This document shows positions 1 to 64,000 of a stretch of 64,000 bases of DNA, in pieces. This DNA comes from Gammaproteobacteria bacterium. Lineage in GTDB: Bacteria; Pseudomonadota; Gammaproteobacteria; Pseudomonadales; Pseudohongiellaceae. The notes below the pieces were generated by a model, which searched no databases, was not told where the DNA came from, and saw only the letters and a list, made by a program, of their open reading frames with translations. Each line of letters opens with the position of its first letter. Position 1 is the stretch's first letter. The stretch is taken from assembly GCA_947457195.1 (NCBI GenBank), contig CANGUU010000006.1:1-64000 (forward strand). Direction: 5' to 3'. The position numbers and the translations under genes are program-made.

Positions 1-399
1 GGGGCGGATATCAAAGCGGAGCATTGGGACGTGCTGGCCAGTCAAATCGATCTGGCACCCACCCTGTTGTCGCTGGCTGGCGTCGACAGTTGCCATCCCA
101 TGATCGGTCGTGATCTGAGTCTCGCCCGCGACCTGCCTGGTCGCGCGTTGTTGCAGTTCGACGATTACTTTGCCTTGATGCTGCCCGATAGGCAGCGTCC
201 AGAGTGGCAGCAGCTCACCATCCTCAAGCCGGATGGCAGCGCCGCGCATGCCAGCTACCAGCGGGCCAGCAAGACCCTGACGCTGGCGAGCAGTGAAGTC
301 CCATGGCAGGAGCGGCAGCGCGCACTCGCGCAAGGCGCGATGGCCAGTTTTCTCTATCGCGAGGGCAGGTACAGGTCTGATGCCGTCTGCACCAACTGA
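1..399 (+). CDS. Sulfatase / alkaline-phosphatase superfamily protein, C-terminal fragment
   Basis: The reading frame is open from the first base of the window, so this is the last 132 residues of a longer protein. The stretch SQIDLAPTLLSLAGV followed by a short IGRDL motif is typical of the C-terminal part of sulfatases and LTA-synthase-like phosphoglycerol transferases, where the protein would act on sulfate or phosphate esters outside the cytoplasm. The catalytic nucleophile region lies upstream of the window, so the substrate cannot be named. A weak 4-bp hairpin with a T-run lies at about 410-437 after the stop and may end transcription. Confidence 0.65.
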   Translation, partial: GADIKAEHWDVLASQIDLAPTLLSLAGVDSCHPMIGRDLSLARDLPGRALLQFDDYFALMLPDRQRPEWQQLTILKPDGSAAHASYQRASKTLTLASSEVPWQERQRALAQGAMASFLYREGRYRSDAVCTN

Positions 400-571
400 G
401 GCAGGGTCCCGGGGTTGAATCCCGACTGTTGGTTTTTCCTCGCGCGACATCATCCTGTCCGTGTTCGACCGCCTTGGGTGCGATGTGGGCTTTACAAGCT
501 TTAAAAAACAAAGGACTTTGTTAATGGGTTCCGTTTCGGACCCCAACCCAACCACTCACGAGGAGATCAAC

Positions 572-1204
572 ATGTCGACCACCACGCCGTCCCACGACGA
601 TTTGTCCTATCTGCGCCGCCTTGCCGAGAGCGGGCGCGATTTACCACTCATGGCGGGCCCCTACCTGATGGCGGGTGGCGGCTGGTTCGCCGCCGCCAGC
701 CTCACGCAGTGGCCAGTGCTGCGGAACCTGGTGCAGCTGGGCGAGGCGCAGGCCATGGGGGCCTGGTTGCTGGCTGCCGCCGGTTTTGCCGTGCATCTGG
801 CCGTCCTGATCCGGCGCGACAGACACAGGACCGAAACCGTCGGGAACCGGGCGGTCAGTGCCGTCTGGACGGGAGCAGGCTTTGGCATCTTCGCCTTCTG
901 GCTAGGAGTCGCCACGCTGGCGTATCAGCGTGGCGATGCCTGGGTGATGAACACCATCAGCCTGCAGGTCCTCAGCGTGTACGGGACCGGCTGGATGGTG
1001 GCAGCCGCGATGGCGCGGCAGGGCTGGATGCAGGCTGTGGCTGCCTTGGCCTTCCTCTTCGTACCGGTCCTCGGTCTCGTCATCGGCTCTGGCCATGAAT
1101 ACCTGGTGTACGCCCTTGCCTTGCTGGCGACTGCCGTATTGCCGGGGCGGCGGCTTGCCCGTCAGGCCAGGCAGGCGGTGGGGGTATCCCATGGCGAACG
1201 TTGA
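572..1204 (+). CDS. Multi-pass membrane protein paired with a winged-helix regulator
   Basis: The protein has 210 residues. A hydrophilic N-terminus (MSTTTPSHDDLSYLRRL) is followed by about six hydrophobic segments separated by short charged loops such as RRDRHR, so it is an inner-membrane protein. The start at 572 is chosen because GAGGAG lies a few bases upstream; the frame extends to 461 without a comparable ribosome binding site. Its end overlaps the next gene, a small DNA-binding protein, by 14 bases, which implies co-translation. Pairs of a small winged-helix regulator and a membrane protein are common, with the membrane protein often the regulated partner. No enzymatic motif is visible and the function is unknown. 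Confidence 0.75.
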   Translation: MSTTTPSHDDLSYLRRLAESGRDLPLMAGPYLMAGGGWFAAASLTQWPVLRNLVQLGEAQAMGAWLLAAAGFAVHLAVLIRRDRHRTETVGNRAVSAVWTGAGFGIFAFWLGVATLAYQRGDAWVMNTISLQVLSVYGTGWMVAAAMARQGWMQAVAALAFLFVPVLGLVIGSGHEYLVYALALLATAVLPGRRLARQARQAVGVSHGER

Positions 1205-1502
1205 CATACAGTCGATCGACGAGGTCATTCATGGGCGCGTACGCCTCGGCATCATGGCGTACCTGGCGGGGGCCGGCAGCGCAGACTTTCTGACCCTGAA
1301 GGAACAGTTGCAATCCAGTGACGGCAATCTGTCCGTGCACCTGCGCAAACTCGAAGAGGCCGGCTATGTCACTGTGGCAAAGAGTTTCCGGGAGAAGAGA
1401 CCTCATACCGAGGTACAGCTCTCCCCACAGGGTCGCGAGGCCTTCCTGCGCTATCTCGATTCGCTGCGCGGTCTGCTCGGGGGGACGTCAGGTACTGGTT
1501 GA
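1191..1502 (+). CDS. Winged-helix transcriptional regulator (ArsR/MarR-like, single domain)
   Basis: This 103-residue protein is almost entirely one winged-helix DNA-binding domain. An N-terminal helix (IDEVIHGRVRLGIMAYL) is followed by a helix-turn-helix around LTLKEQLQSSDGNLSVHLRKL and a wing ending in EVQLSPQGREAF. The pattern matches the stand-alone winged-helix family often annotated as transcriptional regulator, HTH_27 type. No ligand domain or metal-binding cysteines are present. It overlaps the upstream membrane-protein gene by 14 bases and probably controls that operon. The specific signal is unknown. Confidence 0.8.
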   Translation: MANVDIQSIDEVIHGRVRLGIMAYLAGAGSADFLTLKEQLQSSDGNLSVHLRKLEEAGYVTVAKSFREKRPHTEVQLSPQGREAFLRYLDSLRGLLGGTSGTG

Positions 1503-1570
1503 GGGGTGGAGTCCGTGCGAGGTGTTGCGGAGGGTTGCTGTCAGTGGTGCCCGGCAACGCGAGAGGCGGT

Positions 1571-1594
1571 CACCGGACCCCCGGGGTTCCGGTG
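1571..1594. terminator. Strong hairpin between convergent genes
   Basis: CACCGGA and TCCGGTG flank a CCCCCGGGG core, giving a nearly perfect 11-bp stem between the regulator (plus) and the EF-hand gene (minus). No T-run follows on either strand, so it is not a classical Rho-independent terminator. It may still pause or protect transcripts from both sides. Confidence 0.4.
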
Positions 1595-1635
1595 CCGCCA
1601 TTCGCGGCGGGCGCTGTGCCGGTTGGTGCCGGGGG

Positions 1636-2364
1636 TCAGCGGGCGCGCTGTTCTCTCATGCAGTCGGCCATGGCCTTGGCAGCTGCCTGCCGCTGCTGGG
1701 CCACTGCCGTGCGCTCTGTCTCGGAGATCGCGCCATCGCCGTTGCTGTCGAGGCGGGCGAACTGCTGCGTGGCTCTTGCCGAGAGGGCTGCCGTGACTTC
1801 AGACAGGCTGAGTTTGCCGTCCTTGTTGCTGTCGGTTTCGGCAAATCGCTCCTGCAGATCCTCGGCATCCGGACGCTCCGGCGCCGTGTACCCGGGAACG
1901 GCTTTCTGCACACAGGCCAGCATGGCTGCCTGGGCCGGACCTCCCTGACCAGCACCGGGCCCGCCATTGGGACCGGGACCGCCGCGCCCCGGGCCACGGC
2001 CCCGCCGTCCCTCGGGCCTGCCGCGTTCTTGCAAGGCTTCGCGACCTTCGCCCTCTGCCAGCAAGCCGTCTCCGTTGGTATCCAGCCGCTCCAGCAGTTC
2101 GTCGACGCGGTCGAGCCGACCGCTCAGGAACTCTTCGCGACTGATCTTGCCATCATCGTTGGCGTCGAGCCTTTCCAGGGCAAACTCTGCAGCGCCCCCC
2201 GGCCGGCCACGCCCGGGACGACCGCGGACATCAGCGCGGCCCCCGTCGGCACGCTGCTGCAGGTCGGGACCGGCTTTGCCACTGTCGGCGGCGAAGGCTG
2301 GAGCGCTGGTGGCCAGCGTCATCAGCGCGGATAGCACGGCGGCACCAAGAACCGTTGTCTTCAT
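1636..2364 (-). CDS. Secreted EF-hand calcium-binding protein
   Basis: The 242-residue protein starts with a signal peptide (MKTTVLGAAVLSALMTLA, then ending near AFA). Four EF-hand loops follow: DANDDGKISREE, DTNGDGLLAEGE, DSNKDGKLSLSE and DSNGDGAISETE. Each has the D-x-N-x-D-G pattern and an acidic twelfth position. A Gly/Arg/Pro-rich low-complexity linker separates the two EF pairs. It is expected to bind calcium in the periplasm or outside the cell. The start is supported by GAGGAG upstream of 2364; a longer in-frame extension to 2478 lacks a ribosome binding site and would bury the signal peptide. Partner and role are unknown. Confidence 0.85.
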   Translation of the reverse strand: MKTTVLGAAVLSALMTLATSAPAFAADSGKAGPDLQQRADGGRADVRGRPGRGRPGGAAEFALERLDANDDGKISREEFLSGRLDRVDELLERLDTNGDGLLAEGEGREALQERGRPEGRRGRGPGRGGPGPNGGPGAGQGGPAQAAMLACVQKAVPGYTAPERPDAEDLQERFAETDSNKDGKLSLSEVTAALSARATQQFARLDSNGDGAISETERTAVAQQRQAAAKAMADCMREQRAR

Positions 2365-2487
2365 AACAGACTCCTCATGAATTGGATGAAGTAGCGGTGC
2401 TGCCTGGCCAGGACGGCACCTGTTGCCAATAACGCGGCGTAGCCACCCCCGGTTGACGGGGCACGGGAAAAAAATCACAGTGGCCGC

Positions 2488-3156
2488 ATGACTTCGACTG
2501 CTTCCGACCCGCTCGCCGAACCGCTGCGCCGCTACTATCTGCAGCAGTTGGGCATCACGGTCTATGTGCCGCGGGAGCCAAAAAACGCGCTGGGTGCCAG
2601 CGAAGAGCCACTCACGCCGCCACCGGTTTCATCTGCCGTTGCTGCCCCGGCGCCACGCCCAGCCTTCGCGGAGGTCCCTCGGTTGGCCGCTGCCAGCCCG
2701 GCTCCTGCGGACGACACGCCGTCAACCATATTCCACTGCCTGTTTGCCCATGCAAAGCCCGGGCTCGCCCTGCTGCTGCAGGTACCCAGTGCCGGCAGCG
2801 GGCAGCTGTCCGCCAGCGAGCAACGGCTGTTGGCCAACATCCTGCACTGGCTTGGCTGGCCGGCGCCGGGGGGGCAGGAATGGCGACCCTACCGGTGGCC
2901 ACTGCCGGGTTTGCCCACGACGTCGGTCGAGGCGGGCCGGCGTGGTCTGTCAGCCTTCCTCGATCAGGCCACGCGTGAAAAGCCGCTGCAGCACCTGTTG
3001 GTTTTTGGCAGTCTGCCTTTGCAGCAGGAGCACGCTGGCTGGCAGCTGTGGACGCTGCCTGGGCTCGGTGAAATGCTGAAAGTGGCGGGACTGAAGCGTG
3101 TGGCCTGGCAGACCTTGCTGCCCCTCTGCACCGACTCGACCCCTGCCGCAGGATGA
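2488..3156 (+). CDS. holD: Putative DNA polymerase III psi subunit (HolD-like)
   Basis: The protein has 222 residues. The N-terminal stretch YYLQQLGITVYVPR resembles the start of E. coli HolD (LQQLGIT), the region known to bind the chi subunit. It is followed by a Pro/Ala-rich linker at about residues 30-75 and a C-terminal domain with the pattern LVFGSLPL, a Trp-Leu pair and a terminal helix. The position directly before rimI, with a 4-base overlap, is the same as in E. coli (holD-rimI). Psi links the clamp loader to chi and SSB. The protein is longer than E. coli psi (about 137 residues). The identification rests on the short N-terminal match plus context, so it is moderate. Confidence 0.55.
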   Translation: MTSTASDPLAEPLRRYYLQQLGITVYVPREPKNALGASEEPLTPPPVSSAVAAPAPRPAFAEVPRLAAASPAPADDTPSTIFHCLFAHAKPGLALLLQVPSAGSGQLSASEQRLLANILHWLGWPAPGGQEWRPYRWPLPGLPTTSVEAGRRGLSAFLDQATREKPLQHLLVFGSLPLQQEHAGWQLWTLPGLGEMLKVAGLKRVAWQTLLPLCTDSTPAAG

Positions 3157-3635
3157 CCATCATCCACGCTTCCCTCGATGGTCCGGGTTATCGGCCGCTG
3201 GCGGCGGCCGACAGCCACTTGCTCTGCACCGAACTGCCGCGCGTGCTGGGGGGAGCCTGGTCGCCGGAGTCCCTGCAGGCGGCCTCCCGGTCCGGTCATT
3301 TGCAGCGAGTCTGGAGCGGCGCGGCCGCTGCGCCAGTCGCCTTCGCCGAATTCCAGTACGTGCTCGACGAGTGCCAGTTGCACAGCATCGCGGTATTGCC
3401 CGACTTTCAGCGCCGGGGTGTCGGCCGCCGCCTGCTGGATGCCTTGCTGGACGAAGCAAAGGGCCTCGGCCTGCGCAGCTGCAGTCTCGAGGTGCGTGAG
3501 GGCAATCAGCCGGCGCGGCGGCTTTACGAGGCACGCGGCTTTATCGAGGTCGGTCGCCGGCGCGACTACTACCCACCGCTCACCGGGCAGGGACCGCGCG
3601 AAGCAGCCGTGCTCTATTCGTTGGACTTGTGCTGA
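3153..3635 (+). CDS. rimI: Ribosomal protein S18-alanine N-acetyltransferase RimI (GNAT)
   Basis: This 160-residue GNAT-fold enzyme transfers acetyl from acetyl-CoA, in RimI to the N-terminal alanine of ribosomal protein S18. The acetyl-CoA loop QRRGVGRRLL matches the Q/RxxGxG/A signature after the strand LHSIAVLPDF. The C-terminal motif LEVREGNQPARRLYEARGF is characteristic of RimI. It overlaps the holD-like gene by 4 bases at ATGA. Its 3' end overlaps the convergent minus-strand membrane gene by about 22 bases. Confidence 0.9.
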   Translation: MTIIHASLDGPGYRPLAAADSHLLCTELPRVLGGAWSPESLQAASRSGHLQRVWSGAAAAPVAFAEFQYVLDECQLHSIAVLPDFQRRGVGRRLLDALLDEAKGLGLRSCSLEVREGNQPARRLYEARGFIEVGRRRDYYPPLTGQGPREAAVLYSLDLC

Positions 3636-3886
3636 TCTGCACTCTCGCCCGTCCTGCCGCGGCGCCGTTCCAGCCAGCGCTCCCATATCCAGGCAACTGA
3701 CTTCAGCACGCCCAACAGCGCTCCGGCGCAGAGCAGAATGGTCAGCAGCAGGTAGACAAGGGTGAGGAGATAGCGCCCCTGCGCGCTCCAGTCGAGACCG
3801 AGGAAGGCCACGCCCCCGTAGAGGCAGGCCAGAAACAGGGTGATGCTGACGATGAAGACCCGCAGCGAGCGGAAGTGGTTGCCCAT
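3614..3886 (-). CDS. Small two-span membrane protein
   Basis: The 90-residue protein has two clear hydrophobic segments (FIVSITLFLACLYGGVAFL, and a second from about YLLTLVYLLLT onward), followed by an amphipathic segment and an Arg-rich tail. It is an inner-membrane protein without a recognisable motif. It lies 8 bases downstream of hisC in the same direction, so co-transcription is likely. Its last 22 bases overlap rimI on the opposite strand. I do not recognise the family. Confidence 0.65.
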   Translation of the reverse strand: MGNHFRSLRVFIVSITLFLACLYGGVAFLGLDWSAQGRYLLTLVYLLLTILLCAGALLGVLKSVAWIWERWLERRRGRTGESADQHKSNE

Positions 3887-3894
3887 GGCGCGCC

Positions 3895-4968
3895 TCAGTG
3901 CAGCAGCGCGTCAAGACTGCGCAGCAAACGCTGGTTCTCCTCGGGGGTACCGACGGAGATCCGCAGTTTGTCTTGCAGACCGGGCTGCTTGAAGTAGCGC
4001 ACCAGCACGCCCGCGGCCTTCAGGCCCTCGTACAGCGCCTCGGCAGACCAGCGGGCCGGCACGCTGGCCAGCAGGAAGTTGCTCTGGCTGGGGGGAGACG
4101 GCAGTCCACGGGCCGCCAGCGCAGTCCGCAGTTCCGCGCGCGACTGCCGGACGCGCTGCCAGGTGCTGCGGGCGTAGGGCTGATCGCCGACCGCGGCCAG
4201 CGCCAGTTGCTGGGCGATGTAGTCGGTGTTGTAGCTGTCCTTGGTCTTGTACTGAATGGGATCGATCAGGCCGCGCGGCCCGATGCCATAGGCCATACGG
4301 AGCCCGGCCAGCGAGTAGCCTTTGCTCAAGGTGCGCAGGGTGAGGACGTTGTCGCGCTGGCGCACGAGCGGGAGACAGTCGTGCTGCAGTTCTGGATCGA
4401 CGAAGTCCACATACGCTTCATCGATCACCAGCACGCCGTGGAAGTCAGTGGCGAGTGCCTGCAGGGACGCTGCCGGCACCAGCGTGCCGGAAGGCGCATG
4501 CGGATTGACGACGAAGCAGAGCTTGACCTTGTCGGCATTGAGACGTGCCGCCAGCTCCCGGGGCAGGCTCCAGTCGGCATTGAGCGGGTAGTGCAGCATG
4601 CGGCAACCATGCGCCGCTGCCAGCACGTCATACAGCGAATAGCTCGGCGACGCCGTGGCTACTGCTTCCTCGGGGGCCACGAAGGTGGCGAGCAGCAGCC
4701 GCAGCAGTTCGTCTCCGCCGTTGGTGACGATCACATTGTCGGGATCGACCGCGTGCAGCGAAGCCAGGGCCCGGCGCAGTGCAAGAGCGGTCGGCGGCGG
4801 GTAGCGCCGCAGCGACTCGGCCCGCAGGCCGGCCAGCGCTGCCACAACCGCCGGCCCGGGCGGATAGGGATTTTCGTTGGTGTTCAATTTGATGACATCG
4901 GTGCTGTCCGGTTGTTCACCGGAGCTGTAGCCGTGCATCGCCTGGATGTTGGGGCGCTCGTAGCTCAA
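3895..4968 (-). CDS. hisC: Histidinol-phosphate aminotransferase
   Basis: This 357-residue PLP enzyme transaminates histidinol phosphate in histidine synthesis. It has the N-terminal signature IKLNTNENPYPPG, a GGDELL segment, the NPHAPSG loop, the DEAYVDF strand and the PLP lysine in LRTLSKGYSLAGLRMAYG. The length is normal for HisC. The start is placed at TTG 4966-4968 because AGGAG lies at the right distance upstream and the family begins at SYERPNI. The open frame continues to 5241 without support. It is not in a his operon here; the upstream gene is a secreted orphan 19 bases away. Confidence 0.9.
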   Translation of the reverse strand: MSYERPNIQAMHGYSSGEQPDSTDVIKLNTNENPYPPGPAVVAALAGLRAESLRRYPPPTALALRRALASLHAVDPDNVIVTNGGDELLRLLLATFVAPEEAVATASPSYSLYDVLAAAHGCRMLHYPLNADWSLPRELAARLNADKVKLCFVVNPHAPSGTLVPAASLQALATDFHGVLVIDEAYVDFVDPELQHDCLPLVRQRDNVLTLRTLSKGYSLAGLRMAYGIGPRGLIDPIQYKTKDSYNTDYIAQQLALAAVGDQPYARSTWQRVRQSRAELRTALAARGLPSPPSQSNFLLASVPARWSAEALYEGLKAAGVLVRYFKQPGLQDKLRISVGTPEENQRLLRSLDALLH

Positions 4969-4987
4969 GGGGGCTCCTGTGATGTTC

Positions 4988-5788
4988 TCAGCGAAGATCG
5001 GCGGAGGCGGGTGGCCGGTAGCCGGCCACCCGCTTCTGCCAGCCAGCCAGCCAGCGTAGTTCGTTGCGCTCCGCGGGGGCATTGGCCACACGGCGTGCAA
5101 GCACCTCGCTGGCCGCCGCCACGAAGTCCTCCAATGGTTGCGCGCCACCGGGCGGCATGGCTTCCAGTACTTGCCACAACCCCCAGCCTTCGCCGCCATA
5201 ACGTTCCGCGGGGTTGGTGCCCTCACCCTTGAAATGCACATAGTCGATCAGGGCGTAAAGACCGTAGGGCGGCGCAGCGTTGCCGACCGCCTGCAGCTTG
5301 GTCCATTGGGTCGGTGCCGCCAGCCACTCTGGCCCGCTCGCGCTCCGCGAAAAACGTGCCACGATGAAACCGGCCTGCTCGCGCTGGCTGGCCTCCAGCA
5401 AGGCTTGCAGCTCCCGCAGACGCGGCTGCTGGCGAGCAGCAAGGAAACTGCTGCGATCCGGCCAGGGCTGTGACACCGGGGGCTGCAGCCAGTCGGGCAA
5501 GCGGACACCGGAGGCCTGCAGATGCCGCAGCAGGTCCGGAAAGGTTTCGGTGAAGGGACCCTGCTGCGCCACGCGGTACCAGATGAAGTGGCCGATGCCC
5601 AACGACGGGAACTCTTCGCCGGCGTTCCAGCTGACCAGGCAGTCGGGCTGGCTGCTGCACTCACTGGCGTAAATGCGCGCACCCAGCCAGTCGAGTTCGG
5701 TGGCAGCGAGCGTTGGCAGCTCGCCGCGGCAGGGGCCAGCGAGGCAGAGCAGCATCAGCAGCGGAATACTCTGGCGTACCCAGGGCAT
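4988..5788 (-). CDS. Secreted protein of unknown function, possibly lysozyme-like
   Basis: The 266-residue product begins with MPWVRQSIPLLMLLCLAG, a good Sec signal peptide, so it acts in the periplasm. Distinct features are a Cys pair (SECSSQPDCL), the motif EEFPSLGIGHFIWY and, near the C-terminus, YGGEGWGLWQVLE. A Glu followed by GIGH recalls phage-type lysozymes, but this is only a resemblance. In-frame ATGs continue to 5854; 5788 is preferred because it places the signal peptide at the N-terminus. It lies just upstream of hisC in the same direction. I do not recognise the family by name. Confidence 0.65.
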   Translation of the reverse strand: MPWVRQSIPLLMLLCLAGPCRGELPTLAATELDWLGARIYASECSSQPDCLVSWNAGEEFPSLGIGHFIWYRVAQQGPFTETFPDLLRHLQASGVRLPDWLQPPVSQPWPDRSSFLAARQQPRLRELQALLEASQREQAGFIVARFSRSASGPEWLAAPTQWTKLQAVGNAAPPYGLYALIDYVHFKGEGTNPAERYGGEGWGLWQVLEAMPPGGAQPLEDFVAAASEVLARRVANAPAERNELRWLAGWQKRVAGYRPPASADLR

Positions 5789-6108
5789 GACAGTGTCGGT
5801 ACCGGCGTGAAAGGGGCGGGGCAGCAGCATGGCAGAGCGGCATTCTGCCATCACTGGTCAGCGGCAGCCACCCGCAAGGCAGGCAGTCCCCGCTGCTTTC
5901 GGCGCGCTTTCGGGCGGAGAGCGCGCAAAAAATCAGGGAATTTTTCGATAAACCTGCAGTTGTCTGCATGGCCACCCCGCAAATTCAGGCACTTCCTGAC
6001 TCGATGCTCGAAAGCCTCGCAGTTTTCTCGGGCTTTACTCTCGGCAGTGTGGTTTTGTCCTTTGAAAAAGCCAGTTTTCTTACGTCTTCTTGCGACTGTC
6101 GCGGAAAT

Positions 6109-6318
6109 CTATGCACAAAAACGCGCGCCTTGAGTGCCAGCCCAGTAATTGGCGAGTAATCCGTAAAGGCCCCGGAGGAAACTTCATAACGCATTGATTT
6201 TTTTATTGAAAATTTTTGTGCAAATTTTGAGCAGCCAGGCTCTGTTGCTGGCGTGACAAGGCTTTTGCCGCAGCAGCGCAGAGTTATCCACAAAGTTATC
6301 CAGCCTCGCTGGGGATAA
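6109..6318. promoter_or_regulatory. Cluster of DnaA boxes next to an AT-rich segment
   Basis: A perfect DnaA box TTATCCACA lies at 6284-6292 (plus). TTATCCAGC follows at 6296-6304 (plus, 7 of 9) and TTATCCCCA at 6310-6318 (minus, 8 of 9). Weaker copies are CTATGCACA at 6109-6117 (8 of 9) and a minus-strand 7 of 9 match at about 6217-6225. Between them is the AT-rich run 6195-6231, including GATTTTTTTATTG, which resembles an unwinding 13-mer. It could be an origin, a DnaA-titrating site or a DnaA-controlled promoter. Confidence 0.5.
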
Positions 6319-6406
6319 GTGCTGCCAGGGCCCCGCGGACACCGGAAAGTGCTGCTACCAGTCCACGCGGCAAGGCACCGCACTGGTGCGCCACCGCGAC
6401 CCCGCC

Positions 6407-6437
6407 TTGAAGCCGGGAAGCAGCGAGGTGCTATACT
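6407..6437 (+). promoter_or_regulatory. Putative sigma-70 promoter before the gene at 6476
   Basis: TTGAAG at 6407-6412 and TATACT at 6432-6437 are separated by 19 bases. The predicted transcript would start near 6444, giving a 30-base leader to the ATG at 6476. This argues against the longer in-frame start at 6386. Confidence 0.5.
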
Positions 6438-6475
6438 GCCGCCGCCTTTTTTCGCGCGTCCCCACGTCGTTCTTC

Positions 6476-7153
6476 ATGTTGGAAATCAGTGACGAAATCC
6501 CCTTCCTCTGGCGTCTGAGTCCTGAAACCCCAGATGGGTTCAGCCACGTGTCGATGGTCATCCCCTTCCAGAATGGTTCACAGAATCTGGAACATACGAT
6601 CCCGACCTCCATCATGAGTTTCAGCGGTGACCACGAGAAGAATGCTGCCGAGGAAACGCTCGAGTGGAACGAAGATGACATCCAGCTCTTCCTCAAGCTG
6701 CTGGCAGCGCGCCATCCCGGGCAGGTTCAGCAGTCGCCGCAGCAGGTCACCCAGACCTTCAAGGTGGATCTCAGCGATCCCACCACCCTCGAGATCGTCA
6801 ATATCGTGGCGGCAGCAGGCTTCGGGATGACCTTGCAGGTCGACGATCTTCTGGTCAGTGACCCCGGTGACCTGCACTCACAGGAGGTGGAGGTGGAAGT
6901 CGGAAACTACATCACCTTGCACACGGTCGATGGCTACAAGCGCGGCATCGTGGTGGGCGCGCAGGAGGACGAGGTGGTCTGCGTGCTGCTGGAGGGTATC
7001 AGTCTCGGGCAAATACCTTTGCTGCCCTCCGAAGACCCGGAAGCGGGCAGCGACGACATCCATCCGCATGACCTCGTGATCGTCAAGCCGCACCAACTGC
7101 TGCCGGAGCACTACAGCAGTCTCGTCCCCACCGCCAAAGACATCATTCACTGA
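6476..7153 (+). CDS. Acidic protein of unknown function upstream of prfC
   Basis: The 225-residue protein is strongly acidic, rich in Asp, Glu and Val, with no signal peptide or membrane segment, so it is probably cytoplasmic. An N-terminal stretch ([14 protein letters not shown]) is followed by a charged segment EEDNxD-like around [14 protein letters not shown], a helical part ([15 protein letters not shown]) and a beta-rich C-terminal part ([16 protein letters not shown]). The start at 6476 fits the promoter; 6614 is an alternative. It ends 8 bases before prfC and is probably co-transcribed. I do not recognise a family. Confidence 0.65.
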
Positions 7154-7161
7154 CCTCGCCC

Positions 7162-8739
7162 ATGACAGACTTCGACAACGAGGTCGCCAAGCGGCGTACC
7201 TTCGCCATCATTTCGCACCCGGATGCCGGCAAAACCACCATGACGGAGAAACTGCTGCTGTACGGGCGGGTGATCCAGAAGGCCGGCACGGTCAAGGGCA
7301 AGAAATCCGACCGCCTGGTCACCTCCGACTGGATGACGATGGAGCAGGAGCGCGGCATCTCGATCACCTCGTCAGTCATGCAGTTCCCCTACCGGGGGCG
7401 CACGGTGAACCTGCTCGACACGCCCGGTCACGAGGATTTCTCCGAGGATACCTACCGCGTGTTGACCGCGGTGGATTCCGTGCTGATGGTGATCGACGGT
7501 GCCAAGGGCGTGGAGGAGCGCACCATCAAGCTCATGGAAGTCTGCCGCCTGCGCGATACGCCCATCCTGACTTTCATCAACAAGCTGGACCGCGATATCC
7601 GCGATGGGATCGACCTGCTGGACGAGATCGAGCGCATCCTCAAGATCCAGTGTGCACCGATCTACTGGCCGCTGGGCATGGGCAAGGAACTCAAGGGCAT
7701 CTACAACCTGTACACCGACAGCATCCACGTCTACCAGCATGGACTGTCGGACACCGTGCACGAGGTGGCCACCATCGCGGGCCTAGACAGTCCGGAGGCC
7801 TCGGCCTGGCTCGGGGCCTATGCCGACGATTTCCGGCTGCAGATCGAACTGGTGCGGGGCGCCTCGCACCAGTTCGATCGCGAGGCCTACCTGCAGGGGC
7901 GACAGACACCGGTTTTCTTCGGGACGGCGCTCGGCAATTTCGGCGTGGAGGAGTTGCTCGACAGCTTCGTGGAGTGGGCCCCCGCGCCGCAGCCCCGGGC
8001 AACGCGTACGCGTACCGTGCAGCCTGACGAAACGGCTTTCTCCGGTTTCGTTTTCAAGATCCAGGCCAACATGGATCCCAAGCACCGGGACCGCGTGGCC
8101 TTCATGCGTATCTGTGCCGGTGCCTATGAAAAGGGCATGCGGATGCTGCACGTGCGTCTCGGCAAGGAAGTGCGGGTGAGTGACGCGGTGACCTTTCTTG
8201 CCGGCGACCGCGAGCAGGCGGAGTATGCGGTATCCGGCGACATCGTCGGTTTGCACAATCATGGCACGATCCAGATCGGCGATACCTTCACCTCGGGAGA
8301 GACGCTGCATTTCACGGGCATTCCCCATTTCGCCCCGGAACTGTTCAAGCGCATCCGTCTGAAGGATCCGCTCAAGCTCAAGCAGTTGCAGAAGGGGCTG
8401 ACGCAGCTGTCGGAAGAAGGCTCGACCCAGGTCTTCATGCCCGAACGCAACAACGACCTCATCGTGGGCGCGGTGGGCGTGCTGCAGTTCGAGGTAGTGG
8501 CTTTCCGTCTGCGTGACGAGTATGGCGTGGACTGCGTCTACGAACCGGTCAACATCTACACGGCACGCTGGGTGGAGGGAGACGCCGCCAAGCTGGAAGA
8601 ATTCCGCCGCAAAGCCCACGAAAACATCGCCATCGATGGTGGCGGCCACGTCACCTACCTGGCGCCCACGCGCGTGAATCTCGGTCTTACCGAGGAGCGC
8701 TGGCCGGAACTGCGTTTCTTCTCGACGCGCGAGCACTAG
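7162..8739 (+). CDS. prfC: Peptide chain release factor 3
   Basis: This 525-residue translational GTPase recycles RF1/RF2 from the ribosome after termination. The P-loop [15 protein letters not shown], the switch motif [28 protein letters not shown] and the NKLD guanine-recognition motif are all intact. The C-terminal part ([13 protein letters not shown]-like end) is complete. Length matches E. coli RF3 (529). It follows an unknown acidic protein by 8 bases, and its last bases overlap the convergent dedA gene. Confidence 0.97.
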
Positions 8740-9368
8740 CGTCTGGCGCGCCAGGCCTCCACCAGCACGGGCAGAAAAGACACGGCGATGATGCCGAAGA
8801 TCAGCAGCGTGAAGTTCTCGCGTACCGCCGGGAAATTGCCGAAGTAGAAACCGCTGTAGAGGAACAGGCAGATCCACGACACGCCGCCCAGCAGGTTGTA
8901 GGCCACGAAGGTGGCGTAAGGCATGTTGCCCATGCCAGCGGTGAAGGGGACGAACGTGCGCACGATGGGAATGAATCGCGTCAGCACGATCGCCTTGGCG
9001 CCATGCTCCGCAAAAAAACGCTCGGCGCGTTGCAGATAGTCCTGCCGGAACCAGCGTGACTGTGGGTCGCTGAACAGTGCCGCCCCGAACCGACGCCCGA
9101 TCGCATAGTTGACGAGGTTGCCGAGCACCGCCGCCAGCACCAGCAGCCCTGCCATCAGATGGATGTTGAGAGAACTGCCCACCACGAGAGCACCCGCCGC
9201 AAACAGCAGGGAATCCCCGGGAAGTAAGGGCGTCACCACCAGCCCCGTTTCACAGAAGATGATCAGGAACAGGATGCCGTAGATCCAGGCGCCATATTGC
9301 TCGAGCAGGCTTGCCAGGTGCTGATCCACATGCAGGACAAAATCGAGGAGCAGTTGCAGGAATTCCAC
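8736..9368 (-). CDS. DedA/YqjA-family inner-membrane protein
   Basis: This 210-residue DedA-family protein is closest in pattern to E. coli YqjA. Family motifs are [17 protein letters not shown], the G-x-x-x-NY-x-IGR segment ([12 protein letters not shown]) and [17 protein letters not shown], with several membrane spans after it. DedA proteins are linked to lipid flipping and membrane energetics. The GTG at 9368 is chosen because it aligns with the YqjA start ([13 protein letters not shown]); an ATG at 9422 would overlap pyrB by 43 bases. It is 11 bases downstream of pyrB, probably in one transcript. Confidence 0.88.
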
Positions 9369-9379
9369 GGATTCGTCGC

Positions 9380-10408
9380 TCAGAGGGGCGGTGGGTTCCG
9401 GAACCGCTTGGCCGTGTACCACGGTACCTCCTCTACATGGCGGGCGACCTGATCGGCCACACCCAGCGTGAGGGCGAACAGGGCCATGCGCACCAGCACA
9501 CCGTTGTCGGTCTGGCGGAAGATGGCGAGGCTGGGATGCTGGTTGAGATCGTTGTCGAGTTCATTGGCCTCGGCGCGGGAGTCCCTTGGCAGCGGGTGCA
9601 TGATCACGGTGTTCGGCTTGCAGTGCTGCGTGTAGATGGCCTGATTCAGTCTGAAGCGCCCCCGATACAGGTCGGCTTCGGCCTGGTTGACAAAGCGTTC
9701 TTCCTGGATACGCGTGAGATAGACCGTGTCGCAGTTGTGCAATCCGGCTTCCATGCTGTCGGTTTCGCTGACCGTGTGGCCCTTGCTGCGCAGCAAGTCG
9801 ACTATGTAGGCGGGCATGGCGAGTTCCCGCGGAGAGACCAGCGTAAAATGGATGTTGCGGTACAGACACAGCAGTTTGCCGAGCGAATGCACGGTACGCC
9901 CGTGCTTGAGGTCACCGACCATGGCGATGCGCAGCTTCTCCAGCGGGCCGTCGATGCGGAGCTCCTTGCGGATGGTGTAGAGATCGAGGAGCGCCTGCGA
10001 GGGATGTTCGGCGGGACCGTCCCCGGCATTGATCACCGGCACCCGACTGGCGCGGGCGAATTCCTCAACGGATCCGGCCACCGGGTGGCGCATGGCGATG
10101 ATGTCGCTGTAGCCACTGATCACGCGCGCCGTGTCGTAGAGCGATTCACCCTTGCTGATCGACGAGGCCTTGATCTCGGTGGTTTCCCTGACATGGCCGC
10201 CGAGCAGGTTGAAGGCGCAGCCGAAACTTACCCGTGTGCGCGTGGAGGGCTCGAAGAACAGGTTGCTGAGGATGGCACCGTCCAGCACGCGGGTGCGCAG
10301 TGCGCGCCGCGCGAAGGGCTCCATGGCGTCAGCGACCTGGAACAGGTGTTCCACGTCGTCCTGCGAGAACTGGTCTATGCTGAGAATGTGCGCGCCGGTG
10401 AACTGCAT
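9380..10408 (-). CDS. pyrB: Aspartate carbamoyltransferase catalytic chain
   Basis: The 342-residue enzyme condenses carbamoyl phosphate with aspartate, the first committed step of pyrimidine synthesis. The carbamoyl-phosphate loop FFEPSTRTRVSFGCA is intact, as are HPVAGS, the DGPAEHPSQALLDLYT segment, GDLKHGRTVHSL and the C-terminal HPLPRDSR region. It is about 30 residues longer than E. coli PyrB and no pyrI regulatory gene is adjacent, so it may work as an unregulated trimer. The start (MQFTGAHIL) fits the conserved N-terminus. It is divergent from sbcB, with a 145-base shared upstream region. Confidence 0.95.
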   Translation of the reverse strand: MQFTGAHILSIDQFSQDDVEHLFQVADAMEPFARRALRTRVLDGAILSNLFFEPSTRTRVSFGCAFNLLGGHVRETTEIKASSISKGESLYDTARVISGYSDIIAMRHPVAGSVEEFARASRVPVINAGDGPAEHPSQALLDLYTIRKELRIDGPLEKLRIAMVGDLKHGRTVHSLGKLLCLYRNIHFTLVSPRELAMPAYIVDLLRSKGHTVSETDSMEAGLHNCDTVYLTRIQEERFVNQAEADLYRGRFRLNQAIYTQHCKPNTVIMHPLPRDSRAEANELDNDLNQHPSLAIFRQTDNGVLVRMALFALTLGVADQVARHVEEVPWYTAKRFRNPPPL

Positions 10409-10553
10409 GGGCCACCCGTAGGCCGGTGATTTTCCGCGCCGGATGGTACACGCTTTGCCCTGCACGGGCGAACGCGCCCACCGCTGTTCTGGCCCGGCGG
10501 GCGTTGGTTCCAACGCCTGCTCCCGAGGCGGCGCACGCAAGGAGAAAGCACCC

Positions 10554-12014
10554 ATGGGAAGCATGTTCTGGCACGACTATGAAACCTTCGGCAGTGACGC
10601 CAGGCGTGACCGGCCCTGCCAGTTCGCCGGCATCCGCACCGATCTGGAACTGAATGTGATCGACGATCCGGTCGAGCTGTTCTGCCGCCCAGCGCCGGAT
10701 TTCCTGCCCGATCCGCGCGCCTGCCTGATCACGGGTATCACGCCGCAGCTGGCACTGGCCCGTGGTCTGCCGGAGGTGGAGTTCTGCCGGCGCATCGCAG
10801 AGGAGCTGGCGACGCCTGATACCTGTGGCGTGGGCTACAACAGCGTACGCTTCGACGACGAGATCACGCGTCGTCTGCTCTACCGCAACTTCTACGACCC
10901 TTACGAGCGCGAATGGCAGAAGGGCAACTCGCGCTGGGATCTGATCGATGTGCTGCGCATGACCTACGCGCTGAGGCCAGAGGGTATCGAGTGGCCCAGC
11001 CACGCAGACGGCAGCCCCAGCTTCCGGCTCGAGCAACTCACGGCTGCCAACGGGATAGCCCATGCCGATGCACACGATGCCGTGGCGGACGTCCGCGCCA
11101 CCATTGCCCTGGCACGGTTGCTCCGGCAGCGCCAGCCACGCCTGTACGACTTCCTGTTCCAGCTGCGCAACAAACACCGGGTCCTGCAGCTGCTGGATCT
11201 GGGCAAGCAGCCGGCGCTGGTCCACGTGTCCCGCATGTTTGCGGCACGTCGGGCCTGCCTCTCGCTGGTGGTCCCCGTGTGCCTGCACCCCTCGGAAAAT
11301 AATGGGGTCGTGGTCGTCGATCTGCTGCAGGATCCGGCCGAGCTGCTGGCCTGCAGCGCTGCGGAACTGCGCAGCCGGCTGTACAAGCCGAGCGCGGCGC
11401 TGGCGCCCGGCGAACAGCGCTTGCCGCTGAAGACCGTACACATCAATCGCTGCCCTGCCCTGGCCCCGCTGTCGGTCGTTACCGCGGAGGTCAGTGATCG
11501 GCTCGGCCTCGATCTGGGCCTGGTCGAGCGCCATCGGCAGCAGATCCTCGCTGCCCAAGGCTTGCCCGCCACCCTCGGCGAGGCGCTCAAGGGCGGTGAG
11601 CAGAGTCCCGCCGGGGACGTGGATCTGGCGATTTACGAGGGCTTCCTTTCCGATCACGACAAGCGGCTCTGCCAGCAACTGCGCCGCAGCCGCTCCGCCG
11701 AATGGCCCCCGTTTGCCCAGCGCTTCAAGGACGCGCGTCTGCCCGAACTGCTGTTCCGTTGGCGTGCCCGCAACTATCCCGAATCCCTCGATGCCGGCGA
11801 GCGAGAACGCTGGGCCGCGCTCTGCCGCAACAGGCTGCTGGGGCTCGTGCCCGGGGCAGGGCTCTCGTGTGCGGAATTCGCCGAACAGGTGGCGCTCCTG
11901 CGGGAGGAGGGCGCCGATGCCCACTTGCTGGAGCAGTTGCTGCAGTACGCGCAAGAGATCGCCGGGACCTGCGGGCTGGGCGGCCCGCTCCCTTGGCAGG
12001 CGTTTATTGCATAG
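10554..12014 (+). CDS. sbcB: Exodeoxyribonuclease I
   Basis: This 486-residue DEDDh 3'-5' single-strand exonuclease takes part in recombination and mismatch repair. It has the first exonuclease motif FWHDYETFG, the second region GYNSVRFDDE, and the third AHDAVADVRATI. The typical ExoI segment following the exonuclease domain (GNSRWDLIDVLRM) is present. The start at 10554 has AAGGAGA at the right distance; the longer open frame to 10443 runs through the pyrB upstream region. Length is near E. coli ExoI (475). Confidence 0.95.
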   Translation: MGSMFWHDYETFGSDARRDRPCQFAGIRTDLELNVIDDPVELFCRPAPDFLPDPRACLITGITPQLALARGLPEVEFCRRIAEELATPDTCGVGYNSVRFDDEITRRLLYRNFYDPYEREWQKGNSRWDLIDVLRMTYALRPEGIEWPSHADGSPSFRLEQLTAANGIAHADAHDAVADVRATIALARLLRQRQPRLYDFLFQLRNKHRVLQLLDLGKQPALVHVSRMFAARRACLSLVVPVCLHPSENNGVVVVDLLQDPAELLACSAAELRSRLYKPSAALAPGEQRLPLKTVHINRCPALAPLSVVTAEVSDRLGLDLGLVERHRQQILAAQGLPATLGEALKGGEQSPAGDVDLAIYEGFLSDHDKRLCQQLRRSRSAEWPPFAQRFKDARLPELLFRWRARNYPESLDAGERERWAALCRNRLLGLVPGAGLSCAEFAEQVALLREEGADAHLLEQLLQYAQEIAGTCGLGGPLPWQAFIA

Positions 12015-12047
12015 AATCCTCCGCCACTACGTTTGCCGGTTTGCCGC

Positions 12048-13217
12048 ATGCACGACTTCGACGATATCCGTCCCTATCACGACAGCGAGGTGCGTTGGGT
12101 CGTGCAGGCGCTACTCGAGGACCTCGATCTTTCGCGGGCCATGGGCAAGTTCCGCTTTCCGCGCGCCTACCGCTGGCTGCCCGGCCCGGTCACGCGGCTC
12201 GTGCAGTCGGCGCTGAAGCAGGAGTTGCGCAACGCCTCCTGCATCCACGACGTGCAGATTCTCATCGAGAAGTACCTCGACCAGCTGATCGAAACCACCA
12301 GTAGTGGTTTGACGCATACCGGACTCGACTCGCTGGCGAAGGGGCGCCCTTATCTTTTCATCAGCAACCACCGCGACATCACCATGGATCCGGCGCTGGT
12401 GAACTACATGCTCTACCACCACGGATTCGACACGCTGCAGATCGCCATCGGCGATAACCTGCTCAAGCGGCCGTTTCTGTCCAAACTGATGCGGCTCAAC
12501 AAGAGCTTCATCGTCAAGCGCTCGGTGCAGGGCAAGGACAAGCTCGTGGCAAGCAAGCAGCTGTCTGCCTACATCACGCACTGCATCACGACCGGCCAGA
12601 ACGTATGGATTGCCCAGCGCGAGGGGCGTGCCAAGGACGGGTACGATCGCACCGAGCCGGCGCTGCTGAAGATGCTGCACATGGCAGCACGGGAAAACGC
12701 CGGCAAAGCGGCACTCGGTGCAGCGCTATCGGCCCTCAACATCGTACCGGTAGCAATCTCCTACGAGTACGACCCCTGCGACGTGGCCAAGGCGCGGGAG
12801 TTGCATGCCGTTGCCACGCGGGGGCGCTTCGTGAAAGACGAAAACAGCGACGTGCAGAGCATCCTGAGCGGCATGATCGGCCGCAAGGGAGCCATCCATG
12901 TCAGTTTCGGCCGTGTGGTAGCGGCCCCGGCGCAGGCGTCAGCCGAGCAGTTTGCCGAGCTGATCGACCAGCAGATCGTCGGCAATTACCGGTTGCACCC
13001 GTCAAATTGCCTGGCAGCTCAGCAGCTGGAACCGGCCTCGCTGAGCGACGACCTGCTTTGCCAGGTGCTTGGTGTGGGCCTTGAGCAACTGGGGGCCAAG
13101 CGTGCCGAGCTGGAGGCCAGGCTCGCTGCGGCACCCGCCGAGTTCAGGCCTTTCCTGCTGCGCATGTACGGCAATCCGGCCCTGCGTCGACTCCTGCCGA
13201 CCGGCAGCCTTGGTTGA
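12048..13217 (+). CDS. Glycerolipid acyltransferase (LPLAT superfamily, PlsC-like)
   Basis: The 389-residue protein carries the acyltransferase HX4D motif in FISNHRDITMDPALVN, and conserved blocks around AIGDNLLKRPFLSKLMR and WIAQREGRAKDG, the last corresponding to the glycine/glutamate block of the superfamily. It has no obvious membrane anchor. Long versions of this kind occur in gammaproteobacteria and are presumed to acylate glycerophosphate derivatives, but the substrate is not proven. It starts 33 bases after sbcB. A TAGAAT at 12012-12017 could be a -10 box overlapping the sbcB end. Confidence 0.8.
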   Translation: MHDFDDIRPYHDSEVRWVVQALLEDLDLSRAMGKFRFPRAYRWLPGPVTRLVQSALKQELRNASCIHDVQILIEKYLDQLIETTSSGLTHTGLDSLAKGRPYLFISNHRDITMDPALVNYMLYHHGFDTLQIAIGDNLLKRPFLSKLMRLNKSFIVKRSVQGKDKLVASKQLSAYITHCITTGQNVWIAQREGRAKDGYDRTEPALLKMLHMAARENAGKAALGAALSALNIVPVAISYEYDPCDVAKARELHAVATRGRFVKDENSDVQSILSGMIGRKGAIHVSFGRVVAAPAQASAEQFAELIDQQIVGNYRLHPSNCLAAQQLEPASLSDDLLCQVLGVGLEQLGAKRAELEARLAAAPAEFRPFLLRMYGNPALRRLLPTGSLG

Positions 13218-13248
13218 GCCACCAGCGCCTGCGCTGCGGCCCCCCTGC

Positions 13249-15384
13249 ATGCTGCCGGACTCTCTCAAGCAGATCATCCAGTCGAATTACTCGCTGCTGG
13301 TCAAACGCAAGCAGTTGCAGATGCGGGCGGGTCAGAAGCAGATGATCGCCGGGATCGCCAACACGCTCGCCAGTCTGCAGCTCGATGCCGAAGGTCATCG
13401 TCTGGATGAAGCGCCGGCCGTGTGTGTGGTGGAGGCCGGTACCGGCACCGGCAAGACGCTGGCGTACCTGGTGTCGGCCATTCCGGTGGCCCAGGCGCTC
13501 AACAAGAAGCTGGTGATTGCCACGGCCACTGTCGCCTTGCAGGAGCAGGTACTGCACAAGGACATTCCCGACCTGCTCAGCCACAGCGAGCTGCAGTTCA
13601 GTTACCTGCTGGCCAAGGGTCGCTCGCGCTACCTGTGCCTCGCCAAGCTGGACAATGCCCTGCGTGCCTCGGGCAGCAGCGATGCCCTGCGGGATTTGTT
13701 CCGGGTAGAACTGGAGGATCCCTCGATACTGGACCGGGCCCTCTACGAGCAGTTCCTGGCGCGGCTTGGCGCCGGTGACTGGGGCGGCGACCGGGATGAC
13801 TGGGCGGAAGCCATCTCCGACGAACAATGGCGGCCCGTCGCGGTGGAGGCGGGCCAGTGCAGCGGTACGCGCTGCGCCTACTACAGCTCCTGCTGCTTTT
13901 TTCGTGCGCGTGAAGGGCTCGCCAAGGCCGACTGTATCGTAGCCAACCACGATCTCGTGCTGAGCGACCTGGCGCTCGGCGGTGGCGTGATCCTGCCGGC
14001 TCCTGAGGACAGCATCTACATCTTCGATGAGGCCCATCAGTTGCCCGACAAGAGTCTGTCGCACTTTTCGCACCAGTTGCGGCTGGCGGCAACTGGCAAG
14101 TGGCTGGAGCAGTTCGCCGGCGTGCTGGGTCGGCTGCGTCAGGAACTGGCAGCCCCCAGCCGGGCCGCCGGACTGCTCGAGCAGTCGGCCGCCAAGGCCC
14201 TGGAAGTCCGGCTGCAACTCGGCGAGGCAGCCATCAGCAGTCGTCAGTTCGCCGAGCGGGCCGAGGCCGCCTCCGCCGATGGCAGCACCCGGCAGTTCCT
14301 GTTTGCGGGCGGTGTGGTGCCACTGCCGGTACGTGAAATCTTCGATGCGCTGGCAAGAGAGTTCGTCGAACTCGCCGGCAAGCTGTCCAAGTTGACAGAG
14401 CTCGCCAAGGACGCGCTCGACAGCGAGGACGCCGAGATCGAGCGCGCACTGGCCGAGCAGTGGTTTCCTCTGTTCGGCAGTGCCGAGCTGCGTGTGGAAG
14501 CGGCCGCGCAGTGCTGCCTGCATTTTTCCCGGGCAGATGAGGCTGGAGCGGTGCCCGAGGCGCGCTGGCTGACGTTTCGCGAGCTCGGAAGCGAGACCGA
14601 AATCAGCGTGGCGGCCAGCCCGGTGCTGGCAGCCGGGTCGCTGCAGGAGTCGCTCTGGGAGCATTGCTTTGCGGCCGTACTGACCTCTGCCACGCTCACC
14701 TCGCTCGGCAATTTCGACTTCCTGCGCAAACGCTGCGGACTGCCAGACGGCACGCAGTACCTGCGTATCGCCAGTCCTTTCATTCACGGGCAAGCAGCCG
14801 TGTTGCAGGTTCCGCGCCACGGGTTCGATCCCACCCGCAGTGAGGCGCACACGGCGGCGATCGTAGCCGCCCTGCCAGGGTTGGTGCAGCACGACCGCGG
14901 TGTGCTCGTACTGTTCAGCTCACGGCGGCAGTTGCTGGAGGTGCAGGCTGGCTTGCCCGCTGTTTTCCGCCAGCACGTGCTGGCGCAGGACGACCACTCC
15001 AAGCAGGAGCTGCTGCGCTTGCATCGGGCTGCCATCGACGCGGGCAAGCGCAGCGTGGTCTTTGGGCTCGCCAGCCTGGCGGAGGGCATCGACCTGCCGG
15101 GCGACTATTGCACCCACGTCGTGATTGCCAAGATTCCATTTCCCGTGCCGAACGATCCCATCGATGCCACCCTGGGTGACTGGGTCCGGCAGCAGGGCGG
15201 CAATCCCTTCAACGAGATCAGCGTGCCGCAGGCTTGCCTGCGCCTGATCCAGGCCAGTGGGCGCCTGCTGCGGCAGGAGAGCGATACCGGCACCATCAGC
15301 ATTCTCGACGAGCGACTGCACTCGCGCTCTTACGGCCGTGCCATTCTCGCGTCGCTGCCGCCCTACGAGCGGCGGTTTATCTGA
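13249..15384 (+). CDS. dinG: ATP-dependent DNA helicase DinG
   Basis: The 711-residue XPD-like superfamily 2 helicase has the same length as E. coli DinG (716). It has Walker A VEAGTGTGKTLAYL, the DEAH box IFDEAHQ and the C-terminal helicase motifs GLASLAEGIDLPG and QASGRLLRQ. The four Fe-S cluster cysteines lie in GQCSGTRCAYYSSCCFFRA and just after it. DinG unwinds D-loops and R-loops, often under SOS control, though I see no clear LexA box in the short 31-base upstream gap. The start MLPDSLKQIIQSNY aligns with the family. Confidence 0.95.
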   Translation: MLPDSLKQIIQSNYSLLVKRKQLQMRAGQKQMIAGIANTLASLQLDAEGHRLDEAPAVCVVEAGTGTGKTLAYLVSAIPVAQALNKKLVIATATVALQEQVLHKDIPDLLSHSELQFSYLLAKGRSRYLCLAKLDNALRASGSSDALRDLFRVELEDPSILDRALYEQFLARLGAGDWGGDRDDWAEAISDEQWRPVAVEAGQCSGTRCAYYSSCCFFRAREGLAKADCIVANHDLVLSDLALGGGVILPAPEDSIYIFDEAHQLPDKSLSHFSHQLRLAATGKWLEQFAGVLGRLRQELAAPSRAAGLLEQSAAKALEVRLQLGEAAISSRQFAERAEAASADGSTRQFLFAGGVVPLPVREIFDALAREFVELAGKLSKLTELAKDALDSEDAEIERALAEQWFPLFGSAELRVEAAAQCCLHFSRADEAGAVPEARWLTFRELGSETEISVAASPVLAAGSLQESLWEHCFAAVLTSATLTSLGNFDFLRKRCGLPDGTQYLRIASPFIHGQAAVLQVPRHGFDPTRSEAHTAAIVAALPGLVQHDRGVLVLFSSRRQLLEVQAGLPAVFRQHVLAQDDHSKQELLRLHRAAIDAGKRSVVFGLASLAEGIDLPGDYCTHVVIAKIPFPVPNDPIDATLGDWVRQQGGNPFNEISVPQACLRLIQASGRLLRQESDTGTISILDERLHSRSYGRAILASLPPYERRFI

Positions 15385-15455
15385 GTTGCTGCGGCAGCGC
15401 GAGGGACGCGCGTCCGCGAACTGCCCTCGACAAGGGGGACCGGACTCGCGAGAGC

Positions 15456-16415
15456 TCACAACAGCTGGATGGCGAGGATCGTCACGGGCTGATAGGGATG
15501 CTGCTCCACATCGGTCGCGGCGCGGCCGATGAGTTCGGCTACCTCCAGGCCCACCCTGACCTTGCCGAACACGGTGTGGCGCCCGCTCAAGGTCGGCAGG
15601 TCGGCCAGCGTGATGATGAACTGCGAGCCATTGGTGTTCGGTCCGGCGTTGGACATGGCCAGCATGCCCCGCAGCGGCGCGCGGGATTGCAGGTCATTGC
15701 GGTACCGGTAGCCCAGCATCTCGTAGTGCTCCTGCAAGGTCATCGCCCGGACGCGACGGTCGACCTCGGGTAGTCGCAGTTCCAACTGGTCGGCGTCGGT
15801 GATGCCCATGGCGCGGTAAAGCGGTTGCAGTATCCGCTGCTGAAAATCGCTCTCGCTGGCGATGGCCAGCAGGGCATTGAGCGTGCCCGTGCCATCGACG
15901 ACGAACATGCGGTCGAGACCGAGGCTGCCGGCACTGATCTCGTCGTCGAATCGATAGCCGGGATAGCCATCTTCGCGACCGCTGCGACTGCCAGCCTGTA
16001 CCAGCACCCCGGCAATCACCCGGTGGAAGGTGGTGCCATCGTAGTAGGGCAACAGGGTTTCAACCTGTGTCAGCGGGTCCAGAAAAGGTTTGCTGCCCGT
16101 CGCCAGGCCAACGAAGTTGGCGACCGTGTTGGGCGCTTCGCGCGGAAACAGCTCGACGATGATGTCTCCCGCGGTGGTCTGGATCACTGCCAGCGGATTG
16201 TTGGCATCTTCCACCGGTACCTGCAGCATGGAAGCGCCGAGGGCAATCACCCGCAATGTCTCGGCGACAGGCGCTGCAGCGCCAGGTTGACCCTGCGCCG
16301 CGGTCGCGGGCACTGCGTCGGGTGGCGGCACTGGCTGCGCCATCACGGAGGCAGGCAGCAGCCAGGCCGTCAGCCAAAGAGCCAAGCGCCAAGCGGTACA
16401 GTCGAGTGTGTTCAT
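15456..16415 (-). CDS. Secreted cyclophilin-type peptidyl-prolyl isomerase with internal insertion
   Basis: The 319-residue protein has a signal peptide ending near SVMAQ, then a Pro/Ala-rich linker and a cyclophilin domain. The domain begins with [20 protein letters not shown], continues with [11 protein letters not shown] and ends with [19 protein letters not shown] and GRHTVFGKV. Between GYRFDDEI and the [12 protein letters not shown] block sits an insertion of about 85 residues not found in ordinary bacterial cyclophilins. It should catalyse proline isomerisation in the periplasm. It is convergent with dinG and divergent from fmdB. Confidence 0.88.
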
Positions 16416-16488
16416 GCGGAGTTCCACGCGCCACCCGGTCGCCGGGCGCCTTGCGCCGGATTATAGCGGACGACCTCGCGCTGCCGGC

Positions 16489-16519
16489 TTGTGGGCTGAT
16501 GTGCGACCCTTGCTACAAT
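16489..16519 (+). promoter_or_regulatory. Putative promoter of the FmdB-family gene
   Basis: TACAAT at 16514-16519 is preceded by TGC, an extended -10. TTGTGG at 16489-16494 is a poor -35 with 19-base spacing. The leader to the ATG at 16568 would be about 42 bases. Confidence 0.45.
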
Positions 16520-16567
16520 TCCGCGCTGCCCGTGCGGGCTACCGCTGCACATCGAGGGATCATCGAC

Positions 16568-16822
16568 ATGCCAATCTATGAATATCGCTGCCGCGACTGT
16601 TCCCATCAGTTCGAGAAGTTGGTCCGGTTCAATGAGGAGCCCGTGTGTCCGCACTGCGCCAAGGCCGATCTCGAGCGTCTGTTCCATGCACCGGCCATCA
16701 GTACGCAGAAGTCGCGCAGCTACACGCACGGCATCGCCAGGCGCAAGGCCTCAGCCACGAAAAAAGAGCAGGATCACGCGCAGCGCGAGTACGAGCGGAA
16801 CTACATCAAGGACCATTCCTGA
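16568..16822 (+). CDS. FmdB-family zinc-ribbon protein
   Basis: The 84-residue protein opens with [16 protein letters not shown] and has a second Cys pair in VCPHCAK, giving the CxxC-x20-CxxC zinc ribbon of the FmdB/CxxC_CXXC_SSSS family. The C-terminus is charged and probably flexible. Family members are small putative regulators, often upstream of aspS or other housekeeping genes; function is not established. The AGGGA ribosome site lies just upstream of 16568. The open frame back to 16256 is antisense to the cyclophilin and is not used. Confidence 0.85.
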
Positions 16823-16854
16823 GCAGGTCCCGGCAGGCGAGGGCGGCGCGCAGT

Positions 16855-17862
16855 TCAGCGTATGCGCAGCACCTGGCCAGGCCGCAGCAGCGCGTCGCTC
16901 AGGCCGTTGTTGCGCATGAGGCCGTTGGTGGTGACGCCGTAGCGGTTGGCGATCTCCCATAGCGTATCGCCGCGCCGTACCTTGTGCGTCAGACTGTCGC
17001 TAGTGGCCACCTGAGCGGTCCGCGACCCGGGGATCACCAGCTTCTGGCCCGCGTGAATCAGGTTGCCGCGAATGCCGTTGGCGCTGCGCAGGCGGGCTAC
17101 CCGCACGCCGAAGCGATCCGCGATCACCGACAAGGTATCTCCACTGCGCACGATGTACTCGACCTCGGCCGTCACTGGTTGGGCGGCCGTGGTGTTTGCC
17201 TCGCTGGTAGTGGAAGCCTGCAGCGCGACAGTGTCGAGGCCGGGTGCCTCTGTGCTGGCAGCGAGTCCCTGCGGTGGTGTGCCTCTGCCCAGGCTGGCGA
17301 TGTAGTCCCCGTAGGTCTTGGTGAAGATGGCCACGTGGTAATGCGCCGGATTGCGTTCACGGGTCACATCCAGCACACCGGTCTTTTCGAGTGACAGCAG
17401 GGTCTTTTCCAGCCAGGACTTGCAACGGCTGTCGCGAGGAATACGCAGGTCCACCGCCATGCCTGTGGGGTGGACCGAGTTCGAGGCCGCGTTGGAGGGT
17501 TGGCGGTTGACCGGCCGGGTGAGACTGGTGACCGTCATCGGTTCGCCGCAGGCCGCGCGGTACTGGCCGCTCAGCCGCTCGATGAAGGTTTTCACTTCCG
17601 GGCGAGCGTAAGGATAGGACACGTCGTGCAGCAGCACATCGGTCGTCGGGTGCACCTTGACGAGATGGCCCTCAGACACGAAATCCTTGACGGCGGTGGG
17701 GGTGCGCAGGAAGGTGTATCCGTAGGTGATGGCAGCGTAGTGCTGCCGCTGCATGGATGCTCGTGATCCTTTCAGGGTCTGCGCACTGACATCAGCGCAA
17801 AGCGTCAGCATGGCCAGCATCATCGTAGTCAGCAGAGCAATGATCTTGGTAGGCATGTCCAC
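16855..17862 (-). CDS. Exported DUF5715-type protein with two C-terminal LysM domains
   Basis: The 335-residue protein has a signal peptide (ends near DVSAQ). An N-terminal domain follows with the motif SLTRPVNRQPSNAASNSVHP then GMAVDLRIP and NPAHYHVAIF; its His/Asp pattern recalls peptidoglycan DD-peptidases of the D-Ala-D-Ala carboxypeptidase fold. Two LysM modules at the C-terminus (VEYIVRSGDTLSVIADRFGV and LTHKVRRGDTLWEIANRYGV) bind peptidoglycan. It probably acts on, or anchors to, the cell wall. The function of the first domain is inferred. The start at 17862 is followed by a second possible ATG at 17856. Confidence 0.8.
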   Translation of the reverse strand: MDMPTKIIALLTTMMLAMLTLCADVSAQTLKGSRASMQRQHYAAITYGYTFLRTPTAVKDFVSEGHLVKVHPTTDVLLHDVSYPYARPEVKTFIERLSGQYRAACGEPMTVTSLTRPVNRQPSNAASNSVHPTGMAVDLRIPRDSRCKSWLEKTLLSLEKTGVLDVTRERNPAHYHVAIFTKTYGDYIASLGRGTPPQGLAASTEAPGLDTVALQASTTSEANTTAAQPVTAEVEYIVRSGDTLSVIADRFGVRVARLRSANGIRGNLIHAGQKLVIPGSRTAQVATSDSLTHKVRRGDTLWEIANRYGVTTNGLMRNNGLSDALLRPGQVLRIR

Positions 17863-18107
17863 GGTCCAGGAATCTGCTTGTCGGGGTCCAAAAAGTATCG
17901 CCAGCAGGGCGTGTGGGCAGAATCTTCTTACTTCTTCTCAGGTTTGTCTAGCAGGGCATTGATTTAAATCGGGAAAAAATTCACGACTTGGCGGGCTGGT
18001 CGCGGAAGTGAATCGGCCTCGGCCATCGGGCATAATGGCCGCGGTCGTCCTGCCGCGCCGACCCTGGGGGCGGGGCGACAGGGCCGATCCATCACGAGCG
18101 GGAAGAA

Positions 18108-19154
18108 ATGGACATGAAAGCTACCAGATCCGGAAAGACACTTGCCATGTGGCTGCTGCTGGGGGCGAGTAGCACAGCACTCGCACAACAGCCATTTCTG
18201 GTCTACGCGACCAACGAAGATTCCAACGACGTCAGCGTGATCGACGGGGTCACCAACAACGTGGTGGCAACCATCGCCGTCGGCAAGCGGCCGCGTGGTT
18301 TGAAGGTGAGCCCGGACGGTACCCGGCTGTACGTGGCGGTCAGCGGCGCGCCGAAGTGCCCGCCGACCATGGACGACGAGGAGTGCGAAAAGCTCGAAAC
18401 CGATCTGGCGGCCGATGGCATCGCCGAAGTCGACACCGCCAGCCGTAGCCTGTTGCGGGTGCTGCCGAGCGGCCTCGACCCCGAGCAGTTCGACGTCAAT
18501 TGGCAGAGCGGGCTCATGTACGTGGCAAATGAAAATGCCAACCAGGCCAGCATTCTCGACATCCAGGAGGGTGAGATCATCGGCACGGTCGCCACCGGCC
18601 TCGAGCCGGAGGGCGTACGGGTATCGCCAGATGGCTCCGTGGCCTACGTGACGGGTGAAGTCGACAGCGACATCACCGTAATTGACACGGCGACCGGGAC
18701 GCACAAGGCCACGATTGCTGTCGGCCTGCGGCCGCGCGACATCGTGTTCAGCCGTGACAGCAGTCGCGCCTACGTCTCCAACGAAATCGGCGCGAGCATC
18801 GCGGTGATTGATGTGGCCGCAGGTCGCGTGCTCAACACGATTGCCCTGCCAGAGGGTTCTCTGCCCATGGGGGTCGTGCTGTCACCGGACGACCGGACGC
18901 TGTACGTCGCCAACGGCCGTGCCACCACCGTGCTGGCACTAGACGTGACCGATGGCAGCCTGCTGAAGACCGTTGAAGCGGGTCGCCGTCCGTGGGGCCT
19001 TGCCATCAGCCCCGATGGTTCACGCCTCTACACGGCCAACGGGCCTTCCAACGATGTCTCCGTGATCGACATCGCCTCTTTCAACGTGATTGCCAAAGTC
19101 CCCGTTGGTGCCACGCCGTGGGGGGTATGGGTGGGTGCCGCCAGGTCACCCTGA
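18108..19154 (+). CDS. Secreted YVTN-family beta-propeller protein
   Basis: The 348-residue protein has a signal peptide (ends near TALAQQ), then about seven repeats of roughly 42 residues. They contain the YVTN-type pattern, for example VYATNEDSNDVSVIDGVT, VGKRPRGLKVSPDGTRLYVA and VGLRPRDIVFSRDSSRAYVS. These form a seven-blade propeller found in periplasmic proteins linked to PQQ-dependent alcohol oxidation or surface layers. An insertion with two Cys (KCPPTMDDEECE) lies in the first third. No catalytic motif is visible. It ends 17 bases before the convergent wrbA. Confidence 0.82.
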   Translation: MDMKATRSGKTLAMWLLLGASSTALAQQPFLVYATNEDSNDVSVIDGVTNNVVATIAVGKRPRGLKVSPDGTRLYVAVSGAPKCPPTMDDEECEKLETDLAADGIAEVDTASRSLLRVLPSGLDPEQFDVNWQSGLMYVANENANQASILDIQEGEIIGTVATGLEPEGVRVSPDGSVAYVTGEVDSDITVIDTATGTHKATIAVGLRPRDIVFSRDSSRAYVSNEIGASIAVIDVAAGRVLNTIALPEGSLPMGVVLSPDDRTLYVANGRATTVLALDVTDGSLLKTVEAGRRPWGLAISPDGSRLYTANGPSNDVSVIDIASFNVIAKVPVGATPWGVWVGAARSP

Positions 19155-19171
19155 TTGCCTGACCGGGCGGG

Positions 19172-19774
19172 TCAGCGCGCCGCCAGCCGGCTGGCAATCT
19201 CTGTCACGTGCTTGCCCTGAAAGCGGGCGATAGCGAGTTCTTTGGTGGAGGGCTGCCGGCTGCCATTGCCGGCGATGGTGGTCGCGCCATACGGGCTGCC
19301 ACCGCAGATCTCGCCACCCTCCTGCATTTCCGGGATCGCGTAGGGTACGCCGACCACCACCATGCCGTGATGAAACAGCGTGGTATGGAAGGAGGTCAGC
19401 GTGGTTTCCTGACCTCCGTGCTGGGAGGCGGTAGACGTGAAGACACTGCCGACCTTGCCCACCAGCTTGCCGGTGAACCAGAGTCCGCCGGTCTGGTCGA
19501 GAAAGTTGCGCATCTGCGCGCACATGTTGCCGAAGCGAGTGGGCGTGCCGAACAGAATGGCATCGTAGTCGGCGAGTTCCTCCACGCTGGCTACCGGGGC
19601 CGCCTGATCCAGTTTGGCGCCTGCCTGACGGGCCGCCTCCGGCGACAGCAGTTCAGGAACACGTTTCACCACCACCTCCGCGCCGGCCACGCTGCGCGCG
19701 CCCTCGGCGATGGCCGCGGCCATCGTTTCGATATGTCCGTACATGCTGTAGTAAAGAACGAGAACTTTGGCCAT
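19172..19774 (-). CDS. wrbA: NAD(P)H:quinone oxidoreductase, WrbA family
   Basis: This 200-residue flavodoxin-fold enzyme reduces quinones by two electrons. The FMN phosphate loop is [35 protein letters not shown] and [15 protein letters not shown] are WrbA signatures. Length matches E. coli WrbA (198). It is the last gene of the minus-strand unit, 21 bases after the ankyrin gene, which suggests quinone redox chemistry is connected to that unit. Confidence 0.93.
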
Positions 19775-19795
19775 CTGTTGTTGCTCCGTGGGGGT

Positions 19796-21310
19796 TCAAG
19801 GGGTTGGCGGTGGACGATTCCGGGACGAGCCGGGCCTGGCGCCCAAGTCGAGCAGGGCACCGGCCAGTGCCTCGTTGGGGGCGACCGTACTGGCAAAGCG
19901 ACCGGTGGCCGCCTTGCCCATGGCAAAGTCCAGCGCGGTGTTGCCCTGATTGTCCTCGATGTTGAGATCCGCGCCATGTTCTGCCAGCCAGCGCGTAAAG
20001 GCGATCCAGCCGTGCTGGGCGGCACCATGGATGGCGGCACGGCCCTGCTCCTCCCGGGTGTCGAGACGCGCACCAGCCGCCAGAAGCAACTCAGCCACCG
20101 CGATGCCATTGCCCTCGTCGCGGAAGCGACCCCGGATGTCGATGTTGTTCGAGCCCAGCCCCGCGACGGCCATCATCGGCGTGTAGCCGGGCCAGTTCCT
20201 GAGGTCGGGCAGCGCGCCGTGTTCCAGCAGCAGCGCGACCATGTCGACGTCACCGGCCTTGGCGGCGCGGATCAGTGGTGTGGTACCGGTCGTCAGCATG
20301 CTGTCGCCGCCGCGGTCGTTGCCGAGCGAGCGATAGGGGGGAAATACTTTCAGCTGCATATTGACATTGGCACCCCGCTCCAGCAGCAGCCGTGCCACGT
20401 CGAGGGGCGTGGTCATGTCGAGGGAGGGTCGGTCGGGCCGTCCACCACGCGGTACCGTGTTGTAGTCGACCGTTGAGTACAGCGGCGCGCGGCCCCAGGT
20501 GTCCCAGCGATTGACGTCGGCCCCCGCCCCCACCAGGAAGGCTGCCACGTCCCACCGGGCATTGAGGGTGGCCATCAACAAGGGCGTGATGCCGTTGGGG
20601 TCGACTTGATCGATGTCGGCCCCGTGTTCCACCAGTACCTTCGCACACGCAAGGCAACCTTCCCGGGCCGCGAACAGCAGGGCAGTCAATGCGCCCAGTG
20701 GTCGGCCCTGGGGGCGCGGCTCGGCGGTGACCTGCCGCTCCCAGGTCTCCAGCGTTGACACGGCGGCCGGGTCGGCCCCGTGTTCCAGCAGCAGGCGCAC
20801 CATGGCGGGCTGGCTCTGCGCACTGGCAAACATCAGCGCTGTCTGCCCGCGCCAGGTTTCGAAGGCGTTGACGTTGGCGCCGCGCTCGATGAGCAACTCG
20901 GCCGCAGCCACGTTGGGCGTACGCACCACGCTCATCAGGGCAGTCTGTCCTTCCAGGGTGGCCGACTCGACGTCGGCCCCTGCATCCAGCAGCAATTCCA
21001 GCAACTCGGCCGAACCGCGAACGGCAGCCTCCGACATCGGTGACGAACCATAGTCGTTGCGCACCGTGACGTCAGCACCCGCCTTGATGAGTGCCCTGAC
21101 GAGCGGCAGGTTGCCGTTGTATACCGCCCAGTGCAGCGCGGTGGTGCCATCGCTCTGTGGCTGATTCACGTCGTCAGCGCCGCCCAGCAGGGCCTGCACG
21201 CGGGTGGCATCGTCACGGCGTGCGGCATCCACGAGCGTCTCGCCCGTTCCCAAGACCGAGGCGGTCGCGAGCGCTATGCAGACGCTGACCTTCAGGACCA
21301 GGCGTTTCAT
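19796..21310 (-). CDS. Secreted ankyrin-repeat protein, copy A
   Basis: The 504-residue protein has a Sec signal peptide (MKRLVLKVSVCIALATASVLG) and about ten ankyrin repeats, recognisable by G-x-TALHWAVYNGNLPLVRALI, GADVESATLEGQTALM and GADIDQVDPNGITPLLMA. A CxxC (EGCLACAKVL) lies in the middle of one repeat and is conserved in copy B. The protein is periplasmic and is likely a scaffold for the co-encoded oxidases. It starts 14 bases after the DUF1552 gene. An ATG at 21328 is possible, but the GGAG site favours 21310. The sequence is clearly paralogous to 43633-45120 over its whole length. Confidence 0.88.
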   Translation of the reverse strand: MKRLVLKVSVCIALATASVLGTGETLVDAARRDDATRVQALLGGADDVNQPQSDGTTALHWAVYNGNLPLVRALIKAGADVTVRNDYGSSPMSEAAVRGSAELLELLLDAGADVESATLEGQTALMSVVRTPNVAAAELLIERGANVNAFETWRGQTALMFASAQSQPAMVRLLLEHGADPAAVSTLETWERQVTAEPRPQGRPLGALTALLFAAREGCLACAKVLVEHGADIDQVDPNGITPLLMATLNARWDVAAFLVGAGADVNRWDTWGRAPLYSTVDYNTVPRGGRPDRPSLDMTTPLDVARLLLERGANVNMQLKVFPPYRSLGNDRGGDSMLTTGTTPLIRAAKAGDVDMVALLLEHGALPDLRNWPGYTPMMAVAGLGSNNIDIRGRFRDEGNGIAVAELLLAAGARLDTREEQGRAAIHGAAQHGWIAFTRWLAEHGADLNIEDNQGNTALDFAMGKAATGRFASTVAPNEALAGALLDLGARPGSSRNRPPPTP

Positions 21311-21324
21311 GACCGCTCTCCGCC

Positions 21325-22644
21325 TCATACGTCGCTGAACACGCCGGTGCTGTCACCCACCGCCGGCACGTCGATGCCTACCTTGTGCATCATCGTCAGG
21401 TGGAGATTGGCCAGCGGGGTCTTGGGAGCAAAGCGCAGGTGCTGGTTGCCTTTCAAACCACCGGCAGCACCGCCGAGCAGCGCGGTCGGCAGCGGATAGT
21501 GATTGTGCAGGTTACTGTCGCTCATGTTGCTGCCGAACAGGAGGAGGCTGTTGGTCAGCATGTCGTTTTCACCGTCAGGGGTATCGGCCAGTTTCTGGGC
21601 GAAGTCGGCAAACAGCTGTGTGTTGTAGGTCTGTACCCGCGCCAGCCGCTCGAGCTTTTGGGCGTTGTTCTGGTGATGGGACAGCGGATGAAAGGCGTCT
21701 GACACACCGATGAACGAATAGGGCTGGTTGCTGACTTCGGCGGCCATCATGAAACTCGTCACGCGTGTGAGATTGGCCTGCCAAGCCAGGTGGATGAGGT
21801 CGAACATGAGCCTGATGTGCAGGTCGAACTTGTCGGGAATGCCCGCCGGTGTCGGGGGCAGATCCAGCGAATCGCTCTGGTTGGCCTGCAGCTTCTGGAT
21901 GCGCCGTTCGATTTCGCGGACCGATTCCAGGTAGGCGTCGAGCACGCTCTGGTCACGCGCACCGAGTGTCTTGCGCAGGCCACCGGCTTCTGCGCCGACC
22001 AAGTCGAGCAGGCTGGCATTTTCCCGGGCGAGCAGTTCACGTTCCGCCGGCGTGTCACCCTGACCGAACAGGCGCTGGAACAACTTGCGCGGATTGTGTT
22101 CCATCGGCAATGGCGTCGATGGTGTGCTGAAGCTGATCGTCTTGCCGAAGCTGCAGCCATAGTTGCGATCGCAGGAGCCTTCGCCACCTTCTTCCTCGGT
22201 GGCGACCTCCAGCGACGGCAGGGGTGTGTCCTGGGAAATGCGCTGTGCCATCAACTGATCGATGGTGACGCCGCCAAAGGGATCCTGACTGATGCGGGGA
22301 TGCACGCAACTCAGCCAGGTGCCGGGCGTGATGGCGTGTACCGGCTCGGCGATCGCAGGCGCGTTTTCAAGCTCGCTGATCACGGTCAACTGGCGCTGCA
22401 AGGGCGCCAGCGGCTGCAGGATGGGTGGCAGGTCGAAGTCAGCACCTTCCCGTGTTGGTGTCCATTTATCCATCACCGCCCCGTGCGGAAAGTAGATGAA
22501 GCCTACGCGGGGGCGGGCGGCAGCGGCCGTCTGCGCCAGCGCGGTGCCGGCCGGGATCATCGCGTCCAGCAGCGGCAGCGCCAGGCTGATGCCGGCACTG
22601 CGCAGCATGGTACGGCGACTCAGATGCTTCTTGCTCAGGAACAT
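21325..22644 (-). CDS. DUF1552 protein with Tat-type signal, copy A
   Basis: The 439-residue protein begins MFLSKKHLSRRTMLRSAG, a twin-arginine type signal followed by a hydrophobic core, so it is probably exported folded. Signature stretches of DUF1552 are GFIYFPHGAVMDKWTP, the ITPGTWLSC region and VSDAFHPLSHHQNN. No cofactor motif is known for the family; conserved His-His and Asp suggest metal binding but this is untested. DUF1552 genes almost always travel with DUF1592 genes, as here (14-base gap). A TTG at 22662 overlaps the upstream stop and is a weaker start. Confidence 0.88.
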   Translation of the reverse strand: MFLSKKHLSRRTMLRSAGISLALPLLDAMIPAGTALAQTAAAARPRVGFIYFPHGAVMDKWTPTREGADFDLPPILQPLAPLQRQLTVISELENAPAIAEPVHAITPGTWLSCVHPRISQDPFGGVTIDQLMAQRISQDTPLPSLEVATEEEGGEGSCDRNYGCSFGKTISFSTPSTPLPMEHNPRKLFQRLFGQGDTPAERELLARENASLLDLVGAEAGGLRKTLGARDQSVLDAYLESVREIERRIQKLQANQSDSLDLPPTPAGIPDKFDLHIRLMFDLIHLAWQANLTRVTSFMMAAEVSNQPYSFIGVSDAFHPLSHHQNNAQKLERLARVQTYNTQLFADFAQKLADTPDGENDMLTNSLLLFGSNMSDSNLHNHYPLPTALLGGAAGGLKGNQHLRFAPKTPLANLHLTMMHKVGIDVPAVGDSTGVFSDV

Positions 22645-22658
22645 GGCGAGGTCCTCGC

Positions 22659-25106
22659 TCAAGGGTGGTCTTGCAGTACGCCGTCGTTGGCTGCCGTGTC
22701 CATCGCAACGGCTGCAGGCTGATCCTGCAGAAAGGCGGGACTTTCGACGATACCCAGCACCAGTGCCGACAGCCGGTAATCGTCGCGTGCCGCCGAGCGC
22801 ACGATCGCGCGCACCGTCGGCATATCGTAGTAGTCGAGGTTGCGACCCAGCGCGAAGGTCAGCAGCTTGCGGGTGAACGTCGACACGAACAGCTCGGGTC
22901 TGCGGGTGAGTGCCTGCCAGAGTTCCTGCGGGCTCTGCAGCGGAGTGCCATCGGTTAGCGTGCCCGAGGCATCGATCGGCAGACCGGCATCAACGTCCTT
23001 CCATTGCCACTGGCCGATGGCATTGTAGTTTTCCAGCGCCAGTCCGAGCGGGTCGATCACGCTGTGGCAGGTCTTGCAGGACGGGTTGTCCCGGTGCTGC
23101 TCGAGTCGCTCCCTCACGGTCAGGCTCACGGCGCCTTCCTGTGTCTCCGGGAAGGCCTCGACATTGGGAGGTGGGGAGGGCGGCGGCGTGCCCAGCAGTT
23201 TGTCCAGCACCCAGGCGCCGCGAATCACGGGCGAGGTGCGGTTGGCGTAGGACGTCGTCATCAGCACGGCGCCCTTGCCCAGAAGACCGAATCGCTGCGG
23301 GTCATCGAGTTCCACGCGCTGGAACTGTCCACCACGCACCAGATTCAGGCCGTAATGCAGCGACAAGCGCTCGTTGAGAAAGGTGTATCGCGCGGTGAGG
23401 AGTTCCGTCACCGGGCGGTCGGCATCGAAGAGACTGCCGATGAAGAGCGCGAGCTCCTTGCGGAAGTCCGGGATGAGATCGGCGGTGTACTGCGGGAACA
23501 GGGTCTTGTCGGGATTCACCTGCTCAAGCCCGCTCACGTGCAGCCACTGGAAGGCAAAATTGTCCACCAGCGCCGCTGCGCGCGGGTCGGCCAGCATCCG
23601 CCGCACCTGTTGGGCGCGGATCCGCCGATCGAGCAAACGGCCGCTTTCTCCCAAGGCGATCAGTTCGGCATCCGGCTGGCTGCTCCACAGGAAGAAGGCC
23701 AGGCGCGAGGCGAGGGCGGGACCGCTCAGTGCGAAGCTGCCTTGGCTGCCGGCCGGGGCATGGTGACCGCGATACAAGAAGTGGGGGCTGGCGAGAATGG
23801 CCATCAAGCCCTTCTGGATGCCGTCATCGAAACTGCCCTGCTCGCGTCCGCTGCGGAAGAACTCCAGCGCCCCTGCCAGATCCTCTTCACTGATGGAGCG
23901 TCGGAAAGCCTGACTTGCCAACCTGCCGAGGATCTCGCGCGCGCAGGGCAGTTCGTCGGCGACTGTGGTGGGATAGCAACTGAAGATACGCTGGCGGCTC
24001 GCCGTGTCGCTCACGCCGACGGGATTGAAGGGGCCACTGACGGTGAGATTGTCTATACGTGGTCCACCCGATACGCCCTGCACCAGCACCGCCATGCCGT
24101 CGACAGGGACGAAGCCATGCAGCGTTTCGATGGTCTCGGCCGAGGAGCGGGCGATGAAGCTGACACCGACCCGGTGCGTGCCGGCCTTGACCGTGGCGCG
24201 GATGCCCTTGAAGCGGTCGTTGATCATGCTGACGCCCTCGGCCTGCTGCAGGTCGACTGCCCGCAGGTCCTCTTTGCCGCCGAGCGTGCCCTGAAAGATC
24301 TTTTCGTCGTCGATGGTGATGAGCAGCGTGTTCTCGTCCATGACACCCCAGACATAACCCGCTCCGACCAGGCCGCTTACCGCAAACTCGTACTCGCCGT
24401 CGGCCGGAAACTCATGCTCTACCACCATGCCGCCCCGGGTGCCGAGGGGCAGGCCATCGATGTGCTGGTTCTGGCTGGCATTGGCGGCGCCCGGATAGAC
24501 CTTCGATACGGGCGCTGCCGTTGGACGACCGATCGCCATCACACTGACCTCGCGGGCGGCCAGCATGTACTGCTCGAGAAAGCTGGGTGAGACGGAAAGC
24601 ACCGAAGCCACGTTGTCGAAGCCGCTGCTCTCCTCATCCCTCGGCAGGTAATCCGAAGGCACCAGCGTAAGACCCAGGAGATCCCGAACTGCATTGGCAT
24701 ACTCGGTACGGTTAAGGCGGTGCAGTGGCACCGAACCCGGGTTCGGTGCCACGCTGGCGAGGTTGTCGAGACTGGTTTCGAGCGCTGCCACCAGCGCCTG
24801 TCGCTCCCTGGCCGTCGGCTGCTGCTGGCCGGCGGGTGGCATCATGCCGGCGTTGAGCTTGAGGATGACCTCCTCAAACAAGCGGCCTTCGCGCGCCAGG
24901 GCCTCCGGTCCGAGCCCCTCCAGCGAAAAACCGCCGGAGTAATCGGCATCGTTGTGACAGTCAAGGCAGTAGCGCTCGATCAGCGGCCACTGACGGGCGG
25001 CCGGCGCGGTCAGGTTGGGCTGCGCGCCGGCAGCCGGGGCAAAGCCTGCAATCGTCAGCAGAAGGGCGACCGCCAGCAGGCGGGGCGGGGTAGAGCAAGG
25101 CGTCAT
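22659..25106 (-). CDS. DUF1592-family diheme cytochrome-like protein, copy A
   Basis: The 815-residue protein has a signal peptide (ends near PAAGAQ) and two c-type haem motifs: CLDCH at residues 47-51 and CKTCH at about 677-681. Between them lie the PSD-type domains (DUF1587, DUF1595, DUF1592, DUF1588 and DUF1585 order), with VPLHRLNRTEYANAVRDLLG, DGLPLGTRGGMVVEHEFPAD, ASPHFLYR and RLAFFLWSSQPD as landmarks. These proteins are known mainly from planctomycetes and some marine proteobacteria; substrate unknown. It overlaps the preceding metallo-beta-lactamase gene by 4 bases. Haem attachment would need the ccm system encoded 5 kb away. Confidence 0.9.
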   Translation of the reverse strand: MTPCSTPPRLLAVALLLTIAGFAPAAGAQPNLTAPAARQWPLIERYCLDCHNDADYSGGFSLEGLGPEALAREGRLFEEVILKLNAGMMPPAGQQQPTARERQALVAALETSLDNLASVAPNPGSVPLHRLNRTEYANAVRDLLGLTLVPSDYLPRDEESSGFDNVASVLSVSPSFLEQYMLAAREVSVMAIGRPTAAPVSKVYPGAANASQNQHIDGLPLGTRGGMVVEHEFPADGEYEFAVSGLVGAGYVWGVMDENTLLITIDDEKIFQGTLGGKEDLRAVDLQQAEGVSMINDRFKGIRATVKAGTHRVGVSFIARSSAETIETLHGFVPVDGMAVLVQGVSGGPRIDNLTVSGPFNPVGVSDTASRQRIFSCYPTTVADELPCAREILGRLASQAFRRSISEEDLAGALEFFRSGREQGSFDDGIQKGLMAILASPHFLYRGHHAPAGSQGSFALSGPALASRLAFFLWSSQPDAELIALGESGRLLDRRIRAQQVRRMLADPRAAALVDNFAFQWLHVSGLEQVNPDKTLFPQYTADLIPDFRKELALFIGSLFDADRPVTELLTARYTFLNERLSLHYGLNLVRGGQFQRVELDDPQRFGLLGKGAVLMTTSYANRTSPVIRGAWVLDKLLGTPPPSPPPNVEAFPETQEGAVSLTVRERLEQHRDNPSCKTCHSVIDPLGLALENYNAIGQWQWKDVDAGLPIDASGTLTDGTPLQSPQELWQALTRRPELFVSTFTRKLLTFALGRNLDYYDMPTVRAIVRSAARDDYRLSALVLGIVESPAFLQDQPAAVAMDTAANDGVLQDHP

Positions 25107-26050
25107 TGGCGGCGTCCGAAGCGACGTATTTCGGTGACGTGGGGCAGAGTGCCCTGGTAGGCGGTCAGCAGGAACAGGCTCGGGTCACCCCAGTCCTGAT
25201 CGAACTCAGCAGTGGGTTTGCTGGCCAGGAATTCCTCGAAACTGCCGCCCTTGAAGTAGTGAGTGCCGATCCGATCCGCCACGGTGGAGCAGAGTTCGAG
25301 CTGGGCTTCGATATGCGCGCGCCCGACTACGCCACCCGAGCCGGCAATCACGCGGGTTTGCGCATCGCACAGGGCCAGCAGCTGAGTCAGCGAATTGATC
25401 ATGCCGCCGATCCAGCCATTGGTGGCGAAGTCCACCAACGGGTAGCGGCCTACGCTGACCACGTCGCCCACGAACAGCACGTTGGCATCCGCTACCTGCA
25501 GGTAAAGGTCTCCGTCGGTGTGTCCCTGCGGCAGGTAGCCGTAGGTGAGCGGTCGGTTGAAGTGCAGTGTTTCGCTGTCGTAATAAAACGTCTTGCCCGG
25601 CAGTGCAGCGGCAGGGAGGGGTTGGTAACTGCGGTTCTCCCAGGTGCTGCGGATGACCGTGCCGAGCCAGAGTCTGGTGTTTTCGTGTGCCACGATGCTG
25701 GCCCCTGCAGCGCCCAGTCGCTGGTTGCAACCGATCTGGTCGCGGTGGCAGTGGCTGTTGAACAACAGCTCCGGCCGGCCTCCTGTCTGCGCCTCGACCA
25801 GGCTCAGCAGGGGCTCCGCCGCGGCCTCGTTACCCCCATCGACCAGGGCCACACCGTCCGGGCCACTGATGACCAGCACGTTGCCGCCGGCGCCGCTGAC
25901 CAGGGCGAGATCGGTCGTCAGGGATTGCCACGCGAGGTTGGCGGACGCCGCCCGCGCAGCCAGTGGCAGAGCGGGCATGGAGCCGAGCAGGGTGGCTGAC
26001 CGGAGTCCGGCGGCGAGCAGGCGGCGACGGGTGAGCAAGCGATAAGTCAT
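25103..26050 (-). CDS. Tat-exported metallo-beta-lactamase-fold protein, copy A
   Basis: The 315-residue protein has a twin-arginine signal (LTRRRLLAAG). The metallo-beta-lactamase fold is marked by NVLVISGPDGVALVDGG, NSHCHRDQIG, QGHTDGDLY and LFVGDVVSVGRYP. The canonical HxHxDH is HCHRDQ here, and the last zinc His region reads AGSGG instead of PGHG, so the binuclear site is incomplete. Related proteins occur in quinohaemoprotein and sulfur oxidation systems. It starts the four-gene block; the open frame to 26173 is not used because the Tat signal would be internal. Confidence 0.85.
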   Translation of the reverse strand: MTYRLLTRRRLLAAGLRSATLLGSMPALPLAARAASANLAWQSLTTDLALVSGAGGNVLVISGPDGVALVDGGNEAAAEPLLSLVEAQTGGRPELLFNSHCHRDQIGCNQRLGAAGASIVAHENTRLWLGTVIRSTWENRSYQPLPAAALPGKTFYYDSETLHFNRPLTYGYLPQGHTDGDLYLQVADANVLFVGDVVSVGRYPLVDFATNGWIGGMINSLTQLLALCDAQTRVIAGSGGVVGRAHIEAQLELCSTVADRIGTHYFKGGSFEEFLASKPTAEFDQDWGDPSLFLLTAYQGTLPHVTEIRRFGRRQ

Positions 26051-26153
26051 GGGGTCGCGGCAGCGTGAGTCCTTGCAGTTGGCAAACAAACCGATGCCGG
26101 GATTGTCGTACCGCTCACCCGGGGAGGCAAGCCACGGCGGCACCCGCCTCGGG

Positions 26154-27290
26154 TCAATATCGGTAGTCCACACCGAGGGACCAGCGGCTGAAATTGACCA
26201 GCGCAGGGCTGGTGGCTCCCGCGCGGAGGCCGAGGGATGGGCTGGCCCGGTAGCGCTCCCCGCTCAGCGACAGTGTGAAGGCATCGATCCGTACTTGCAG
26301 CTTGAGGTTGCCACTCAGCGCCCCGTAGGCCGACAGCCGGAAATCAGCCGAATTGCTGGCCGTGGCGGCGAAGTCGCTGGCGGGCGTAAAAAAGTCGGCA
26401 GCCCCCTGGCTGTAGTAGCGCAGGCCGGGGACCATCTGCCAGTCGCGGCCAAGATCCTGGTACCAGTTCAGATCCAGGGTATGTGAATCGACCCCGAAAT
26501 TGTCGCGGTAGTACCGATAGTCGGCGTGCAGGGCCGCATTGGCGGCAGGGATGAAACGGCGGTACGCGGTGGTCCAGGCGAGTTGCGTGCGCGATTCCGG
26601 CCGCCTGTCGAACAGTTTGTAGGGATCGCTCAGGAAACCCGCCACGTAGCTGAGACTGAGACCGGTCTGCACCAGACTGTTCTGGTTGATGATCTGGGTC
26701 ACCGCCAGGAATAGCGAACGGCTCTGGCGCGAAGCCGATCGGATGCGGTTGAAGGCGGCGGCATCGGTAGGGCTCAGGTCATCTGCGGAAAAACTCAGCC
26801 CGGCCGCCAGGGTAGTCAACCTGTCGTTGAAGTGCCGCTGGCCATCGATACCACCACTGAGCGCGTGATAGTCGTTTTCGCTGGAATAACCCAGAGACAC
26901 GCCGAGAGTACCGTTATCGAGATAGCGGCGCGCGTTCGCACTGACGTCGGTGCGGGCTTCCTCGATGGTTGCACCGCTCATGACGATCGCCGCCGAGTCA
27001 CCCCGGCGCACGGCATACCAGGGCGAGGCACCGCTCATGCTCTCGCGGCTGCCGGTCAGCGTGAGTGCATACTCGCCGGCCAAGGGCTTGATCAGTTGCA
27101 GTTGGTGGATATCGATGCCGTAGCGACGCTCGCTGCCGGCCAGCAGCCTGGCGCGGTCGAGATCGTCTTCCTGGTACCGCGATACCCGATAGGACAGCGT
27201 CGTCTCCGGCGGGGGCGAGTCGGCGAGTGCCTGCAGGCCCGGCAGCGCCAGTGCAGAGGCTGTCAGCGCGGCCAGCGTCGAGGATTTCAT
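26154..27290 (-). CDS. DUF3570 outer-membrane beta-barrel protein
   Basis: The 378-residue protein has a signal peptide and ends in the aromatic-terminated strand WSLGVDYRY, with many alternating amphipathic strands rich in Tyr, Arg and Leu. This is the pattern of DUF3570 outer-membrane barrels. It follows the DUF4266 lipoprotein by 13 bases, a known DUF4266/DUF3570 pairing. It could be a channel for a substrate or metal needed by the co-encoded redox proteins. The start at 27290 has AAGGAAG upstream. Confidence 0.85.
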   Translation of the reverse strand: MKSSTLAALTASALALPGLQALADSPPPETTLSYRVSRYQEDDLDRARLLAGSERRYGIDIHQLQLIKPLAGEYALTLTGSRESMSGASPWYAVRRGDSAAIVMSGATIEEARTDVSANARRYLDNGTLGVSLGYSSENDYHALSGGIDGQRHFNDRLTTLAAGLSFSADDLSPTDAAAFNRIRSASRQSRSLFLAVTQIINQNSLVQTGLSLSYVAGFLSDPYKLFDRRPESRTQLAWTTAYRRFIPAANAALHADYRYYRDNFGVDSHTLDLNWYQDLGRDWQMVPGLRYYSQGAADFFTPASDFAATASNSADFRLSAYGALSGNLKLQVRIDAFTLSLSGERYRASPSLGLRAGATSPALVNFSRWSLGVDYRY

Positions 27291-27303
27291 GCGCTTCCTT
27301 TTT

Positions 27304-27531
27304 TCAGTTACAGCCGCAGCCGCCGCCACTGGCACTGTTGCCGCCACTCGAGGCTTCCTTGCTGAAATGGATGTGGTCCGCGAGGGCTTGCTCGAGCGGA
27401 TCCGCGGTCAGTCCCATGTCAGGACGCGCCAGCGTGCCACGCTGCCACGCGGCAACCGGTGTGCAGGCAGCGAGCAGCAGCGAGACCAGCAGCAGGGCCA
27501 GGCGGGCGGTGGCAGCAAGGGGCAAGGGCAT
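27304..27531 (-). CDS. DUF4266 lipoprotein
   Basis: The 75-residue product has a lipobox signal (LLVSLLLAAC, lipidated Cys). It contains the conserved stretch WQRGTLARPDMGLTADPL and ends in a Gly/Ser-rich tail with CGCN. DUF4266 proteins pair with DUF3570 barrels. It lies 7 bases after the TlpA gene. The terminal CGC could bind a metal or accept a disulfide; this is inference. Confidence 0.88.
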   Translation of the reverse strand: MPLPLAATARLALLLVSLLLAACTPVAAWQRGTLARPDMGLTADPLEQALADHIHFSKEASSGGNSASGGGCGCN

Positions 27532-27538
27532 CGGTACC

Positions 27539-28123
27539 TCAATGGGCCAACAGGCGGCGGATTTCCGCTTCGATGAGTCGTATGTCGGCGGGCTTGAAGC
27601 CCTCGTGCACCAGTCGCACGACGCCCTGCTGGTCCACCAGGTAGCCGGTGGGCATGCCCCTCAGTGCGTAGAGGCCGGGCACGGTACCGGCGGGATCACT
27701 GAGGGCGAGGTAGGACACGGGCTGGTCGAGTAGAAAGTCGATGCCATTCTGGGGATCTTCGTCGACGTCAACAGCCAGAATCTCGAAGCGGGCCCCCTCG
27801 GCCACCAGGCGGCGGCGCAGGTCGTCCAGCAGGGGCGCCGAGATCACGCAGGGCCCACACCATGAAGCCCAGAAATCCACGTAGACCACCCGGCCGCGGA
27901 AGTCGCTGAGGCGTTGCGGCGCCGCGCCATCCTGCTCTCGCAAACCCGGCAACTCGAAACCCGGTGCCGGCTCACCCACCCCCACGGCACCCACTGCCGG
28001 AGCCAGTCCAAGGCTCAACAGCAAAAGGGCCAGCCCGCAGGGGCGTGCGCCTGCCTGCCTGCACCGCGGCTTCGCCAACGCAGACCTAGGGACAGGGCGA
28101 GAGAAGAGGGGGCCGCCGCGCAT
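27539..28123 (-). CDS. TlpA-type periplasmic thioredoxin
   Basis: The 194-residue protein has an N-terminal signal or anchor (LALLLLSLGLAPAVGAV) and a TlpA/ResA domain with active site FWASWCGPCV and the cis-Pro GMPTG motif. It is likely a periplasmic disulfide reductase that serves cytochrome or metal-site assembly. The start at 28123 is one base beyond the upstream stop, implying translational coupling. The open frame to 28234 runs into the upstream gene. Confidence 0.88.
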   Translation of the reverse strand: MRGGPLFSRPVPRSALAKPRCRQAGARPCGLALLLLSLGLAPAVGAVGVGEPAPGFELPGLREQDGAAPQRLSDFRGRVVYVDFWASWCGPCVISAPLLDDLRRRLVAEGARFEILAVDVDEDPQNGIDFLLDQPVSYLALSDPAGTVPGLYALRGMPTGYLVDQQGVVRLVHEGFKPADIRLIEAEIRRLLAH

Positions 28124-28124
28124 G

Positions 28125-28979
28125 TCAGAGTTTCTCCACCAATTGCAGGAAGGCATCGAGATTGCGGTAGCCGAGATCGGTGCTACGGAACTGGGCACCG
28201 CCGGCAATCGGTTTTGCATGCTCGTTGCCGCCAAGAACAGTGGTCAGGATGTAGCTCCGGCCGCGGCGCCGCACCAGGCTCTCGAACTGCGCAAAATTCA
28301 GCGAGAGATGGTTGGCATTGCTCGTTGGTACGAAGCGCAAGCCGGAACCGTTGGCAAGGCCTCCGCTGACATGGCAGGCGATACAGGCGGGGTTGCTCTG
28401 CACCAGGCTGGAGATCGAGGCGGCATACGCGTCCGTGGCAAGCTCGCGGGCGCTTTTCACCGGTCGATCAGAGACGGAAATCTGCAGGGGCGTCTGCGTG
28501 TAGGTCAGCACGCCGTCGGCGGCTTTGTAGCCCATGAAAAGCTGCAACGTGGCAACAACCGGAATCTGCCCCGTGAGAAAGTCCACCGGCACCGCAGCGG
28601 TCAGCGTTTCCTGACTGCGAAAGGGCACGAGACTGCCCACCTGGCCATCCCAGGGCACGAAGTTTCCCGCCAGATTGCGCATGAAAAAACTGGCACCCAC
28701 GGCCGCCACCACGTAGATGTCGGCCTTTTGATTGATCTGGGCGGATTCGGGCCGGATGGTACCGATCAACCGGATGGTGTCGCTGGTCAGCGCTGAGCTC
28801 TCGAAACTTGCGCCATTGTCTTTGCTGAGGCCGAGCGAGAAGGAAGCGCTGGTCGACGACGGGTTGGCAACCCGTGCTCCCGGCAGTGAGGTGGCCGAGC
28901 TGGTCTGGCCGAGTGCCGAGGCGGCAGCCAGCCAACCCGCCAGACTGACGGCCAGTATCCGCGCTAGACATCGTGGCAT
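28125..28979 (-). CDS. Secreted cytochrome-c-like protein with novel N-terminal domain
   Basis: The 284-residue protein has a signal peptide (ends near ASALGQ), about 170 residues of Ser/Thr/Val-rich beta-like sequence, and one CxxCH (NPACIACHVSGG) near residue 198. A conserved-looking C-terminal part contains RRRGRSYILTTVLGGNEHAK. It is predicted to be a periplasmic mono-haem protein. I do not recognise the N-terminal domain. The AGGAG site upstream of 28979 fixes the start. It heads the minus-strand unit that runs to wrbA. Confidence 0.78.
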   Translation of the reverse strand: MPRCLARILAVSLAGWLAAASALGQTSSATSLPGARVANPSSTSASFSLGLSKDNGASFESSALTSDTIRLIGTIRPESAQINQKADIYVVAAVGASFFMRNLAGNFVPWDGQVGSLVPFRSQETLTAAVPVDFLTGQIPVVATLQLFMGYKAADGVLTYTQTPLQISVSDRPVKSARELATDAYAASISSLVQSNPACIACHVSGGLANGSGLRFVPTSNANHLSLNFAQFESLVRRRGRSYILTTVLGGNEHAKPIAGGAQFRSTDLGYRNLDAFLQLVEKL

Positions 28980-29079
28980 GAAGAGACTCCTGTTGAGGAT
29001 GGGGTTACGAAGCACCCAGCAGGGAGTGTACGCGATCGGTCCCAGTCGGAGGAATGCACCGAGGAGCCCTGGGTGGTCC

Positions 29080-29107
29080 AAAAAAAAACCCCGCCAAGGC
29101 GGGGTTT
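29080..29107 (-). terminator. Rho-independent terminator of the small cytochrome c gene
   Basis: CCCCGC and GCGGGG pair around a 4-base loop, with flanking AAA/TTT pairs extending the stem. On the minus strand a run of eight to nine T follows. It lies 29 bases downstream of the cytochrome stop and separates that gene from the next minus-strand unit. Confidence 0.9.
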
Positions 29108-29135
29108 GCAGGAACGCTGTTATGCAGACGAAGCC

Positions 29136-29492
29136 TTACTTGCCCAGCGATTTGATGTAGGCAGCTACGTCGGCAATGGCCTGGTCATTCGGCAGCGTTT
29201 GTGCCATGGGAGCCATCTGCATGCCGTAGGTGTCCTTGGGGTTGGTGCCGCGGATGCCGGCCTTGAAATTTTGCAGCTGGCGCACGAGGTACCACTCCTC
29301 CTGACCGGCAAGCTTGGGTGCATTCAGTGCTTCCATGCCTTCGCCGTTCGGGCCATGGCAGGCGCCGCAGGTGGCGTACAGGGTCTTGCCCTTGGCCGGG
29401 TCGCCGGCTGCCAGTGCCGCGGTGGAGTAGAGGCTGGACAAGGCGGTGAGGGCAGTGAGGGCGGTGAGGCCCAGAGTGACGTGCAACTTCAT
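29136..29492 (-). CDS. Class I cytochrome c
   Basis: The 118-residue protein has a signal peptide (ends near AALAAG) and a single-haem domain. The motif CGACHGPNGEGM binds haem, and a distal Met is likely in GMQMAPMAQTL. The C-terminal helix AIADVAAYIKSL is typical of cytochrome c4/c5-like electron carriers. AGGAG precedes the start and a strong terminator follows the stop, so it is monocistronic. It could carry electrons from the DUF1592-type proteins to the respiratory chain; that link is inference. Confidence 0.92.
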   Translation of the reverse strand: MKLHVTLGLTALTALTALSSLYSTAALAAGDPAKGKTLYATCGACHGPNGEGMEALNAPKLAGQEEWYLVRQLQNFKAGIRGTNPKDTYGMQMAPMAQTLPNDQAIADVAAYIKSLGK

Positions 29493-29691
29493 TACAGTCT
29501 CCTAGGGAGGGTGGGGTGGTGAGGACGTAGAAACGGTTTGCTACACGGACTGTAGGCGGCTTCCAGACAGGCTTCCAGGCCAGCATGACAGCAGGCAGGG
29601 ACTGAATCGCGGCTGAATTCGCCACTACGATCTGTGCTATCTTGCCGACCCATTCAAAAAGCGCCGCGAAGTATAGCCGAGCCCCACTCCG

Positions 29692-30261
29692 ATGACCATC
29701 AAATCAGACCACTGGATCCGCCGCATGGCCGAGCAGCACGGCATGCTCGATCCCTTCGAGCCCGGCCAGATTCGCGAGATCGGTGGACGTAAGGTCATTT
29801 CCTACGGCACATCGAGTTACGGCTATGACGTACGCTGCGCACGCGAGTTCAAGATCTTCACCAACGTACACACCAGCAACGTGGTCGATCCCAAGAACTT
29901 CGATCCCACCAGTTTTGTCAGCGTCGAGGAAGATTACTGCATCATTCCCCCGAATTCGTTTGCCCTGGCCCGCACGGTCGAGTATTTCCGGATTCCCCCC
30001 AACGTGCTCACGGTTTGTCTCGGCAAATCCACTTATGCCCGCTGCGGCATCATCGTCAACGTGACACCCCTCGAGCCGGAGTGGGAGGGCCACGTCACGC
30101 TCGAGTTTTCCAACACCACGCCGCTGCCTGCCAAGATCTACGCCAACGAGGGCGTGGCACAGATGCTGTTTTTCGAGTCAGACGAACAGTGCGCAGTGAC
30201 TTACAAGGACCGCAACGGCAAGTACATGGGGCAGTGTGGGGTTACCCCGCCCCGTCCCTGA
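29692..30261 (+). CDS. dcd: dCTP deaminase
   Basis: The 189-residue enzyme converts dCTP to dUTP for dTTP synthesis. The start ([16 protein letters not shown]), SSYGYDVRC, the catalytic segment [20 protein letters not shown] and the terminal [12 protein letters not shown] all match Dcd. Length equals that of the family (about 190). It is 7 bases upstream of ccmA in the same direction and might contribute to transcription of the ccm operon. Confidence 0.96.
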
Positions 30262-30268
30262 GATTCCC

Positions 30269-30898
30269 ATGCTGGCTGTCGATGACCTGCATTGCGAGCG
30301 CGACGAACGGGTGCTTTTCTCCGGTCTTTCGTTCGAAGTGAAGTCGGGCAGCCTGCTGCAGGTGCAGGGTGCCAACGGCAGCGGCAAGACCACGCTGCTG
30401 CGTATTCTGGCCGGACTCAACCAAGACTTTACCGGCAACCTGCACTGGCAGGGCCGCCCACGCGCCAGTGTGCTGACCGAGTTCCAGCAGTCGCTGTTCT
30501 ATCTCGGCCATGCACCAAGCGTGAACCGCACGCTGACGCCTTTGCAGAATCTGCGTTGGTTCTGCGCGCTACAGGGCTACGCCGATGACGAAGCGATCGT
30601 TGCGGCGCTGACGGCCCAGGGTCTTGCAGGCTATGCGGGAATTCCCTGTTGCCAATTGTCGGCCGGGCAGCAGCGACGAGTGAGCCTGGCGCGGCTCGAA
30701 CTCACGGCGGCGGCGCTATGGATACTCGATGAGCCCTTCACTGCCCTCGATCGCCTAGCGGTTGCAGCATTGGAGGGGCGTATCGGCCGGCATGCAGAGG
30801 CCGGAGGGGCCGTGGTGCTGACGACGCACCATGCGCTCAAGACGCCGTGGCCCCTGTCCATCCTTGATCTCGACGCACTGCGTCCGGAGGCACTGTGA
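30269..30898 (+). CDS. ccmA: Haem exporter ATP-binding subunit CcmA
   Basis: The 209-residue ABC ATPase powers release of holoCcmE in cytochrome c maturation System I. Walker A is GANGSGKTTLL, the signature is QLSAGQQRRVSLARL and Walker B is LWILDEPFTALD. The start MLAVDDLHCE matches the family; the open frame back to 30236 lies inside dcd. It overlaps ccmB by 4 bases (GTGA). Confidence 0.95.
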   Translation: MLAVDDLHCERDERVLFSGLSFEVKSGSLLQVQGANGSGKTTLLRILAGLNQDFTGNLHWQGRPRASVLTEFQQSLFYLGHAPSVNRTLTPLQNLRWFCALQGYADDEAIVAALTAQGLAGYAGIPCCQLSAGQQRRVSLARLELTAAALWILDEPFTALDRLAVAALEGRIGRHAEAGGAVVLTTHHALKTPWPLSILDLDALRPEAL

Positions 30899-31584
30899 CG
30901 CGGCAGGCACTCGGTCTCCTGGCTTGCCTGCGTGCCACGCTGCTGCGTGAACTGCAGATCGCCGTCAGCAGCCCGGGCAAGGTCGTCAATCCCCTTATGT
31001 TTTTCGTGATTGCCAGCGCGCTGTTCCCGCTGAGCGGCCGCCTCGATCTGGCCGTACTGGGCAGCATTGCGCCGGGGATTCTCTGGGTGACTGCGCTGCT
31101 TGCCGTGATGCTGTCGATGGAAGGATTGTTTCGCAGCGATTTTGACGATGGCACCCTCGAGCAATTGCTGCTGAGTCCGCAGCCGCTCTACTTCCACTTG
31201 CTGGTGAAGGTGCTGGGTCACTGGCTGGTGACCGGGTTGCCGCTGGTGGTGATCGCGCCACTGTTGGGGCTGTTGCTGAATCTCCCGGCGGCGGGCTATC
31301 AGCCCTTGATCCTTGGGCTGCTGCTCGGCACACCCACGCTCAGTCTCGTGGCTGCCATCGGCACGGCGCTCACGGTCGGTCTCGCCCGCAGTGGCCTGCT
31401 GCTTGCCGTGCTAATATTGCCGCTCTCGATTCCGGTGCTGGTGTTTGGCGCCGGCGTGGTCGACACGGCGTTGAATGGCCTGCCGGTTGCAGGGCTTTTC
31501 AGTCTGTTGGGAGCGCTGTTGCTGCTGGCTGCCAGTCTGGCGCCCCTTGCCATCGCAGCCTCGCTGCGCATCAGCGTGCAGTAG
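30895..31584 (+). CDS. ccmB: Haem exporter membrane subunit CcmB
   Basis: The 229-residue protein has six hydrophobic spans and the CcmB landmarks VVNPLMFFVIASALFPL, LDGTLEQLLLSP-like (DDGTLEQLLLSPQPLY) and ILPLSIPVLVFGAG. It starts with GTG overlapping the ccmA stop. With CcmA and CcmC it forms the complex that loads and releases haem on CcmE. A 99-base gap follows before ccmC. Confidence 0.95.
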   Translation: MTRQALGLLACLRATLLRELQIAVSSPGKVVNPLMFFVIASALFPLSGRLDLAVLGSIAPGILWVTALLAVMLSMEGLFRSDFDDGTLEQLLLSPQPLYFHLLVKVLGHWLVTGLPLVVIAPLLGLLLNLPAAGYQPLILGLLLGTPTLSLVAAIGTALTVGLARSGLLLAVLILPLSIPVLVFGAGVVDTALNGLPVAGLFSLLGALLLLAASLAPLAIAASLRISVQ

Positions 31585-31683
31585 GGGCCGTCGCTCCGCC
31601 ATGAACGCGCCAGCATGAACCTTCCACCGAGTTTCCACGTAAGCAGCGAGTACTCGACAGCGCGATTTCAGTAGACTCACCCC

Positions 31684-32436
31684 ATGATGCAATGGCTGTA
31701 CAAGCTGGGTTCGCCCAGACACTTCTATGAGATGACGACAGGGTTTTTGCCCTGGCTGGCCGGCGCCACCTTTCTGTTGCTGGGCATCGGGCTGGTGTGG
31801 GGTCTCGGCTTTGCCCCGCCCGACTACCAGATGGGCGACAACTTCCGCATCATCTACATCCACGTCCCCACGGCCACCGGTGCGATCTGGATCTACGCCA
31901 TGATGGCGGCCATGGCGGCCATGCATCTCGTCTGGAACCTCAAGGTGGCTGACATGGTGGCCAAGTCCTGCGGCATCGTCGGGACCAGTTTCTGCGCCAT
32001 TGCCCTCTTTACCGGGGCATTCTGGGGCAAGCCGACCTGGGGCACCTACTGGATCTGGGATGCCAAGCTGACTTCGTTCCTTATCCTGCTGTTCGTCTAC
32101 ATCGGTGTCATGGCCTTGCGCTCCGCCTTCGATTCGGAAACCAGTGCTTCCAAGGCAGCGTCTGTGCTGACCCTCGTGGGAGTCGTCAACCTGCCGATCA
32201 TCTACTACGCCGCCGTGTGGTGGAACACGCTGCATCAGGGTCCCTCAGTGCTTGGTGACCGGGATGCCAGCGCCAATCCGCCGGAGATCTGGATTCCGGC
32301 TTTCTTCAGCGGCTTTGGACTCATCGGTCTGCTTTTTCTGATCGTGATCCTGCACACGCGCAACGAGATCCTCTACCGTGAGCGCCGCGCGCAGTGGGTG
32401 CAGGAATTACTCACCAGGGAACCCATCCATGCCTGA
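31684..32436 (+). CDS. ccmC: Haem lyase/translocase CcmC
   Basis: The 250-residue membrane protein transfers haem to CcmE. The periplasmic Trp-rich motif WGTYWIWDAKLTS is complete, and the flanking conserved His residues are visible in IHVPTA and TLHQGPSV. Six membrane spans are predicted. It overlaps ccmD by 8 bases. Confidence 0.96.
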   Translation: MMQWLYKLGSPRHFYEMTTGFLPWLAGATFLLLGIGLVWGLGFAPPDYQMGDNFRIIYIHVPTATGAIWIYAMMAAMAAMHLVWNLKVADMVAKSCGIVGTSFCAIALFTGAFWGKPTWGTYWIWDAKLTSFLILLFVYIGVMALRSAFDSETSASKAASVLTLVGVVNLPIIYYAAVWWNTLHQGPSVLGDRDASANPPEIWIPAFFSGFGLIGLLFLIVILHTRNEILYRERRAQWVQELLTREPIHA

Positions 32437-32671
32437 GTTCCAGTTCGAGGGCGTAGCGGATTTCTTCGCGATGGGTGGGCACGCCTACTTCGTGTGGATG
32501 TCGTACGGCTTCTTTTTCGTGGTGCTGGCCTTCAATCTGTGGCTGCCACGTCACCAGCGTTTCCGACTGCTGCGCCTGTTGAGGGCCCGCCAGACTCGAC
32601 AGGCGCGAAGCGAAAGTCCGCCGCCCGCGCGTGCCGCAGCGCCAGAGACCACCCCATCCCCAGGAGCGTAG
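32429..32671 (+). CDS. ccmD: Cytochrome c maturation small protein CcmD
   Basis: The 80-residue protein has one membrane span, GGHAYFVWMSYGFFFVVLAF, and an Arg-rich cytoplasmic segment, both usual for CcmD. The C-terminal tail (PPPARAAAPETTPSPG) is longer than usual. It helps CcmABC release holoCcmE. It lies between ccmC and ccmE with an 8-base overlap and a 2-base gap. Confidence 0.9.
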   Translation: MPEFQFEGVADFFAMGGHAYFVWMSYGFFFVVLAFNLWLPRHQRFRLLRLLRARQTRQARSESPPPARAAAPETTPSPGA

Positions 32672-32673
32672 GC

Positions 32674-33153
32674 ATGCACCCAGCCCGCCAGCAGAGAGTG
32701 ATGATCGTCGCCAGCATCCTGGTGGGCAGTGCGCTTGCCATCGGCCTGCTGCTCTACGCCTTCAACGAGGGGCTGAACGTCTTCTTTACCCCAACCGAGA
32801 TCGCCGAAGGCAAGGTGCGACCCGAGCAGAACATCCGCATCGGAGGCATGGTGAAGGTGGGTAGTCTGCGCAAGGAAGGCTTGGAAGGCACGCGCATCGA
32901 ATTCGTTGCCACCGATACCAACAAGGACATCCCGGTCGTCTATACGGGCGTGCTGCCCGACCTGTTTCGGGAAGGTCAGGGTGTGGTGGCAGAGGGCAGA
33001 CTGGATGCCGATGGCGTGTTCCAGGCCAGTACCATACTGGCCAAGCACGACGAGAACTACATGTCCGCCGAAGTGAAGGCGGCGCTGGAGGCGGCCAAGG
33101 CCAGACAGGCCGGCAACGGACTGCCACCCGCAGCAGAAGGAGTTTCGCCATGA
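32674..33153 (+). CDS. ccmE: Haem chaperone CcmE
   Basis: The 159-residue protein has an N-terminal anchor (MIVASILVGSALAIGLLLY) and an OB-fold periplasmic domain. The haem-binding His and Tyr lie in LAKHDENYMSAE. It carries haem covalently from CcmC to CcmF. The frame upstream of 32674 overlaps ccmD and is not used; an AGGAG site precedes the ATG. Confidence 0.96.
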   Translation: MHPARQQRVMIVASILVGSALAIGLLLYAFNEGLNVFFTPTEIAEGKVRPEQNIRIGGMVKVGSLRKEGLEGTRIEFVATDTNKDIPVVYTGVLPDLFREGQGVVAEGRLDADGVFQASTILAKHDENYMSAEVKAALEAAKARQAGNGLPPAAEGVSP

Positions 33154-35159
33154 TCCCCGAACTGGGCAATTTTGCGTTGATGCTGGCCCTCGGACTGGCC
33201 TTGCTGCAATCGGCCTTGCCGCTCATCGGTGCGGCGAACCAGAACCCGACCTGGATGGCGCTCGGCCGCCCCCTCAGCGCCGGTCTCTTCGTTTTCCTGC
33301 TGCTGGGCTTCGGCTGTTTGGCCTATGCCTTCCTGCACGATGACTTCTCCGTGGCCTACGTGGCCCGCAACTCCAACACGGCGTTGCCCGTCTACTACAA
33401 GTTTGCCGCGGTCTGGGGCGCGCATGAGGGCTCTCTGCTGCTCTGGGTGCTGATTCTGGCCAGCTGGGGCTACGCCGTGAGCCTGTTCAGCCAACGGCTG
33501 CCTCTCGACATCGTGGCGCGGGTACTGGCGGTGATGGGACTAATTACCGCCGGTTTCCTGGTCTTTCTGCTGTTCACGTCCAACCCTTTCGAGAGGCTGC
33601 TGCTCAACACCCCGCGTGAGGGCACCGACCTCAACCCGCTGCTGCAGGATTTCGGGCTCACCGTGCATCCACCGTTCCTCTACATGGGCTATGTGGGGTT
33701 CTCGGTGGCTTTCGCGTTCGCCATTGCAGCGCTGCTGACCGGCAAGCTCGATGCCGCATGGGCGCGCTGGACGCGGCCATGGACCAATGCCGCCTGGGCC
33801 TTCCTCACCATCGGCATCATGCTGGGTTCATGGTGGTCCTACTACGAACTGGGGTGGGGTGGCTGGTGGTTCTGGGATCCGGTCGAGAATGTCTCCTTCA
33901 TGCCCTGGCTGGTGGGTACCGCACTTATCCACTCGCTGGCGGTCACCGAAAAGCGCGGCGTGTTCAAGAGCTGGACGGTGCTGCTGGCGCTGGCCGCTTT
34001 TTCGCTCAGCCTGCTGGGCGCCTTCATCGTGCGCTCCGGGGTAATCACGTCGGTGCATGCCTTTGCCGTGGACCCCGAGCGTGGCATGGTTCTGCTGGCG
34101 CTGCTGCTGCTGATCATCGGGTCGTCGCTGCTGCTCTACGCCCTGCGTGCCCCCGTGGTACGGGGAACAGCGACCTACGGGGCCAATTCCCGCGAGGTGT
34201 TCCTCTTGCTCAACAACCTGCTGCTGGTCGTCAGCATGGCCACCATTCTGCTCGGCACCTTGTTTCCACTCATACACGAAGCGATCTACGGCGAAGCCAA
34301 CCGCGTTTCCGTCGGTCCGCCGTACTTCAACGCGGTGTTCGTGCCACTGATGGCGATTCTTGCGTTCCTGCTGGGCGCCTCGACCTTTGCCCGCTGGAAG
34401 AAGACCTCCTTCGCCCATCTTCGCCAGAACCTGTCCCTGGTCCTGCTGGCCAGTGTTGCACTCGGCGTGGCGGTGCCGCTCGCGGTGACCGGTGGCGTGA
34501 ATCCGCCGATCATGCTGGCACTCGCGCTGGCCCTCTGGATCGTGTTCGGCATCGCCAAGGATCTCTGGGACAAGACCGCCCACCGCAGCCCGCGCCTGCC
34601 TGCCCTGCTGGGTCTGGGCCGCAGCTACTTCGGCATGCAGTTGGCTCACCTCGGGGTGGCCGTGCTGATCTGCGGTGTCTGTTTCACCAGTCACTACAGT
34701 ATCGAGCAGGATGTGCGCATGTCGCCCGGCGACGAACTCGACGTGAGTGGTTTCACTTTCCGCTTCGACGGGGTGGAAGAAGTGCCGGGGCCCAACTATA
34801 CGGCTGTGCGTGGCACCATCAGCGTTTCCCGCGGCGGGGAGCCGTACATGACCATGCACCCGGAAAAGCGCACCTACCACGCTCGCGGCGACGTTCAGAC
34901 CGAGGCCGACATCGATGTCGGCTTCTTCCGTGACCTGTTCACCGCTCTGGGTGATCCGCGCGGCGACGAGGCCTGGGTGGTCCGTATCCACTTCAAGCCC
35001 TTCGTCTTCTGGATCTGGTTCGGAGCCCTGCTGATGGCGGGCGGCGGTGTGCTGGCCGTACTCGACAAGCGCTACCGGCACCGGTCCATTCCCGCGACAC
35101 ACCCGCAGACGGCCGCCGGCGCAGGGGCGGTGGGCACGGCTGGAGTGATCCAATCATGA
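33150..35159 (+). CDS. ccmF: Haem lyase CcmF
   Basis: The 669-residue multi-span protein attaches haem to apocytochromes. The WWD motif GWGGWWFWDPVENVSFMPWL is intact, and histidines occur at HEGSLLLWVL and TVHPPFLYMGYVG. A periplasmic domain at the C-terminus (DVSGFTFRFDGVEEVPGPNY) is typical. It overlaps both ccmE and ccmG by 4 bases. Confidence 0.97.
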   Translation: MIPELGNFALMLALGLALLQSALPLIGAANQNPTWMALGRPLSAGLFVFLLLGFGCLAYAFLHDDFSVAYVARNSNTALPVYYKFAAVWGAHEGSLLLWVLILASWGYAVSLFSQRLPLDIVARVLAVMGLITAGFLVFLLFTSNPFERLLLNTPREGTDLNPLLQDFGLTVHPPFLYMGYVGFSVAFAFAIAALLTGKLDAAWARWTRPWTNAAWAFLTIGIMLGSWWSYYELGWGGWWFWDPVENVSFMPWLVGTALIHSLAVTEKRGVFKSWTVLLALAAFSLSLLGAFIVRSGVITSVHAFAVDPERGMVLLALLLLIIGSSLLLYALRAPVVRGTATYGANSREVFLLLNNLLLVVSMATILLGTLFPLIHEAIYGEANRVSVGPPYFNAVFVPLMAILAFLLGASTFARWKKTSFAHLRQNLSLVLLASVALGVAVPLAVTGGVNPPIMLALALALWIVFGIAKDLWDKTAHRSPRLPALLGLGRSYFGMQLAHLGVAVLICGVCFTSHYSIEQDVRMSPGDELDVSGFTFRFDGVEEVPGPNYTAVRGTISVSRGGEPYMTMHPEKRTYHARGDVQTEADIDVGFFRDLFTALGDPRGDEAWVVRIHFKPFVFWIWFGALLMAGGGVLAVLDKRYRHRSIPATHPQTAAGAGAVGTAGVIQS

Positions 35160-35689
35160 GCAACAGGGCCAAGCTGTTTCTGCCGGTCGTCTTCTTCCTC
35201 GGCATGCTGGGCCTCCTGCTGTATGGTCTTGGACGCAATCCCGGTGAGGTGCCCTCGGCCCTTCTGAATCGTGCGCTGCCGGCCTTCAGCAAGCCGGATC
35301 TCCTGGACCCCGCGCGCACGGTGAGCGTCGATGATCTGCGTGGTGGAGTGTTTCTGGTGAATGTCTGGGCGACCTGGTGTCCGCCCTGCCATGTCGAGCA
35401 TCCCTACCTCGTGGAGATCAGCGGGCGCGAGCCCGACGTGACCTTCGTCGGCGTCAATTACAAGGACGACGTGGAGGCCGCCCGTACCTTTCTGGCCGAG
35501 CGCGGTAATCCCTTCAAAATCAACATCGCCGATGTCGATGGCCGGCTCGGCGTCGATCTGGGTGTGGCAGGCGCGCCGGAAACCTTCCTCATCGATGCCA
35601 CCGGCACCATCCGCTACAAGCACGTCGGCGTGATCGACAATCGTGTATGGCAGGAGACCTTCGTGCCGTTGTTGGCTGAGCTGCGCTAA
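35156..35689 (+). CDS. ccmG: Thiol:disulfide interchange protein CcmG/DsbE
   Basis: The 177-residue membrane-anchored thioredoxin reduces apocytochrome cysteines. It has an N-terminal anchor, the active site VWATWCPPCHVEHP, the acidic GVNYKDD motif and the cis-Pro GAPETF segment. These are all CcmG-specific rather than generic TlpA features. Confidence 0.95.
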   Translation: MSNRAKLFLPVVFFLGMLGLLLYGLGRNPGEVPSALLNRALPAFSKPDLLDPARTVSVDDLRGGVFLVNVWATWCPPCHVEHPYLVEISGREPDVTFVGVNYKDDVEAARTFLAERGNPFKINIADVDGRLGVDLGVAGAPETFLIDATGTIRYKHVGVIDNRVWQETFVPLLAELR

Positions 35690-35708
35690 TGCCACCTCGG
35701 AGATGCCC

Positions 35709-36203
35709 ATGATCGCCAAGGCTCGAAAGCCTCTTTTGCAGTGGCTGCTGTGCATGCTGGTTTGGCTGGCCGGCGGTGGCGCCTTCGGTCAGTTGGCGAT
35801 CGAGGAGCGGTCTTTCGCCGACGCCGAGCAGAAGGCGCGCTACAACGACCTCATTGCGGACCTGCGCTGCCCCAAGTGCCTGAACTCCAATCTCGCCGGC
35901 TCCGACGCACCCATCGCTGCCGACCTGCGCAATGAGATCCATGACCAGATCATGGCAGGCCGCAGTGATGCTGAAATCCTCGACTATCTGGTGGAACGCT
36001 ACGGGGAGTTTGTTCTGTACGATCCGCCCCTGCATCCCGGTACGGCCCTGCTGTGGTTCGGCCCGCCCGTGTTGCTGTTGCTTGGCGTGGTGATCGTTCG
36101 CCGCATGCTGGCGGCGACCGGCCCCGGCGCTGCGCCCGCCGTCCTGACGCCTGCCGAACAGCAACGCCTGCAAGACCTGCTGAAACAGCAGTCGGAGCCC
36201 TGA
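35709..36203 (+). CDS. ccmH: Cytochrome c maturation protein CcmH (CcmL type)
   Basis: The 164-residue protein has a signal peptide, the conserved LRCPKCLNSNLAGSDAPIA redox motif and a C-terminal membrane span (LLWFGPPVLLLLGVVIV). It reduces or presents apocytochrome cysteines. ATG 35709 has GGAG at 6-base spacing; ATG 35703 lies right on that site and is unlikely. Confidence 0.95.
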   Translation: MIAKARKPLLQWLLCMLVWLAGGGAFGQLAIEERSFADAEQKARYNDLIADLRCPKCLNSNLAGSDAPIAADLRNEIHDQIMAGRSDAEILDYLVERYGEFVLYDPPLHPGTALLWFGPPVLLLLGVVIVRRMLAATGPGAAPAVLTPAEQQRLQDLLKQQSEP

Positions 36204-36204
36204 C

Positions 36205-37452
36205 ATGACCGCAATCTACCTGCCGATGCTGCTGCTTTCGCTGCTGGCGATGGCCTTTGTGCTGCTGCCGCTCAGCCGCCAGCCGGGGGCAGGCGTGGCC
36301 GTACAGAAGCTGCAGCGCGCGGCGAAGAACCGTGAAGTCTTCGAGCAGCGCGTGGCCGAGCTCGCGCGCGAGGTGCAGGATGGCGTCATCGCCGCCGAAG
36401 ACCATGAGCGCATGCTGGCCGAACTGCAGCGCACGTTTCTCGCCGACATGCAGGCCCTCGACAGCGTCGAGCCAGGGCCCGGCGTGCCCCGCGCCAGCGC
36501 CACCTGGGTGGGCTGGACACTGGCACTGCTGGTGCCGCTGCTGGCCTTCGGCCTCTATCGGCAGCAGGGTTCTGCCGAGGATCTGCAACTGCCGACGCTG
36601 GTCAATGCGGTCGGTGCCGCTGCCGACGAATCATCACAGCGTGCTGCCCTCGACGACCTGACGACTTTCCTCCAGCAGCGCTTTGCGCGCCGTCCCGAAG
36701 ATCTGCAAAACGGCTACATGCTGGGTACGCTTCTGCTGAGTCTCGAGCGTTACCCCGAGGCCATTACCACCTTCGAGCAGATGCTTGCGGCCATGGAACC
36801 CACTCCTGATCGTGCCACCGTGCTCGGCCAGTTGGCGCAGGCACGTTATCTGGCAGCCGACTCGGTCATTACCCCCGAGGTGAAGGCGGTGATGGACGCA
36901 GCGCTGGTGCTCAATCCCAATGAACAGGCGGTGATGAGTCTCTCCGCGATCGACGCGTTCCTGCGTCAGGATTTCGCTGCTGCACTGCAATTCTGGCGGC
37001 GGCAGTTGGCCGACCTGACCCCGGGCAGTGCCGATGCCGAGGAACTGCGTCAGCGCATCGCCATGGTGGAGGCCAGCTTGCCGCCTGAGCAGGCAGCCAT
37101 CGCTGCGGGTCCGAGCATCGAAGTCGTCGTCGACGTGGCACCGGAACTGTTGGCGCGGGTCACTCCCGACATGCGGCTTTTCGTGTTTGCGCGCAGCCCA
37201 GCCATGCCCATGCCGATCGTGGCGCAAAACCTGGCTGTGCCGGTATTTCCATTCACGCTGAAGCTCGACAATTCCATGTCGATGGCCGGCGCCCAGCTCG
37301 AGCAGGTCCCGGAACTGGTGATTGGGGCCCGTCTTTCGGTCTCGGGTCAGGCGATCGGCCAGAGCGGGGATCTCGAGTCACTGTCTGCTCCCTTCACGCT
37401 GGCCGCCCAGCCCGGCCCCATTGCCCTGACCATCGATACGGTCAGACCGTAG
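36205..37452 (+). CDS. ccmI: Cytochrome c maturation protein CcmI
   Basis: The 415-residue protein has two N-terminal membrane spans, a leucine-zipper-like stretch between them (AVQKLQRAAKNREVFEQRV) and a periplasmic TPR domain (for example LLSLERYPEAITTFEQMLAA). A C-terminal beta domain follows. It is the apocytochrome chaperone that delivers substrates to CcmFH. It starts directly after ccmH and ends the operon. Confidence 0.93.
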   Translation: MTAIYLPMLLLSLLAMAFVLLPLSRQPGAGVAVQKLQRAAKNREVFEQRVAELAREVQDGVIAAEDHERMLAELQRTFLADMQALDSVEPGPGVPRASATWVGWTLALLVPLLAFGLYRQQGSAEDLQLPTLVNAVGAAADESSQRAALDDLTTFLQQRFARRPEDLQNGYMLGTLLLSLERYPEAITTFEQMLAAMEPTPDRATVLGQLAQARYLAADSVITPEVKAVMDAALVLNPNEQAVMSLSAIDAFLRQDFAAALQFWRRQLADLTPGSADAEELRQRIAMVEASLPPEQAAIAAGPSIEVVVDVAPELLARVTPDMRLFVFARSPAMPMPIVAQNLAVPVFPFTLKLDNSMSMAGAQLEQVPELVIGARLSVSGQAIGQSGDLESLSAPFTLAAQPGPIALTIDTVRP

Positions 37453-37497
37453 AGCCTGCCCGTGATCTCCAGCCGCATGCACACTCGCTGAAGCCCT

Positions 37498-38748
37498 GTG
37501 GCGACGCCCAGTCTTGCGGCCCTGAAGTCGGCCTTCAGCAATCGCAACTACGCCGTCTACACGGCGGGCAACTGGCTCTCGCTGCTCGGGTTCTGGATGC
37601 AGCGGCTGGCGGTCAGCTGGCTGACCTGGGAGCTGTCCCACTCCGAGTTCTGGGTGGGTGCAGTGGCCTTCGCCGAAATCGTCCCGCTGATCGTGGTGGG
37701 TCCCCTGTTCGGCGTGTGGGCCGACCGCCTTGATCGCCGAAAGATAGCCATGGCCCTGCAGGCCGCCATGTTGCTGCAGGCGCTGACGTTGTTTGGGGCG
37801 CTGCGGCTCGGCTGGCTTGGCATCGGCTGGCTGTTCACGCTGACGTTGATCGAAGGCAGCCTGCAGGCTGCCTATCAACCCGTCCGTCTGGCGTTGATTC
37901 CCACGCTCGTGCGCCGCAGCGATCTGGTGGCAGCGGCTGCCTTCACCGCGGTCACCTTCAACGTAGCTCGCTTCCTCGGACCGGCGATTGCCGGGGTGGT
38001 GATTGCCTGGTCGAGTCCGGCCTGGGCCATCCTGTTCAATGCTGTCAGCTACCTCTGCATCATCGGTGCCTGGTGGCTCATCGACCTGCCCGAGGAGACC
38101 GGGCAGCGAGCGCCGAGCCGCGGCCTCGGGCGCGACCTCTGGAGTGGGGTGCTCTACGTCTGGCGGGAGCCTGCGCTGGCCCTGCTGTTTGGCGTGCTGA
38201 TGCTGCTGGCCCTGTTCGCCCGCCCGGTCACCTACCTGCTGTCGGCCTTTGTCGGCACCTTGTACGACGGCGGCCCGCAGGCGCTGGCCCTGCTCACGGC
38301 TGCCGTCGGTGTCGGTGCGGTACTGGCAGGCCTGCAGTTGTCTCTGCAGGGGGAAACCCGGGGACTGGTGCGGGCCATCCTCTGCAATTCGCTGCTGACG
38401 CTGGTCAGCCTGCTGGCCTTCGCCTACTGCACCGATCTTTGGCTCGGTGCCGTGCTCATGCTGCTGTTCGGTTACTCGGTCACCGTGGCGGCGGTAGCCG
38501 GTCAGACGCTGGTACAGCACAGCGTCGAGGATCAGAGTCGTGGCCGGGTGCTCAGCCTGTGGGTCGCAGCAACCCGGGGACCTCCGGCCCTCGGCGTGCT
38601 GCTGCTCGGCTCGTTGGCCACCTGGTGGGGCCTGTCGCTGCCCTTTTTGCTGGCCACGGGGCTCTGCCTCATCGGGCTGTTGCTGCTGTGGCGTGGGCAG
38701 GCTGTCATGCGTGAGCACTTCGAAGAAGAGCATTCGGCGCCGTCGTGA
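37498..38748 (+). CDS. MFS transporter (MFS_3/EntS-like exporter)
   Basis: The 416-residue protein has about twelve membrane spans and the loop motif GVWADRLDRRKIAM between spans 2 and 3, typical of MFS_3 exporters such as EntS. Family features are NRNYAVYTAGNWLSLLGFWM at the start and VQHSVEDQSRGRVLSLW in the second half. The substrate is unknown. It starts with GTG 45 bases after ccmI and could be read from the same transcript. The block B genes begin 97 bases downstream. Confidence 0.88.
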   Translation: MATPSLAALKSAFSNRNYAVYTAGNWLSLLGFWMQRLAVSWLTWELSHSEFWVGAVAFAEIVPLIVVGPLFGVWADRLDRRKIAMALQAAMLLQALTLFGALRLGWLGIGWLFTLTLIEGSLQAAYQPVRLALIPTLVRRSDLVAAAAFTAVTFNVARFLGPAIAGVVIAWSSPAWAILFNAVSYLCIIGAWWLIDLPEETGQRAPSRGLGRDLWSGVLYVWREPALALLFGVLMLLALFARPVTYLLSAFVGTLYDGGPQALALLTAAVGVGAVLAGLQLSLQGETRGLVRAILCNSLLTLVSLLAFAYCTDLWLGAVLMLLFGYSVTVAAVAGQTLVQHSVEDQSRGRVLSLWVAATRGPPALGVLLLGSLATWWGLSLPFLLATGLCLIGLLLLWRGQAVMREHFEEEHSAPS

Positions 38749-38845
38749 CAGCGATGGCCAGTCTTTAACTCAAGGAGGCCCGAGTGCTACGCTCGGCCCG
38801 CCACGACACGGGTCGCGGCGAGGCACGGTGCAGCGGGAGACAGGC

Positions 38846-39772
38846 ATGAAACCGGGGTCAGTGCATTTCGTGGGCGCTCTTCTGGCGTTGGTTTTCTCGT
38901 GGTCCGGGGCGGGGGTGGCGCGCGCGGCCGAAGCCTACTCGGCAAGGCCGCTCGCCGAGCATCTCTTCCAGGTCGCCGGACCCCGCGGCAACACGCTGGT
39001 GGCCGTCGATGCCGACGGCCTCATCCTGATCGATGGTGTGCCGGAAGCTGAGGCCGCCGGTTATTGGGATTTCGTGCAGGGCCTCACGGGCGAGTCGCGG
39101 GTCAAGGCCTTGGTCGTGAGTCACTGGCACGCCGAAGTCAATGGTCTCAACGCACTGGCTGTCGCGGCCGGGGCAGAACTGATCGCCCACGACAATACCC
39201 GCCAGTGGCTGGCCGCCACCATCCGGCGTCGCGGCGATACCATTCTGCACAGGCCCGTGCCGGTTGGTGAACTGCCGAACCGCGTATTCCACGACACGCT
39301 TAGCCTGCCATTCCGGGACAGCAGCATCGAACTGGGCTGGCTGTTGCATGCTCACACGGATGGCGATCTCTACGCGCTTTTCCCCGGCCAACACGTGCTG
39401 TACACAGGACCGGCCGTGCGCACCGATGCCTGGAGCACCGTCGACGAGGCGACCAACGGTTTCGTGGGTGGGCTGACCGATGCGTACGACAAGCTCGCCC
39501 AGCAGATCACCGGTGAAACCCACATCGTCCCGTTCAGCGGCCCGGTGATCGATCAGACGGCGTTCGCGGAACAGGCCGCCGTCTACAAGAAGCTCATGCA
39601 GGAAATGGTAGCCCTGCTGCGCCAAAGCCGCAGTGCCGATGAAGTGGTCGCGGCCAACCCGGCGATCGGACTCAAGCCGGAATGGGGCGATGCCTCGGCA
39701 TTTCTCGACGAGGGGTTCCGCAGTTTTTACGGGCATCTGCGCGAAACGCGCCATGTCGGTATCATGCCCTGA
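38846..39772 (+). CDS. Metallo-beta-lactamase-fold protein, copy B, with degraded zinc site
   Basis: The 308-residue protein has a Sec signal peptide (ends near ARAAEA) instead of the Tat signal of copy A. The fold is recognisable by NTLVAVDADGLILIDGVPEA, VSHWHAEVNG, HAHTDGDLYALF and ATNGFVGGLTDAYDKL. The HxHxDH motif reads HWHAEV, the bridging Asp region reads LYTGP, and the last His region reads FSGP. Several zinc ligands are thus missing, so it may be a binding protein rather than a hydrolase. It opens the second four-gene block. The start at 38846 has a GGGAGA site. Confidence 0.82.
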   Translation: MKPGSVHFVGALLALVFSWSGAGVARAAEAYSARPLAEHLFQVAGPRGNTLVAVDADGLILIDGVPEAEAAGYWDFVQGLTGESRVKALVVSHWHAEVNGLNALAVAAGAELIAHDNTRQWLAATIRRRGDTILHRPVPVGELPNRVFHDTLSLPFRDSSIELGWLLHAHTDGDLYALFPGQHVLYTGPAVRTDAWSTVDEATNGFVGGLTDAYDKLAQQITGETHIVPFSGPVIDQTAFAEQAAVYKKLMQEMVALLRQSRSADEVVAANPAIGLKPEWGDASAFLDEGFRSFYGHLRETRHVGIMP

Positions 39773-39804
39773 CTAGGTCGGCTGGCTCGCCTGAGGAGCA
39801 GTAC

Positions 39805-42261
39805 ATGAAAGTCGGATCGATTGGTTTCCTGCGCCGCAGCGCACTGGTCACCTCCCTGTTGCTCTCTGCCGTCGTGTGGGCGGACGCGTCGGAGCACGCC
39901 TCGAAGGTGGCCGCCACCTTCAGCCGTTTCGACGAGGCCGCGGACAGATTCGCGTTCCTGCAGGAAAACTGTGTTGGTTGCCACAACGCCGAAGACTGGG
40001 CCGGCAGCCTTGCCTTCGACCTGATCGGTCCCAACGAAATCGCGGATCAACCGGAGCTCTGGGAGAAAGTGGTCAGCAAGCTGCAGGGCCGGATGATGCC
40101 GCCCGCCGGACAGCCCCGCCCGGATGCCGGGACCACCGACGAGTTCATTGCCTGGGTCGAGCAGTACCTCGATCACGCGGCCAGCACCGAGCAGCACGCC
40201 GGTCGCGTCGGTCTGCACCGTCTGAATCGCAAGGAGTACGCCAATGCCGTGCGCGATCTGTTCGGCATAGACGTGGATGCCAGCTCGCTGCTGCCGGCCG
40301 ATGCCTCCGTCGATGGCTTTGACAACGTCGCGCAGGCGCTGCGCGCCTCACCCGCCCTGCTTGAGCAATCCCTGACGGCTGCCCGTGTCGTGGTATCCCA
40401 GGCGGTGGGGACGCCTGCGCCGCGCGCCGGGGGCAGTACCTACTTCGCCACGGGCAATCAGTACGGACACATTGCCGGGCTGCCGCTCGGCACCCGCGGC
40501 GGTCTGGTCGTGGACCACTACTTTCCGGCGGATGGGGAGTACGTGCTCAACGTCGGCAACCTGGCGGCAGCGCTGTGGGTCACCAACCAGGAGTTCACCC
40601 ACACGGTGATCGCGACGCTCGATGGCGAGCGTTTTTTCGAACTCGACATTGGAGGCGGAGAGGATCTCAAGGCCATCGACCAATTGGGTGACCCGGCGGT
40701 GGACGCCATCAACAGCAAGCTGAAGAACATAAAGTTCGCCGCCAAGGCCGGGGCACACCGTCTGGGCGTCACCTTCCTGCACCGTTCGTTTGCGGAGTTC
40801 GAGGGCACGCTGTCGCCGATGCTGCGCACCACCGGGGCCGACGTCATCTCGCTAAACCAGATCGAGGTGCAGGGGCCGTTCAATCCGGCCGGTCTCAGCG
40901 ATACCCCAGCGCGTCAGCGCATCTTTACCTGCCGGCCTGCCATGGCAGCCGAAGAGCGTGGCTGCGCGGAACAGATCATCGCCCGCATGGCGAGGCTGGC
41001 GTTCAGGGGTCCGGTGGCGTCCGGCGACAAGGAGAAACTGCTGCAGATCTATGAAGACGCCGCCCGGCAAGCCGGCTTTGAGCAGGGCGTCCGGCGAGCA
41101 CTGACTGCCATCCTGGCCAGCCCCAAGTTCCTGTACCGTGTGGAAGAGGTACCAGCCGATGCGCTGCCAGGCTCGATCCATGCGCTGACTGACCTCGAGC
41201 TGGCTTCGCGTCTGTCCTTCTTCCTGTGGAGCAGCATTCCCGACGAGGAACTGCTCGACCTCGCCGAGCAGGGCGAACTGGGAGATGACAAGGTCTTGCG
41301 CGCCCAGGTTTCTCGCATGCTCGGCGATCCCCGTGCCGCCGCGCTGGCCGGCAATTTTGCCCACCAGTGGCTCAACCTCGCGGCACTCGACGACATCGAG
41401 CCGGATCCGGCCCTGTTCCGCGATGTCGATCGTGGTATCCGCGGACTGCTGAAGGAAGAGGTCACCCGCTTCACTGCCGATCTCTTCCTCGGCAATGCCC
41501 CAGCCACCGCACTCCTGACAGCCGACTTCACCTACCTCAACGAACGTCTGGCCCTCCACTACGGCATCAACGACGTGAAGGGGGATGCCTTCCGCAAGGT
41601 CATGCTGAAGGACCCTGCGCGTTTCGGCCTGCTGGGCAAGGGCGGCATTCTCATGGCGTCCTCCTATCCCGACCGTACCTCACCGGTCCTGCGCGGCAAG
41701 TACGTGCTCGAGTACATCCTCGGTACGCCACCCCCCCTGCCGCCACCGAACGTGGAGGCACTCATTGAAAACAAGCCGGGCCAGCGGCAGATGACGATTC
41801 GTGAGCGGCTCGAGGTGCACCGGACCAACCCCAGTTGCAGTGGCTGCCATGGATTCATCGATCCGCTCGGCTTTGCCCTCGAAGGCTTCGACGCCGTCGG
41901 CCGCTCGCGGACGGTGGATCGCTTCGTGGGGGCACCGGTCGACATCGATGGCGTTCTGCCTGACGGTCAGAGTATCGAAGGCATCGCCGAACTGCGGGAG
42001 GCCATCATGCAGCGCCCGCAGTTGTTCGTGGAGAATCTGGCGCAGAAACTGTTGTTGTATGCCATCGGTCGGCCGATAGAAGCCAAGGACATGCCCGCGG
42101 TGCGTCGCATCGTGCGCGAATCCGCCGGCCGGCAATACGCCTTCCAGGACATCGTGCAGGGCATCGTGGCGAGTGAGCAGTTCCGCAAGGTACAGGTTGA
42201 CGAGAAACCGACGGCGGCTGCCGTGGCCGGGCTCCTGCAGCCCGTGGCCGGCGACCCGTGA
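39805..42261 (+). CDS. DUF1592-family diheme cytochrome-like protein, copy B
   Basis: The 818-residue protein has a signal peptide, a first haem motif CVGCH at residues 56-60 and a second CSGCH near the C-terminus. Domain order is as in copy A, with LHRLNRKEYANAVRDLFG, AGLPLGTRGGLVVDHYFPAD, ASPKFLYR and RLSFFLWSSIPD. Copies A and B are clearly homologous end to end but diverged. GAGGAG lies at the right distance from ATG 39805; the open frame from 39682 overlaps the previous gene. Exported diheme enzyme or structural redox subunit of unknown substrate. Confidence 0.9.
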   Translation: MKVGSIGFLRRSALVTSLLLSAVVWADASEHASKVAATFSRFDEAADRFAFLQENCVGCHNAEDWAGSLAFDLIGPNEIADQPELWEKVVSKLQGRMMPPAGQPRPDAGTTDEFIAWVEQYLDHAASTEQHAGRVGLHRLNRKEYANAVRDLFGIDVDASSLLPADASVDGFDNVAQALRASPALLEQSLTAARVVVSQAVGTPAPRAGGSTYFATGNQYGHIAGLPLGTRGGLVVDHYFPADGEYVLNVGNLAAALWVTNQEFTHTVIATLDGERFFELDIGGGEDLKAIDQLGDPAVDAINSKLKNIKFAAKAGAHRLGVTFLHRSFAEFEGTLSPMLRTTGADVISLNQIEVQGPFNPAGLSDTPARQRIFTCRPAMAAEERGCAEQIIARMARLAFRGPVASGDKEKLLQIYEDAARQAGFEQGVRRALTAILASPKFLYRVEEVPADALPGSIHALTDLELASRLSFFLWSSIPDEELLDLAEQGELGDDKVLRAQVSRMLGDPRAAALAGNFAHQWLNLAALDDIEPDPALFRDVDRGIRGLLKEEVTRFTADLFLGNAPATALLTADFTYLNERLALHYGINDVKGDAFRKVMLKDPARFGLLGKGGILMASSYPDRTSPVLRGKYVLEYILGTPPPLPPPNVEALIENKPGQRQMTIRERLEVHRTNPSCSGCHGFIDPLGFALEGFDAVGRSRTVDRFVGAPVDIDGVLPDGQSIEGIAELREAIMQRPQLFVENLAQKLLLYAIGRPIEAKDMPAVRRIVRESAGRQYAFQDIVQGIVASEQFRKVQVDEKPTAAAVAGLLQPVAGDP

Positions 42262-42317
42262 AGAACCGTAGGGCCGGGCACTCAGCCGGGCCCGCCAGTC
42301 AGCAGAGGAGCACATCG

Positions 42318-43598
42318 ATGTTCATCAGCAAGAAGCATCTTTCCCGCCGACATGTCCTGCGCGGCGTTGGCGCCAGCATCGCGCTGCCCATGCTCGATGC
42401 CATGGTGCCGGCGGCCAGCGCCCAGCCAGCCAGTCGTCTGCGGCTTGGCTTCGTCTATGTGCCGCATGGGGCGGTGGAGGAGAGCTGGACCCCGAAAACC
42501 ACGGGTGCGGATTTCGAACTCAGCAAGATCCTGCAGCCGCTGGAGGATTTCCGTTCCTACATGACCGTGGTCAGCGGTCTGCGCAACAAGCCCGGCGAAA
42601 GCCCCGATCCGCATGCCATCAAAGCCGGCTGCTGGCTGCGCTGTGTTGCCCCGGAGGGCACGGCCAATCCGGATGACGGCATCAGCATCGATCAGCTGGC
42701 GGCCCGCAAACTGGGCGCCGAGAACCCTTTCGCCTCGCTGGAAGTCACCACGCTCGAGGGAGGGGGGGGCAGCTTTGCCTCGTCGATAGCCTTTCGTACG
42801 CCGACCCAGCCGCTGCCGATGGAAGGCAATCCGCGCAAGCTCTACTACCGTCTGTTCGGTCAGGGCGACACCGCTGAGGAGCGTGCAGCCATCACGGCGG
42901 AAACCGGCAGTCTGCTCGATTTCGTGCTCGAGGATGCGTCGGCACTGAACCGTACGCTTGGCAGTCATGATCGCGTATTGATGGGCGAGTACCTCGACTC
43001 CATCCGCGAGATCGAGATGCAGATGCAGAAGTTGGCCCAGCAGGACCTGAGCCAGGTGGCCATTCCCGATGCGCCGGTCGGCACTCCGGGACAGTTCCCG
43101 GCCCATCTCGATCTGATGTACAGCCTGATGGCGCTGGCCTATCAGGCAGACCTCAGTCGTGTGATCACTTTCCTGTCCGATCGTGAAGTGAGCATGCGCA
43201 CCTTCACGCACATCGGTATCTCCGACGCCTTCCACCCGCTTTCGCACCACCAGAACGATCCGGCCAAGCTGGAACGGCTCTCGACGGTGCAGCAGTGGTA
43301 TCTGTCGGGTTTCGCCAAATTCGTGAAGACGCTGTCCCAGATGCCGGACGGCGATGGCAGCGTACTCGATCACTCCCTGCTGCTCTACGGCAGTGGCATG
43401 GCCAACAGCAACCTGCACAACTGTGATCCAGTGCCGGCGCTGCTGGTGGGCAGGGCGAACGGCGCGTTGGCCGGCAACCGGCATCTGGCCTTTGCCCAGG
43501 ACACCCCGCTGGCGAACCTCATGCTGAGTATCCTTCACAAGGCCGACATCGGCGTCGAGCGTTTTGGTGACAGCACCGGTACGCTGGCCGACGTGTGA
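42318..43598 (+). CDS. DUF1552 protein with Tat-type signal, copy B
   Basis: The 426-residue protein begins MFISKKHLSRRHVLRGVG, a twin-arginine type signal as in copy A. Shared blocks are GFVYVPHGAVEESWTP, ISDAFHPLSHHQND and YGSGMANSNLHN. It is about 13 residues shorter than copy A and lacks the GEGSCDRNYGC cysteine region. AGAGGAG precedes the start. Function of the family is unknown; constant pairing with DUF1592 suggests one complex. Confidence 0.88.
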   Translation: MFISKKHLSRRHVLRGVGASIALPMLDAMVPAASAQPASRLRLGFVYVPHGAVEESWTPKTTGADFELSKILQPLEDFRSYMTVVSGLRNKPGESPDPHAIKAGCWLRCVAPEGTANPDDGISIDQLAARKLGAENPFASLEVTTLEGGGGSFASSIAFRTPTQPLPMEGNPRKLYYRLFGQGDTAEERAAITAETGSLLDFVLEDASALNRTLGSHDRVLMGEYLDSIREIEMQMQKLAQQDLSQVAIPDAPVGTPGQFPAHLDLMYSLMALAYQADLSRVITFLSDREVSMRTFTHIGISDAFHPLSHHQNDPAKLERLSTVQQWYLSGFAKFVKTLSQMPDGDGSVLDHSLLLYGSGMANSNLHNCDPVPALLVGRANGALAGNRHLAFAQDTPLANLMLSILHKADIGVERFGDSTGTLADV

Positions 43599-43632
43599 CA
43601 CGGTCTGTCCATTCCACGTCCGGAGCCTTCCG

Positions 43633-45120
43633 ATGAGAACCACGCTTGTTCTTCCGATTGCCCTGCTGGCGCTGCTGGCGTCACCGCCCGCGTGGTCCCA
43701 GAGTCTCGTGCAGTTGCTGGAAGCCAAAGCCTTCAGCGACGCCGAGGCGTTGCTGAGGTCCGGCGTGGACGTGAATCTGCCCAGCAGCGACGGCACCACG
43801 CCGCTGCACTGGGCGGTGTACCACGGCCATCTCGACCTGACCAAGGCGCTGCTGCGCGCCGAAGCCGAACCAAACAGCCGCAACGACTACGGCTCCTCGC
43901 CGCTGATGGAGGCTGCCATTGCCGGCAATCTGCCGCTGATCGAAGTGCTGCTCGGGGCCGGTGCCGACGTCGAATCTCCCAATCTCGAAGGTCAGACCGC
44001 GCTGATGGCGGTAGCGCGAACCGGTAACATCGAGGCGGCGCGTCTGCTGATCAGCCACGGTGCATCCGTCAACACCGCAGAAAAGTGGGGCGGGCAGACC
44101 GCGCTGATGTGGGCCAGTGCGCGCCAGCAACCCGCCATGGTGGACTTCCTCATCGACCAGGGAGCAGGAGTCGATGTGCGCGCCATCGATCGCAATTGGG
44201 AGCGACGTGTCACGGCAGAACCCCGGGTGAAGGAGATGTTCCAGGGAGGCCTCACGGCGCTGCTTTACGCCGCCCGGGAGGACTGCCTCGACTGCGTGCG
44301 GCACCTGCTGGATGCCGGCGCCGACATCAACAAGCCGGATCCCGACAATGTGTCGCCGCTCATCATGGCGTTGCTCAACATGCGCTTCGATATCGCCAGG
44401 CTGCTGATCGAGCGTGGTGCCGATGTGAATCAGTGGGATTACTGGGGACGCACCCCCCTGTATGCCGCGACCGATACCAATATCGTGCCCCTTAGCCAGC
44501 GCGGTGATCTGCCCCCGGTGCAGGACACCACGGGCCTGGAAGTGGCGCGCCTGCTGCTTGAAAAAGGTGCTGACCCCAACTACTACCTCAAGCTGCCGCC
44601 CCTGCCGCGCGAGATCGCCTATGACCGCGCCGGCGACAATCCGGTCATGACGACCGGTTCCACGCCGCTGCAGCGCGCCGCCTACGGCGGTGATGTCGAG
44701 ATGATGAAGCTGCTGTTGGCGAACGGTGCCGACTGGACCATGGGCAACATCAATGGTGTGACCCCGCTGATCGCCATGACCAACAGCGGCGGCAGTCGCG
44801 GCCGCAACAAGGATGAAGCCAAGATGATCGCCGGCCTCGAGGTGCTGCTGGATGCCGGGGCAGACATCAACCAGCGAGGGGGGGCGAACGGCGAAACGCC
44901 GCTGCACACCGCCGCCCGACTCAACATGCTGGGGGTGGTGCAGTTCATCGTCGACCATGGTGGCAACCTGTTCGCCAAGGACGCGCGCGACCTGCTGCCG
45001 CTCGACTACGCCACCGGCAAGGCCGACAGTCAGAGCTTCGGCAATTTCAACGTGGTCGGCGAGTTGCCCGAGATGGCGGCTCTGCTGCGCACGTTGATGG
45101 ACCAGACCAGCGCGCAATGA
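43633..45120 (+). CDS. Secreted ankyrin-repeat protein, copy B
   Basis: The 495-residue protein has a signal peptide (MRTTLVLPIALLALLAS) and about ten ankyrin repeats matching copy A in order, for example GTTPLHWAVYHGHLDLTKAL, GADVESPNLEGQTALM and GADINKPDPDNVSPLIMA. The CxxC in a central repeat is kept (EDCLDCVRHL). It probably acts as a periplasmic scaffold. Its stop overlaps the start of the oxygenase gene by 4 bases (ATGA). Confidence 0.88.
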   Translation: MRTTLVLPIALLALLASPPAWSQSLVQLLEAKAFSDAEALLRSGVDVNLPSSDGTTPLHWAVYHGHLDLTKALLRAEAEPNSRNDYGSSPLMEAAIAGNLPLIEVLLGAGADVESPNLEGQTALMAVARTGNIEAARLLISHGASVNTAEKWGGQTALMWASARQQPAMVDFLIDQGAGVDVRAIDRNWERRVTAEPRVKEMFQGGLTALLYAAREDCLDCVRHLLDAGADINKPDPDNVSPLIMALLNMRFDIARLLIERGADVNQWDYWGRTPLYAATDTNIVPLSQRGDLPPVQDTTGLEVARLLLEKGADPNYYLKLPPLPREIAYDRAGDNPVMTTGSTPLQRAAYGGDVEMMKLLLANGADWTMGNINGVTPLIAMTNSGGSRGRNKDEAKMIAGLEVLLDAGADINQRGGANGETPLHTAARLNMLGVVQFIVDHGGNLFAKDARDLLPLDYATGKADSQSFGNFNVVGELPEMAALLRTLMDQTSAQ

Positions 45121-45746
45121 GCCAGCCGCTGGCAGGGTTGCAGGTCGATACTGACCTGCTCGCCGCCAGGCTTGCCAGCGCGGGCTACGCTGTCATCGAC
45201 GAAGGGCTGGACCCCGACTTGTTCCGCGGACTTTGCGACGAAGCGAGGCGAGCGCTGGCCGAGCAGGGTAGGGCAGCCGGCGTCGGTCGGGGGTCCGGTT
45301 TCCAGGTCGATCACCGCGTGCGCGACGATCAGATTTGCTGGTTGGCTCCCAACCTTACGGCGGGTTCCCGCTATCTCGCGGCGATGGAGCGGCTGCGGCT
45401 GGCCTTGAATCGCGCGCTGTTTCTCGGCCTGTTCAACTTCGAGGCCCACTATGCGCGCTACGCGGCGGGCGCGCGCTACCAGCGTCATCGTGATGCATTC
45501 CGCGGCGAGCGCAGCCGCCGGCTTTCCACTGTGCTCTACCTCAATCCGGACTGGTCGCCGGACCAGGGCGGCGAGTTGGTGCTCTATGCGGCGGACGGCG
45601 ACGCGGAACTGCAGCGGATCGCGCCGGTGGGCAATCGCTTGGTGATCTTCCTGAGCGAGGAATTCCCCCATGAGGTGCTGCCCGCCCACGGCGAGCGCTA
45701 CAGCGTGGCCGGCTGGTTTGGCAGCGCAGCGACCGGTAGCCGGTAA
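45117..45746 (+). CDS. 2-oxoglutarate/Fe(II) oxygenase, bacterial prolyl-hydroxylase type
   Basis: The 209-residue protein has no signal peptide. Iron ligands are visible in YQRHRDAFRG (HxD) and EEFPHEVLP (distal His), with the 2-oxoglutarate Arg in RYSVAGWF. The block LSTVLYLNPDWSPDQGGELV resembles the Pseudomonas PHD-type prolyl hydroxylase known to modify EF-Tu. It couples 2-oxoglutarate decarboxylation to substrate hydroxylation. Translational coupling to the ankyrin gene is clear, but the two proteins should be in different compartments. It is convergent with modC. Confidence 0.85.
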   Translation: MSQPLAGLQVDTDLLAARLASAGYAVIDEGLDPDLFRGLCDEARRALAEQGRAAGVGRGSGFQVDHRVRDDQICWLAPNLTAGSRYLAAMERLRLALNRALFLGLFNFEAHYARYAAGARYQRHRDAFRGERSRRLSTVLYLNPDWSPDQGGELVLYAADGDAELQRIAPVGNRLVIFLSEEFPHEVLPAHGERYSVAGWFGSAATGSR

Positions 45747-45782
45747 CCCCAGGAGACAGGTGCCACACGCTGAGGTCGCTGG

Positions 45783-46853
45783 CTACTGCAGCAGTGCGAC
45801 ACTCTTGATCTGGGCATAGACGCGATCGCCCTCGCCGAGGCCCAGCAGGGCAACGGAGCGGCGCGTGATGCGCGCCAGCAAGCGCTGCTCACCGAGCAGC
45901 AGTTGCACGACACAGCTATGGTCGTCGTTTAGAGCGATGGCTCGAATGGTTACCGGCACTACATTGAGAATGCTGGTGGCTGCCGGCGCCTGGCGAGTCA
46001 GGCTGACGTCCTGTGCCTGCACCCGCAGCCGAACCTGCTGCCCGGTCGGTGCCACGCCACCGCCTACGTGAAACGCATGCCCCTCGCAGTCGAGTTCGAG
46101 CAGGCCGAACGATGCGTCATGACTCTTCACCCGGGCCAGCAGCAGGGCTTCGGCATCCGGGCGAAAAGCCAGGTGTTGCCCGAGGTCCGTCAGTAGCTGG
46201 CTGGCAACCGCCTGCACCGGCGGCGCAGACGGCCGGAACAGCACCAGCGTGTCGGCCAGAGCAGCGACCTCTGCACTGGCGTGTGTCACGTACAGCGTGG
46301 TAACGCCGCTTTCGACCAGCAGTCGCTTGAGGGCCGGCAAAAATGCCTGCTTGAAGGCCTCGTCAACCGCCGACAGCGGCTCGTCGAGCAGAAGCAACCG
46401 GGGTTGCAAAGCCAGTGCCCGGGCGATGGCCACCTTTTGCCGCTCCCCCCCGGACAGTTGCCAGGGCTGCTGTGCCAGCAAGGGCCCCAGCGCCAGCTGC
46501 TCGATCAGTTGCTCGAGCAAGGCCCGGGAGCCGGCGATCGCGCGGACTGCCAAGGCCAGATTGCCCGCCACGCTGAGGTGGGGAAACAGGTTGTCTTCCT
46601 GAAACACGTAGCCAAGCGGCCTGCGGTGCGTCGGCAGGAAGCGGCTGCCGTGCTGCCAACACTGCCCAGCATTGTGGATGCGCGCCCCGGCGTGCCGATC
46701 GAGCCCGGCAATGGCCCGTAGCAGACTGGTCTTGCCGGTGCCCGAGGTGCCAAACAGCACGCTGACCTGCCGTCCAGGCAGCCGCAACTGCACAGACTGC
46801 TGGAAACTGCCCCGTACGAGGGTGAGGTCGAGATCGAGCGTCGTGTCCGTCAT
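45783..46853 (-). CDS. modC: Molybdate ABC transporter ATP-binding protein
   Basis: The 356-residue protein has Walker A FGTSGTGKTSLLRAI, signature QLSGGERQKVAIARAL, Walker B LLLLDEPLSAVD and a C-terminal molybdate-binding MOP/TOBE domain (from about residue 290, with ILNVVPVTIRAI). It energises molybdate import. It overlaps modB by 4 bases. Confidence 0.94.
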   Translation of the reverse strand: MTDTTLDLDLTLVRGSFQQSVQLRLPGRQVSVLFGTSGTGKTSLLRAIAGLDRHAGARIHNAGQCWQHGSRFLPTHRRPLGYVFQEDNLFPHLSVAGNLALAVRAIAGSRALLEQLIEQLALGPLLAQQPWQLSGGERQKVAIARALALQPRLLLLDEPLSAVDEAFKQAFLPALKRLLVESGVTTLYVTHASAEVAALADTLVLFRPSAPPVQAVASQLLTDLGQHLAFRPDAEALLLARVKSHDASFGLLELDCEGHAFHVGGGVAPTGQQVRLRVQAQDVSLTRQAPAATSILNVVPVTIRAIALNDDHSCVVQLLLGEQRLLARITRRSVALLGLGEGDRVYAQIKSVALLQ

Positions 46854-47530
46854 GCGCGACGAAACCGCAGGCGGCTGCGCAGGCTGTAGACCAGCAGCAG
46901 CAACAGGAAGGAAAGCAGCAGCAGGCCGCCGGCCAGCACATGGGCTGCCGCGTACTCCAGGCTTTCGACGTGGTCGTAAATGGCGATGGCGAGCACGCGG
47001 GTCTCGCCGGGGATGTTACCGCCGAGCATCAGTACCACACCGAACTCGCCTATCGTATGGGCAAACCCGAGCGTGGCTGCTGTGAGGAAACCGGGGCGAG
47101 CCATGGGCACCACCACGCGCCAGAAACTGGCGAGTGGGCTGAGCCGCAGCGTGGCTGCCACCTCCAACGGTCGCCGGCCCAGTGACTGGAACGTATCCTG
47201 CAGCGGTTGCACGACGAAAGGCAGCGAGTAAACCACGGACCCGAACAACAGGCCGGCAAAACTGAAGACCAGAGGCTCTGCGCCCAGCGCCAGCATGGCC
47301 TGACCGATCCAGCCCTGCGGCCCGAGGGCGAGCAGCAGGTAGAAGCCCAGCACCGTGGGCGGCAGCACCAGCGGCAGTGCCACCACCGTCTCGGGAATGA
47401 AGCGGAAGCGCCAGCGGCTGTGCGCCAGCCACCAGGCCAGCGGCGTGCCAAGCAGCAGCAGGATCAGCGTGGTCAGCAGCGCCAGCCGCAGGGTGAGCCA
47501 GAGCGCTGTCAGGTCCGCCGGGCTCAGCAT
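46850..47530 (-). CDS. modB: Molybdate ABC transporter permease
   Basis: The 226-residue inner-membrane protein has about five spans and the EAA-like loop LEVAATLRLSPLASFWRVV, with AHTIGEFGVVLMLGGNIPGE typical of ModB. No modA gene is found in the window. The gene upstream, 10 bases away, encodes a LigJ-like hydrolase rather than the binding protein, which is unusual. Confidence 0.94.
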   Translation of the reverse strand: MLSPADLTALWLTLRLALLTTLILLLLGTPLAWWLAHSRWRFRFIPETVVALPLVLPPTVLGFYLLLALGPQGWIGQAMLALGAEPLVFSFAGLLFGSVVYSLPFVVQPLQDTFQSLGRRPLEVAATLRLSPLASFWRVVVPMARPGFLTAATLGFAHTIGEFGVVLMLGGNIPGETRVLAIAIYDHVESLEYAAAHVLAGGLLLLSFLLLLLVYSLRSRLRFRRA

Positions 47531-47540
47531 GAACGCCCCG

Positions 47541-48548
47541 TCAGACCTTCAGGCGGCTGAACACCTTGCGGATGTTGTGCTCGAAGATGTTGTGTTTTTC
47601 CTGTTCGCTGATGCGGGCGTTGTCGATGTAGCGCTTGGTATCGTCGAAGGGAAAACCGGTTTCCGGGTCGATGCCGCGCACCGCGCCGATCATTTCCGAA
47701 GCAAACAGGATGTTCTTGTTGTCGATGACATCCACCAACAGATCGATGCCTCTCTGGTGATAGACGCAGGTATCGAAGTAGACATTGTTCATCAGCAGTT
47801 CATTGAGGTGCGGCAGTTTCAGCATGTCTGCCAGCCCTCGGAAACGGCCCCAGTGGTAGGGTACGGCACCGCCGCCATGGGGAATGATGAACTTGATGGT
47901 CGGAAAATCCTTGGTCACCGTGCTCTGCATCAGTTGCATGAAGGCGGTGGTATCCGCGCTGAGGTAATAGGAGCCGGTGGCATGGAAAGCCGGGTTGCAG
48001 GATCCGCTGACGTGGATCATGGCCGGCACATCGAGCTCCACCATTTTTTCGTAGATGGGGTACCAATAGCGGTCGCCGAGAGGCGGTGAGTTGAAGTGAC
48101 CACCGGAGGGATCCAGATTGAGGTTGCAGCCGACGAAACCGAATTCGTTGACGCAGCGCTCCAGCTCGGCGATGGAGCTGCGGAGGTCGGTGCCGGGATA
48201 CTGAGGCAGGGCACAGGCACCCACGAAGTTCTTTGGGTACAGCTGGGTCACCCGGTAGATGAGCTCGTTGGTATGTTCGGTCCAGTACTTGCTGATTGTG
48301 GCGTTGCCGACATGGTGCTCCATCCAGCTGGCGCGCGGCGAAAAAATCGTGAGGTCGGTCCCGCGCTCTCGCTGCAGTTTGAGCTGGCCTTTTTCGATGG
48401 TCTCGCGGATCTGGTCATCCGTGATGGGAATGACCCCTTTTTCTCCGCTGTAATGAGGATCCTTCTTGAGCGCGGCCTTTTGGGCGTCCCGGTAGACGCC
48501 GAGGGCGTCGGGTGCAGTCGTGTAATGGCCGTGGCAGTCGATGATCAT
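47541..48548 (-). CDS. Amidohydrolase-superfamily protein, LigJ-like 4-oxalomesaconate hydratase
   Basis: The 335-residue TIM-barrel metalloenzyme has the N-terminal metal motif MIIDCHGHY, then TIFSPRASWM, SSIAELERCVNEFGFVGCNL, MIHVSGSCNPAFHATG, FIIPHGGGAVPYHWGR and GAVRGIDPETG. The order and spacing closely recall LigJ, which hydrates 4-oxalomesaconate in protocatechuate 4,5-cleavage. No other lig gene is nearby, so the substrate may differ. AAGGAG precedes the ATG at 48548; the frame continues to 48746 without support. It is followed 10 bases later by modB. Confidence 0.82.
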   Translation of the reverse strand: MIIDCHGHYTTAPDALGVYRDAQKAALKKDPHYSGEKGVIPITDDQIRETIEKGQLKLQRERGTDLTIFSPRASWMEHHVGNATISKYWTEHTNELIYRVTQLYPKNFVGACALPQYPGTDLRSSIAELERCVNEFGFVGCNLNLDPSGGHFNSPPLGDRYWYPIYEKMVELDVPAMIHVSGSCNPAFHATGSYYLSADTTAFMQLMQSTVTKDFPTIKFIIPHGGGAVPYHWGRFRGLADMLKLPHLNELLMNNVYFDTCVYHQRGIDLLVDVIDNKNILFASEMIGAVRGIDPETGFPFDDTKRYIDNARISEQEKHNIFEHNIRKVFSRLKV

Positions 48549-48768
48549 GCAGGGCTTTCTCCTTCTGAAGTGTTGGGGCAAGCGTATCAGGTTTGGGTTG
48601 GGCCAAGCATCCTCTGACCCGCTCGACGGCGGCTGTTCACTGCCGTGGGTTCTGGCGTCGCCACAGCAGGGCAGCCCGCACGGTCCGCAACCGCGTATCA
48701 AAGGTGTGGTCTTTGCCGACCACCCTTTTCGCTGCAGTGAATGCATGCCAAGCCCGACCGGCTGGGCG

Positions 48769-48774
48769 TATAAT
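48769..48774 (+). promoter_or_regulatory. -10 box of the moaA promoter
   Basis: A consensus TATAAT lies 30 bases before the moaA ATG. No good -35 is seen at 16-18 bases, so it may need an activator. With a start near 48781 the leader would be only about 23 bases, too short for a molybdenum-cofactor riboswitch. Confidence 0.6.
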
Positions 48775-48803
48775 TTCCGGCAGATTTTCCGACGACCTTC
48801 ATC

Positions 48804-49814
48804 ATGAACGCAGTGAGCAACGAGCCGCCCAAGCTAATCGATCGCTATGGTCGTCATATCGACTACGTGCGCCTGTCCGTCACCGATCGCTGCGATTTCC
48901 GCTGCGTTTACTGCATGTCCGAAAAGATGACCTTTCTGCCGCGCAGCGAGGTGCTTTCACTGGAAGAAATCTACAAGGTGGCCCGGGCCTTTACCGAGTT
49001 GGGGGTACGGCGCATCCGTCTGACCGGGGGTGAGCCCCTGGTGCGCAGCTCAGTGCTATCGCTGATTGAAAACATTGGCGCGCTGCCCGGCCTCGACGAA
49101 CTGCTGATCACCACCAACGGGTCCCAGTTGCAGCAGATGGCGCCGGCCCTCAAAAAAGCCGGTGTCACCCGGATCAATATCAGTCTCGATTCCCTCGATC
49201 CTGTAACCTTCCGCGATATGACACGCACCGGTGATCTGGCCCAGGTGCAGCGTGGCATCGACGCCGCGCTGGCGCAGAATTTCGAGGCTCTGCGACTCAA
49301 TGCCGTCATTCTGAAAGGCCGTAACGACCACGAGATTCTGGATCTCGTGGATTACGCCCTCAAGCTCGGTATCAGCATCGCGTTCATCGAGGAGATGCCG
49401 CTCGGGAACGTCTCGGACCACGACAGGCTGGAAACCTGCGTCAGCAACGATGACGTGCGGGCGGTGATCGAAACGCAGCATGTGTTGACGCCGATCGTGC
49501 ACAAGACCGCTGGCCCGTCCCGCTACTACCGCATCGAAGGGACGGGCAGCATGGTAGGTTTCATTTCGCCGGTTTCCCACAACTTCTGCGAGTCCTGCAA
49601 CCGCGTACGCGTGACGGTGGAGGGTCGCTTGCTGCTCTGTCTCGGCAATGAACACTCTGTCGATCTGCGGCAGTTGCTGCGGGAGCATCCGGATGATGCG
49701 TCTTTGCTGCAGCAGACCATCCGCGCCGCGATGGACATCAAGCCACAGCGCCACTATTTCTACGACAAGGATGCACCTCAGGTGGTGCGCTTCATGAACA
49801 TGACCGGTGGCTGA
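48804..49814 (+). CDS. moaA: GTP 3',8-cyclase
   Basis: The 336-residue radical SAM enzyme makes the first intermediate of molybdenum cofactor. The SAM cluster motif is [11 protein letters not shown], preceded by YVRLSVTDR. The second 4Fe-4S cluster cysteines are FCESCNRVR and the Cys in [17 protein letters not shown] is the SAM-binding GGEP motif. The C-terminal GG (NMTGG) that stimulates activity is present. moaB follows after 50 bases. Confidence 0.97.
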
Positions 49815-49864
49815 TTCCCCGCGTTCGTGATGTTTCGTCGTTCGTCTTCCACGAGGTAGATCCC

Positions 49865-50398
49865 ATGTCCGGCAACAAACCCATGGCTGAATTCAAGCCG
49901 CTCAATCTTGCCGTTGTCACCGTTTCCGACACGCGCACCGAGGACACGGATACGTCCGGACAGTTCCTGCAGGAGGCGGCGCTGGCGGCAGGACACCGGG
50001 TGGTGGCCAAAGCTCTGTGCAAGGACGACATCTACAAGTTGCGAGCGTTGGTCGCGGGCCTGATCGCCGATGAGCAGGTACACGCGGTGCTTGTGACGGG
50101 TGGCACGGGATTCACGAAACGCGACAACACAGTGGTGGCTATCACACCGCTGTTTGACGCCTGCATCGATGGGTTCGGGGAGCTGTTCCGCCAGATCTCC
50201 TTCGAGGAGATCGGCACCTCGACCCTGCAGTCGAGAGCCTTTGCCGGACTCAGCAACAGCACAGCGGTGTTTTGCATGCCGGGCTCGACCAATGCGTGTC
50301 GTACGGCTTGGACCAAGATCATTGCCAGCCAGCTCGACAGCCGCCATCGTCCCTGCAATTTTGCGGATCGGCTGCTGCAGAAAACAGAAAACCGGTAA
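49865..50398 (+). CDS. moaB: Molybdenum cofactor biosynthesis protein B
   Basis: The 177-residue protein belongs to the MoaB/Mog family that adenylates molybdopterin. It has LAVVTVSDTRTEDTDTSG, the TGGTG loop (VLVTGGTGFTKRD) and MPGSTNACRTAW. Length matches E. coli MoaB (170). It follows moaA, so with modBC it forms a small molybdenum island. Confidence 0.93.
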   Translation: MSGNKPMAEFKPLNLAVVTVSDTRTEDTDTSGQFLQEAALAAGHRVVAKALCKDDIYKLRALVAGLIADEQVHAVLVTGGTGFTKRDNTVVAITPLFDACIDGFGELFRQISFEEIGTSTLQSRAFAGLSNSTAVFCMPGSTNACRTAWTKIIASQLDSRHRPCNFADRLLQKTENR

Positions 50399-50401
50399 CC
50401 A

Positions 50402-50417
50402 CCACGCCAAAGCGTGG
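50402..50417. terminator. Hairpin after moaB
   Basis: CCACGC (50402-50407), loop CAAA and GCGTGG (50412-50417) form a perfect 6-bp stem 3 bases after the moaB stop. It is followed on the plus strand by a G-run instead of T, so termination is uncertain. Confidence 0.4.
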
Positions 50418-50458
50418 GGGGGTCGCCTGACGTGGGGTCGGTTACCGGTATCGGGTTA

Positions 50459-50477
50459 CCACCAGGATGGCTGGTGG
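50459..50477. terminator. Hairpin after the small membrane peptide gene
   Basis: CCACCAG (50459-50465) and CTGGTGG (50471-50477) form a perfect 7-bp stem with a 5-base loop, 15 bases beyond the small gene stop on the minus strand. No T-run follows. Together with the moaB hairpin it separates two convergent genes. Confidence 0.4.
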
Positions 50478-50492
50478 AATCCGGGGCCAGGG

Positions 50493-50597
50493 TCAGCCGA
50501 GCAGGATGAGCAACGGCACCGACAGGAAGATCATTCCCGTGAGTACTGCGACTGCGACTTCTTCGACAAGTTCCAGGCTGATGGCATTGACGTTCAT
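50493..50597 (-). CDS. Small single-span membrane peptide (34 residues)
   Basis: The gene is shorter than usual gene-finder limits. A perfect AAGGAG lies 7 bases before the ATG (minus strand, 50605-50610). The peptide starts MNVNAISLELVEEV, an acidic amphipathic stretch, and continues into one membrane span ending VPLLILLG. The clean stop, codon choice and ribosome site make it credible. The upstream region carries the TGTTAC repeats, which may regulate it together with the divergent HEM4 gene. Family and function are unknown; small peptides of this size often stabilise membrane complexes. Confidence 0.7.
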   Translation of the reverse strand: MNVNAISLELVEEVAVAVLTGMIFLSVPLLILLG

Positions 50598-50661
50598 GTG
50601 TAGTCTCCTTAAGACAACGTTAGATCGATTTGGCACCCCGGGTAGGGATGCGGTGCGCATG

Positions 50662-50761
50662 GTAACAGACAGGCGAGAATAAACGTAACAATTTGTGTTA
50701 CCTGTAGCGTAATCAGTGTGTAAAAAGTGTTACATGTTAGTGGTCAAGCAGAAAATGTTAC
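50662..50761. promoter_or_regulatory. Cluster of GTAACA/TGTTAC operator-like repeats
   Basis: GTAACA occurs at 50662-50667 and 50685-50690; TGTTAC at 50696-50701, 50728-50733 and 50756-50761. The pair 50685-50701 is a perfect inverted repeat with a 5-base centre. Spacings of about 28-32 bases suggest sites on one DNA face. The region is AT-rich and sits between two divergent genes. Confidence 0.6.
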
Positions 50762-50792
50762 CTCTCCAGCCTCGCAGCATGCCCATCGCTCC

Positions 50793-51635
50793 ATGACGAG
50801 TCCTACCTTACGACCCCTGGCGCCCGATTTTCCCATCGCCGTGCCGGAGGCCAGGGAGCGGCAGACCCTGAGTTTGTTATTGAAAAACCGAGGGTTGCCA
50901 GCGTGGGAAGTCCCCTTGGTCTCGATACTCGACGCGCCCGATCCGGCCCCCGTCGACCAATGGCTGCAGCGCTTCCTGCGGCAGCCGCCCGATCTGTTCG
51001 TGCTGCTCACAGGAGAGGGGCTGCGACGCTTGCTTGCGCGCGCCGCCGCGCTGGGTTTGCAGCGTCGATTCCTCGATGTGCTCGGTACGGTGCCGACGCT
51101 GTGTCGGGGACCCAAGCCTGAGCGTGTGCTGCGGGACCTCGGGCTGGCAGGAACCCACGCCGCCGCAGTGCCTACCAGTGCGGGGGTGCTCGATGCGGCC
51201 GCCGGGCTGAACCTCGTCGGCAAGCGTGTGGCGGTCCAGCTTTACGGCGCTGAACCCAATCAGCCGCTGCAGGAAGGTCTGCGGGCCCAGGGTGCCAGCG
51301 TCGATGTCGTGGCGCCCTATGTCTACGCGGGTCTGGAGGCCGAGCTCAAGGTGGCGTCGCTCATCCGATCACTTGCTCTCGGTGAGGTGGCGATGCTGGC
51401 TTTCACCTCGCAGGCCCAGGTCAAGCGCCTGCAAGAGGTCGCCCGGCTGCAGGCACTCGAGTCCGAGTTGCACCAGGGCCTGCTTCACACACCGCTGGCG
51501 GCTGTCGGGCCCGTGGTGCGGGATTTGCTCGAGCAGTCAGGATATAAAGTCGCCGTCATGCCGCAACGGGTCTACTTCATGAAGCCCTTGGTGGCGGCAA
51601 TCACGCAGTACTGGCGCGAACGGGAGGCGCTATGA
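50793..51635 (+). CDS. Uroporphyrinogen-III synthase family protein (HEM4)
   Basis: The 280-residue protein has the HEM4 two-lobe pattern: QTLSLLLKNRGLPAWEVPLV, LFVLLTGEGLRRLLARA, VAVQLYGAEPNQPLQEGLR and MLAFTSQAQVKRL. HemD closes hydroxymethylbilane to uroporphyrinogen III. It is not next to hemC, so it may be a second, specialised copy. The start at 50793 lies downstream of the TGTTAC repeats; the open frame from 50727 would put them inside the gene. No good ribosome site is visible. It overlaps the next gene by 4 bases. Confidence 0.8.
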   Translation: MTSPTLRPLAPDFPIAVPEARERQTLSLLLKNRGLPAWEVPLVSILDAPDPAPVDQWLQRFLRQPPDLFVLLTGEGLRRLLARAAALGLQRRFLDVLGTVPTLCRGPKPERVLRDLGLAGTHAAAVPTSAGVLDAAAGLNLVGKRVAVQLYGAEPNQPLQEGLRAQGASVDVVAPYVYAGLEAELKVASLIRSLALGEVAMLAFTSQAQVKRLQEVARLQALESELHQGLLHTPLAAVGPVVRDLLEQSGYKVAVMPQRVYFMKPLVAAITQYWREREAL

Positions 51636-52249
51636 ATGCAGGCAGCAACTGGTGGGGTCTCTGGTGGTTGATTCTGGGCCTTTGGACAGAACCCGTGCTC
51701 GCGCAGGTACCGGCGCGCGACCCAGCCGCGCTTTACGCGGTGATCGATACCGAGCGCGGTGTTATGGAATTCCAGCTGCGCCCGGACGTGGCACCGCTGG
51801 CAGTGACCAACTTCGTCAATCTGGCCCTGCGCGGCTTCTATGACGGCCTGACCTTTCATCGCGTCGAGGCCACCTTCATGGCGCAGGGGGGGGATCCGGC
51901 CGGCAATGGTTCCGGCGGACCCGGGTACCGATTCCGGGACGAGTTGATCCTCAAGCTCAACCAGGAGGGCATACTTGCCATGGCCAATTCGGGCAAGGAC
52001 AGCAATGGCAGCCAGTTCTTCATCACGTTTCAGGCTACACCGCACCTCAACGGTGTGCATACGGTGTTCGGACTCATTACCGAGGGCAAACCGGTTGTGC
52101 GGCAGATCCGCGTGGATGACGTCATCCACTCCATCATGATCGTCGGTGAGTATCGCCCTCTGTTGGCCGCCCAAGCGGCCCAGTTGGCCGAGTGGAACGC
52201 TATCCTCGACGAGCGATTTCCGGCGCTGAAGTCTGCACCCGCCCCGTAA
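51632..52249 (+). CDS. Secreted cyclophilin-type peptidyl-prolyl isomerase
   Basis: The 205-residue protein has a signal peptide (ends near PVLAQ) and a compact cyclophilin domain: VIDTERGVMEFQLRPDVAP, FYDGLTFHRVEATFMAQGGD, ANSGKDSNGSQFFITFQ and NGVHTVFGLI. All catalytic landmarks (FHR, QGGD, SQFFI) are kept. It acts on periplasmic protein folding. Its ATGA overlap with the HEM4 gene suggests one transcript. Confidence 0.92.
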   Translation: MNAGSNWWGLWWLILGLWTEPVLAQVPARDPAALYAVIDTERGVMEFQLRPDVAPLAVTNFVNLALRGFYDGLTFHRVEATFMAQGGDPAGNGSGGPGYRFRDELILKLNQEGILAMANSGKDSNGSQFFITFQATPHLNGVHTVFGLITEGKPVVRQIRVDDVIHSIMIVGEYRPLLAAQAAQLAEWNAILDERFPALKSAPAP

Positions 52250-52260
52250 GCCGCAGACGC

Positions 52261-52854
52261 CTAGTGCGGCGACTCGTCTTGCGATGGTTTCTGCTCAAGA
52301 TAGGGATAGAGGTAGACAATCTGGGCAAGGCTGGCGAGGAGAATGATGCCAAAACCGCCGAAGACCTTGAAATCCACCCAGTACGCCGGGTAGTTGAGTG
52401 CAACATACAGGTTGGCAAAGCCGCTCAGCAGAAACACCCCCACCCAGAAGCGGTTGAGACGTCGCCAGCGTGGTTCCGGCATCTCCGCCAGCGTACCAAA
52501 CATGGTCTTGGCCATCGGGCTTGCGCCGATGAACTCGCTGCCGAGGAAAATGGCCGCCATGATCCAGTTCACCACCGGCGCCTTCCACATGAGAATCTGT
52601 TCGGAGCGAAACAGTAGCGTGGAGCTGCCGAATACCAACACGGCGCCCACCACGATCCACTGCATTCGGCTCAGGGTCTTTTCCTTGATCCACGCCCAGC
52701 CATAGACCACTATCGTGCTCGCCATGAGCACAGCCGTCGCGCTATAGATGCCGCCCACGCTGAACGAACCGCCGGCAATCGATACGTCGCGCGGATCCAG
52801 CTTGTACAGCAACAGGAACAAGAGCAGAGGAATGTATTCGAGGAAGGCTTTCAT
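52261..52854 (-). CDS. yciB: Inner-membrane septation protein YciB
   Basis: The 197-residue protein has about five membrane spans and the family landmarks FLEYIPLLLFLLLYK, ATAVLMASTIVVYGW, FLGSEFIGASPMAKTMFG and WRRLNRFWVGVFLLSGFANL. YciB is tied to cell envelope and septum synthesis. The start MKAFLEYIPLL matches the family; the frame to 52944 is upstream sequence. It is divergent from yciO. Confidence 0.94.
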   Translation of the reverse strand: MKAFLEYIPLLLFLLLYKLDPRDVSIAGGSFSVGGIYSATAVLMASTIVVYGWAWIKEKTLSRMQWIVVGAVLVFGSSTLLFRSEQILMWKAPVVNWIMAAIFLGSEFIGASPMAKTMFGTLAEMPEPRWRRLNRFWVGVFLLSGFANLYVALNYPAYWVDFKVFGGFGIILLASLAQIVYLYPYLEQKPSQDESPH

Positions 52855-52964
52855 GATCGCGCAGGCATCCGGAAGGAGCCGGTGATGGTAGCCAATTTGC
52901 TCCGAAAGGTCTGCCCGCTGCCCGCAGGGCAGCTGGCTCGCCATCGGCGGTGGCAGCGCTGTCG

Positions 52965-53585
52965 ATGACCCAGGTTCTCGCCATACATCCGGTGAATCCG
53001 CAGCAGCGGCTGATCCGTCAGGTCGCCGATTGTGTGCGCGGCGGGGGTCTCATCGTGTACCCGACCGACTCGGCCTACGCACTCGGTTGTGCGGTCGGCA
53101 ACAAGGCCGGCATGGAACGCATTTCGCGCCTGCGCCAGATAGACAACAAACACAATTACACCCTGGTCTGCCGCGACCTGTCCGAAATCGCCACCTACGC
53201 GCGCGTGGACAATGCTGCCTACCGACTGCTGAAGGCGCACACACCGGCTCCGTACACCTTCATCCTGCGTGCAACGGCCGAGGTTCCGCGCCTGCTGCAG
53301 CACCCGAAACGCAAGACCATTGGTATCCGGGTCCCGGATCATCCGGTGGTGGCCGCGCTGCTGACCGAGCTGGACGCTCCGCTCATGAGCAGCAGTTTGC
53401 TGCTGCCGGGCGAGCAGGAACCCCTTTTCGACGTCGATGAGATCGTCGCTCGCCTGCGGCATCAGGTCGATATGGTGGTCGATTCGGGCTTTTGCGGCCT
53501 TGAAGCAACCACGGTGGTGGATCTGGAAGCCGGCGTCCCGATCATCCTGCGCGAGGGCAAGGGCGATCCCGCACCGTTCCGCTGA
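52965..53585 (+). CDS. yciO: YciO, Sua5/YrdC-family protein
   Basis: The 206-residue protein has AIHPVNPQQRLIRQ, IVYPTDSAYALGC, RQIDNKHNYTLVCRDLSE, APYTFILRAT and KRKTIGIRVPDHP, closely following E. coli YciO. The family binds ATP and nucleic acid; related YrdC makes threonylcarbamoyl-AMP. The ATG at 52965 is preferred over GTG 52950 by comparison with YciO. Confidence 0.93.
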   Translation: MTQVLAIHPVNPQQRLIRQVADCVRGGGLIVYPTDSAYALGCAVGNKAGMERISRLRQIDNKHNYTLVCRDLSEIATYARVDNAAYRLLKAHTPAPYTFILRATAEVPRLLQHPKRKTIGIRVPDHPVVAALLTELDAPLMSSSLLLPGEQEPLFDVDEIVARLRHQVDMVVDSGFCGLEATTVVDLEAGVPIILREGKGDPAPFR

Positions 53586-53718
53586 GCGGCTCCCGCGCGC
53601 TGTCTTTGGCAGGTGAAACTGGCATAATCCCATGTCGGTCCGCCGCTGCCCCTTGCCCCTCCACGCAGGCCGCCGCCACCCGCAAACCAACCGTCTAAGA
53701 CCAGCCTCGGAGTCCGTC

Positions 53719-54933
53719 TTGAGTTCCATCGATTCGCAGCGACGCGTGCTGTCCGGAATGCGTCCCACCGGGCGTTTGCACCTCGGTCATCTGCACGGCG
53801 TGATCCACAACTGGCTAGTGCTCCAGCACGAGTACGAGTGTTTTTTCTTTGTGGCCGACTGGCATGCCCTCACCACCCATTACGAGACACCCCACACCAT
53901 CGAAGACAACGTCTGGGACATGGTGATCGACTGGCTGGCTGCCGGAGTTTCACCGACGGCGGCGACCTTGTTCGTGCAGTCGCAGGTACCCGAGCATGCC
54001 GAGCTGCACTTGCTGCTGTCGATGATCACCCCTCTCGGCTGGCTGGAGCGCGTGCCGAGCTACAAGGACATGCAGGAAAACCTCACCGAAAAGGACCTCA
54101 ACACCTACGGTTTCCTCGGTTACCCCCTGCTGCAGAGCGCCGACATCCTCATTTATCGCGCCGGCCTCGTACCGGTGGGCGCGGATCAGGTCGCCCACGT
54201 GGAGTTGACCCGGGAATTGGCGCGTCGATTCAACCATCTCTACGGCAAATCGGCGGATTTCGAAGACAGCGTCAAGGCGGCCATCGTCAAGATGGGCAAG
54301 AAGGTGGGCAAGCTCTACGACGAACTGCGGCGCAAGTACCAGGAGCAGGGCGATCAGGGGGCGCTGGAGAAAGCCCAGGCGCTGCTCATGGAGCAGCAGA
54401 ACATCACGGTCGGGGATCGCGAGCGGCTATACGGCTACCTCGAGGGCAGCGGAAAAATCATCCTGCCCGAGCCCGCTGCCAAGCTCACACCCGCTGCCCG
54501 CATGCCGGGTCTCGATGGACGCAAGATGTCGAAGTCCTACGATAACGTCATCACGCTGCGTGACAGTGCCGACGAGGTCAGCAAGAAAATCCGCACCATG
54601 CCGACGGATCCGGCCCGGGTCCGCAGGACGGATCCCGGTGATCCCGACAAGTGCCCGGTATGGCAGTTCCACGAAATCTTTTCCAGTGACGAAACGAAGG
54701 GTTTTGTTCGGCAGGCCTGCCGCAGCGCCGGCATCGGCTGCCTCGACTGCAAGAAGCCGGTCATCGATGCCGTGGTGCGGGAGCTGACTCCGATTCGCGA
54801 GCGCGCCCGCCATTTCGAGGAAAACCCGGACATGGTGAAGGCAATCATCCTCGAGGGTTCCGAAAAGGCCCGCGATACGGCCCGCGATACCCTGCAGGAT
54901 GTCCGGCAGGCCATGGGCCTGAACTACCGTTGA
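53719..54933 (+). CDS. trpS: Tryptophanyl-tRNA synthetase
   Basis: The 404-residue class I synthetase charges tRNA-Trp. The HIGH-type motif is RPTGRLHLGHLHG and the KMSKS loop is DGRKMSKSYDN; YPLLQSADILIYRA is the tryptophan pocket region. The start is TTG 53719, with GGAG six bases before it, giving MSSIDSQRRVLSG. The longer frame from 53632 has no ribosome site and an unlikely Arg/Pro-rich start. It is longer than E. coli TrpS (334) due to extra helices around KLYDELRRKYQEQGD. Confidence 0.94.
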   Translation: MSSIDSQRRVLSGMRPTGRLHLGHLHGVIHNWLVLQHEYECFFFVADWHALTTHYETPHTIEDNVWDMVIDWLAAGVSPTAATLFVQSQVPEHAELHLLLSMITPLGWLERVPSYKDMQENLTEKDLNTYGFLGYPLLQSADILIYRAGLVPVGADQVAHVELTRELARRFNHLYGKSADFEDSVKAAIVKMGKKVGKLYDELRRKYQEQGDQGALEKAQALLMEQQNITVGDRERLYGYLEGSGKIILPEPAAKLTPAARMPGLDGRKMSKSYDNVITLRDSADEVSKKIRTMPTDPARVRRTDPGDPDKCPVWQFHEIFSSDETKGFVRQACRSAGIGCLDCKKPVIDAVVRELTPIRERARHFEENPDMVKAIILEGSEKARDTARDTLQDVRQAMGLNYR

Positions 54934-54941
54934 GTCCGACC

Positions 54942-55853
54942 ATGTCAGAATCCGACAACAGCGTCTCCGCCCTCGCGGATCAGCCCTTGCCAGAGGCTAA
55001 CGAGGCCGTACAGCATGCCAGCGATCTCGCCCAACACAGTCTGCTGGCGCGTGCGCGGCAGGAGGGCGCTCAGCAGGGCGAACTCCCGTTTGCCTTCGTG
55101 GCGGGCAAGGCTGTCACCGATCTGCCCAAGGATCTCTATATTCCCCCGGATGCGCTTGAGGTTTTCCTCGAAGCCTTCGAAGGTCCCTTGGACTTGCTGC
55201 TTTACCTGATCAAGCGGCAAAACGTCGACATCCTTGACATCAATGTGGCCGAAATCACCGAGCAGTACATCGCCTATGTGGAGCTCATGGAAGCTTCGCA
55301 GTTCGAGCTGGCGGCCGAGTATCTGGTGATGGCCGCCATGCTGGCGGAGATCAAGTCCCGTATGCTGCTGCCGCGTCAGCAGGAGGAAGGCGAAGAGGAG
55401 GAAGATCCGCGCGCCCAGCTCATCCGTCGACTCCAGGAATACGAGCGTTACCGCGAAGTGGCGGAGAAGGTGGATGCCTTGCCGCGGCTGTACCGTGATC
55501 TGTGGCAGGCCTCGGCGCAGAGCCCGCAGATCGAACGCACCCTGCCACGGCCCGAGATCGACCTGCAGGAGTTACTGCTGGCGTTTGCGGAGGTGCTGCG
55601 CCGTGCCGATCTCAATGAAAGCCATCACATACAGCGCCAGAGTCTTTCCACGCGTGAACGCATGTCGCAAATACTGCTGCGTGTCTCCGCTGAGCACTAC
55701 ACGCCGCTGGTTTCGCTGCTCATGAAGGACGAAGGACGTCTCGGTGTCGTGGTGACCTTCCTCGCCGTCATGGAGCTGATCAAGGAGTCGCTGGTGGAAC
55801 TGGTGCAGAATGAAGCTTTCGGACCCATCCACATCAAGGCAAGGGCAGCATGA
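54942..55853 (+). CDS. scpA: Segregation and condensation protein A
   Basis: The 303-residue kleisin bridges the two heads of SMC in the condensin complex. The signature FLEAFEGPLDLLLYLIKRQN and ISEQYIAY-like (ITEQYIAYVELM) segment are intact. The C-terminal winged helix is visible at FLAVMELIKESLVELVQ. It overlaps scpB by 4 bases; trpS ends just upstream. Confidence 0.94.
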   Translation: MSESDNSVSALADQPLPEANEAVQHASDLAQHSLLARARQEGAQQGELPFAFVAGKAVTDLPKDLYIPPDALEVFLEAFEGPLDLLLYLIKRQNVDILDINVAEITEQYIAYVELMEASQFELAAEYLVMAAMLAEIKSRMLLPRQQEEGEEEEDPRAQLIRRLQEYERYREVAEKVDALPRLYRDLWQASAQSPQIERTLPRPEIDLQELLLAFAEVLRRADLNESHHIQRQSLSTRERMSQILLRVSAEHYTPLVSLLMKDEGRLGVVVTFLAVMELIKESLVELVQNEAFGPIHIKARAA

Positions 55854-56674
55854 TCGAGTCAGCCAAATTGCAACGCATCCTTGAGGGGGCCCTGCTGGCA
55901 GCCGCCAAGCCGGTACCGCTCGAAAAACTGCAGGAACTCTTCCTCGACGGCGAAAAGCCCGAGCTGAGTCGGCTGGAAGAAGTGCTTGCCGCCCTCGGTG
56001 AGTCTTTGGCGGAGCGCGGCTTCGAGCTCAAGAAAGTGGCCTCGGGGTATCGCTTCCAGGTGCGGCAGGAACTCAGCGAATGGGTCGGGCGCCTGTGGGA
56101 GGAGAAGCCGCAAAAGTATTCGCGTGCTGTCATGGAAACCCTTTCGATCATCGCCTACCGGCAGCCGATCACCCGCGGTGACATCGAAAAGATCCGCGGG
56201 GTGGCTGTCAGCACCCAGATCGTGCAGACCCTGCTGGAGCATGAATGGGTTCGCGTGGTCGGTTACCGGGATGTACCCGGTCGTCCGGCCATGTATGCCA
56301 CAACCCGGCAGTTTCTCGATTACTTTGCGCTGTCCTCGCTCGAGCAGTTGCCTGCGCTGGCCGAGATCCGCGATCTCGAATCGGTGAATCGGGAACTTTC
56401 TTTGGACGAAGACAAGCCACTCGGTCGCATCATCGAGTTTCCCCAGATCGATCCCGGCGCCGACGATTCGGCCATCGACGAAGAGGCGGCCGCTGCGGCC
56501 GCCATCGGTACGCGCCCGATCAGCGAGATTCTCGGCGACGTCGATGCCAGACTGGCAGAAGCCGCTCGTGCCGATGGTCTGCAAGCTGCCGTGGCAACCG
56601 ACCTGCCCACCGAACAGGACTCCGCCGCCGAACCCGGCTTGGCCGACGCTTCCACGAGACGACAGGATGGATGA
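55850..56674 (+). CDS. scpB: Segregation and condensation protein B
   Basis: The 274-residue protein has two winged helices with ILEGALLAAAKPVPLEKLQ, VASGYRFQVRQELSEWV, ETLSIIAYRQPITRGDIEKI and GRPAMYATTRQFLDYF. It dimerises and binds ScpA. A long acidic C-terminal tail (about 80 residues) is variable in the family. It overlaps rluB by 8 bases. Confidence 0.94.
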   Translation: MIESAKLQRILEGALLAAAKPVPLEKLQELFLDGEKPELSRLEEVLAALGESLAERGFELKKVASGYRFQVRQELSEWVGRLWEEKPQKYSRAVMETLSIIAYRQPITRGDIEKIRGVAVSTQIVQTLLEHEWVRVVGYRDVPGRPAMYATTRQFLDYFALSSLEQLPALAEIRDLESVNRELSLDEDKPLGRIIEFPQIDPGADDSAIDEEAAAAAAIGTRPISEILGDVDARLAEAARADGLQAAVATDLPTEQDSAAEPGLADASTRRQDG

Positions 56675-57563
56675 GAAATTACAGAAAGTGCTGGCGCGAG
56701 CCGGTTTCGGTTCGCGCCGCGAGCTGGAAGAGTGGATAGCGGCCGGCCGCGTGAAGGTCAACGGCGAGACCGCGAAACTTGGTGATCGTGTCGGCAGCAA
56801 GGACCGCATCACCGTTGATGGCAAGAAGCTGGCTTCCCATGAGCAGTCGGCACAGGTGCATCCCGTGCTGGTCTACAACAAGCCGCTTGGCGAGATCTGC
56901 ACACGCAACGATCCCGAGGGACGGCCTACCGTGTTCGACCATCTGCCGCCGCTCGGCAGTGCACGCTGGGTCGCCATTGGTCGTCTCGACATCAACACCA
57001 CGGGCTTGCTCCTGTTCACCACCGATGGCGAGCTGGCCAACCGGCTGATGCATCCTTCCGCGCAGGTGCAGCGCGAGTACCTGGTGCGTGTGATGGGGGA
57101 GGTCAGCCCCGCTGTGCTGGAAAACCTTGAGCGAGGCGTGGAGCTCGACGATGGCGTGGCCCGCTTCGATGGCATCCGCCATGGTGGAGGCGAGGGAGTC
57201 AACCAGTGGTACTACGTGGTACTCACCGAGGGTCGCAACCGGGAAGTCCGCCGACTGTGGGAATCCCAGGGTCTCAAGGTCAGTCGCCTGAAGCGCGTCC
57301 GCTATGGCTCCGTAGGCCTGCCCAGTTACGTGAAGATGGGCAAGTACGTGGAACTGCCGTCCAGCGAAACCAAAACGCTGTATCAGCTGGCAGGGCTGCG
57401 CTGGCAGCCGGTGGGCAAGCCGTCCCAGTTCAGCGGTCGCTACCTTGCCAAGAAGCGCGGCGACAAGGCTGTACCGCCGCCACGCGATCGCCGGCGCACC
57501 GGCGCGGCTGCAAAATCGGCCGCTACTGAAAAGCCCTGGGGCGCGGCGCCGCGCCGACGTTAA
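56667..57563 (+). CDS. rluB: 23S rRNA pseudouridine(2605) synthase RluB
   Basis: The 298-residue enzyme isomerises a uridine in 23S rRNA. An S4 RNA-binding domain (MDEKLQKVLARAGFGSRREL) is followed by the synthase domain with catalytic Asp in IGRLDINTTGLLLFTTDG, and EGRNREVRRLWESQG. A basic tail (RRTGAAAKSA, RRR end) is common. The start at 56667 is within the scpB end; the frame to 56544 is not used. Confidence 0.94.
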   Translation: MDEKLQKVLARAGFGSRRELEEWIAAGRVKVNGETAKLGDRVGSKDRITVDGKKLASHEQSAQVHPVLVYNKPLGEICTRNDPEGRPTVFDHLPPLGSARWVAIGRLDINTTGLLLFTTDGELANRLMHPSAQVQREYLVRVMGEVSPAVLENLERGVELDDGVARFDGIRHGGGEGVNQWYYVVLTEGRNREVRRLWESQGLKVSRLKRVRYGSVGLPSYVKMGKYVELPSSETKTLYQLAGLRWQPVGKPSQFSGRYLAKKRGDKAVPPPRDRRRTGAAAKSAATEKPWGAAPRRR

Positions 57564-58318
57564 GTTTCCTGGCGGGTATCCAGTCGCTGCCCGCTGACGC
57601 CGAGGCTGTCATCCCCCATCAAGTACAGGTAAGGGGCCATCAACTGTGCCGGCTGCCGCAGTTTCGCCGGATCCTCCGCTGGAAAGGCGACTCGCCGCAG
57701 ACTGGTGGCGCAAGGACCAGGGTCCAGGGCGTTGACTCGAATGCGACTGGTGCTCGCCAGCTCCTGGTGGAACAAGGTCACCAGATTTTCCACGCCGTGC
57801 TTGGCGATCGTATAGGCGCCCTGGTAGGCGCGCACACCGTGTCCGGCCGCGCAGGTCGTGAACACCACGGAGGCATGGGCGGCGGCGCGCAGCAGGGGAA
57901 GGCAATGCCGGGTGAGCGCGTAGCCGGCGGTCAGATTCACCCGCAGCAGGCGGTCCCAGGTTTCCATGGCCAGGTGCTCCAGCGGCAGCGGCTGGGCCCC
58001 CAGTGCAGCAGAGTGCAGCACGCCATCGAGTCGGCCAAACTCCTGCCGGAGAGTCACCGCCAGTTCCTGGAAGCTGTTGTCGTTGGCTGTGGCCAGATCG
58101 AGCAACAAAACTGCCGGCTGCGGCAGCCGCCGCCTTTCTATTTCGTCATACACGTCGTTGAGTGCTTCCTCGCGTCGACCGAGCAGAAGGACGGTCGCCC
58201 CATGATGCGCATAGGCAACAGCGGCAGCACGCCCCAGGCCGGACCCCGCTCCCGTCACCAGGATGATCTTTTCCCGCAGCAAATCGCCGGGCGGATCGTA
58301 GTTGAGGGCTCCGCTCAT
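57560..58318 (-). CDS. yciK: YciK-family short-chain dehydrogenase/reductase
   Basis: The 252-residue SDR has the cofactor motif LVTGAGSGLGRAAAVAYA, VLLLGRREE and the YxxxK site in GAYTIAKHGVENL. The C-terminal blocks ALDPGPCATSLR and FPAEDPAKLRQPA match E. coli YciK. The residue 13 before the Tyr, normally the catalytic Ser, is Cys here (VFTTCAAGHG). Substrate unknown. It is the last gene of gyrA-divergent mtaD-ubiG-mupP-yciK and overlaps mupP by 4 bases. Confidence 0.9.
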   Translation of the reverse strand: MSGALNYDPPGDLLREKIILVTGAGSGLGRAAAVAYAHHGATVLLLGRREEALNDVYDEIERRRLPQPAVLLLDLATANDNSFQELAVTLRQEFGRLDGVLHSAALGAQPLPLEHLAMETWDRLLRVNLTAGYALTRHCLPLLRAAAHASVVFTTCAAGHGVRAYQGAYTIAKHGVENLVTLFHQELASTSRIRVNALDPGPCATSLRRVAFPAEDPAKLRQPAQLMAPYLYLMGDDSLGVSGQRLDTRQET

Positions 58319-58989
58319 GCGTGTGGGCCCCTGCGTTGCAGACACCAGTCGAGCAGCGCGCGTGGCGAGTCCGCGACGGCCTCTGCACCCCATTCACCGA
58401 TGGCTGGCTCCGCCGGCAGATAGCCCCAGCGCACGGCGATGCCCGGCATGCCGGCATTGCGCGCTGCTTCGATGTCGCGCGGATGATCGCCAACATAGAC
58501 GCAGTGGCCTGCCTCCACACCCAACAGTTCGCAGACCCGCAGGATGCCACGTGGATCCGGCTTGCCGGCACCGACGTCGTCCGGGCAGATCACTGCGCCG
58601 GCACTGGCGAAAGTCTCGAATCTCGCCAGCAGGGGCGCGCTGAAGCGACTGTGTTTGTTGGTCATGACACCCCAGCGGATGCCATGGTCCACCAGCGTAG
58701 CCAGCAGCAGGTCGACATCAGCGAACAGGGCCGCAGCGCTACGCTCGATCTGCCTCTGGTAGCTGCCAAGGAAATCGTCGAGCAATGCGGGCAGGCGCAG
58801 ATCATCGGTCGCCAGACCAAAGCCCTGCTGCACGATCGCCGCTGCCCCGGCCGAGACATGGCGGCGCACCTCTGCCGCAGCGATCTCGGCCAGGCCATGC
58901 AGTCGCAGTTGGCCATTCACGATCTCGGTGAAATCCGGTTCGGTATCAAGCAGGGTGCCATCCAGATCGAAAATCACAGCGTGCAGCAT
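58315..58989 (-). CDS. mupP: HAD phosphatase, MupP/Gph type
   Basis: The 224-residue HAD hydrolase has the nucleophile motif VIFDLDGTLLDTEPDF, motif II GVMTNKHS and motif IV YVGDHPRDIEAARNAG. By gene order (ubiG-mupP-yciK) it corresponds to Pseudomonas MupP, an N-acetylmuramic acid 6-phosphate phosphatase of peptidoglycan recycling. Phosphoglycolate phosphatase Gph is the main alternative and cannot be excluded by sequence. Confidence 0.8.
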   Translation of the reverse strand: MLHAVIFDLDGTLLDTEPDFTEIVNGQLRLHGLAEIAAAEVRRHVSAGAAAIVQQGFGLATDDLRLPALLDDFLGSYQRQIERSAAALFADVDLLLATLVDHGIRWGVMTNKHSRFSAPLLARFETFASAGAVICPDDVGAGKPDPRGILRVCELLGVEAGHCVYVGDHPRDIEAARNAGMPGIAVRWGYLPAEPAIGEWGAEAVADSPRALLDWCLQRRGPHA

Positions 58990-59004
58990 GGTGGCCGTTC
59001 CGGG

Positions 59005-59712
59005 TCAGGGGAGGCGGAAGTGGATGAGGTAATTGACGTCGACGTCGCTGCCGAGCCGGTATTCACGGGTGAACGGGTTATAAGTCATGCCCTTGAGCTC
59101 ACCCAGTTCGAATCCGTGTTGACGCGCCCAGCCGCACAGCTCTGAGGGCTTGATGAACTTGCGGTAGTCATGGGTGCCCCGCGGCAGCAGCCGCAGCACG
59201 TATTCGGCACCGATCACTGCAAACAGCCAGGCCTTCGGGTTGCGGTTGATGGTGGAGACGAACAGGTCACCCCCGGGTCTCAGCAGCCGACGACATGCAG
59301 CAACCACCGCGGATGGGTCCGGCACGTGCTCCAACATTTCTAGGCAGGTAACCACGTCGAATTCGCCCGCATGCTGCTCGGCAAACGTTTCCGCAGCGGC
59401 TTGCTCATACTCAATGGCGAGTCTGCTTTCCAGCAGATGCAGTCGAGCCACGGCCAGCGGGGCAACACCCATGTCGATGCCGGTGACCGTGGCGCCGCGA
59501 CGGGCCAGTGCCTCGGCCAGGATGCCGCCGCCGCAGCCCACATCCAGCACCCGCTTGCCCACCAGGTTCACCTTGCTGTCGATGAAGCCGGCACGCAGGG
59601 GGTTGATGTCGTGCAGCGGCTTGAACTCGCTGTTGCGGTCCCACCAGCGGCTGGCCAGCTTCTCGAACTTGGCGATCTCGCTGTCGTCGACGTTGCCGTG
59701 CTTCATGGTCAT
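59005..59712 (-). CDS. ubiG: Ubiquinone biosynthesis O-methyltransferase
   Basis: The 235-residue SAM methyltransferase acts twice in ubiquinone synthesis. It has [23 protein letters not shown], the SAM motif [30 protein letters not shown] and [13 protein letters not shown]. It overlaps mtaD by 4 bases (ATGA), and mupP follows after 15 bases. Confidence 0.95.
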
Positions 59713-61055
59713 ATCAGGCTCCCTGCTGCGATACCAGCACCCCAGCGATTGGCTTCTTGCAAGGCCGCTTCGAGGTCCAGCCGTGTGAGCTGATGGTCAG
59801 TCACCAGCAGCTGCCCCTGCACCCAGACATGGCTGACCTGACTGGCCGCCGCGCTGTAGGCGACGGTCGAGTTCACATCGTAGATCGGCTGGGTACGCGG
59901 CTCCTGCAGGTCCAGCGCAACGAGATCGGCCTGCTTGCCAATTTCGATGCTGCCGATGCGATCCTCGAGACCAAGTGCACGTGCACCCTGCCGGGTCGCC
60001 ATCTGCAGGGCCTGCCAGGCCGGCAGGGCGCCGGCGTCCCCGCTGCGACCTTTGGCGAGCAGCGCGGCCAGCTTCAGCTCGGCCAGCATGTCGAGGCTGT
60101 TGTTGCTGGAGCAGCTGTCCGTCCCGAGGGCCACGTTGACCCCCGCGGCGAGCAGATCGGACACCGGGCAGAAGCCGCTGGCCAGTTTGAGGTTGGACGA
60201 GGGGCAATGCACGACGTGCGCGCCGCTTTCCGCAAGCAGGGAGATCTCGTCGTCCAGCAATTGGGTCATGTGTACGCACTGCATGCGCGGGCCAAGCAGT
60301 TCCAGTTGCTTGAGCCGCCGAAGAGGCCGCAGTCCGTCGCGCTGGCGAGCGTCGGTAATTTCCTGGGCGTTCTCGTGCACGTGCATGTGGATGCTGATGT
60401 CGAGCTCCTCGGCCAGCATGGCGATCTTGCGCAGCGGCTCGTTGCTGACCGTGTAGGGTGCATGGGGGCCGAAGGCCACACTGATGCGGTCATGGTGGCG
60501 GTACTGGTCCACCAACCGCGTGGCTTTGGCAATGTACTCGTCGGCTGAGCCGGCGAAGGCGGTCGGAAAGTCGAGTATCGGCGCTGCCAGTTGCGCGCGT
60601 ATGCCTTCCTCGGCGGCCACTCCCGCAATCACTTCCGGGTGGAAGTACATGTCGCAAAAAGTCGTGGTTCCACCCAGCAACATTTCGGCAATCGCCAGAC
60701 GTGCTCCCGCGGCCACATAACCTTCACCAAGCCATTTTGCTTCGGCAGGCCAGATCTTCTGCTCCAGCCAGGGTTGCAGCGGCAGATCGTCGGCGAAGCC
60801 GCGCAACAGTGCCATCGGTGCGTGGCCGTGCGCGTTGACGAGGCCAGGCATGAGCACATGCCGGTCGAGCGTGTACTCGCGCCCCGCCATGTAGCGACCG
60901 ATCAACTCCTGGCTGGGACCCACATCGACGATGATGCCGTCTGTTATGGCCACCGTCTGGTGGGAAAGCGCCGACGCAGGTCCTTGCATCGGCAGCAGCC
61001 AGCGAACGTGCAGCAGACTGTCCACGTGCAACAGCGGTTTGAGGAGATCCAGCAT
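59709..61055 (-). CDS. mtaD: 5-methylthioadenosine/S-adenosylhomocysteine deaminase
   Basis: The 448-residue amidohydrolase deaminates methylthioadenosine or S-adenosylhomocysteine. Metal ligands lie in [14 protein letters not shown] (HxH), [13 protein letters not shown] and the Asp in [29 protein letters not shown] is characteristic. The start [15 protein letters not shown] fits the family; the open frame to 61262 is divergent promoter sequence. It is the first gene of the mtaD-ubiG-mupP-yciK operon. Confidence 0.9.
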
Positions 61056-61170
61056 CGGCAGGGACTTCGGCAGGCAGGGGCTGGCAGTATAGCGGGACCG
61101 GCCTGACCGCGGCAGTTGCCAGGCTGGCAAAATCGCCGCCAACAACGCTCCTGCCGCAGCCTGAAATGCA

Positions 61171-61201
61171 TTGCCGGGACACTGTGTCAGCATGCTAGAA
61201 T
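61171..61201 (+). promoter_or_regulatory. Putative gyrA promoter
   Basis: TAGAAT at 61196-61201 preceded by TGC forms an extended -10; TTGCCG at 61171-61176 is a weak -35 at 19-base spacing. The predicted start near 61208 gives a leader of about 88 bases. Confidence 0.45.
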
Positions 61202-61295
61202 CCTGTTCGTTCCAGCAGGGGGATTTTGGTAGCGCGGGCAAGCACTTACCGCAGTCTGCCATCCATCGAAAAACAGCAGAAGCTCAGCAGCGCGC

Positions 61296-64000
61296 ATGGC
61301 AGAAAATCAGGATCACGGCAGCAGCTCCGCCAGCCCTCCCGGCATAGGCGGCAGCATCCAAAGTATCACCATCGAACACGAGATGCGGCAGTCCTACCTC
61401 GATTACGCGATGAGCGTGATCGTGGGGCGCGCCCTGCCCGACGTACGGGACGGTCTGAAGCCGGTGCATCGCCGCGTGCTGTTCGCCATGAGCGAGCTGT
61501 CCAACGACTGGAACAAGGCCTACAAGAAGTCGGCCCGCGTGGTCGGCGATGTAATCGGCAAATACCACCCCCACGGGGATTCAGCGGTTTACGAAACCAT
61601 CGTGCGCATGGCGCAGGATTTTTCGCTGCGTTACCCGCTGGTGGACGGACAGGGCAACTTCGGCTCCGTCGACGGTGACGCGGCGGCCGCCATGCGATAC
61701 ACGGAAATCCGCATGGAGCGGTTGGCCCATGAGTTGATGGCCGATCTCGACAAGGAAACGGTGGATTTCTCGCCCAACTACGACGGCACCGAGCAGATTC
61801 CCGATGTTTTCCCCACACGCGTTCCCAACCTGCTGATCAACGGCTCGTCCGGCATTGCCGTTGGCATGGCCACCAACATTCCTCCGCACAACTTGCGCGA
61901 AATCGTCGGTGCCTGTCGGGCGCTCATGGACGACCCTTCGATCAGCATCGATGCCCTCATGGAGCAGGTGCAGGGGCCGGACTTTCCCACCGCAGCCATC
62001 ATCAATGGTCGTGCGGGTATCGTGCAGGCCTACCGCACCGGGCGGGGCAAGATCCACATCCGTGCCCGGACCCGCATCGAGACCGATGGCAAGAGCGGCA
62101 AGGAAACCATCGTCGTCCACGAGATTCCCTACCAGGTCAACAAGGCGCGTCTGATCGAGCGTATCGCCGAGCTCGTCAAGGAAAAGCTCGTCGAAGGCAT
62201 CACCGAGTTGCGTGACGAGTCCGACAAGGACGGCATGCGTATCGTCATCGAGCTCCGCAAGGGAGAGTCGGCCGACGTGGTGCTCAACAACCTGTATGCA
62301 CAGACGCAGATGCAGGTGGTATTCGGTATCAACATGGTGGCCCTACTGGATGGCCAGCCGCGTCTGCTGACCCTGAAGCAGATGCTTGAAGCCTTCATCG
62401 ATCACCGGCGTGAAGTGGTCACACGTCGTACCGTGTTCCTGCTGCGCAAGGCCCGCGAGCGCGGGCATGTGCTGGAAGGACTTGCTGTGGCACTCGCCAA
62501 CATCGATACGGTGATAGAACTGATCAAGACGTCGCCAAGCGCCGCCGATGCCAAGGAAAAGCTGATGGCGCAGGGTTGGCATGCCGGTGGGGTGTTGAAG
62601 CTGCTCGGAGATTCACCACCGGAGGCGTGCCGTCCCCTGGACCTGCCGGCCGAGTACGGTCTGCACGGCGAGGTTTATCGTCTGTCGCCTGAGCAGGCCC
62701 AGGCCATACTCGACCTGCGCCTGCACCGTCTTACCGGCCTCGAGCATGAAAAGCTGCTTGCTGATTACCAGGAATTGCTGAAGCAGATAGCGGCTTATCT
62801 GCATATTCTCGCGAGTCCGGTCCGTCTGATGGAAGTGATTCGCGAGGAACTCGACGAAGTAAATGAAGCCTATGGGGATGACCGTCGCACCGAAATCATC
62901 GCTTCGCATCAGGATCTCACCACCGAGGATCTGATACCCCAGGAGGAGCGCGTCGTCACTATTTCCAAGAGCGGCTATGCCAAGACGCAGCCACTCACCG
63001 ATTACGAGGCGCAGCGGCGTGGCGGCATGGGCAAGGCAGCCGCCACCGTGAAGGATGAGGACTACGTCGAGCACCTGCTGGTGGCCAGTTCCCATGACAC
63101 GCTGCTGTGCTTCACCAACCTCGGCAAGGTGTATTGGTTGAAGGTGTACATGATCCCCGTGGCAAGTCGGACCTCGCGAGGCAAGCCCATCGTAAATATC
63201 CTGCAGCTCACGGAAGGCGAAAAAATCACCAGCCTGCTGCCCGTGCGCGAGTACAGCGAGAACAAATTCATCTTCATGGCAACCGCGAACGGGACCGTGA
63301 AAAAGACCGATCTCAACGCGTTCGCCAACCAGCGGACGGTCGGGCTGCGAGCTTTGGAGCTCGACCCGGGCGACACGCTGGTCAAGACCGCCATCACCGA
63401 CGGCAACAGCGACATCGTCCTGTACAGCAGCAGCGGCAAGGCCATTCGCTTCAATGAGGCCGACGTCAGGCCGATGGGGCGTAGCGCACGTGGCGTTCGC
63501 GGTATCCGTCTGCCAGAGCACCATCGCATGGTGGACATGATCATTCCGCAGCAGGGGGGGCAGATCCTGGCCGCCAGCGAAAACGGCTACGGCAAACGGA
63601 CCCCTGTCGACGAGTTCCCCACGCATGGTCGTGGTGGCCAGGGTGTGATCGGCATGCAGACCAGCGAACGCAACGGCGCCATCGTGGGTGCGATCCAGGT
63701 GTTCGATGGCGACGAAATCATGCTGATCAGCGACAAGGGCACGCTGGTGCGCACCCGCGTGGACGAAGTGTCATCCCAGGGTCGCAACACGCAGGGAGTC
63801 CGTCTCATTCGTCTCAAGGACGAGGAACGGTTGGCGGGAGTGGTTCGCGTCACAGAACCTGAAGACAGCGAAACGCTGCGCCCGACCGTGCGTGGTGCCC
63901 TCGAGCCCGCGGTCGCTGTCGCCGATGGGGATCCCTCGGAAGCGGCCGTTAACGATGGCGAGCAGGGCCAGCAGGACAGTGACCGTGGCGAACCCGTCTG
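61296..64000 (+). CDS. gyrA: DNA gyrase subunit A (runs to the window end)
   Basis: The frame is open for 901 codons to the last base; the final two bases are TG, so the stop may be the next base. The N-terminal segment has [20 protein letters not shown], the resistance-determining region [14 protein letters not shown] (Ser96 and Glu100, equal to E. coli 83 and 87) and the active Tyr135 in AAMRYTEIR. The C-terminal pinwheel has the GyrA-box QRRGGMG. The acidic tail (EPEDSE onwards) is usual. It is about 13 residues longer at the N-terminus than E. coli GyrA. Confidence 0.97.

Follow-up and report, generated by a model that had tools for sequence, protein, structure and literature searches.

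Copy B of a DUF1592-DUF1552-ankyrin gene block belongs to a set of fifteen paralogous modules in a gammaproteobacterial genome

Proteins with PSCyt and PSD domains, whose first description came from a planctomycete genome, were still of unknown function in a survey of 2017 (PMC5615132). According to the available part of this survey, PSCyt3 genes of Verrucomicrobia and Planctomycetes usually adjoin a second family of unknown genes, and such pairs are frequent in some freshwater MAGs, where a role in carbohydrate use has been suggested from the gene context (PMC5615132). The locus analysed here resembles these pairs in that a PSCyt3-type cytochrome gene with PSD domains lies beside a gene of a second family, but it is tied to an ankyrin gene and, in one clade, to a gene for a metallo-beta-lactamase (MBL)-fold protein, and it occurs in Acidobacteriota as well as Gammaproteobacteria. 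Pairs of the DUF1592-DUF1552 kind are already known; the ankyrin and MBL partners are absent from the available part of that account (PMC5615132).

Among other described proteins, Cbp2D of Cellvibrio japonicus has one cytochrome domain that donates electrons to copper LPMOs but, unlike the module, is a single fusion with a CBM and a YceI-like domain, for which no DUF1552, ankyrin or MBL partner is given in the accessible text (PMC8981238). A Cellvibrio protein appearing as a table row for a lignocellulose-degrading community is like the module in joining a DUF1592 domain to a carbohydrate-binding module, CBM2, the row giving no module partners (PMC6004670), and DUF1592/1588/1587/1585 domains are listed for facultative anaerobic Pseudomonas (PMC7789669, in part). 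A literature search outside subscription papers and supplements retrieved no paper naming both DUF1592 and DUF1552. To our knowledge, no member of these families has been characterised biochemically.

Two gene blocks on opposite strands

With respect to gene content, position, order and orientation, the preliminary description of copy B was correct: within the window, i.e., the whole stretch of 64,000 nucleotides that was analysed, genes for an MBL-fold, a DUF1592, a DUF1552 and an ankyrin protein, all with ATG starts, follow one another in the same order as in copy A, 12.8 kb away on the opposite strand (Table 1). Absent from that description are a fifth gene, which overlaps the ankyrin stop codon and codes for a small 2OG-Fe(II) oxygenase, and the modules on other parts of the genome (see below). 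Pfam matches in copy B comprise DUF1592/1588/1585/1587/1595, ankyrin repeats in seven stretches and Lactamase_B (25.6 bits, cut-off 22.7), and the same main families were found in copy A. In both copies PSD3, PSD5, PSD4, PSCyt3 and PSD2 follow in this order, all over the Pfam cut-off, and the DUF1552 scores of 283.7 (B) and 286.6 bits (A) compare with a cut-off of 30. The cytochrome c maturation genes between the copies code for an ABC ATPase, CcmB, a CcmC-like protein, CcmE, CcmF, a redoxin, CcmH and a CcmI-like protein. A scan for promoters and terminators gave no signal exceeding that of shuffled sequences.

Table 1. Positions of copies A and B and of neighbouring features in the window
Feature	Position	Strand	Remark
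Accessory gene beside copy A, WrbA-type NAD(P)H:quinone oxidoreductase	19172..19774	-	
Copy A, whole block	19796..26050	-	
Copy A ankyrin protein	19796..21310	-	
Copy A DUF1552	21325..22662	-	
Copy A DUF1592, predicted di-haem cytochrome	22659..25106	-	
Copy A MBL-fold protein (HCHRDQ)	25103..26050	-	start uncertain, up to 26173
Genes for cytochrome c maturation, lying between the two copies	30269..37452	+	
Copy B, whole block	38846..45120	+	
Copy B gene 1, MBL fold, leader present, degenerate zinc motif (HWHAEV)	38846..39772	+	Pfam, motif check
Copy B gene 2, predicted DUF1592-type di-haem c-type cytochrome with beta-sandwich domain	39805..42261	+	
Haem motif 1 of copy B DUF1592, CXXCH (CVGCH)	39970..39984	+	
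Haem motif 2 of copy B DUF1592, CXXCH (CSGCH)	41836..41850	+	
Copy B gene 3, DUF1552 (HXXSHH), Tat-like RR leader, predicted alkaline-phosphatase-superfamily fold	42318..43598	+	
HPLSHH motif of copy B DUF1552	43233..43250	+	
Copy B gene 4, ankyrin-repeat protein with CxxC (residues 218-221) and Sec-like leader	43633..45120	+	
Fifth gene, small 2OG-Fe(II) oxygenase	45117..45746	+	overlaps ankyrin stop by 4 bases

From this arrangement, identical in gene order, inverted and only about 13 kb apart, it had been concluded that the four-gene block was duplicated once, locally and in inverted orientation, to give A and B, which then diverged. The shared blocks LGTRGG, DAFHPLSHHQN and CxxC mentioned in this context do occur in both copies but are not confined to them, as they are found in 9/16 DUF1592 proteins (two are fragments), in 3/15 DUF1552 proteins (those of A, B and the C19 module) and in 6/15 ankyrin proteins of the genome, respectively. 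Protein identity between the copies amounts to 32-33% for the MBL-fold proteins, 45% for DUF1592, 50% for DUF1552 and 48-49% for the ankyrin proteins. In tree tests (small trees without the fragmentary DUF1592 of m16 and m22), a sister relationship of A and B was not rejected for the ankyrin (p = 0.139) and MBL (p = 0.104) proteins, and by BLAST the nearest protein to the ankyrin protein of copy B is its copy A counterpart. However, sisterhood was rejected for both DUF1592 (p = 0.0048) and DUF1552 (p = 0.0064), where the nearest paralogue of B is the module on contig C55, with which it groups at 98/99 in the DUF1592 tree and 100/98 in the DUF1552 tree. Moreover, orthologues of B occur in three of the six other genomes examined and one of A in a single one of them, with copy A also grouping with five MAG sequences outside the genome set. 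Since one of the genomes with a B orthologue belongs to another genus, the split between A and B must be old. At the nucleotide level megablast found no match between the two blocks, and sensitive blastn gave just segments at 63-78%. A local duplication as the origin of the pair is therefore very improbable.

A panel of fifteen modules with a three-gene core

In a genome of 2.8 Mb there are 15 paralogous DUF1592-DUF1552-ankyrin modules, a panel to which copy B belongs and which includes 13 modules besides A and B. There are 15 DUF1552 and 15 ankyrin genes, and every ankyrin gene lies inside a DUF1592-DUF1552 module. A 16th module, considered on account of 17 PSCyt3 matches, was discarded, because contigs C75 and C126 share 149 identical overlapping bases and accordingly carry one module split in two.

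Tree congruence, the check suggested in the preliminary description, bears out the proposal that the genes form a functional unit, in the sense of an inherited unit, for the three core genes. Their trees, based on the 65 of 75 modules from seven genomes in which all three genes were long enough (G011 15, G000 14, G001 14, G003 13, G033 4, G012 3 and G019 2), have 46, 38 and 41 of 62 bipartitions in common, compared to at most 2 after shuffling; as this agreement lies far beyond the shuffles, the module is inherited as a unit. Its core is made up of DUF1592, DUF1552 and the ankyrin gene; the MBL-fold gene, present in 6/15 modules of the genome and hence optional, is like other genes an add-on of particular lineages.

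Over 36 genomes of the family, the number of DUF1552 genes and that of Ank_2 stretches are correlated with a Spearman coefficient of 0.95, the Ank_2 counts in ankyrin-rich genomes being possibly low (74 candidates scored). An ankyrin match lies within the fetched stretch at 73/80 DUF1552-profile loci, a figure biased towards association by the query, which was made from ankyrin-linked modules; by record title these are 45/49 loci from Pseudomonadota, 27/30 from Acidobacteriota and 1/1 from Actinomycetota. Copy numbers of DUF1552 range from 3 to 39 per genome in at least three phyla, again by record title, and module types predate the genus, some being found in Acidobacteriota too. There are exceptions to the partnership: of the 75 DUF1552 rows in seven genomes, five have no ankyrin and eight no DUF1592 match nearby, some of them lying at contig ends and three forming one orthologous group in g3 with no module partner. 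Genomes G013, G024, G031 and G039 have one weak DUF1552 match each and no Ank_2 match.

The module proteins and their possible activities

DUF1592 is predicted to be a di-haem c-type cytochrome. Two CXXCH motifs are present in 59/60 proteins, the exception (L037) having one because it is cut at the locus start; the second motif is kept in 60/60 rows, and C, C and H of the first in 59/60 (4/62 long rows, L062, L067, L072 and L090, were left out of A4). Met99 is invariant and a candidate axial ligand. The resemblance of the beta-sandwich to carbohydrate-binding modules is borderline (Z 7.5 in a comparison of the model), and Foldseek gave no match for this domain at E 0.001. In the fold search with the whole model, the list was filled by residues 206-363 alone, with the haem and helical parts barely covered, and a search for solved relatives by sequence gave two chance-level rows only (E 0.22 and 0.36).

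The two haem motifs and the invariant Met99 would also suit a reading in which DUF1592 itself is the enzyme, peroxidase- or oxidase-like, with DUF1552, the ankyrin and the MBL-like protein serving its assembly or protection in peroxide or radical defence. Periplasmic ankyrin proteins are tied to catalase elsewhere, AnkB of Pseudomonas aeruginosa supporting the KatB catalase; the likeness, a periplasmic ankyrin beside a haem protein, is one of analogy alone, as the module has no catalase and its ankyrin protein is larger. However, no catalase or peroxidase family is found among the Pfam and NCBIfam matches of the module proteins, and 15 diverged copies with differing neighbours suit a panel of substrates better than a stress response, which makes this reading improbable.

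For DUF1552, a search by sequence found no solved relatives, and the viral structure library gave no match to the model at E 0.001. The model (pLDDT 89) has an alkaline-phosphatase-superfamily fold, the one seen in sulfatases, in nucleotide pyrophosphatases and in alkaline phosphatases: 482 of 869 aligned chains reach Z values of at least 8, with Z 15.8-17.1 among the best 50 (best match Z 17.1, rmsd 4.2, 264 residues aligned). Sulfatases and phosphatases have acidic metal ligands and a Ser, Thr or Cys nucleophile. In DUF1552, H101, H308, H312 and H369 are found in 76/76 rows, with S311 of the HXXSHH motif in 74 and H313 in 75 (L056, L061, L062, L067, L072 and L093, 6/80 fetched loci, entered neither A3 nor the broader tree). 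These His fall at the expected catalytic places, as judged by order along the chain alone; they may thus replace the acidic ligands and the nucleophile, by which the family would differ from its superfamily.

Given its fold, DUF1552 could be nothing more than a periplasmic hydrolase of sulfatase or phosphatase type, with the cytochrome separate or regulatory, and in Verrucomicrobia MAGs PSCyt genes often adjoin sulfatase genes (PMC5615132, in part). However, the conserved residues placed at the expected pocket are His instead of the acidic ligands and nucleophile of such enzymes and DUF1552 is usually partnered by a di-haem cytochrome, so that we regard a hydrolase as unlikely.

Matches in Pfam and NCBIfam, along with weak ones in the PDB (E 0.0015), assign the MBL gene product to this fold. 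The HxHxDH zinc motif is absent from 33/36 module-linked MBLs of the seven genomes and kept in three; it is degenerate in both A and B (Table 1), the later GD being GP in B, and because of this degeneration a working zinc hydrolase was rejected. TIGR04558 and TIGR04559, zinc metallohydrolases of a quinoprotein relay system, are among the best NCBIfam resemblances of four module MBLs and have the fold in common with them, but at 24.8-54.6 bits against cut-offs of 280-300, and with the zinc motif degenerate, this assignment was rejected. Likewise rejected were the ankyrin proteins as type IV secretion effectors (best 138 bits versus an NCBIfam cut-off of 600, repeat-level similarity). Leaders read by eye are RR (Tat-like) in DUF1552 and several MBLs and Sec-like in most others, which suggests that the module proteins are exported.

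A possible periplasmic redox machine and its neighbours

We tentatively propose, at slightly less than an even chance, that the module is a redox machine of the periplasm, its copies being maintained as a panel for different substrates. DUF1552 would fold in the cytoplasm, be exported via Tat, hold a redox metal on its alkaline-phosphatase-type scaffold by the His in place of acidic ligands and nucleophile, and oxidise a small substrate, whose nature is a guess, in the periplasm. The di-haem DUF1592 might bind the substrate or a partner through its carbohydrate-binding-like beta-sandwich and pass electrons towards the respiratory chain by a path that is likewise a guess, the ankyrin protein acting as specificity or assembly scaffold for its own DUF1552/DUF1592 pair. 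Each copy would serve a different substrate with accessory enzymes of its own, such as the 2OG oxygenase of B and the quinone oxidoreductase of A. Arguing for this are the 15-fold copies, the congruent trees, the ankyrin linkage over genomes and loci, the two CXXCH motifs, the invariant His and fold of DUF1552, the maturation genes beside B and the recurring redox neighbours, including WrbA at A; it is weakened by the DUF1552 rows without partners, the four relatives without Ank_2 and the borderline carbohydrate-binding resemblance. That these modules constitute a new class of periplasmic oxidoreductase, in which a Tat-exported His-rich enzyme of alkaline-phosphatase type has its own CBM-like di-haem cytochrome, a private ankyrin scaffold and a panel of substrates, is possible but rather doubtful.

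Panels are known from SusC/D pairs, which are kept as such in other bacteria and to which the DUF1552 module panel may be likened. Multiple, diverse copies could also result from an arms race if the modules were anti-phage or anti-bacterial systems, and in PADLOC-DB the ankyrin proteins of both copies are indeed matched by ankyrin models, and the fifth gene of B by a CRISPR-associated 2OG model. However, the ankyrin matches are at the repeat level, there is no PADLOC match for DUF1592 and DUF1552 of B or for either MBL, and orthologous modules are kept across species; a defence function is hardly credible.

The ankyrin partnership, with its near-constant ratio and congruent trees, indicates which proteins must work together, predicts copy-specific partners and makes the question of the cytochrome substrate testable. 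If the substrates were phenolic or humic compounds or lake-water sugars, which is speculation, the modules would be of importance to carbon turnover in fresh water.

Within the module neighbourhoods, to which this comparison was confined, redox genes recur beside orthologous modules, and such copy-specific conserved neighbours would fit different substrates or conditions for each copy. The 2OG-Fe(II) oxygenase gene adjoins B orthologues also in G001 and G003 (53% identical), the latter being flanked by a CcmI-like neighbour as well, and the WrbA-type gene adjoins the A orthologue in G001 (84% identical). In turn, O3 modules adjoin the gene of a PQQ-propeller protein that includes a cytochrome domain, O4 modules that of an FMN-dependent dehydrogenase, and O6 modules that of a small protein whose cytochrome match lies below the cut-off.

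Copies A and B within the module panel

Two modules with the same gene order are confirmed in the window (see table), each coding for a metallo-beta-lactamase (MBL)-fold protein, a di-haem cytochrome of the PSCyt3 type (DUF1592), an HXXSHH-family protein (DUF1552) and an ankyrin protein. Between A and B, protein identity is 32-50%, and at the nucleotide level megablast of the A block against the B block gave no match, with sensitive blastn yielding segments of 63-78%.

Features of the window in and around copies A and B
Feature	Position	Strand	Remark
Copy A, four genes in B's order	19796-26050	-	
DUF3570 protein, small ORF, thioredoxin-like gene, 296-residue protein without family	26154-29015		adjoining copy A
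Cytochrome c maturation gene set	30269-37452		between copies A and B
Copy B, four genes	38846-45120	+ (all)	intergenic gaps 32, 56 and 34 bases
DUF1592 gene of copy B	39805-42261	+	
2OG-Fe(II) oxygenase, fifth gene of copy B	45117-45746	+	4-base overlap with ankyrin stop
ABC ATPase with TOBE domain and permease, amidohydrolase, MoaA-type radical SAM gene	45783-49814		after copy B

The preliminary description derived A and B from one whole-module duplication. However, when the A/B grouping was imposed, the DUF1592 (p = 0.0048) and DUF1552 (p = 0.0064) data rejected it; the ankyrin (p = 0.139) and MBL (p = 0.104) data were compatible with it. In trees of the paralogues of this genome, copy B pairs with a module on contig C55 (support 98/99 for DUF1592, 100/98 for DUF1552 and, weakly, 84/89 for MBL); this pair is absent from the ankyrin tree, and by BLAST the protein closest to B's ankyrin protein is that of A. 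A and B are two members of an old co-inherited panel of paralogues and not sister copies.

In the whole assembly (2.8 Mb, 139 contigs) there are 17 PSCyt3 and 15 DUF1552 matches. Since two contig ends share 149 identical bases within a DUF1592 gene (loci L022 9078-9226 and L016 1-149), one module, adjoining an RPE65-type oxygenase gene, has been split by the assembly, and one further PSCyt3 match is a divergent protein of 1108 residues with a DUF1501 gene directly after it (L023 3024-7661); with both taken off, 15 DUF1592-DUF1552 cassettes result. The Ank_2 search found no ankyrin gene on the contig of the divergent protein, and its PSCyt3-DUF1501 pair is comparable, a different family taking the partner's place. 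The 70 Ank_2 stretches, on 14 contigs, lie within 15 genes, all of them in modules, where the ankyrin gene may stand before, after or divergent, so that gene order is not constant.

Joint inheritance of the core genes

Congruence was assessed for 65 modules having all three core genes (DUF1592, DUF1552, ankyrin), with 200 label shuffles per comparison. Congruent trees had been named as a check in the preliminary description, and the core trees agree: of 62 bipartitions, DUF1552 has 46 in common with DUF1592 and 38 with ankyrin, and DUF1592 and ankyrin have 41 in common, versus at most two after shuffling, which also erases species relatedness, so that part of the agreement is species history. 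Agreement among paralogues, such as modules m13 and m18 grouping in 4/4 trees of this genome, is not due to species history.

The further proposal that four genes form a unit holds, as regards inheritance, for the three core genes. The MBL-like gene is optional: MBL-fold genes of this protein family occur in 6/15 modules of this genome, which group as a single supported clade in each core tree. The module is better described as a core of three genes inherited as a unit, to which MBL-like and other genes may be added. Counts of DUF1552 genes correlate with those of Ank_2 stretches across 36 genomes of the family (0.95) but not across 21 genomes of the order outside it (-0.04), where ankyrin genes accordingly serve other uses.

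Distribution, age and neighbours of the modules

DUF1552 copies number 10-21 in all 11 genomes of the window's genus (this one included), and 16-17 in 4/4 genomes of genus g2; the family's remaining genera have 0-5. In the class sample, a single match each was obtained from 5 of 275 other genomes. A DUF1552 profile scan, with a query favouring ankyrin-linked relatives, provided the best 80 of at least 586 loci, titled in the records as Pseudomonadota (49), Acidobacteriota (30) and Actinomycetota (1), whose fetched stretches hold matches to DUF1592 (76), ankyrin (73) and MBL (42). Module-bearing MAG genomes all (20/20) have at least three DUF1552 copies, with a maximum of 39, in a biased sample that favours copy-rich genomes and gives no population estimate.

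Adding the modules of six relatives gave 75 DUF1552 rows from seven genomes, with an ankyrin match within 5 kb in 70 and a DUF1592 match in 67; no DUF1592, ankyrin or MBL match lies near the orthologous DUF1552 of three genomes of genus g3 (L121, L123, L143). Of the six relatives, G001, G003 and G011, which belongs to another genus, have orthologues of B (two of them in G003); A has an orthologue in G001 alone. When another 74 rows, taken from public MAGs, were added, A fell within a supported seven-member set that includes L037, L038, L040, L046 and L060; Acidobacteriota are among the members of several module types, some with the same gene order. As orthologues occur in another genus and several types extend to Acidobacteriota, the module types predate the genus of the window. 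Transfer between lineages is no more than likely, as this tree was quickly built and carries long-branch warnings. One locus, L067 (CAMDML010000032.1), is a module in a MAG titled Klebsiella pneumoniae, a label that looks wrong; its contig agrees in number and length with C32 of G003, which belongs to the same genus as the window.

Particular neighbours are conserved beside orthologous modules. The 2OG oxygenase adjoins B orthologues in G001 and G003; the WrbA-type NAD(P)H:quinone oxidoreductase gene, which follows copy A after 21 bases, and DUF3570-type neighbours are also found beside the A orthologue in G001. Among orthologous module groups, O3 is accompanied by a PQQ-propeller protein with cytochrome domain in two further genomes (one from a different genus), O4 by an FMN-dependent dehydrogenase in two and O14 by ABC transporter genes in three; O1, O5, O7, O8 and O9 exemplify groups without a common non-module neighbour in this comparison. 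In the window's genome, two modules are flanked by RPE65-type oxygenase genes (one of them once the split contigs are joined), three by TonB receptors and three by quinoprotein-type genes (one TonB and two quinoprotein members Pfam-scanned, the rest assigned as cluster mates); a tannase, an O-methyltransferase and a halogenase each occur at a single module. Our impression from these raw counts is that neighbours lean towards oxidative and aromatic chemistry.

The thioredoxin-like gene beside A, like its DUF3570 neighbour, has a counterpart adjoining the A orthologue in G001. The ABC ATPase/permease pair after B, presumably of molybdate type by resemblance, also lies downstream of the B orthologue in G001, and a B orthologue in G003 (L131) is preceded by a CcmI-like and an MFS gene.

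Protein features and possible function

Two of the proteins encoded by the inherited unit are a di-haem cytochrome and a histidine-rich protein of phosphatase fold. CXXCH occurs twice in 59/60 DUF1592 sequences, the remaining one being cut, and Met99, His673 and the pair Cys377/Cys388 are present in 60/60; in the structure model (pLDDT 90), residues 206-363 show a borderline resemblance to CBM35/36/6 (best Z 7.5, rmsd 3.5, 107 aligned). The fold of the DUF1552 model (pLDDT 89) is that of the alkaline-phosphatase superfamily (best Z 17.1, rmsd 4.2, 264 aligned), with H101, H308, H312 and H369 conserved in 76/76 sequences, H313 in 75, H391 in 73 and H52 in 62. Judging from strand and helix order in the model and known phosphatase motifs, H52, H101, H308/H312 and H391 would sit where phosphatases have a metal-binding Asp, the nucleophile and later metal ligands.

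The leaders, RR in 15/15 DUF1552 copies of this genome and, by eye, Sec-like in most ankyrin copies, suggest export of the module proteins. DUF1552, alone or paired with DUF1592, might then catalyse a redox reaction with electrons passing to DUF1592, the ankyrin protein could be a matched scaffold, and each module copy may have its own substrate. The PSCyt3-DUF1552 pairing is already known, and the present module is a variant of it. The only experimental lead found among relatives is the Cbp2D cytochrome domain, described in PMC8981238 as reducing copper LPMOs; for PSCyt genes of freshwater Verrucomicrobia, PMC5615132 proposes a carbohydrate role from context. As partners and specificity are now testable, the module merits biochemical study.

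HxHxDH is retained in 3/36 module-linked MBLs, 9/36 lack even HxHx[D/E], and the later GD is missing in B and present in A. The CxxC noted in the preliminary description is found in 6/15 ankyrin proteins of this genome. Cys377 and Cys388 of DUF1592 lie outside the haem motifs and perhaps form a disulfide.
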